Shown here in pieces: positions 1-43,640 of a stretch of 43,640 nucleotides of DNA (its first letter is position 1; the number at the start of each line of letters is the position of its first letter). The translations under genes and the position numbers were made by a program. The notes beneath the pieces are model-generated. The model had not been told where the DNA came from. It saw only the letters and a program-made list of their open reading frames with translations, and did no database searches. The stretch is from a virus, in the IMG/VR virus record IMGVR_UViG_3300046808_000334, positions 1 to 43,640 of that record; one strand, given 5' to 3'.

Positions 1-3000
1 GTACTCTTTTCTGAGCAGTCGGGTACGTCTTGTGATGTAATAAACACCCTTGCACCAGTACCACCGCCAAGCTCTAGCGGATTAACATAATTGCCGTAGT
101 CTGGGCTTAGAGGATTTAGATCAATTGAGAATTGCTTACTCAACTTCTGGCCGCCGATCTCTACGTATGTTAGAGGATCATAACCGCCCGGTGTGCCTTT
201 GTACTCAACAAATGTTCTAGATCTAGAATCAAATCGTACTTCACGGAACCCAACCCAATCCGGATGCTTGTTAATATTATAAGGCGATCCTTTATAAACA
301 GGATGGTCTGGACCGTATTGTGTGTTATCACGAATTGGGTCAGCATAACCTAGAATGTTATCCGGTAATGGACTGTTACCTAAATACTCAAAATCGTATT
401 CTAGCGGAATACCCATTGTTAAGTCTGCTGGGAAGATCTTATATAGACCGCGGTCAATAATCTTTAGACTTGTAATAGCGCCTTCGCCATCTACACCGGT
501 AACAACAAACTTGGCTACACGAACTGGGCCAGCTGCACTGCTGAAACCTTCGACAAATGCATTTGCAACAGCATCACTAGGATTACCTGATTTAATAAAG
601 TCGGGTGATAGTGCAACCTTAGCAGATAGCACAGCATCCACTCTGCCAACTCTTGGATCAACTACTTCTGTCATACCGCGTGAGCTAAATGGCTCTACAA
701 CAGATACTTCAACATTGCTTAGAGCTGCAATATTTGCTGAGAACGAAGAGTTAGCATTACCAAAGAATGCATCCTTAATAGTCAGCTGATTAGATGCAGT
801 ATTAATTGATGTGATCAAGAATACTTTATTGTTTAGTAAGTTAGCTGTAGCATTTGTAGTATCACACAGCACTGTTACATAACCAGGTTGTTGTGCTAGT
901 GTAATAATGCTTGGATCTGTGGTAATAGTTACTTCGTCATTGCGTGCAGATACATTACCAGTTGTGATAACCGGACTTAGTGTTAGGTTAGCACTGTCTG
1001 TGTATACATTACCAAATGTTACGCTGTTAGCAGTTACTCTAAAGAACTTTTCTTTAAGTTCAATAATGCCGCCTGGCAGTTCGCTTGAAATCTGCGCAAG
1101 TACTATTGCATTTCTGTAATAAGTACCAGATGGGTTAGCGGCATCTAATGTAATATAGCTCTGACTTGCTTGACCACCAGTATCAACAACACTGATTGTT
1201 GGTGGTTCTGCGATGTCATAGCCAACGCCATAGTTTAGCATTTGAATTTGATCAATGCCGCCGTTAGCATTAAGCTGAGTAACAATAGCACTTGCACCAA
1301 TACCAGGTGTAGTACCGTCGCCAATGATAACCTTAAGGTTGGCTGCATTAGTGTAACCAACACCAGGCTCATCAATACAAATTGTAGTTAGCGGGCCAAT
1401 GGTGCTGTTAACAGGAGTACCGCCAACTAGTCTTAGACGATCGCCAATGCGATATCCTTTACCACCAGTTGCATATACACTTGTTGTTGTGTTGCTGATG
1501 TTCTGTGAAGGGACAAATGCGCCATCTGTTTCTGAAGTTCCAACAGTAACATTGTCATTGAGATTGATTAAGTCACCGTCGTCATTTTTGTAATAACGAG
1601 AATAAGTCTTAGGTTCAAATACCCCATCTTCTGAGTTATAAGAACTTATTGAGACCAACGAAACATCAGTGTTGCTGATTGTTTGAGAAGTATTTCTTTG
1701 CTGCTCAAAACCACGAACAATGTGGAAGTCTGCTACTTGTTTATAGCGGCCGCCGGCACAACCATTCTTAACAGCGAAGCCTGCGTCGGTACATGATTTG
1801 ATCTTCAACTGATTAGTTGCTGTATCAATTAGTGCCTTAACACCCATGTTAGCACAGTTAATCTGTGCTGCAATATCTTTGATTGATGAACCTGGGCGTT
1901 TGATAATCTTTCTATCGTTAATGAAGAATTCTGAATTATCATCAACGCTTAACAAATCTTCATCACTGATAGTTGCACTAGGTGTAGGTCTTGCAATAGG
2001 AGCAACTGCTGACTGTCCTGCACGAACATACGCACCAGTGTCATCAAGCCCTAGCGGTGTAATGTTAATTGTAGGTACTGCTGAGAATTGAATCTCATCG
2101 TCATCGATTGGTAAAAATTCCCATGGCACAGGAACACTTGGGCCTAGATTGTCGTAGTTAACTGGAGGATTGCCGCCACCTGAACCACCACCTGAACCAC
2201 CACCTGAACCTGGGGGTACACCTACGCCCGGTACAAAGTCAACACCGTCGCCTAAATCTGGTATTAGTGTAACTGTATCCATACCGCGTTGGCCTGGAAT
2301 TACACCACCAATTTGTTCATTGCTGTATGATGTTCCACCAATACGATCAACTATACTTGATGTGCCGTTAACATCGAATCCTGTTCTTCCTGCAACTGGA
2401 CCAGTCTGTACAACGTTACGAATAGCTGTTGAACCATCTGGCAGGTAATATGTTGACGAAATCTTAGTTGGTTGATAAACAACGCCACGCATAGTCTTAT
2501 CAAGACTTGCTGCAACGCTGCGGAACCATGGTTCGTTTTGAATGTTTACGCTGTTTAGTGGACGTGGTGTTCTTGAAACTACTTCTAGCTTCTTAGCTAG
2601 TGGAATAACAAAACCACCAGTAACACGTTGACTTGTTGCGTTAACATATCTATCACTGCGTAGTGGAATTTGGAAACCATAACGCTGAGGGCCTACTACT
2701 CGAGTATTTGAGTTAATAGCCTTAAATGTAGTTGGCATAAAGTTATAACCAGTTAGCGATGGATTTGAATAACCGCTAAAGTTTTTCTTTGTACCAAAAA
2801 TAGATTCCCAAATAGCTTTCATGCCGCCGCCGATAGCGCCAACCACGTCACCAACAAGATCAGCGGCTCCGCCTGCTACTGATGATAGTGTACCAAAAAC
2901 GTCGTTGGCTGCACCACCGATGGTTCTACCAACATCACCAAAGAATCCGCCGTCATTGCCTCCACCTGTTAGAAGACTTTGAGTTTCAGCTGACAGTCTT

Positions 3001-6000
3001 GTAATCAATGCGCCGTCACCTGCACTAGTAAATCCAGATGTTTGAATACCTGCTAGTGTTGCAGACGTATCCAGCATGCCGGGTGTAACCAATGATGTGC
3101 TTGATGTAAGTATAGCATCGTTGGTAATGCCGGTTGCACCAGTGCCAGTGAAGCCGTAGCTAGTTGTAAATCCACCTGTTGAAATTGGGTTGTAGAGCGG
3201 GCTATCAAATGACATTGGCACAGTTACTACTCTGTCGCCGCCTCCGCCTCCGCCTCCGCCAGGTGTTGTAGTACTACCGGTATCTGTACCACCTGTAGTT
3301 GTACCACCTGTGGTTGTGGTACCTGTGGTTGTAGTACCTGTACTTCCTGTGCTAGCATTTGGATCAACATAGCCTGGATCGCCTGGACACAATCTACCAG
3401 TAAATTCTACTGGTACGAATGCACTTGCACCTGGTGGCTGTACTTCAAGTTTAAATGTACCACCCTTCTTGTTATTACCAAAGATACCACGCATGAAGTA
3501 GTACTTGCCTGCTTCAAGCGAAACTGTGCCTTGTGTTGATGCAGGTGGGTGTAAGCCGCCGTTGGCTACAACTGCGTTAGTCCAGTTGTAGTTTCTCTTG
3601 TCATCAGGTCTATGACCATCTTGCTTGTATTTTTCTAACAACGGCAATGTATCGTCTATGTCGGACACCCATACCCATGACGCATCGTCTGATGTTGTTT
3701 TAAATGTATGAGTACCTGTAGCAGATGCTTTGTAATAACCCTTAAATTCATAAGTGCAGAATTCCTGCATTGAACCAATATCGACAGTAGTTGCTTGTGT
3801 ACTTACTTCCATACCACCGTTGGCATTAGCACTGTTTGGATCTGCTGTCTTACCGCTATAGCCTTTTTGGTTCTTGTATGTTGGGTGGGCCATATATGGA
3901 TAATAAATGTTGTCGCCTTGATTACGAATTGGACCTTTAGAACCGTTACCAAAGTAACCGTCATCTTTACCAGGTGATTTTTTACCAAACAATCCGCCAA
4001 AGCTCAAGCCTAAGAACTTGTTGTTCTTAGTTTTAGCATCGCTGAACACATACTTGTCAATGATAGCGCCGTCTTTGAAACTACGTGAACCACGAGTTGC
4101 ATTTTCGCATCCTGGTGGTGGAGGTGGTTCAACCACACGCTCGTAGCGTTTTGTAAAGTTAATAGCTAGTCGGTATGTACCAACTGTGTTACCAACACCC
4201 TTGTGTACAGTTACTCGCACGTACTCGCCCTTGCGGCAGTCAATTCTACGAGAAATAAATCCGTAACCTGCTACGCCAACTGAATTACCAGCTGGACCTT
4301 TAGCTAAAGGTGCAAGGTCTGCATTAAATGTCGCAGGATTAGCGTATACTTGTTCTGTATCAATATACCATGCTTCGTTTACTGCTGGTACAAATGAGCG
4401 CCCAAATCCAGGAACAATATCAATGCCATAGACACCAATTTGCTCACCGTCATCAACGTTTTTATTACTGCCCGTTGAGCTAGTATCAATAACAACTTGC
4501 ACACCCTTTGTAAATGCTTCATCTTCGGCTTGCTCAATGGTTAGACCATTTGCTAGCGTACCCGCAGAGCTAAAATCAAAGAATACCATGAACGGATTGT
4601 TACCAACAATCCTGTAGACAAATGTCTCATTTATCTGGGATTCTTTGGTTGATTTAGCGGCTTTATCTTTTTCTGTTTCTAGTCCTAGTACTTCTTCAGA
4701 ATCTCGTAAGAAGCAAGGAATATTTGATGCGTCAACATTTACTTCTGGAATTGGAATGTTTGACTGATCGATGTCACACTGTGTTGGTAGACCTGCTAGA
4801 GCACCACCGTGAATAATTGGAGCAGGTGGTGTGTTGTCGCCTGCGCCGCCTACAGCTGGTACATCATCTACAGAAGGAATGTTCTGCGGATCAAAGCCTC
4901 TACCAAATCCAGTGCCTAGTCCTGGGGGTGTTCCTGAGCCAGTTGGTACTGTTGTTGAAGTGCCGCCTGTGGCTTCATTCTCATCGTCATCACCAGTTGA
5001 GCCACCGACTGCTGGAGTTGTTGGATCAAATGCATTCCACGGATTATTTGCGTCACCGTATTGAGGATTGAAGCCTGGGTCTGTTGGCAGTAGTGTTGCA
5101 TCAGTTACACCATTCTTCCAACCTTTTCCGCCCCAGCCAGTGTCTGGAATTGGGCGACGTAGTACTGCGTCAAATGGCAACTCAGTTAAGCGAATATACT
5201 TAACTCGTGTTACTGTACCTTCATAGTCTCTGTAAATCGGTGTTGGGTTACCGTTGCTGTCAACATTTCTATAATCGTATCCAACTAACTGATTTACATA
5301 TGTATGTGGCTCAGTCCAGAAGCATGCAACGAAGATTTCTTCAGGACGTAATCCTGTTACTGCTGGATTGCTATAATCAGCAGGTGGAACAACGCTGTAT
5401 GAGTAAGTTGGATCTGCTGTATTAATAACAGGGGCTAATTTGAAATCCGCACTGTATTTGAAACGTTGCTGTCTTGTTGTCCAGCCGTTTACACTTCTAC
5501 CTGGATATGCGCCAGCAGTGGTTACAGGGCTACGACTTGAGTTTGGTCTGTGACCGTCATTCTCAATATAGTAGCCGCGGCCAAAGCCCCAATATGTAGG
5601 AGCGTCATTTGCACCAATCAGCGATCCTGGTCCTCTTGTATCTGGCGTCCACTGTCCTGGTGTTAGACCTGGAGTCCACATCAAGAATGTATTCATACCG
5701 TTGCCATTAACTTGTATGCGAGTTTCTGCGTCGTTTAGTGTACTCAACGCACCCATCATTAATGGTTGTGGTAAGTTTGCAAAGTTAATTTCAGCATCAC
5801 TACCGTTACCAGTTACTCTAGCAAATGGTTCTGGAATTAACTGCTTACCAACATACCAGGCAGGCTCAACTGGCGGAATAGTAATAGTATATGAGTTTGG
5901 ATTAGCTGATACAATATCAATTTTTGTTGGATCGTACGGTGTAATGCCAGCATTGTAATATAGATTTTCTAATGGTAACCCGTCAAAGTCATTGTATGCA

Positions 6001-9000
6001 TTAACTGTACCAAAGAAATTATGTGCTACTGCCGGTGGATATACTCTATCTACTAGAATATAATAAACTTTACCAGCTGAGTTCTGTACTAATTCGTATA
6101 CTTCGTAGATAAACTCTGCGCTGGTCTTTAATCTCCAACGTGGACCAGTATGTGTACCTGCGCCAGGAACACCTGTAAATGTTCTAGTATAGTCAGTACC
6201 ATCTGGGTTCTTCATTATGTAGCCGCGCCACTTAACACCCATAGTAGTTGTTACTGCTGGGTCTGCTTCAGCTGAACCAGGAATGATTCGTAGCTTAGGC
6301 TTATTTGGATCATGTCCTTGTGGCAATGATGGTATTGTTACTTCTGTTCCAGTGTCCTCGCCATCTGGGTTTACACCAGTATCTGAATCAGTACCATCGC
6401 TGCTATTACCATCTGTGGATGTTACACCATCTGTATCTAGGGTGTCGTCATCTTCTGTTGCATATACATTATACTTTGTGTAATCTTCAATTAGAGGATT
6501 CCAAACATACAACTGTCCGTCACGTTCGTAGGTGAAGCCGTATGTGGGACCTTTAGGAATTGGGCCTTTGTTGAAGCCTTTATCAACAATCTTTTCAATG
6601 TTAGTAGATAGAGGAATCTTGCCTACAATCTTTACATCGTCGCCGATTACATTATTAATAACTTGTTGGTCTTTAACATATGGACCGTAGTTGTTAATAG
6701 CACCTGCAGGAATCTTAACACTGCTAGTTTCATTTACTGCTACTGGTGTTTGTGGATCTTTGAGGAAGTTAAAGCCCATCTTGAACACACGCTGATCGCC
6801 ATCTGCTACAATTGCAGATCTACGTAGGTTAATAGCTCTGTTAATTGATGTAGCTAAACCACCTAAGTTGTTAAAGCTGTCAATTTGAATTTCCGAGTTG
6901 TTTAGCTTAACCTTGTTATGATCAATTGTTGTTAGCAGTGGATAACGACCATTGAAAATATTTTCTGGTTCGCGGGCAATAATAAAGCCAGTTGAAACAT
7001 TAGCATCTTCGTTTAGGATAGTATTGTTGAATACAACGTCACCGTTGGCTTCAACAGTGTACATGTTTTTAGCTACCATGAATGAGTTTGACAAATACAT
7101 TACTGTAACGTCATTTAGATTCATAGTAGAATCAACTGTTACTACATTAGAATCAGCATTAGCATAACCAATAGTTTCGTCGTAGTAATAATAAGTTTGA
7201 TCATCAATTGGATAACGACCTAAGATATTAATTGTATTAGGTGTGATACTATCAATGAAGTATGTTTGGTTGTACTGTCTTGGGTCAGCAAAGTGTACTG
7301 CAATACGCTTTTTCTTTCTAGCGTAAATTGGCTGAATACCGTGATTTGCAATTGTAGTAATTTGAATGCCGCGAGTAATAATGTTACCACTAAAGTCATT
7401 AACTTCAATAAATGGTGCTGCAATAATCAGTGTGTTTGATGTTGGTACTGATCTTACAGCATACGCACCGCTGAATGCATTTGATGCAACACGTACAATG
7501 TCACCGCTTTGTAGGCCGTGCGCATTAGCAGTGAACAGTTTAGACAATGTCATGTGATAGACATCAACTGTTCTTGCAGTTGTGCTTGGACGTTCAATAG
7601 TAAAAGATATAGGAGTTACATTAGATACAGTAAAGTAAGTATTAGAATCGCCAAAATCTTCAAACGCTGTAACGCTATATTCAACATTGCTTAAGGCTGC
7701 TACTACGTTAGCATCGGCAAAGTAATCGCTGCGAACAACAAAGCTATTACCAACAACGTTAACACTTTCTACGTAGTATTGCTTGTTGTTAGCTGTAGCA
7801 TCGCCGTCAAATGTAAGTGTAACGTGACCGCTAGCGGTTACAAAAGAAGCATTAGATGAGTCAACTGTGATGTTACCAACACCATTAAATGTTAGATTTG
7901 CACTATATGTATAAGTGTTACCCACAGCATCATTGAAAGATACTGCATCACCTTCGGCAAGTGTTGGAATAGATACATCGCTGATTGTAACAATATTGTT
8001 TGCATCGGAAGCACTCATACTTGCATTCTTGTATGAGTATGTTGATACAGGCTTAATATCTGTAAGTGCAATACGTGCTGTTGGGTGTGGACCAATGCTC
8101 TTAATACGAGCCTCAATCATTCTAGGTGCTTCTACATCTAGAATGTTTAATTCGTTTTGTTTAATAATTGTTTCGTTAGTCCATACTACAACGTTATCAC
8201 TGACATTAGCGTTCTTCAATGTTAGGAAGAAGTCTAGATATCTCGATGTATCGTTTTCGCCAATCTGGTTTGAATCAATGTAATTAAACAAACTTTCTGT
8301 TGTATACAGTTTGGCTTCGCCTGCATAATCTGCAAGATATGTTAAGCCGCCGGCTGGTTGTAGTTTATAAACGTTCCAGTCGTTATCTTCGGAAACAGCA
8401 ACGTGAATGTAGCTGTTACCAGATGGTTTGATAATGATGTTATCTTCAAATAAGTCAGGTAAACTTGCAACGTCGTAGGACATAAAGTTTACGTTTGCTG
8501 GGTTTACATAGCCAGCGTTAGGAACATTTGGATACTTAGTATCAATGATACCCGAGTAGTCAACCTCAGATGTAGTTGGCCATAGATTGTGTTCGCGCAC
8601 ACCTAGAGGTTTCTTCAAGAAACGTTCAGTGTCGTCAATGTCAATTAGTACAATATCATCGTCTTTAGCATCGGGTGTGATTTCATAGATACGCTTTGTG
8701 CCTAATTTTACTGCAATTGAATCACTAGTTTGAACTATAATTTCAAGCTGTGAACCTGGAACATCGCCTTGATATGCATCTGTAAAGTCAATAGTTGCTT
8801 TTTCAACAATTTTAATAACAGACTGTGCTGGCAAAATATACTTTGTTCTAGGTGGTGTCTGTGTATAATCAAACACCGGAGAAAGAACAGATTTTGGTAG
8901 CAACGAAATGTTAGGGAAAGTAATTGCCGAGCTAGTTAATGTAAATAAAACTTTACTTGGCTGATTCTCAATTTTAACGCCGTTAACAAACACTTCGACA

Positions 9001-12000
9001 AACGGATACTGTCCATTTACCAAAACAATATTGTTAGAATCTAAAACTGTACTTTCGTTTTCAGTACCAACGTTTAAATTAATTGTAGTTGAACTAGCTT
9101 CGTCAACGTTTGAAACAGTAGTGATAGACCACTGATCACCATCATCATATTCCCAGTCTGTGCCTAGGGTAGCAGTATTTCCGTCAACTGATACCAATAC
9201 TTCTGTTCCTGTATTTTCGCCTACAAGTTTTCTTGCTACGTCAATGGCATAACGCTGACGTGGTTGATATCTTCCAGTTGTTAAGTATAGACCTGCATCA
9301 GCACCAACAATGCTAAAGTCATTGCCTGTTAGAGCTAGCGTGTAGCCAATGTCAATGTCCAAGTTTCCACTAATGTCAGTATCTGTTCTATAAACAGACG
9401 CAACAATATTGCCTCCCAAATCAGCTTCACTGTTAATAGTACTTACTAGTTCGTCAGCTGAAGTAACTGAACTTAGGTCGACAACTACGTTAGCGTTACC
9501 AAAATGATCGGTAATTTCAATTGAGGTTAGACCTGACGTATCAATCCAACTATTACTGCTTAATGCTGTAACAGCGTTAAAGTTTGTTGATTCTGTGTCA
9601 GCACGCACATAACCTGCAATAACTTTTAGACCAACGATTGGTTGATCTGGGTTTGTGCCGTAACCTGTTCCTGGGTTGGTTACTGTAATTTTGTCAAGTT
9701 GCCCAGCACTGTTTAGCGTAGCTTCAGCAGTTGCTTGAATGCCACCAGTTTGTGTTGGAGGTGTAATAACAATTTGCGGAACACTGTAGTACTTGTACTT
9801 GCGATCAAGTATTTCAATCTTTTCTACAATGTTTGTAGTATCTTCAGGGAAGGCCAGTGTAATTAACTGCGGATCGTTAACGAACTCGCTCTTTTCTAGT
9901 TTGAGCTCAACACTTTGATCATTTTCTGTATCACCAAAGTCACCTACACGCAATGCCCACTCGTCGTAAACTGTTACATTACCTTGTACAATTGCGTTAC
10001 TGCGAGCAATTCGGCCCAGGCTGGTTGTTGTACCTTTGCTTTGTAGCATACCCAAGTAAAAGTCTACTTGCTGGTCATCGGTAATATCCAGCTCTCTGAG
10101 ATAATCTTTTTCTTGGTGGCCAAACTGTGCGCGAGCTACTTGATAAATTTGCTTATCAACAGGAACGAACCCCAGCTCGTTATATCTGCTCATAGTACCA
10201 GCAAGGTTGTCTAAGTTAGGTTTCAGTTCATCGCCTGAGATAACAAAACCTTCTGTGATATAACGACCGTCCCAGTTAGCTGTTCTTTTTGCTTTAAGTT
10301 TAAAGCGAGAATGCTTTTGATTTAACAGTGGATCAAAGATTACATCATTGAACACTGTGGTATTATCAATTACCATCGCATGTTCAATTTCTTGTGTATA
10401 GATAAGCGCACTGTAAATCTGTCGACCAGGAGGTGGTGCAATCTCTATACGGTTGTCTTCGCGTACGATTTCACACTCGCTAGGAGAAATTACTGCACCT
10501 TCGGCATCCATTAGCACAAACTGATCGCGGTCAACACGATTAAGTTTTGATATAAAGCCTTGCTCTACTTCAAACACTACGTTTGTAGCCATTGGGCTTA
10601 GTTCTAAGGTGTTGCCAATTTCCCAGTTACCAGTTACCCAGAACAAGAATTGTTTTGCAGCATATGCCCAATCTCGTGTTGCATTGATGCTGCTGTCATA
10701 CTCACCAAAGTTATAACCTGTAGACTTTTGATATCTACCTAAGCTGATCAAGAAGTCAAATACTTCGTCGGTTGTGGTAAACTTTGTTTCGTAATCAACA
10801 CGTACTACTTCTCCGGTAGTCTCTTGATAAAGTACGCCTGTGGCTGCACCCACTTGTGGCAATGCTGATAAGCGAGTCCACTGTGATTTATCAAATGTTG
10901 CTGTACCTGCAACGTCTGATGTTGCACGATAATAACTATTCTGATAGCGAACTATGGATAGTTGTCTATAAGAAATATTAGGTGTCCAATCAACAAAGTT
11001 TGCTGGTTCACCGCCAACACTAACTCGTTCGCGTGGTCCTGCTACTCTACTTGCTAAAGTTAAGAAGTAACCAAAGTTTCTATCAAAGCCGCGGACCTTA
11101 TAACCGTCTTCTAGCTTTTCAATGATTACGCCGCTGTAGAAATTTCTTGTTTTGTAAGGTGAGCTATGTACTAAAACGTTAACGTTTTCTGGTGGAACAA
11201 TTAAGCTGGTTGCGTTACCGGATGAGCTATATTGGTCTGTTCGCAAGACCATTGTATCCTTGTCAACGAAACCTGCTAAACGGTGACCTAACTTAACATT
11301 CAGTGAACGTAGCTTATATGCAAAACTATTATCTATTGTTAGACCTTGGAAATTTAACCAACTGTTAATGAACTGTGTATAACCAATGTTAGTTACAAAA
11401 CTACCATCAACTACGTTTGACTCGCCGTGAATTCTAAAGTGATCGGGTCTGCTCCACTGCCAAACACTTCGAGTTTCTTTTTCAACAATTAAATCTTTAT
11501 TTGCAAGAGTTTTTTCAATCTGAGTAGGATCAGCAAACATAGTTGCAAACTGTGCTGGCTTACCTAGTAGCAGTGCTTCAGCAACCGCAAATGGATAATC
11601 CTCAGAATATCTCCAGCTGATTTCAACTGGTGCACCGTCACCAAACTTCCAGTCAGCACCGATAGCATCAGTATAAGTCTTTTCAACGATTCTATCGCTG
11701 TCTACTGCTTTTGTTAAACCTGATTCGGGTACGACAGCAGAGTTAATTGTGTTATTTGTTAAGTCTGCTGGAACTGCACGATATTTGTTACCCCATACCA
11801 CTGTACTGGTAGAATGACTTTGTACGCCGCCGCCAACCGCATATGGGAACATTGGCTTACCGTCATCGTCCATTGTTGCTACATAATAAGTGATAGGTGT
11901 AGTTGGGCTATCAGGTGTATATCCGTATCGAGTATTATATTGTGTTGTATAGCCTAATGCGTCATCGTTAATTGCCCCATCGAGATCATAATCTTCAACA

Positions 12001-15000
12001 AACATACCAGTGTGTGCGCCGCCGGGACCTGACTGGCGAGAACCTGAACGCAATTTAAATCTGCTCTTAATATTAACAATTTCGCTGGATGTATCCATAG
12101 GATCTTTATAGCCGTACGGACCATAGATAGGCAATCCGTCAAACGCCCAGCCAATAATTGGAGAATGTTCTGTGCTATCCCATTCTGTTAATCCTAGAAT
12201 CTGCGGACTAATATTGTGATAGTGGAACAGACCGTTAACAGTACTATGACTATATGTTGTAAACTCATTAAAATCGGTTACGTTACCATTGTTGTAATGC
12301 CAACTGCCTTCATCGTTCCAGCTCTTAGTTGACTTAGGTGTATAGTATGCAATACCATTAACCATTACGGCTACTGCATAATCAGGCATAGCTGTTGCGG
12401 TTTCGTTTACTAGTCGCGGAATCACATAGCTTACGTCTTGTTCTTCAATCTCGCTGTGACCAACAAAGTTTGGGTGCAAGTCTAAGGCATGGTTAGGTAT
12501 TGCGCGGCCTTCAACATAAATGTTGCTTGAATCAAAACTTACATTGACACCATCAACATTTAAAAAGCTAGTTGTAGCATAACCTAAACTTGTATTAGCA
12601 TCAGCGTTTCTCCAGGTAACAGTGTTGGTTGTTGAACCTGTTGAAATCAGCTCATACGGTGATACTAAGTTACCTTCAGCATCAACTGGGACTACTTGAT
12701 GTAGACCAATTCTTCTGAATGGGTTGTTTACTAGATAACTGCCATCAGTGTAGTTTTCTCTACGACCTTGACGAATAATACCTTCTTCTAAGTCGTCCCA
12801 CATAGCAGTGTTATTGCTACTATAATCTGTGCCGTACTGATCAGTCCACCACACAGGCTGCTCAGTAAATCCTAGCATCTCCCATGGGTTTGTGTTTGGA
12901 CGGAATGTATCGTAATAATAGTCGTACCAGCCCTTCCAGTATCCGCCGATATCTGCATTACCTCTGTAGTTCCAAGTCCATGGATCTTCAGCATCAAAAA
13001 ATTCATTTGCTACAGGATCTACTTTATTAGCAGTAACCCAAGTAGCAAAGTGGTATCTCATTAGATCATACCATTCTTTGTATTCAAATCCAGTGCTACG
13101 GAAAGCGCCAGGCTTTACACTTGTTCTGTTAAGTTCAGGTAAACTATTAGCAAGTCTGAACTGAGATTTAGATGCATTATAAATGCGTTTTTCAAATTCA
13201 AGCAGTAACTCGTCACGGCGATCACCTAGTGTAGGTGTTCTTGAGCCATCGTGACCAACCAGTACTTCAATCGGAGTTTTAAAGCTGTAGTCTGTTTCAA
13301 TTGTTGGCTGATACAGCTGGAACAAGCCTAGTACACTTGGTGTAGGAGGACATTGTGCGCTATCTCGCTCACTGTCATAGATTTTTAGTGCTACTGTGTT
13401 GCCTAAATCTAATGTTACATTAGTTCTGTTAATTTCAACCGTAATTGGATTGAAGCTAGTAATAGTATAATCAGAGTCAACATTTAACAATGTTGTTGAA
13501 GTGCCTGATTGTAGATAAACCAGCAAACTATTTTCAATTTTATCTAAGTCGGCAAAAGTAGTAGAAACAAACTCGCTTACTGTTCGATCGTTAACAACAA
13601 ACGTTTCTTCAACATAGTTGTCACCAAATGGAACAACATAGGTTCTGTTGAAAACATCTTTGCCTACTTTAAATGATGTAACGTTTCTTAGTACTTGTTC
13701 AAGTACGTACTCATTGGAGAAGTTACTGATATCATAGACATTGTAGTAATTGTTGATCTCACTCTTTAATCTATTCTTATATTTTTGATATTCGCCTGCG
13801 TTGAAACGAATGGCGTCAACAAGATTGTGCGGTTGGCTATCGAGCAAGAATGCTGCCAGCAACGCTGAATGATTAGAATAAACAATGTCTGTAGCAACTG
13901 CATGATTTTTAGGGGTACTAGCAAAGTTATTTGTTGATAAGCTATCCCCAACAAATCCATCTTGTGATTCTATAAACTTTTTAAAGTGTGGGAGAAATTC
14001 TGGTTCTGACAAGACAGCAATGCTGTTATTGTAAGGGTTTCTCCATGACAGCGGAATCTCGTACTTGCTGATACTGTCGTAAGAAATTAGTCCTGAATCA
14101 CTGTGTGCAGATATTTCTATGTAATCGCCAACAGAAAAATTAAATGCATCAAAGTCAATAAATCCGTCTCTGCTTGCGCCGTAAGTAAAATCTATACGTT
14201 TGATCCCGTTCACTTTAACATCAATGTCGTATCCACTATCCTTAGCTGGATATAAGTTTGGTATACAACCGATAAAGAAAGTCTTTGATTCTTCGTCAAT
14301 ATCGAATTGATCTAGTGTATAAGATGTATAGATTCTTTGCTTAGAAGCTGTGTCAACGGTTTTCCAGTCGCTATGAAATTCTTCTACATCTTTTAATAGT
14401 TTGTAAAAATGCTTACCTAAGATAACAATAGAACTATTTGTACCTAGTGGTGTATACCCATATGTTAACGAAGTAATATCGTTAGCAAATGCAATTTCAC
14501 TGCTGGCCTTGAAAGGTCTGTAATATAAATTAAAGCCAAGCACAGTATCTTCAATACTGCTACGAGTAAGCTGTGTGTCTGATCCAACGCTAACTGTTTC
14601 ACGCATATAACCAAAGATTCTATTTCCCTTGAAATCTGAATCTGGGTATTTTCCTGGATCGGCTAGATATACGCCCTGGTCGTCGTATAAGTTGAATAGC
14701 GGATCTTGGTTAACGCTTATCTTTTCTTGGCAGAGTACAAATCCGTCATTGGTAAATCTATATTCTTTACCAATGTTGAACGAACCGTTTTTAATCTGTA
14801 CAACATCGCCTTCTTCTAACGTCCACGGAATAAAGTTAACATCACCATCAACTGCGCCAGCTGGATTTAGTGTAGGATCTCCTACTCGCACTAGTTCGAT
14901 ATTATTAGTTGCTGTATTTGTATACGCTTGATATATGTATTTAGAAATGCTAATATCTTCATTAGGGAAAATAATTGTAGCTCGTTCAACTGGTACATCA

Positions 15001-16403
15001 TCGACTAATGTACCAGTTCTGCCACCATCAAGTTCTGCAAATGCTAATGTAGTACAAGCAATATTAACAGCACCTACGCCGCGTGCGCCGTGGTTGTATA
15101 ATTCAAGTCTATGGTCAAATTCAATAATCGGTCTTTGCGCACGGTATGCTTCACTGGGCACTGCCATACCTGCATCAACAAAGTTGTTCTTGTGATACCA
15201 GAAGTTTACACGACTCCAAACGTTTTTATTTGCAGCGCCACGAGCTTGCAAAATATAGTCCGGTGTGCTTTGGCTTAATCCGCCGCCCCATTGAAGATCA
15301 CCTTCACCATCAAGTGGATCAGATGTATCTTTGTCAAAGCTGTATGCACCACCTAGTAGATAATACTTGCCAGTATTTGGGTCGATGCCGGTTTTTGCCT
15401 GGCTTGATAAGATGTCAACGTTACTAGATGTAATTGTATGCATCTCATCAAGGATTACTGCACCGACGAAGTCTGTACCAGTTGCGCTTTCAATAGAGAT
15501 TCTAACTTGATCGCTATAGTGTTCGCCAGATGTATTAATAATTACCGAAGTAACTGTTCCGTTACCGTCAACAACAATATTACCTGTTGCGGCAGTAGTA
15601 GCTGTGCCGCTGAACACAACAACATCAGTGTTACTGTATCCTGTACCACCATTTAAAACGGTAACGCTAGAGATATTACCAGCACTGTGACGTAGGTCTG
15701 GATCGTCTAATGAAATAATAGTTGCATCGTATACGTCGTCAACTGGAGTAGAGAAGCGTGTGCTAAAATTATCCACTAGTGGTACAAAATAAATCTTCTC
15801 GCCAACACCCTCAACAATATACTCGATGTTAATTTGCGATGCAGGAATTACATATTCGCCAGCAAATTTAATAACCATGCCGTTGCGGAATTTTTTACCA
15901 ACGGGCGGAGTGTATTCTGTTTTACCAACAATATCACGATTGATATCAATCGGATCAGTTAGTGTACCTCTGACTTCTACTGGGGTTGGGCCAGCTGGAT
16001 ACCAATAATATTCGTGGTAGTTAATTAACTTGTCAACATCAATTGGAGGCATGAATACATTGTATTTTTCTCCAAAGATTCTATTGTGATTGTTGATGTT
16101 AACGCCATAAGTAGATAATGACTCGATGAATTCGTCGTAGAACACTAAGTTTTCGCTGTTACCTGTAACAGGGTCAATATTATTAACCGTAGGTGTTACA
16201 TTATAAAAACGTCGTGTAACAGTAGGCTGGGCTACATAGCTACCCTTAACATTAACGTCGTCACTGGTTTTGTTTCCAATAAACCCTTGAATTTGTTCAA
16301 CGTTGGCTTTACTAAATAACTGCTCTACTGTGCTTTCAAAGAAGTTTTTGATTGCTGTAGTTTGTAAAACCCCGGGTAACTTTTTGTAAATCTTATCTGA
16401 CAT
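1..16403 (-). CDS. Giant tail/baseplate-fibre structural protein, partial (C-terminus outside window)
   Basis: Reading the minus strand from the ATG at 16403, preceded by an AGGA ribosome site just past the gp6 stop, the frame has no stop down to the left edge: at least 5,467 residues, about 600 kDa. The start reads MSDKIYKKLPGVLQ. Visible parts are a YHYH domain (about residues 1336-1520), many beta-rich repeats with Gly-x-Gly-Tyr motifs (near 245-271, 2232-2254 and 5006-5068), a PA14/GLEYA-like domain (about 4161-4323), a Thr/Gly then poly-Gly linker (about 4350-4389) and a triple SGGG linker (about 4730-4745). It is the third gene of the gp25-gp6 operon, where T4 has gp7 and the rest of the wedge, so a virion role at the baseplate periphery or as a fibre/adhesin is inferred. 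I see no enzymatic active site. The gene identity is positional; the open frame itself is seen directly. Confidence 0.9.
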   Translation of the reverse strand, partial: MSDKIYKKLPGVLQTTAIKNFFESTVEQLFSKANVEQIQGFIGNKTSDDVNVKGSYVAQPTVTRRFYNVTPTVNNIDPVTGNSENLVFYDEFIESLSTYGVNINNHNRIFGEKYNVFMPPIDVDKLINYHEYYWYPAGPTPVEVRGTLTDPIDINRDIVGKTEYTPPVGKKFRNGMVIKFAGEYVIPASQINIEYIVEGVGEKIYFVPLVDNFSTRFSTPVDDVYDATIISLDDPDLRHSAGNISSVTVLNGGTGYSNTDVVVFSGTATTAATGNIVVDGNGTVTSVIINTSGEHYSDQVRISIESATGTDFVGAVILDEMHTITSSNVDILSSQAKTGIDPNTGKYYLLGGAYSFDKDTSDPLDGEGDLQWGGGLSQSTPDYILQARGAANKNVWSRVNFWYHKNNFVDAGMAVPSEAYRAQRPIIEFDHRLELYNHGARGVGAVNIACTTLAFAELDGGRTGTLVDDVPVERATIIFPNEDISISKYIYQAYTNTATNNIELVRVGDPTLNPAGAVDGDVNFIPWTLEEGDVVQIKNGSFNIGKEYRFTNDGFVLCQEKISVNQDPLFNLYDDQGVYLADPGKYPDSDFKGNRIFGYMRETVSVGSDTQLTRSSIEDTVLGFNLYYRPFKASSEIAFANDITSLTYGYTPLGTNSSIVILGKHFYKLLKDVEEFHSDWKTVDTASKQRIYTSYTLDQFDIDEESKTFFIGCIPNLYPAKDSGYDIDVKVNGIKRIDFTYGASRDGFIDFDAFNFSVGDYIEISAHSDSGLISYDSISKYEIPLSWRNPYNNSIAVLSEPEFLPHFKKFIESQDGFVGDSLSTNNFASTPKNHAVATDIVYSNHSALLAAFLLDSQPHNLVDAIRFNAGEYQKYKNRLKSEINNYYNVYDISNFSNEYVLEQVLRNVTSFKVGKDVFNRTYVVPFGDNYVEETFVVNDRTVSEFVSTTFADLDKIENSLLVYLQSGTSTTLLNVDSDYTITSFNPITVEINRTNVTLDLGNTVALKIYDSERDSAQCPPTPSVLGLFQLYQPTIETDYSFKTPIEVLVGHDGSRTPTLGDRRDELLLEFEKRIYNASKSQFRLANSLPELNRTSVKPGAFRSTGFEYKEWYDLMRYHFATWVTANKVDPVANEFFDAEDPWTWNYRGNADIGGYWKGWYDYYYDTFRPNTNPWEMLGFTEQPVWWTDQYGTDYSSNNTAMWDDLEEGIIRQGRRENYTDGSYLVNNPFRRIGLHQVVPVDAEGNLVSPYELISTGSTTNTVTWRNADANTSLGYATTSFLNVDGVNVSFDSSNIYVEGRAIPNHALDLHPNFVGHSEIEEQDVSYVIPRLVNETATAMPDYAVAVMVNGIAYYTPKSTKSWNDEGSWHYNNGNVTDFNEFTTYSHSTVNGLFHYHNISPQILGLTEWDSTEHSPIIGWAFDGLPIYGPYGYKDPMDTSSEIVNIKSRFKLRSGSRQSGPGGAHTGMFVEDYDLDGAINDDALGYTTQYNTRYGYTPDSPTTPITYYVATMDDDGKPMFPYAVGGGVQSHSTSTVVWGNKYRAVPADLTNNTINSAVVPESGLTKAVDSDRIVEKTYTDAIGADWKFGDGAPVEISWRYSEDYPFAVAEALLLGKPAQFATMFADPTQIEKTLANKDLIVEKETRSVWQWSRPDHFRIHGESNVVDGSFVTNIGYTQFINSWLNFQGLTIDNSFAYKLRSLNVKLGHRLAGFVDKDTMVLRTDQYSSSGNATSLIVPPENVNVLVHSSPYKTRNFYSGVIIEKLEDGYKVRGFDRNFGYFLTLASRVAGPRERVSVGGEPANFVDWTPNISYRQLSIVRYQNSYYRATSDVAGTATFDKSQWTRLSALPQVGAATGVLYQETTGEVVRVDYETKFTTTDEVFDFLISLGRYQKSTGYNFGEYDSSINATRDWAYAAKQFLFWVTGNWEIGNTLELSPMATNVVFEVEQGFISKLNRVDRDQFVLMDAEGAVISPSECEIVREDNRIEIAPPPGRQIYSALIYTQEIEHAMVIDNTTVFNDVIFDPLLNQKHSRFKLKAKRTANWDGRYITEGFVISGDELKPNLDNLAGTMSRYNELGFVPVDKQIYQVARAQFGHQEKDYLRELDITDDQQVDFYLGMLQSKGTTTSLGRIARSNAIVQGNVTVYDEWALRVGDFGDTENDQSVELKLEKSEFVNDPQLITLAFPEDTTNIVEKIEILDRKYKYYSVPQIVITPPTQTGGIQATAEATLNSAGQLDKITVTNPGTGYGTNPDQPIVGLKVIAGYVRADTESTNFNAVTALSSNSWIDTSGLTSIEITDHFGNANVVVDLSSVTSADELVSTINSEADLGGNIVASVYRTDTDISGNLDIDIGYTLALTGNDFSIVGADAGLYLTTGRYQPRQRYAIDVARKLVGENTGTEVLVSVDGNTATLGTDWEYDDGDQWSITTVSNVDEASSTTINLNVGTENESTVLDSNNIVLVNGQYPFVEVFVNGVKIENQPSKVLFTLTSSAITFPNISLLPKSVLSPVFDYTQTPPRTKYILPAQSVIKIVEKATIDFTDAYQGDVPGSQLEIIVQTSDSIAVKLGTKRIYEITPDAKDDDIVLIDIDDTERFLKKPLGVREHNLWPTTSEVDYSGIIDTKYPNVPNAGYVNPANVNFMSYDVASLPDLFEDNIIIKPSGNSYIHVAVSEDNDWNVYKLQPAGGLTYLADYAGEAKLYTTESLFNYIDSNQIGENDTSRYLDFFLTLKNANVSDNVVVWTNETIIKQNELNILDVEAPRMIEARIKSIGPHPTARIALTDIKPVSTYSYKNASMSASDANNIVTISDVSIPTLAEGDAVSFNDAVGNTYTYSANLTFNGVGNITVDSSNASFVTASGHVTLTFDGDATANNKQYYVESVNVVGNSFVVRSDYFADANVVAALSNVEYSVTAFEDFGDSNTYFTVSNVTPISFTIERPSTTARTVDVYHMTLSKLFTANAHGLQSGDIVRVASNAFSGAYAVRSVPTSNTLIIAAPFIEVNDFSGNIITRGIQITTIANHGIQPIYARKKKRIAVHFADPRQYNQTYFIDSITPNTINILGRYPIDDQTYYYYDETIGYANADSNVVTVDSTMNLNDVTVMYLSNSFMVAKNMYTVEANGDVVFNNTILNEDANVSTGFIIAREPENIFNGRYPLLTTIDHNKVKLNNSEIQIDSFNNLGGLATSINRAINLRRSAIVADGDQRVFKMGFNFLKDPQTPVAVNETSSVKIPAGAINNYGPYVKDQQVINNVIGDDVKIVGKIPLSTNIEKIVDKGFNKGPIPKGPTYGFTYERDGQLYVWNPLIEDYTKYNVYATEDDDTLDTDGVTSTDGNSSDGTDSDTGVNPDGEDTGTEVTIPSLPQGHDPNKPKLRIIPGSAEADPAVTTTMGVKWRGYIMKNPDGTDYTRTFTGVPGAGTHTGPRWRLKTSAEFIYEVYELVQNSAGKVYYILVDRVYPPAVAHNFFGTVNAYNDFDGLPLENLYYNAGITPYDPTKIDIVSANPNSYTITIPPVEPAWYVGKQLIPEPFARVTGNGSDAEINFANLPQPLMMGALSTLNDAETRIQVNGNGMNTFLMWTPGLTPGQWTPDTRGPGSLIGANDAPTYWGFGRGYYIENDGHRPNSSRSPVTTAGAYPGRSVNGWTTRQQRFKYSADFKLAPVINTADPTYSYSVVPPADYSNPAVTGLRPEEIFVACFWTEPHTYVNQLVGYDYRNVDSNGNPTPIYRDYEGTVTRVKYIRLTELPFDAVLRRPIPDTGWGGKGWKNGVTDATLLPTDPGFNPQYGDANNPWNAFDPTTPAVGGSTGDDDENEATGGTSTTVPTGSGTPPGLGTGFGRGFDPQNIPSVDDVPAVGGAGDNTPPAPIIHGGALAGLPTQCDIDQSNIPIPEVNVDASNIPCFLRDSEEVLGLETEKDKAAKSTKESQINETFVYRIVGNNPFMVFFDFSSAGTLANGLTIEQAEDEAFTKGVQVVIDTSSTGSNKNVDDGEQIGVYGIDIVPGFGRSFVPAVNEAWYIDTEQVYANPATFNADLAPLAKGPAGNSVGVAGYGFISRRIDCRKGEYVRVTVHKGVGNTVGTYRLAINFTKRYERVVEPPPPPGCENATRGSRSFKDGAIIDKYVFSDAKTKNNKFLGLSFGGLFGKKSPGKDDGYFGNGSKGPIRNQGDNIYYPYMAHPTYKNQKGYSGKTADPNSANANGGMEVSTQATTVDIGSMQEFCTYEFKGYYKASATGTHTFKTTSDDASWVWVSDIDDTLPLLEKYKQDGHRPDDKRNYNWTNAVVANGGLHPPASTQGTVSLEAGKYYFMRGIFGNNKKGGTFKLEVQPPGASAFVPVEFTGRLCPGDPGYVDPNASTGSTGTTTTGTTTTGGTTTGGTDTGSTTTPGGGGGGGGDRVVTVPMSFDSPLYNPISTGGFTTSYGFTGTGATGITNDAILTSSTSLVTPGMLDTSATLAGIQTSGFTSAGDGALITRLSAETQSLLTGGGNDGGFFGDVGRTIGGAANDVFGTLSSVAGGAADLVGDVVGAIGGGMKAIWESIFGTKKNFSGYSNPSLTGYNFMPTTFKAINSNTRVVGPQRYGFQIPLRSDRYVNATSQRVTGGFVIPLAKKLEVVSRTPRPLNSVNIQNEPWFRSVAASLDKTMRGVVYQPTKISSTYYLPDGSTAIRNVVQTGPVAGRTGFDVNGTSSIVDRIGGTSYSNEQIGGVIPGQRGMDTVTLIPDLGDGVDFVPGVGVPPGSGGGSGGGSGGGNPPVNYDNLGPSVPVPWEFLPIDDDEIQFSAVPTINITPLGLDDTGAYVRAGQSAVAPIARPTPSATISDEDLLSVDDNSEFFINDRKIIKRPGSSIKDIAAQINCANMGVKALIDTATNQLKIKSCTDAGFAVKNGCAGGRYKQVADFHIVRGFEQQRNTSQTISNTDVSLVSISSYNSEDGVFEPKTYSRYYKNDDGDLINLNDNVTVGTSETDGAFVPSQNISNTTTSVYATGGKGYRIGDRLRLVGGTPVNSTIGPLTTICIDEPGVGYTNAANLKVIIGDGTTPGIGASAIVTQLNANGGIDQIQMLNYGVGYDIAEPPTISVVDTGGQASQSYITLDAANPSGTYYRNAIVLAQISSELPGGIIELKEKFFRVTANSVTFGNVYTDSANLTLSPVITTGNVSARNDEVTITTDPSIITLAQQPGYVTVLCDTTNATANLLNNKVFLITSINTASNQLTIKDAFFGNANSSFSANIAALSNVEVSVVEPFSSRGMTEVVDPRVGRVDAVLSAKVALSPDFIKSGNPSDAVANAFVEGFSSAAGPVRVAKFVVTGVDGEGAITSLKIIDRGLYKIFPADLTMGIPLEYDFEYLGNSPLPDNILGYADPIRDNTQYGPDHPVYKGSPYNINKHPDWVGFREVRFDSRSRTFVEYKGTPGGYDPLTYVEIGGQKLSKQFSIDLNPLSPDYGNYVNPLELGGGTGARVFITSQDVPDCSEKS
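2175..2213 (-). repeat. 12-bp tandem repeat encoding (SGGG)3 linker
   Basis: Three near-identical copies of the 12-bp unit CCACCTGAACCA encode a PGSGGGSGGGSGGG linker in the giant protein. The near identity of the copies at DNA level suggests recent slippage expansion, so copy number may vary between related phages. Confidence 0.85.
3237..3356 (-). repeat. Thr/Gly-rich and poly-Gly linker, low-complexity DNA
   Basis: The plus strand shows GCCTCC triplet iterations at 3237-3260 followed by a run of GTACCACCTG-like units to about 3356. On the coding strand this is a Thr/Gly-rich stretch (STGSTGTTTTG...) followed by eight glycines. It joins the PA14-like domain to the more C-terminal part of the giant protein and probably acts as a flexible hinge. 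Confidence 0.8.
3433..3920 (-). other. PA14/GLEYA-like carbohydrate-binding domain inside the giant protein
   Basis: Residues about 4161-4323 include YEFKGYYKASATGTHTFKT followed by SDDASWVWV, then KYYFMRGIFGN and GTFKLEVQPPG. The sequence 'GYY...G.HTF...SDDA..VWV' is characteristic of PA14/GLEYA folds, which often bind glycans. Placed near the C-terminal part of a very long tail protein, it is a reasonable candidate for host-surface glycan recognition. That role is inferred. Confidence 0.6.
11845..12395 (-). other. YHYH domain inside the giant protein
   Basis: Residues about 1336-1520 contain FHYHNI followed by IIGWAFDGLPIYGPYGY and, further on, GGAHTG, YYVATMDD and MFPYAVG. This order matches the YHYH family (Y/FHYH, then GxAxDGxPIYGP, then a closing segment ending in a PY/PF pair). 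The family's function is unknown; it occurs in secreted and surface proteins. In a tail protein it is probably a surface or ligand-binding module. The family assignment is by motif recognition only. Confidence 0.75.
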
Positions 16404-16414
16404 TCTTATAATCC

Positions 16415-19400
16415 TTAGCGATCAGTACGTAATGTTTGAGAACTAATTTTTTCTACGATTTCAATATCGTTAACTGTAGCTGTGTTTAAAAATAGCTCGT
16501 TTGGTTCTGCCTTTACTTGGAACAGATCGCCAAACTTGCCGCTGGTATTTTTAGGTAGAATAACAATACTACCAATTGCGCTGCCTAACTGTTGGTGTAC
16601 ATAACTGCTTAGTTCTGTGAAGTAAAATGTTTCACCGAATTCCCAATTGTTTACATCAAAATAACTGTTAAAGGCAGAAATGATTCTTGTTTTTAATTCG
16701 TTATCGCTGAGCTGATTTGATAGTTTAACTACGCGGAATCTTGCTTGGTACTCAGCATCTGCCATTGTGCCAAACAATGGTTTGAATTTTGCGCTGCGGA
16801 ATACTAGGCTATCGCTGGCACTCTTATACTCATTGAGATTTTCAAATTCAACGCTGAGTTCAGCAGATGTAGGTTCTCTGGGTATTCCTCTGCCTAAAGG
16901 TTGTGCCTGGTATGCAACGATTTCGTTATAGTAACTTGTTGTTAATACAATCATTTCTACCACGTTACTGATACTTGGGTCAATTCTTACATCGCTCGGT
17001 GCTACGTGTTGCCAACGAATAATGCTTTGTTCTTGTGTTAGGCTTGCAGAGTTTTGTGTTGGGCCGCGGCCGTGTTTAACAAAGAAATCATTGGTTTCTA
17101 TAGCTCGAACTGTGTTTATGCTAGTATTTATAGTTGCGCTTTCTGGCGTCATCAAATAACAGGTGTCTTCGGCAACGGCATAAATTTTAATACCTATTGC
17201 GCCGCCTAAATTATTTTCTAAGAACTGCTCAACAATACTTAGGTTTTTGACCAATAGCCAATCAACAGTACTTAACTTTGTATTGCTTACATAGCTACCA
17301 GGACTAATAGTATCATTGGTAAAATTAACTGACAATGAGTTTTCGTATCTGTAGTCTAAGATAATACCATTGACGGGACGATCGTAACTGTATCCGTCAA
17401 AGTCTGTATAGTATTCAAATAGTTGAATATCATCAGCATCTACATACTCAGCAAATTGTAACGGTCTATCCGGTACTAAATCACTGTCAGTATCCATGGG
17501 TGATACTATTACTTTGCGCGGATCTGTATAACCATCGGCATATTTGTAAACATCATTTACTTGCCAGACAATATCTTTTTCTAAGTTTTCTTTATTGTTT
17601 AAGTAGTTTAAAACAATTTGGTCTTTAAACACGATACCTGTATTGTCAGCTGATAAGTGATAGATGTTATCCTGTAAATCGCTATAAATCAAGTTACCTG
17701 TTTCTGCCGCAAGATTAAAATTAGCCAAACGTAGTCGTCCGGTAGTATTTGATAATGTTGTTCCAGTTTCACCATATGAGTACACAGTAGTATTACCGTG
17801 ATACACTTCAAGTCCAGTGCCACTGTCGTTGAATAATCTATATGTGATATTGCCGTTAGCGTCTAGGATGTTAGTGCCAAATGTAGTATTATTAAACGGA
17901 ATAACAATGCTGCTTGGTATTCTAGAAAGCTGACCGCTGTTGTTAGCAATAGTTACGTTAGATGTGATGCTACTCTGTGTACCATCGTCAAAATAAGAAT
18001 TTAAACGTACAGTAGCTTCGCCAACATAACGGTTGCCAGTATTAGTACTAACAATGTCAGACAATGAACCTGTGCCAGCATCTGGATTGAACAAGCCAAA
18101 ATTACTTTTCCAATTTACTTCAACATCATTCCATTTAGTAGCACGAGTACGTAGAGGAATATTAGTTGCAAAGTTTACTGGTGTATGCAACGAACCAGTT
18201 TCTCTGTTTCTCCAATACGTGATATTATTTCTACGGAACCACTCGATAGTTTCTGCGCTTCCTGGTTTTGTATTCAAAGTGTTAAATGTAATTAAATCAC
18301 CTGATGACTTGTTGTTACTGTCAACAACTTTAACATTTTTAATATTGTAGAACTTTAGCTCGCTAACACTTTGAACAACATAATCTTGTCCACGGATAGT
18401 TACATTATATCTGTAGCTTGAACTATTGATAGGGCTATATTCAAACAATAGTAACCAGCTACTGTCTTTGCCAGCGCCGCTGGTATTTTCTGCCGATGCT
18501 ACATTATAATCAGCTGTCTTGTTCAAATCTTTGCTGGCAATTACATACCAACGATCTGCGGATATGTTGTATCCTAAACCAAATGTAGTTTTATTTCTAA
18601 TCGCAGATCTAATTTGTTCGGATTCAGTAGCTGTGAATAATTTTCGCATCGATGCGATAATCTCATCGGCGAACCAATTGTCATTTACTTCATCACTTAG
18701 TACCCATGGACCAACACTTGTTGATAATCCGCTGGTTAATCTACCATCATAATCTACATTAACAATTCTGACCCATTTATAATCATCGAGGTTACTTGAA
18801 TTTACAAACTTAACAAAATTATTAACTTTAAACATCGATGTGCGAGGATCGTTGTTAACCATAACAACAGTTTCACCTGATGTACTAAATGTTTCAGTCA
18901 TGTAACCTGTTTTACTTTTACCAGATAATGGTAATGGTTTCCAACGAATATTTAAAGATGTAGTTTTAAATTTTTCTACTGAGTAATCGGTCCATAAATT
19001 TCTCAAGCCATAGTAAACAAAGTTGTTTAGTCTTTGTTCTCTGAGATACTCAGGAATAATACCTGCAACAATTTCAGATGCAGTGTTGTTGTCGTTTACA
19101 ATAATACTCTTAGTAGAATTTCTATCTTCAACATATAAGATAGCATCCTTAGCAAAAGTATCAACATTATTATATGCGCCAGTAGGATCGTTAATATCAA
19201 TATAACGACTGTGGCCAGCATGAGTTCTGTTTAATGCTTTGATCTTAGTAATATTGTTGCTTTGGCTAAGAGGGAATACATTGTAATCCTGCGCACTAAT
19301 CATTCTATTCTGTGAATAGTACACCTGAGGCGCACGCTCTTTGATTGCTTCAAGGGACTCTGGTGGCAAGCTGTTATTAACTCTGCGCTCAAGTCTGAAT

Positions 19401-20593
19401 GTTAGCGTTAGTGTTTGTTCTCTACCGCGGATATCTTCATATGGAATGGAAATGCTTACACCGCGAGCATCTTCTGGCTGAATAGCATAACGAACCGGGT
19501 CGCTGGTTCTGAACCACATACGGAAAATACCATATGGAATATTTCCAAAGTTACCATCTGGATATTTGATTCTTATACCGCCGTTGTTGATATTCTCAAC
19601 AGCATATAAATTTTTAGTACCTAAGCTAATGCTGTTATAATTTAAAGTTTGCCCAATTGTGTTTGGAATTTTTTCCCATTTATTAAGCACCAGTCCGGCT
19701 GTGCTGATTTCCTGCAAGTATACATCAGTCTCGTTGATGTTAGGAATTAACACATCTTCTGTTCTGTTTTCCACAGGTGTTGTATAATTAAAATCACGGA
19801 AGTCTAAGTTACCTTGTTTAAACATAACAAAGAAGCCAGTGTTACTACTGCTTAGACCTTTACCGTCATTGCGATAGATTAGATTAAACAAGTTAGTAGG
19901 ATCTGGGTGTCTTTCGTAGAAGTATCCATTGTCAATCAAATCTGGATTTACAATATTAAATGGTTTTGCTGCACCATTAATGTTTAGTGTAAAGTTATAT
20001 GCTAACGGTGACCCAATTGGTGTGTTTAGCTGATATAACTCTGCTGGAATCCCTGCGATAGTTCCTCTCTTTGACGGAGATGAAAATCTGTTTGAGCTTG
20101 TCATGGCAGCGTTTAATATTGTAATAAACTGCTCGTAGCTTTGTGGGTTATTGGCATCGTCCCAATACACAGTTCTGTTGTTTAGTGGGTTACCTAAACT
20201 GTCGTTGAGCGGTTGTGTTGTTCTAACACTGGTTAGCTTCATTAATCCGCTGGCAGTAACGTTACGCTTTGGGTTATAACCTAGCATACGTGCTAGCTTG
20301 AATACGCTGTCACGACGTTCAGCAGTTTCTAAAAAGTTTTCGCGGCTGTTTAAGTCCATGCGGAAAGCAAGACTCTGACTTAGGTATGATAGTAATTCAA
20401 TAATAGCAATAAATTCGCTGCTTTCAATGTAGTCATTGAAATTTTCAGGGAAGTTAGCTTTTACGTACTCAACCAGGCTAGTTCTAATGCTGTCATAGTC
20501 ATAGGCACGAAAGTTGATCTGACTGTAGGCCTTGTATGCTACTCTCCAGTCTTCACTAGCAAATAAGTTGTTTTGTCTGTTTACCAATGACAT
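16415..20593 (-). CDS. 6: Baseplate wedge protein gp6 (baseplate J-like), enlarged
   Basis: This is the T4 gp6 family protein, which forms the inner ring of the contractile-tail baseplate. The N-terminal 110 residues follow the family pattern: FRAYDYDSIRTSLVEYVKA, then a segment rich in 'SYLSQSLAFRMDLNSRENFL' and ARMLGYNPKRNVTASG. The C-terminal 130 residues match the baseplate-J C-terminal region (LSDNELKTRIISAFNSYFD, then NWEFGETFYFTELSSYVHQQ). At 1,392 residues it is about twice the length of T4 gp6 (660), the excess being a long beta-rich middle section (about residues 450-1150). It follows gp25 after 6 bp with an AGGA site and is followed 11 bp later by the giant gene, so the three are probably one late transcript. 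Confidence 0.92.
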   Translation of the reverse strand: MSLVNRQNNLFASEDWRVAYKAYSQINFRAYDYDSIRTSLVEYVKANFPENFNDYIESSEFIAIIELLSYLSQSLAFRMDLNSRENFLETAERRDSVFKLARMLGYNPKRNVTASGLMKLTSVRTTQPLNDSLGNPLNNRTVYWDDANNPQSYEQFITILNAAMTSSNRFSSPSKRGTIAGIPAELYQLNTPIGSPLAYNFTLNINGAAKPFNIVNPDLIDNGYFYERHPDPTNLFNLIYRNDGKGLSSSNTGFFVMFKQGNLDFRDFNYTTPVENRTEDVLIPNINETDVYLQEISTAGLVLNKWEKIPNTIGQTLNYNSISLGTKNLYAVENINNGGIRIKYPDGNFGNIPYGIFRMWFRTSDPVRYAIQPEDARGVSISIPYEDIRGREQTLTLTFRLERRVNNSLPPESLEAIKERAPQVYYSQNRMISAQDYNVFPLSQSNNITKIKALNRTHAGHSRYIDINDPTGAYNNVDTFAKDAILYVEDRNSTKSIIVNDNNTASEIVAGIIPEYLREQRLNNFVYYGLRNLWTDYSVEKFKTTSLNIRWKPLPLSGKSKTGYMTETFSTSGETVVMVNNDPRTSMFKVNNFVKFVNSSNLDDYKWVRIVNVDYDGRLTSGLSTSVGPWVLSDEVNDNWFADEIIASMRKLFTATESEQIRSAIRNKTTFGLGYNISADRWYVIASKDLNKTADYNVASAENTSGAGKDSSWLLLFEYSPINSSSYRYNVTIRGQDYVVQSVSELKFYNIKNVKVVDSNNKSSGDLITFNTLNTKPGSAETIEWFRRNNITYWRNRETGSLHTPVNFATNIPLRTRATKWNDVEVNWKSNFGLFNPDAGTGSLSDIVSTNTGNRYVGEATVRLNSYFDDGTQSSITSNVTIANNSGQLSRIPSSIVIPFNNTTFGTNILDANGNITYRLFNDSGTGLEVYHGNTTVYSYGETGTTLSNTTGRLRLANFNLAAETGNLIYSDLQDNIYHLSADNTGIVFKDQIVLNYLNNKENLEKDIVWQVNDVYKYADGYTDPRKVIVSPMDTDSDLVPDRPLQFAEYVDADDIQLFEYYTDFDGYSYDRPVNGIILDYRYENSLSVNFTNDTISPGSYVSNTKLSTVDWLLVKNLSIVEQFLENNLGGAIGIKIYAVAEDTCYLMTPESATINTSINTVRAIETNDFFVKHGRGPTQNSASLTQEQSIIRWQHVAPSDVRIDPSISNVVEMIVLTTSYYNEIVAYQAQPLGRGIPREPTSAELSVEFENLNEYKSASDSLVFRSAKFKPLFGTMADAEYQARFRVVKLSNQLSDNELKTRIISAFNSYFDVNNWEFGETFYFTELSSYVHQQLGSAIGSIVILPKNTSGKFGDLFQVKAEPNELFLNTATVNDIEIVEKISSQTLRTDR

Positions 20594-20599
20594 TGTCTA

Positions 20600-20983
20600 T
20601 TATCCTATAGCATCTGTGGCAGAAAGTGCCTGTCTAACATACTCGAGATATAGAGCATCTTGGTCGCCAGTTTCTACATACTGGATAGTTACTTCTATTC
20701 TCAAAGCCTGATCTACGTAAAACATAACTGTTTCTAAATGTCTTACACGCGGATCAGCATCTATGATTCTTTTTACATCTTCTTCAATTTCAGATCTGGT
20801 TAGTGTATCTTCGGGATTCATTAGTAAATCCCAAATGTTACTACCATAGTTTGGTCTCATCAATCTTTCACCCTTACGAGTATAAAAAGTGTTGAGCAAA
20901 TCACGCTTAACAAGTTCCATATCCTCCAGTGTATATGGGGCTCGAACCTTGTCAACAGTGCTGAAACCTTTAAATGTTACCAT
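20600..20983 (-). CDS. 25: Baseplate wedge protein gp25
   Basis: T4 gp25-type protein of 127 residues, a lysozyme-like-fold wedge component that docks with gp6 and gp53. Diagnostic segments are KGFSTVDKVRAPYT, LLNTFYTRKGERLMRPNYGS and NIWDLLMNPEDTLT, followed by the 'RIIDADPRVRHLETV' region. The frame stays open upstream to 21046, but I place the start at 20983 (MVTFKGFSTVDK): it gives the usual family N-terminus, and the upstream part overlaps a late-promoter box at 20989-20996. That box ends only 5 nt before the ATG and there is no ribosome site, so the late mRNA may be leaderless. First gene of the gp25-gp6-giant operon. Confidence 0.9.
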   Translation of the reverse strand: MVTFKGFSTVDKVRAPYTLEDMELVKRDLLNTFYTRKGERLMRPNYGSNIWDLLMNPEDTLTRSEIEEDVKRIIDADPRVRHLETVMFYVDQALRIEVTIQYVETGDQDALYLEYVRQALSATDAIG

Positions 20984-20988
20984 AACAT

Positions 20989-21019
20989 TATTTATCTTAA
21001 AAGTTAAAACTCGTTTTAA
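20989..21019 (-). promoter_or_regulatory. Late promoter: GATAAATA box plus 16-bp upstream palindrome
   Basis: On the minus strand GATAAATA (20996-20989) resembles the T4 late box TATAAATA. Exactly 7 bp upstream is the palindrome TTAAAACTCGTTTTAA (21004-21019, plus-strand sense). The same arrangement with 7-bp spacing occurs at 28811-28841 and 35292-35322. It drives gp25, gp6 and the giant gene and lies back to back with the sigma70 promoter of the SprT-like gene. Confidence 0.75.
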
Positions 21020-21039
21020 TGATGCCCTAAAACAGCCGG

Positions 21040-21068
21040 TTGACAAGCACCAAAAAACGTGCTATAAT
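21040..21068 (+). promoter_or_regulatory. Sigma70-type promoter of the SprT-like gene
   Basis: A perfect consensus pair: TTGACA at 21040-21045, 17-bp spacer, TATAAT at 21063-21068, 29 bp before the ATG at 21098. It should be read by unmodified host RNA polymerase, suggesting early or constitutive expression. Confidence 0.85.
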
Positions 21069-21097
21069 AGAATATAAACTAAAGAAATAGGTACACT

Positions 21098-21565
21098 ATG
21101 GACATATCCGTTTTTGGTACTAAAAATAAAAAATTGATTGCAGAACTGTGTGAAGCATCTGAGTTTTTTGCACATTGCTTAATGGATCGCCGAATGGTTA
21201 ATAACCTAGAGCTAGATATTGAGCTGGATTCAAAACTAGACGTACAGGGTACTGCAATTAATGAAGATGGTACTCGCCGCAGTAGATATTTTACTATTCA
21301 GTTGCGCAACGGTCGTGGTGATGACCTGATTCAAACTCTTGCACACGAAATGGTTCACGTTAAGCAACATGCTAAAAATGAACTAGTCAAAGACTACGGC
21401 ACAGCACGTGGTGGATATAAATTAGAAAGTGTTTGGATGGGCAAAGTGTGGCGACCTAAATCCGGTGAAGATTTGTATTTTGATTCGCCGTGGGAAGTTG
21501 AAGCATACGGTCGAGAAGTTGGTCTAATGCATCGCTGGATCAAGCATAAAGAAAATTCAAAATAA
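21098..21565 (+). CDS. SprT-like zinc metallopeptidase
   Basis: A 155-residue protein with the zinc-protease signature LAHEMVHVKQH (HExxH at residues 83-87) and, about 45 residues on, SPWEVEAYGRE, whose acidic residue is the likely third zinc ligand. The layout and length fit SprT-like/minigluzincin domains, which bacteria and phages encode as small cytoplasmic proteins. The substrate is unknown; cellular SprT/Spartan homologues act on DNA-protein crosslinks, so a link to DNA processing is possible but unproven. It has its own sigma70 promoter and lies in a two-gene plus-strand island between minus-strand baseplate operons, which suggests expression independent of the virion genes. Confidence 0.8.
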   Translation: MDISVFGTKNKKLIAELCEASEFFAHCLMDRRMVNNLELDIELDSKLDVQGTAINEDGTRRSRYFTIQLRNGRGDDLIQTLAHEMVHVKQHAKNELVKDYGTARGGYKLESVWMGKVWRPKSGEDLYFDSPWEVEAYGREVGLMHRWIKHKENSK

Positions 21566-21570
21566 ACTGG

Positions 21571-21599
21571 TTGACATAACAACCCAGTTCAGTTATAGT
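21571..21599 (+). promoter_or_regulatory. Sigma70-type promoter of the 85-aa gene
   Basis: TTGACA (21571-21576), 17-bp spacer, TATAGT (21594-21599). The -35 is flanked by an inverted repeat AACTGG (21565-21570) / CCAGTT (21584-21589), which could be an operator or chance. Confidence 0.75.
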
Positions 21600-21632
21600 A
21601 AGAATGTAAGCAAGCAATTGCGTACATAAGCC

Positions 21633-21657
21633 GGTAACGATTGTTACCATTTTGTTT
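21633..21657 (+). terminator. Leader hairpin with U-rich tail (attenuator or terminator candidate)
   Basis: GGTAAC-GATT-GTTACC is a perfect 6-bp stem with a 4-nt loop, followed by ATTTTGTTT. It lies between the promoter at 21571-21599 and the ATG at 21683, so it could attenuate transcription or end a short leader RNA of about 50 nt. The stem is short; confidence is low. Confidence 0.4.
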
Positions 21658-21682
21658 AACTTAAGTATGAGATATAAAGTTA

Positions 21683-21940
21683 ATGAATAAGATGATGCGT
21701 AAGTTTGAGGAAGTCTGCGAAAGTGCGGATCGGTTCAACTCTGAGAAGCGTACTGAACGTTTTTTTAAGCTGTTTGAACAGCGTAAGAAGTATGTTACAG
21801 TAGGCTTGTATGACAGCGTTACCAAGAAGCACGTTCTGTTTGACAGCATCAACCTAGTTGGTAATTTCCGTTATAACAGTAACGGTGTACCCAGTGAGCT
21901 GTTTGAAATGGAACGTATGATTACTTCTGCTTCTAAGTAA
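21683..21940 (+). CDS. Hypothetical 85-aa protein
   Basis: I do not recognise a family. The protein is basic and charged in its N-terminal half (MNKMMRKFEEVCESADRF, then SEKRTERFFKLFEQRKKY), has a short hydrophobic beta-like segment (YVTVGLYDSV, HVLFDSINLVGNF) and ends in SASK. There is no signal peptide, membrane segment or cysteine motif. The start could also be Met4 or Met5. Coding is supported by its own sigma70 promoter, a dedicated leader and a strong terminator 40 bp downstream. Early expression is inferred, and a small host-interaction protein is a guess. Confidence 0.6.
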   Translation: MNKMMRKFEEVCESADRFNSEKRTERFFKLFEQRKKYVTVGLYDSVTKKHVLFDSINLVGNFRYNSNGVPSELFEMERMITSASK

Positions 21941-21981
21941 TTAACTAACTAGTATGGAATAGTGTAGAAATACTGTATTAA

Positions 21982-22013
21982 AAAAATATAGGGCCGAAAG
22001 GCCCTATATTTTT
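21982..22013. terminator. Bidirectional intrinsic terminator with GAAA tetraloop
   Basis: ATATAGGGCC-GAAA-GGCCCTATAT is a perfect stem flanked by an A-run on the left and a T-run on the right, so it works in both directions. It separates the converging 85-aa gene (plus) and gp5 (minus). The gp5 TAA (22012-22014) overlaps its T-tract. Confidence 0.95.
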
Positions 22014-24672
22014 ATGAGAAGCCAAATTCGTTTATCTTCTGACGAATATATTCTGCTCGCACATTAGCTAAGTGTTGCGCTAATCGTAAGAAGCCCACAT
22101 CACCTGGAGCAAGTCCCGGTGGTGGCGAAGTGTCAACTTCGTCAGGTGTTTGGAATAGTTCACCTTCATATATTCTACGAGCTTCTAAATCTTCTCTGTA
22201 TACTAGCGGGCCGTCGGTGCCTGCACCACTGATATCTGCACCGAGGTTCCATGTTTTCATTAAGCGTGGTATTTCACTGTACTTGCCTTCGTTGAGTGCT
22301 GCCAGCACATTGCTGTTAGCAAAGTTTTCTGCGCCTATGGCCAGTGCAAAACTAGATAGTGCAGATACTTGATTGTCTGTTAGCGGAACCTTAATCATTC
22401 CTTTGACACGCTCATATGCTGTATTCAAGTCGGCAGCAAGAGCCAATGATGTACCAGTTGGTCCTAAGCCATTGTTAAAATCAACTATCTTATTACCAAA
22501 CTGATCTTCATAAATTAAACCAGTACCGTCTGGTAAAACTGTTACGCCAGCTTCTTTTAACTTGTTAGCCAAATCCTCAGCGTTCTTTGCAAATTTAAAT
22601 GCGTTGTCAATGGTACTACGCATTTGTTTAAAAACGTCTGCATTAAGGTTAGCAGTTAAGCCCTTAGCATCAATCGCAAGTTGTTTTAGACGACCTTCAT
22701 ATTCTTTGAGATGTCTTTGTACACCTACAATTTGATCTTTAACTGCATTAGAAATTGGAAATCTAATTGGCGGGATAGCTGTTTCAATTGACTTGATAAC
22801 ATTCTTTATGCCTGTGGCTTCTATTAACTTCTTTTGGGCCGCGGCTGCGTAATTGTTTAATACGTTTTGTAATTCAGCGTATGTGGGGATAGAGTTGTTT
22901 ATACGCTCTAGTCTAGCATTTTCTCTTCGCAAGAAATCTTCAGCTGACTTTGTTGCGCTGTTTGCAGCCGCTGAACCCGACGACCCGGCACTGCCCGGGG
23001 ATGGTTGTCCTCCGGGTGTTTTATAATCAACACCAACCTTGGTTGTTTGTGTTTTAGCATCTACTACGTCAGCTGGTTTGCCAGGTGTATTACTTTCACC
23101 GGGTGCTGTGCTGGCGGCTGTTCCGGGGTCGGATCCTGTTCGTAGTGCATCATCTAATTTAGGATCAACTGCTTTTCCAAGGCGTGCAAGATAAGGCTCT
23201 GCGGTTACTAATGCCGGAACAATAGTGTCTACATCGTATTTGTCTGCTGGGTCTGTTGGACGATTGCCGTTTAACGGAATTGATGGTTTTCCATCTTTGG
23301 CATTGTCTGCATTAAACACAGGATCTGCCATGGGTTGATCTTTTTGTGTAGAAGTAGCAATCCTAGTAGCGGCTACAGCAGGAACCACTGGTGGTATAAT
23401 AGCCGGTGGTCCATTTAAATCTATTGTGGTACCAAACATAATAATAGATGCTCCGCCGTTTATGTCTAGCTTTGATGCACCGATGCCCATGGGACCTAAT
23501 GATTTTTGTACAAAGGGGCCTTTGGTATCCATTGAAATGCCAGCGGTAGATGTTAAATTAAACTTACCGGCAGCATTAAGGTGAATGTCACTGCCCAATG
23601 ACGTAGCTTTAAATGTTGTCATTGCAAACTGATTTATGTCTTTGGCTGCTTCAATATTAATACTGCCGCCTGAACCTAAAGGATCTGCGGCTGTATTACC
23701 TTTAACAATACCTTTGTAGCCGCTGCCTGTAACGTTGTCGCCGGCGGCTTTTAAGTTTAAGTTTTGACCTGCTTCAATGTTAATGTCTTGATCAGCACGT
23801 AAATTAAAACAAGCGCGAGTGCGCATGTTGATACTACCTTTAGAATATAAATTGATAGTATCACCGTTTATTTCTACCCAAGTACCACTTTTATTAATAA
23901 TGTAAATGAGGTCTTGGTCATCGTGCAACAGTATTTGTTGTGCGCCAGCTGTGCGCAAACGAATCATGCGACTGCCTATGCGATCGTCCATGACGAACTG
24001 GTGTCCGGCTAGTCTATTATTAAAATTGCCAGGATCGCGTGGACCCGGTGTTAGTATGCCAAATACTTCGCTAGGACTTTCTCTGCGACTACTACTTGAG
24101 CCGGCACCGCGTATACGATCGCCAATCAAACCTTGTTTAACAATATGCTGAGCCAAATCAACATGCATTGGACGTATTGCATCGTTGTGGGTGGTGCGCC
24201 CATCTCGCTTGTTCTTTTCAGCAACAGGTACTAGCAGTTTTGAATCGCTGTAGCTTGTACCGTTGGCCATGCCAGGAACCATGTAGTTGAATCTGTCAGG
24301 GAACAAGCAGCCAACGATAAAAGGAAACTTTAGATTTCCATTAGCAAAGCAGACCAGCACCATGTTGCCAATATCAGGCGGTACCATCCACATGCCATAG
24401 CTTTTTTGTGTTTGCTCATAGCTTTCAATTTTACCACCAATAGCAGCCGGATCTGTTCCGCCAGCAAACGGACTGGACCACATGCAATCATATCTACCGC
24501 CTGTGTTGGTCTTATCTTTGTTTAATGCCGCCACAAACACTTTAATTTTGCCGGTACGACTTAGGTCCTTGGTATCAATTACTTCGCCGAGGTAGATACC
24601 TAAGGTAGGATCATTGGCATTGTCTTTGCGTGTCTCTGGGTTAGTACTGCTGATTAATGAATTGTCTGACAT
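22012..24672 (-). CDS. 5: Baseplate hub / tail spike gp5 with degenerate lysozyme-like region
   Basis: An 886-residue gp5-family spike. The N-terminal part (about 20-150) is an OB-fold domain (LGIYLGEVIDTKDLSRTGKI, then MWMVPPDIGNMVLVCFANGN, FPFIVGCLF). Residues about 270-420 carry VgrG/gp5-type beta-helix repeats (GSINMRTRACFNLRADQD, NIEAGQNLNLKAAG). A Pro/Ser/Ala-rich linker and a helical region follow. Near the C-terminus, PLTDNQVSALSSFALAIG...NVLAALNEGKY...MKTW resembles the second half of a GH24 phage lysozyme, but the catalytic Glu...Thr segment normally found ahead of it is not recognisable. Muralytic activity may therefore have moved to the neighbouring M15-peptidase protein. It is last in the gp48/54-gp53-hub-gp5 operon, 3 bp after the hub gene. 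Confidence 0.88.
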   Translation of the reverse strand: MSDNSLISSTNPETRKDNANDPTLGIYLGEVIDTKDLSRTGKIKVFVAALNKDKTNTGGRYDCMWSSPFAGGTDPAAIGGKIESYEQTQKSYGMWMVPPDIGNMVLVCFANGNLKFPFIVGCLFPDRFNYMVPGMANGTSYSDSKLLVPVAEKNKRDGRTTHNDAIRPMHVDLAQHIVKQGLIGDRIRGAGSSSSRRESPSEVFGILTPGPRDPGNFNNRLAGHQFVMDDRIGSRMIRLRTAGAQQILLHDDQDLIYIINKSGTWVEINGDTINLYSKGSINMRTRACFNLRADQDINIEAGQNLNLKAAGDNVTGSGYKGIVKGNTAADPLGSGGSINIEAAKDINQFAMTTFKATSLGSDIHLNAAGKFNLTSTAGISMDTKGPFVQKSLGPMGIGASKLDINGGASIIMFGTTIDLNGPPAIIPPVVPAVAATRIATSTQKDQPMADPVFNADNAKDGKPSIPLNGNRPTDPADKYDVDTIVPALVTAEPYLARLGKAVDPKLDDALRTGSDPGTAASTAPGESNTPGKPADVVDAKTQTTKVGVDYKTPGGQPSPGSAGSSGSAAANSATKSAEDFLRRENARLERINNSIPTYAELQNVLNNYAAAAQKKLIEATGIKNVIKSIETAIPPIRFPISNAVKDQIVGVQRHLKEYEGRLKQLAIDAKGLTANLNADVFKQMRSTIDNAFKFAKNAEDLANKLKEAGVTVLPDGTGLIYEDQFGNKIVDFNNGLGPTGTSLALAADLNTAYERVKGMIKVPLTDNQVSALSSFALAIGAENFANSNVLAALNEGKYSEIPRLMKTWNLGADISGAGTDGPLVYREDLEARRIYEGELFQTPDEVDTSPPPGLAPGDVGFLRLAQHLANVRAEYIRQKINEFGFS

Positions 24673-24675
24673 GTG

Positions 24676-27561
24676 TTATTGTCCTGGCTTGTGATGTACA
24701 TGTAAATGGTCAAAGTGATCTTTTTCTCTCCATATTACTGTCCAACCTTGTTGTCTTAGTGCGGCTGCAATAGCATCCATCTTGGCACTGTACCTTGAAT
24801 CGGTTGCTTCATATACCCCTCTGCCATTAGTACCAAAGTTGACGTCAAATGCACGTCCTTCGCTGTGCGGCCCTGGATACTGGTGATCTCTGGGGTTGAA
24901 TCCATCGGGGTCAGGGAAGTTGCCGTTTTCATCTGGTGTAGCACCTTGTGCTCTAATCCAGTTATACAATGCAGGCATATTGTCTTTGCCGGCGGGTGGG
25001 GGTGTTCCAACCAACGTTGGTAGATTTGGATCTCCAAGCGGGCCGCCTGGATCAGTGGGTGCTGGATCGGTTGGGATTGGCGCACCTGTTGTAACCAGTG
25101 CTTTGTCATAGTCGGCTACTTTGGTAAAGTCTGTTTTCTTTTCGCCTAGGCGATATCTTCTAATTTTATGTAGTGGTATAGCCATTTCTTTATTTGCAGA
25201 AACTTCAACGGTATAAACACCATTTCTAAAATAATTTTTAACAGTTTTAATTCTATATAAACCACTGAAAGATTTACTCATGCCATCAAAATTCATGAAG
25301 CCCGAATTGCGAGGACTATCCTCGTCGATTACATCTGGATCATAAGATTGTGCTGTGGCAATTTGTAAAAGAAAATAGTTGTCGCCGGAAGTGTAGCTTA
25401 TGGTATTTGGACTACTAGTTGCTGCCATTTCTTTTTCATTTGGGCCTTTACCTAAATACCACGGGTCTCCCCTTAGCGTTAAATTAACATTAAGTAAAAA
25501 TGCATTTTTAGTGTGTTGCTGATATACATAACCAAACAGTGTATTAGCAGAACTGGTTGTTACATATGTTGCCGACTCGGCAATATTTGGCACGGTAGTG
25601 GTTCCTAATACTTCATATCTAAAATCAGCATTAGCAACATCAAACTTATTCAGATCTTTAACATCAATGGCATCGCTGGACATAACAAGATCTTCTGCAT
25701 ATGCGATACCACTCTTTTCAGGCGTATATGCTGCACCACTCGGTGTTGTTCCTGCCGGCGGCGCCGTATCCGAAGAACTAGTATTTGACATCACAGCCGA
25801 GGATGCTAACTTAGTAATAGTTCTAGAATCTAGTGATGCAATCAACTCTCTCTGGGCCTTGCCAGTTGTGTCTTTGAGTATTGTTGCAAGTGTATCCTGT
25901 GGCCTGTTAATTGCATCAGCAACAGCCTTAATTGAATTAGTTGAATCTTTTATAGAATTAAGCAAGTCGCCAAACTTTGCCTTAGCACCTGCAACTTTGG
26001 CCTTATTAAACAGCTCTTTACCACTAGCATCTGCGGTTTGTGCAATAGTGGAATTTAACGCAACCGCAGAAGACAAGCTAACATCAGCAATAACACCGCC
26101 ATTAGGTGGCACTAGTAAAACTTGCGCACCATCATAAGCAATGTCTAAATTTATAATCTGATCGTTTTTACCAGTAAACAAATAGTAATAACTTTTTTGT
26201 AGTTGTTTGTTAACATATAAATCATTTAGCTTAGTTGTAGCAACTGCTTCGTTAGCTGTTGGATTAGTCTCTTCGATAGTTAAACCAATATCAGTACGCC
26301 CAGTATTATAAATTGTAGGTTTATATGTAATTCTGCGAGTGTATGCGCCTCTCTTTTTATCCCATCGTAGTTCTTGTACTTGGGAATTCATACGCATCCA
26401 TGAAATAAAAGTTTTGGCTCTGTTTACTGTATCGTCATCGATGGCTTCAATTTTAGCTTTTCTAGTGATCATACTGAGGAACTCTTTGTTCATGCTCAAC
26501 AATATGAAAAAGTATCGCTCAATTGAAACACCCTTAGGTACTGATATTTTATCACCAACTACAACGATGTCTGTTTTACCTGTATTCTTAGGTACTTCTT
26601 CTGAGCTAGACTGTTCCTCTTCAACGGTTTCTTTGGTTTCATTGGTCCATGCGCGGTTAACATCTTCAGCATTGAGGTCGTTACTGGTATTTAAATTTTC
26701 GTCTTTGATCTTTGTTGGTGCGCCACCTTCAAACCCTGTTGCGCCAGTACTGTCTCCAACTAAACCTGTTAAATCAAATTTAATCTCGTCTGGATTTTCA
26801 TATGATTGGCTACTGTTATCAGCATTGTACTTGTTCAGTTGACTTTCTAAATGTTTTACATGCTCAGTGATAGTTTTACCCACTGTTGTGAGAGCAAATG
26901 GTAATCTATAATACGTATCAGTGAATGCCTGGACATGTTCTAGTGTAACTTCAAAATCGTAATAACTACCAGCATTGTCAACTCTAACTGCGATCTTTTT
27001 TAATTTACACTTAAATGTAATTGGACCGTATATTGTAGTAGTGTCACCGCCGACATCGTTGTCATCTGGATCGCTGTTGTATCCTTGGAACCTAATCTCC
27101 AAATACATTATTGGACTGGTTGATACTTGATTGCCTGCGTAGATATCTGCCGCTGCAATTTGATCTAATAGATTGGCTCCGCCGGGTTGAAAAATTCTAA
27201 ATTTTGCACCTTGCGTTAAAAAGCCGCCGTCTTTGTCCACAGCTGACTCAATTTCTAAGTCATCTATGATGTTTCCTGTAACACCTGTTTGTGCGATAGT
27301 GACTTGTTTGATGTCTCGTATACCAGTGACAACAATAGTTTGCGGAGTATCAGATCGCGCTGAATCAGCTGTACCGGTGTTGTCTGTTTCGGCAACAGAT
27401 GCATTTTCTCCAACCCTTCTCATGTACAATCTTAGATTGTACGAAGGATTATCATATTGGTCTAGAATGTTACCCCAAACTGTACCTAGATAAGGATCTG
27501 GAATTTCGGGTGTTCGAGATGCTGTAGGTTGGCGCTCGCTCGGACTTGTACGTTCTGTCAT
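24676..27561 (-). CDS. Baseplate hub structural protein with C-terminal M15-type peptidase
   Basis: A 961-residue protein between gp53 and gp5, the usual place of the large hub protein of aquatic T4-like phages (sometimes annotated VrlC-like). The N-terminal 230 residues contain DPYLGTVWGNILDQYDNPSY and a long beta-rich region; the centre is Ala/Ser-rich. A Pro-rich linker (TDPAPTDPGGPLGDP) leads to a C-terminal domain with HSEGRAFDVN (His899, Asp906) and WREKDHFDHLHVHH (His949/952/954). This is the His-x6-Asp...His zinc site of M15 D-Ala-D-Ala/L-Ala-D-Glu peptidases. The inferred role is to cut peptidoglycan cross-bridges during tail penetration. It overlaps the gp53 stop by 1 nt, which suggests translational coupling. 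Confidence 0.82.
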   Translation of the reverse strand: MTERTSPSERQPTASRTPEIPDPYLGTVWGNILDQYDNPSYNLRLYMRRVGENASVAETDNTGTADSARSDTPQTIVVTGIRDIKQVTIAQTGVTGNIIDDLEIESAVDKDGGFLTQGAKFRIFQPGGANLLDQIAAADIYAGNQVSTSPIMYLEIRFQGYNSDPDDNDVGGDTTTIYGPITFKCKLKKIAVRVDNAGSYYDFEVTLEHVQAFTDTYYRLPFALTTVGKTITEHVKHLESQLNKYNADNSSQSYENPDEIKFDLTGLVGDSTGATGFEGGAPTKIKDENLNTSNDLNAEDVNRAWTNETKETVEEEQSSSEEVPKNTGKTDIVVVGDKISVPKGVSIERYFFILLSMNKEFLSMITRKAKIEAIDDDTVNRAKTFISWMRMNSQVQELRWDKKRGAYTRRITYKPTIYNTGRTDIGLTIEETNPTANEAVATTKLNDLYVNKQLQKSYYYLFTGKNDQIINLDIAYDGAQVLLVPPNGGVIADVSLSSAVALNSTIAQTADASGKELFNKAKVAGAKAKFGDLLNSIKDSTNSIKAVADAINRPQDTLATILKDTTGKAQRELIASLDSRTITKLASSAVMSNTSSSDTAPPAGTTPSGAAYTPEKSGIAYAEDLVMSSDAIDVKDLNKFDVANADFRYEVLGTTTVPNIAESATYVTTSSANTLFGYVYQQHTKNAFLLNVNLTLRGDPWYLGKGPNEKEMAATSSPNTISYTSGDNYFLLQIATAQSYDPDVIDEDSPRNSGFMNFDGMSKSFSGLYRIKTVKNYFRNGVYTVEVSANKEMAIPLHKIRRYRLGEKKTDFTKVADYDKALVTTGAPIPTDPAPTDPGGPLGDPNLPTLVGTPPPAGKDNMPALYNWIRAQGATPDENGNFPDPDGFNPRDHQYPGPHSEGRAFDVNFGTNGRGVYEATDSRYSAKMDAIAAALRQQGWTVIWREKDHFDHLHVHHKPGQ

Positions 27562-27872
27562 TACACACTCTCGGCTACAATAGTAACAGTTTCCTTTGAT
27601 GGTAGTTTAATAGTCATCCCGGCTTTAAAATCTCTTACTGGGTCTTCGATTACATCTGGATTTCTAAGAGCAAATACCCACCATAGACGAGAATTGCCGT
27701 ACAACACATGTGCCAGCAGATCTGGTCTTTCGTTATATGCTGTATCAATTATATATTCTTCGTCGCCGTCATACTGCGGAATAGATGGTAAAGTATTATA
27801 GTCTAAAAACAAACCATCTAGTAGTGCAGTATTTTTAACAAAGCTATCACTGCGAATTCTATACTCAGCCAT
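27561..27872 (-). CDS. 53: Baseplate wedge protein gp53
   Basis: A 103-residue protein with the gp53 pattern: DYNTLPSIPQYDGDEEYIID, then ERPDLLAHVLYGNSRLWWVF and ALRNPDVIEDPVRDFKAG, ending in a LysM-like MTIKLPSKETV. T4 gp53 (196 aa) clamps wedge components together; this short form is typical of aquatic T4-likes. It overlaps both neighbours by 1 nt, indicating translational coupling in the hub operon. Confidence 0.9.
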   Translation of the reverse strand: MAEYRIRSDSFVKNTALLDGLFLDYNTLPSIPQYDGDEEYIIDTAYNERPDLLAHVLYGNSRLWWVFALRNPDVIEDPVRDFKAGMTIKLPSKETVTIVAESV

Positions 27873-28792
27873 TAGATGAACCCATCCTTATATGCTTGTC
27901 CCGAGCGTACTGCGTTAAGATCAAATCTTCTACGCAACTTATGCGGGGTGTAATTAGGTGTTAGTGTAATAACAATGTTTGTTTTTGTTGGTACATGTGT
28001 TACTGTTTTGTTTACCAGTACTGGTACATAATCAACATCATCACTGAGCTGAATACTATAGTTTGTTACAACCACAGGTACTTTATTAAAGCCGTGATCG
28101 CCTAAATATTCAAATAATAACACCGGTGGCGGTGTACCGTAATCACCACTAGCAACCGCGGCGTCGCCAAAGTATGCCTTAGTACAAACTTTTAAGAATG
28201 TCATTACTGCTAGTAAGTAACGTGCTTCATAAATGTCGTTAGCTGTAAAATCTGCGGCTACAGGAATATCTGGTGCGCGACCGCTAACAAATGTGTTAAT
28301 AGGGTAGTTCATACCCTGCATAAGTGCTTGATTATATTCAGCTGTGCCGCTTAAGAAAATATTAGGAGTATATTGCCATACTAAGCCACCGCTTTCTTGT
28401 AGTGGGCGCATTAGAGCATCGCCTTCTGGATGCTTGCTGTAAAACTGCTCAACACCGCCTGCTTTAGGTCTTAGTCTTGCACGCCAGTCATAGCCTTTTG
28501 ACAATTCTTCGCTAGTAGTAATTGTATTTTGAGCAGCTATAACATTAGATGTTTTTTGTGCTATATCACTCAAACGGGCGTTCACAATGTTGCGATAACC
28601 GTTATCAGTGAAATCGGGGATGCCTCCACCAAAGCCCGGCAAGAAGTTGTTAACAATTGATCCTAGCCCAGATCGTAGAATTGGATTCCTAATACTAGAC
28701 AACCCTCTGCCTACTTGGTTGCTCAGCTTGCTTTCCACAGTTCTGGCTACCGAACTAAACACTCGACCGTTTGTAAAATTATTATTTGCCAT
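27872..28792 (-). CDS. Baseplate tail-tube cap / initiator protein (gp48/gp54-like)
   Basis: A 306-residue protein that opens the hub operon with a strong AGGAG site 8 nt before the ATG. Residues 95-270 have the tube-like beta pattern of gp48/gp54 proteins: KGYDWRARLRPKAGG, GGLVWQYTPNIFLSGTAEYN, then DIYEARYLLAVMTFLKVCTK and PVLLFEYLGDHGFNKVPVVV with NYSIQLSDDVDYVPV. These proteins sit on the hub and nucleate tail-tube polymerisation. Gene order (adjacent to gp53) favours gp48, but gp54 cannot be excluded. It is expressed from the late promoter at 28811-28841. Confidence 0.78.
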   Translation of the reverse strand: MANNNFTNGRVFSSVARTVESKLSNQVGRGLSSIRNPILRSGLGSIVNNFLPGFGGGIPDFTDNGYRNIVNARLSDIAQKTSNVIAAQNTITTSEELSKGYDWRARLRPKAGGVEQFYSKHPEGDALMRPLQESGGLVWQYTPNIFLSGTAEYNQALMQGMNYPINTFVSGRAPDIPVAADFTANDIYEARYLLAVMTFLKVCTKAYFGDAAVASGDYGTPPPVLLFEYLGDHGFNKVPVVVTNYSIQLSDDVDYVPVLVNKTVTHVPTKTNIVITLTPNYTPHKLRRRFDLNAVRSGQAYKDGFI

Positions 28793-28810
28793 GGCGTTCT
28801 CCTATTGCAG

Positions 28811-28841
28811 TATTTATCTATTAACTTAAAACCCGTTTTAA
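28811..28841 (-). promoter_or_regulatory. Late promoter: GATAAATA box plus 16-bp upstream palindrome
   Basis: On the minus strand GATAAATA (28818-28811) lies 18 bp before the ATG at 28792, with an AGGAG site in between. Exactly 7 bp upstream of the box is the palindrome TTAAAACCCGTTTTAA (28826-28841). It differs by one central base from the palindrome upstream of gp25. Confidence 0.78.
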
Positions 28842-28878
28842 ATGCTAGCCAGAAATTTCAAGAAACGCCAGAAAATCG

Positions 28879-28906
28879 TTGACTTGGCGATAAAATAATG
28901 TATACT
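28879..28906 (+). promoter_or_regulatory. Sigma70-type promoter of gp55-gp47-gp46
   Basis: TTGACT (28879-28884), 16-bp spacer, TATACT (28901-28906), followed by an AGGAG ribosome site and the ATG at 28933. It is divergent from the late promoter at 28811-28841, so host polymerase would make the late sigma factor before late genes turn on. Confidence 0.75.
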
Positions 28907-28932
28907 GTTAAGAAACTATAACAGGAGTCTGC

Positions 28933-29814
28933 ATGACAATAACAGCCAAAAAGCAAAACTATCTCAATAACAAAGACATTCTAAAGGAAATCCATAAGAG
29001 TAAGATTACCTTTTGCTATGTAGAAGACGACCGTTATGGTATGTACGATATTATTGTTGATAACGTCAAAGACATTAATGCTACGTCTTTGGCACAAGCT
29101 AAAGAGAATAGGGCCGCAAGAATCCAAAGTGAGGGTTATGCTGAAGCAATGCTCAAGCATGATTCAAAGGATTATCGAAACAAGCCCAAGCAAAAAGACT
29201 TTGCCGTTGATTTAGATTCAATTTCAGATGAGGATGTTGTTTTCCGTGTAATGACTTACGAGCATATTCCCGAAGAGGAAGGCCGTAAAAAGAATCCAAA
29301 GAACGAAGCAGAAGAAAAGAGTCGTGTAAACTTCCCGCCTTTCAAACATTATGCTTATCAAAACAATGAACTCAAAGAAGTTGTGCGCAGTCATTGGCGC
29401 GGTAGTTTGAGTAATGGTGATTTCTGTGTTGACCATGGGCGCATCACAAATACACTGGGTACCATGTTCTTAAAGTTAGTAGAACGCTACAGTCATCGTG
29501 CTAACTGGCGCGGTTATACTTATATCGACGAAATGCGCGGTCAGGCCTTAGTACAGCTAAGTCAAGTAGGCTTACAGTTTAACGAAGCCAAATCTGATAA
29601 CCCATTCGCTTACTATACTGCCGCAGTAAACAACAGCTTTACTCGAGTACTAAACTTAGAAAAGCGCAATCAAACAATCCGTGACGATATCTTAATTGAA
29701 CAAGGTCACATGCCCAGCTACAGTAGACAGCTAGCACACGAAGAAGAAATCCGTCAACTCAGAGAAAATGCAGAGGCTGACAAGCCTTCATTTGAGGAAT
29801 ACAACGATCTATGA
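28933..29814 (+). CDS. 55: Late-transcription sigma factor gp55, with long N-terminal extension
   Basis: A 293-residue protein. Its C-terminal half is the T4 gp55 sigma2-like domain: RGYTYIDEMRGQALVQLSQ, then NPFAYYTAAVNNSFTRVLNL (about residues 222-241) and EKRNQTIRDDILIEQG. gp55 directs host RNA polymerase to late promoters together with the sliding clamp. T4 gp55 has 185 residues; here about 140 extra N-terminal residues precede it (YLNNKDILKEIHKSKITFCY, then VVFRVMTYEHIPEEEG), which look like a separate domain I do not recognise. It overlaps gp47 by the ATGA tetranucleotide. The GATAAATA boxes in this window are its expected targets. Confidence 0.88.
   Translation: MTITAKKQNYLNNKDILKEIHKSKITFCYVEDDRYGMYDIIVDNVKDINATSLAQAKENRAARIQSEGYAEAMLKHDSKDYRNKPKQKDFAVDLDSISDEDVVFRVMTYEHIPEEEGRKKNPKNEAEEKSRVNFPPFKHYAYQNNELKEVVRSHWRGSLSNGDFCVDHGRITNTLGTMFLKLVERYSHRANWRGYTYIDEMRGQALVQLSQVGLQFNEAKSDNPFAYYTAAVNNSFTRVLNLEKRNQTIRDDILIEQGHMPSYSRQLAHEEEIRQLRENAEADKPSFEEYNDL

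Positions 29815-43640: not shown

Follow-up and report, generated by a model that had tools for sequence, protein, structure and literature searches.

The giant protein encoded at one end of the window (the whole stretch analysed here, a 43.6-kb IMG/VR virus fragment that makes up the entire record) belongs, as one of its longer members, to a family of giant tail-baseplate proteins that is known from very large bacterial viruses but uncharacterised. The reading that we favour, with a probability of roughly 60%, is that it is a baseplate giant of the jumbo-myovirus group that includes PA5oct, RaK2, Atu_ph07 and SCTP-2, in which a wedge scaffold also displays host-surface-binding domains on one chain. 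Comparison of the sequences indicates that the protein grew by insertion of domains into a conserved scaffold and not by fusing separate T4 baseplate proteins. What had been an anonymous giant frame can now be assigned to a defined family whose members share a scaffold with two insertion slots of measured size; this anatomy, together with the C-terminal part recovered in relatives, is the most useful outcome of the analysis.

In the ORF listing the giant frame starts with an ATG and occupies 16403..3 on the minus strand, with 5,467 stop-free codons (596 kDa), and is open at the window edge, past which its 3' end lies; residues 1-5467 of an expected ~6,800 are present. The original prediction of an uninterrupted frame of at least 5,467 residues running off the edge is confirmed, its coordinates being right and its strand, which had been left unstated, being the minus strand. 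The C-terminus, to be sought by extending the sequence, was reached through relatives gathered by a search with the adjacent gp6-like protein, for which 80 loci were fetched. In the closest relative, G001 (IMGVR 3300017917_001839), the giant is 86% identical to that of the window and its closed frame of 6,784 codons, with the ATG at codon 7, gives 6,778 residues (744 kDa); in G002 (3300044634_001060; 80% identical) a closed frame of 6,762 codons, again with the ATG at codon 7, gives 6,756 residues. Residue 5447 of G001 is the counterpart of window residue 5467, so that about 1,330 residues of the window's giant are missing beyond the edge. At 596 kDa in the window and ~744 kDa in the closed relative, the protein is, as had been proposed, far larger than any T4 virion protein. 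Such a size is not unprecedented, since the cyanophage P-SSM7 encodes 7,124 residues at the same locus, and a 2020 study (PMC7162821) described huge-phage proteins reaching 7,694 aa, some of them with a tentative structural annotation. A literature search for a description of the window's giant returned nothing beyond general statements.

Profile searches place the window giant in the phrog_10938/PA5oct gp355 family of jumbo-myovirus giant structural proteins. The PHROG profile phrog_10938 ('virion structural protein') matches residues 4-697 (E 9e-146) and ~1573-2218 (E 8e-109), and it also matches the C-terminal part of the closest relative, beyond the window edge (E 6.5e-76). Cultured jumbo-myovirus members of 3,300-4,600 residues were found by tblastn, namely gp355 of Pseudomonas phage vB_PaeM_PA5oct (YP_010678859.1, 'virion structural protein', 3,857 aa), gp180 of Agrobacterium phage Atu_ph07 (4,449 aa), gp140 of SCTP-2 (3,807 aa), GAP32_230 of Cronobacter phage GAP32 (3,341 aa), CBB_236 of Pectobacterium phage CBB (3,340 aa), ORF070w of Klebsiella phage RaK2 (3,326 aa) and the giant of Sinorhizobium phage Phosso (4,555 aa). 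The PA5oct giant is marked ESI-MS/MS in its sequence record, which identifies it as a virion protein, and CBB_236 was detected in CBB virions with mass spectrometry table values of 21 and 7.72, apparently peptides and per cent coverage (PMC5259590). By analogy, the window giant would be present in the virion of its own phage. Among the BFVD matches of its N-terminal model are the Atu_ph07 protein and, from uncultured Caudovirales phages, UniProt entries named 'YHYH domain-containing protein'; such sequences had therefore been deposited before.

The genes around the giant are those of a baseplate locus. It lies directly after a gp6-like baseplate wedge protein of 1,392 residues (16415..20593, minus strand; phrog_10646, E~0; phrog_219, 2e-21) and a gp25-like wedge protein (20600..21046, minus strand; phrog_261 and phrog_43), with a gp5-like baseplate hub/tail lysozyme (22012..24672, minus strand; phrog_13211, Phage_lysozyme and Phage_base_V) and a small baseplate wedge subunit (27561..27872, minus strand; phrog_7145, E=1.5e-26) at higher coordinates. 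The order gp25-gp6-giant is found in the window and in PA5oct, Atu_ph07, GAP32, CBB, RaK2 and Phosso, which bears out the placement of the giant after gp6 in the window and in most cultured relatives. SCTP-2 (MF360958) is the sole separated case among the cultured relatives examined, its giant and gp6-like genes lying ~90 kb apart (139 kb versus 231 kb), so adjacency to gp6 is not obligatory. Elsewhere in the window, a 1,155-residue ORF without a PHROG match (35393-38860, plus strand) is flanked by the portal gene and a baseplate-hub-like one. Several radical-SAM-like ORFs with weak PHROG matches are located downstream of the giant in G001 (L086:158-5742, minus strand), and radical SAM genes are also found near the giant in Atu_ph07.

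The giant contains four scaffold blocks, A, B, C and D, which family profiles show to be collinear with those of the cultured jumbo phages. All features of the protein given below lie on the minus strand. Block A (residues 1-207; 15783..16403), conserved in cultured jumbo phages, block B (residues 382-1251; 12651..15260) and block C (residues 1584-2183; 9855..11654) are present in the window, and block D (5731-6308, G001 codon numbering) is known only from relatives of 80-86% identity, because the window ends before it. The conserved scaffold totals about 2.2-2.5 thousand residues. Within block B, the AF2 model of residues 926-1012 (13368..13628) has a fold like the N-terminal anchor of T7 gp17 and other T7-type fibres and like comparable domains from the baseplates of P1 and others, with a VIA-align Z of up to 9.2 over 70-79 residues (2.3 A over 79 residues); a Z of this size may reflect a common beta arrangement. 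Block C harbours a CBM5/12 (chitin-binding type 3)-like module at residues 1801-1847 (10863..11003; VIA-align, 45 residues at 1.4 A), and Pfam CBM_5_12 is matched in 23 of 39 family members (best E 1.1e-5). Structure prediction in pieces, proposed at the outset as a check, gave confident models for parts of residues 1-2262 and revealed these anchor-like and CBM5/12-like folds; it yielded no match for the scaffold as a whole. Among solved structures none resembled the whole scaffold in fold searches with two AF2 models of moderate confidence (pLDDT 71 and 60): neither model gave a Foldseek match in the PDB at E<=0.001, T4 gp7 was not among the matches listed, and a PDB sequence search with several pieces of the giant found nothing significant.

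Between the blocks lie two insertion slots. Slot 1, between blocks B and C, comprises 332 residues in the window (11655..12650), compared with 15-103 in cultured isolates, and extends to ~320-450 residues in the environmental lineage, where it carries a YHYH domain. In the window this domain spans residues 1333-1510 (11874..12407; Pfam PF14240, E=2.3e-27, 96.6 bits against a cut-off of 25) and holds HYH and DGLPIYGPYG motifs; a prediction in the literature makes YHYH a metal-dependent hydrolase associated with the tail (PMC7824862). The second slot, which separates block C from block D, occupies residues 2184-5467 in the window (3..9854) and 3,545 residues in the closest relative, the range being 201-1,493 residues in isolates and ~2,500-4,100 in the environmental lineage. 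The slot 2 of the window's giant includes a carbohydrate-binding domain of the PA14/GLEYA type at residues 4214-4330 (3414..3764; Pfam PF07691 and PF10528, both E=1.6e-9, with 38.2 bits against a cut-off of 24 and 38.4 bits against 26.2). A tblastn search of residues 3168-5467 against cultured phages gave no match, so at tblastn sensitivity the greater part of slot 2 is confined to the environmental lineage. For these measurements the pieces were joined in the two-gene relatives G009 and G012 and in G008, which has one in-frame stop; the ranges omit G010 and G011, in which the profile also hit a repeat and automatic boundaries failed. On this sequence comparison, the extra size relative to the relatives of 3.3-4.6 thousand residues falls almost wholly in the two slots.

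The cultured relatives differ from the window's giant in these slots. PA5oct gp355 has blocks A, B, C and D in the same order (29-36% identity over the main blocks), the same gp25-gp6-giant order and the same neighbouring late sigma and SbcCD-like genes, but it lacks the YHYH slot (17 residues), has a slot 2 of 288 residues compared with ~3,545, and is ~3,000 residues shorter. CBB_236, GAP32_230 and RaK2 ORF070w likewise share the blocks and the position after gp6, although they are more diverged (about 22-30%) and their slots measure 45-103 and ~201 residues. The Atu_ph07 and Phosso giants, with the same blocks and position, already have an expanded slot 2 (1,488-1,493 residues, with GxGY repeats in Atu_ph07); however, they are without the YHYH domain.

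Under the favoured reading, the scaffold A-B-C-D would be built into the tail baseplate beside the gp6-like wedge protein, probably in the wedge position where T4 has gp7, each wedge most likely holding one or two copies. Its two slots would accept inserted surface domains: in the window lineage, slot 1 carries the YHYH domain, which may hydrolyse the envelope in a metal-dependent manner, while slot 2 is filled by a very long array, beta-rich and Gly/Thr-rich, whose PA14/GLEYA lectin-type domain may bind glycans. Blocks B and C carry the fibre-anchor-like fold and the chitin-binding-like module.

The relationship of this scaffold to T4 gp7 bears directly on a long-standing question, namely which proteins of RaK2-like and PA5oct-like phages stand in for the T4 wedge proteins; this now becomes testable in cultured phages for which virions are available. 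The gp6 profile (phrog_219) matches all four complete genomes searched (PA5oct, Atu_ph07, SCTP-2 and GAP32). The gp7 profile (phrog_964) has no credible match in these genomes or in G001, and the gp8 profile (phrog_977) none in the same four genomes save a sub-significant one (0.008) to a 128-codon Atu_ph07 frame far from the giant. The gp8 profile also found nothing in G001; neither profile found anything in the 250-kb contig G007, where gp6 was missed too, so that this last absence is not informative. T4-like gp7 and gp8 are accordingly unrecognisable or absent across a jumbo-phage group that keeps gp6 and gp25. As gp7 and gp8 are unrecognisable in complete cultured relatives, the earlier suggestion that the giant replaces gp7, by virtue of its position after gp6, is plausible as a substitution at the gp7 position; no sequence-level homology between the giant and T4 gp7 was found.

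A closer relationship is proposed by an alternative that we regard as a serious but tentative one, in which the giant is the T4 gp7 orthologue, a gp7/gpI-type wedge protein grown about six-fold by nested insertions, with a helix motif in block C as the old gp7 core. This KGT motif, DFYLGMLQSKGTTTSLGRIARS, at residues 2114-2135 (9999..10064), is a candidate gp7/gpI-type element and suggestive only. Its pattern, FYxGMIQSKGTxxSL, recurs in every jumbo relative examined, GAP32 among them, and resembles FYSTKGxxxSY of gp7 and HxxKGTxxA of P2 gpI. An unbiased block C profile aligns with P2 gpI exactly at this motif, although hhalign probabilities in the gp7/gpI comparisons are only 0.1-6%. When the columns of the motif region were shuffled, none of 120 shuffles scored as high as the real alignment for gpI or for the combined set, and 3 of 120 did so for gp7 plus cyanophage sequences; because the motif had been noticed before the alignment was sought, this result is a lead rather than a test passed. 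The motif may point to a core of the gp7/gpI type. T4 gp7 (1,032 aa) shares with the window giant its gene position after gp6 and possibly this motif, but it has no significant sequence match and is six- to seven-fold smaller. The gp7 profile fails to match in the complete jumbo genomes, which counts against orthology, as does the absence of gp7 from the matches listed in the fold searches, although the confident models there cover only parts of residues 1-2262 and the KGT region, with a pLDDT of ~40, was effectively outside the test. The Pfam family Tail_P2_I (gpI) was considered as a marker and matched no jumbo, cyanophage or T4-type record, which makes it uninformative. The fullest version of the idea is rather doubtful: a gp7/gpI-type wedge protein expanded to ~745 kDa by nested insertions, combining scaffold, a YHYH peptidoglycan/envelope hydrolase and a receptor-binding array on one polypeptide per wedge, with KGT as the wedge-core remnant.

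Giants of cyanophages at the same locus lend some support to orthology. PSSM7_090 of Prochlorococcus phage P-SSM7 (L110:6053-27427), annotated only as 'virion structural protein', has its 7,124 aa at the gp7 locus; the 'baseplate wedge initiator' of ACG-2014f has 4,225 aa and the MED4-213 giant 4,458 aa. A gp7 signature corresponding to T4 residues ~730-758 occurs in all three (E 1e-6 to 6e-3), near residue 690 in P-SSM7, and the profile probability around the cyanophage gp7 segment is 96.7%. Like the window's giant, they directly follow gp25 and gp6, have a YHYH domain (37-41% identical) and contain GxGY repeats; unlike it, they carry the gp7 signature, which the gp7 profile did not find in G001 or the jumbo phages, and they keep gp8 or gp9 as separate genes. 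A scaffold common to both groups was considered and rejected, as the overlap is limited to the YHYH domain and GxGY repeats and blocks A-D were not detected in the cyanophage giants. The distinction between jumbo phages, with no recognisable gp7 or gp8, and cyanophages, with a gp7 signature inside the giant, is a further useful result. PSSM7_084 of P-SSM7, which we take to be a VrlC-type baseplate protein, gave no blastp match to the window proteins tested. The lack of gp7 has been noted in pelagi- and cyanomyophages, with VrlC proposed as a substitute (PMC7029224).

It is also conceivable, though unlikely, that the giant serves chiefly in host recognition or as a whisker at the periphery, with no more than an anchor at the baseplate, and that another unrecognised protein does the job of gp7. 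Over most of its length the protein is rich in beta structure, and it has parts that are lectin-like, YHYH or similar to the T7 gp17 anchor; whiskers or hair-like fibres occur on CBB and Atu_ph07 virions (PMC7824862). However, the conserved part consists of the scaffold blocks, and the gp6/gp25 gene order is kept in most relatives, so a core wedge role fits better.

The original prediction further suggested that the giant fuses functions normally split over several genes; in T4 these wedge and fibre proteins would be gp7 with gp8, gp9, gp10, gp11 or gp12. Its sheer size, and the failure to detect gp8 as a separate gene in complete relatives, would agree with such an origin, which the remaining evidence nevertheless renders very improbable. 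Ten overlapping segments covering residues 1-2400 were compared, profile against profile, with T4 gp7 (8 sequences), gp8, gp9, gp10, gp11 and gp12, and none exceeded 2% probability; since the positive control, gp6 against T4 gp6, reached only 36%, such a negative speaks only weakly for their absence. In PA5oct a gp10-like protein is encoded by a gene of its own, gp8 or gp9 is retained in cyanophages that have similar giants, and the two insertion slots account for the length differences.

That the frame arose by misassembly, or encodes a polyprotein that is cleaved into several products, is hardly credible, for although three relatives encode the giant as two genes, the same single frame recurs in independent contigs from many samples and dN/dS is low over its whole length. 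Across the same stretch the other five frames contain 231-647 stops each, codon statistics show a GC3 that is distinct all along (0.29-0.32), and in comparisons with two independent relatives NG86 dN/dS is low in every 400-codon bin (dN 0.06-0.22, dS 1.0-2.9). The giant frame is under purifying selection along its entire length and, given these three properties, can be put down neither to chance nor to stitching of unrelated pieces; the original prediction had named an assembly error or an in-frame stop as refuting signs, and the frame is stop-free here and intact on other contigs. Uninterrupted giant frames of 5.4-7.9 thousand codons occur on more than 10 further environmental contigs, although a few of the longest, the frames of 7.2 thousand codons in G009, G012 and G016, are the second half of a split gene. 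In these three (G009 and G012 correspond to L023 and L077, and G016 is the contig of L115) the giant is encoded by two genes of ~800 and ~7,190 codons, split near residue 650. At the two junctions read, those of G009 and G012, a copy of a ~110-residue module (GYYPLY..E...HVFFG..FYMPNGL.LGTT.FHG.Y.G) is found at both the C-end of the first gene and the N-end of the second, as if the break had been capped by a duplicated domain. The giant of G008 (L079) has a single in-frame stop halfway through; its very close relative G030 (L078) is intact, with 6,546 codons, so this stop reflects either an error in sequencing or a mutation at the level of the strain.
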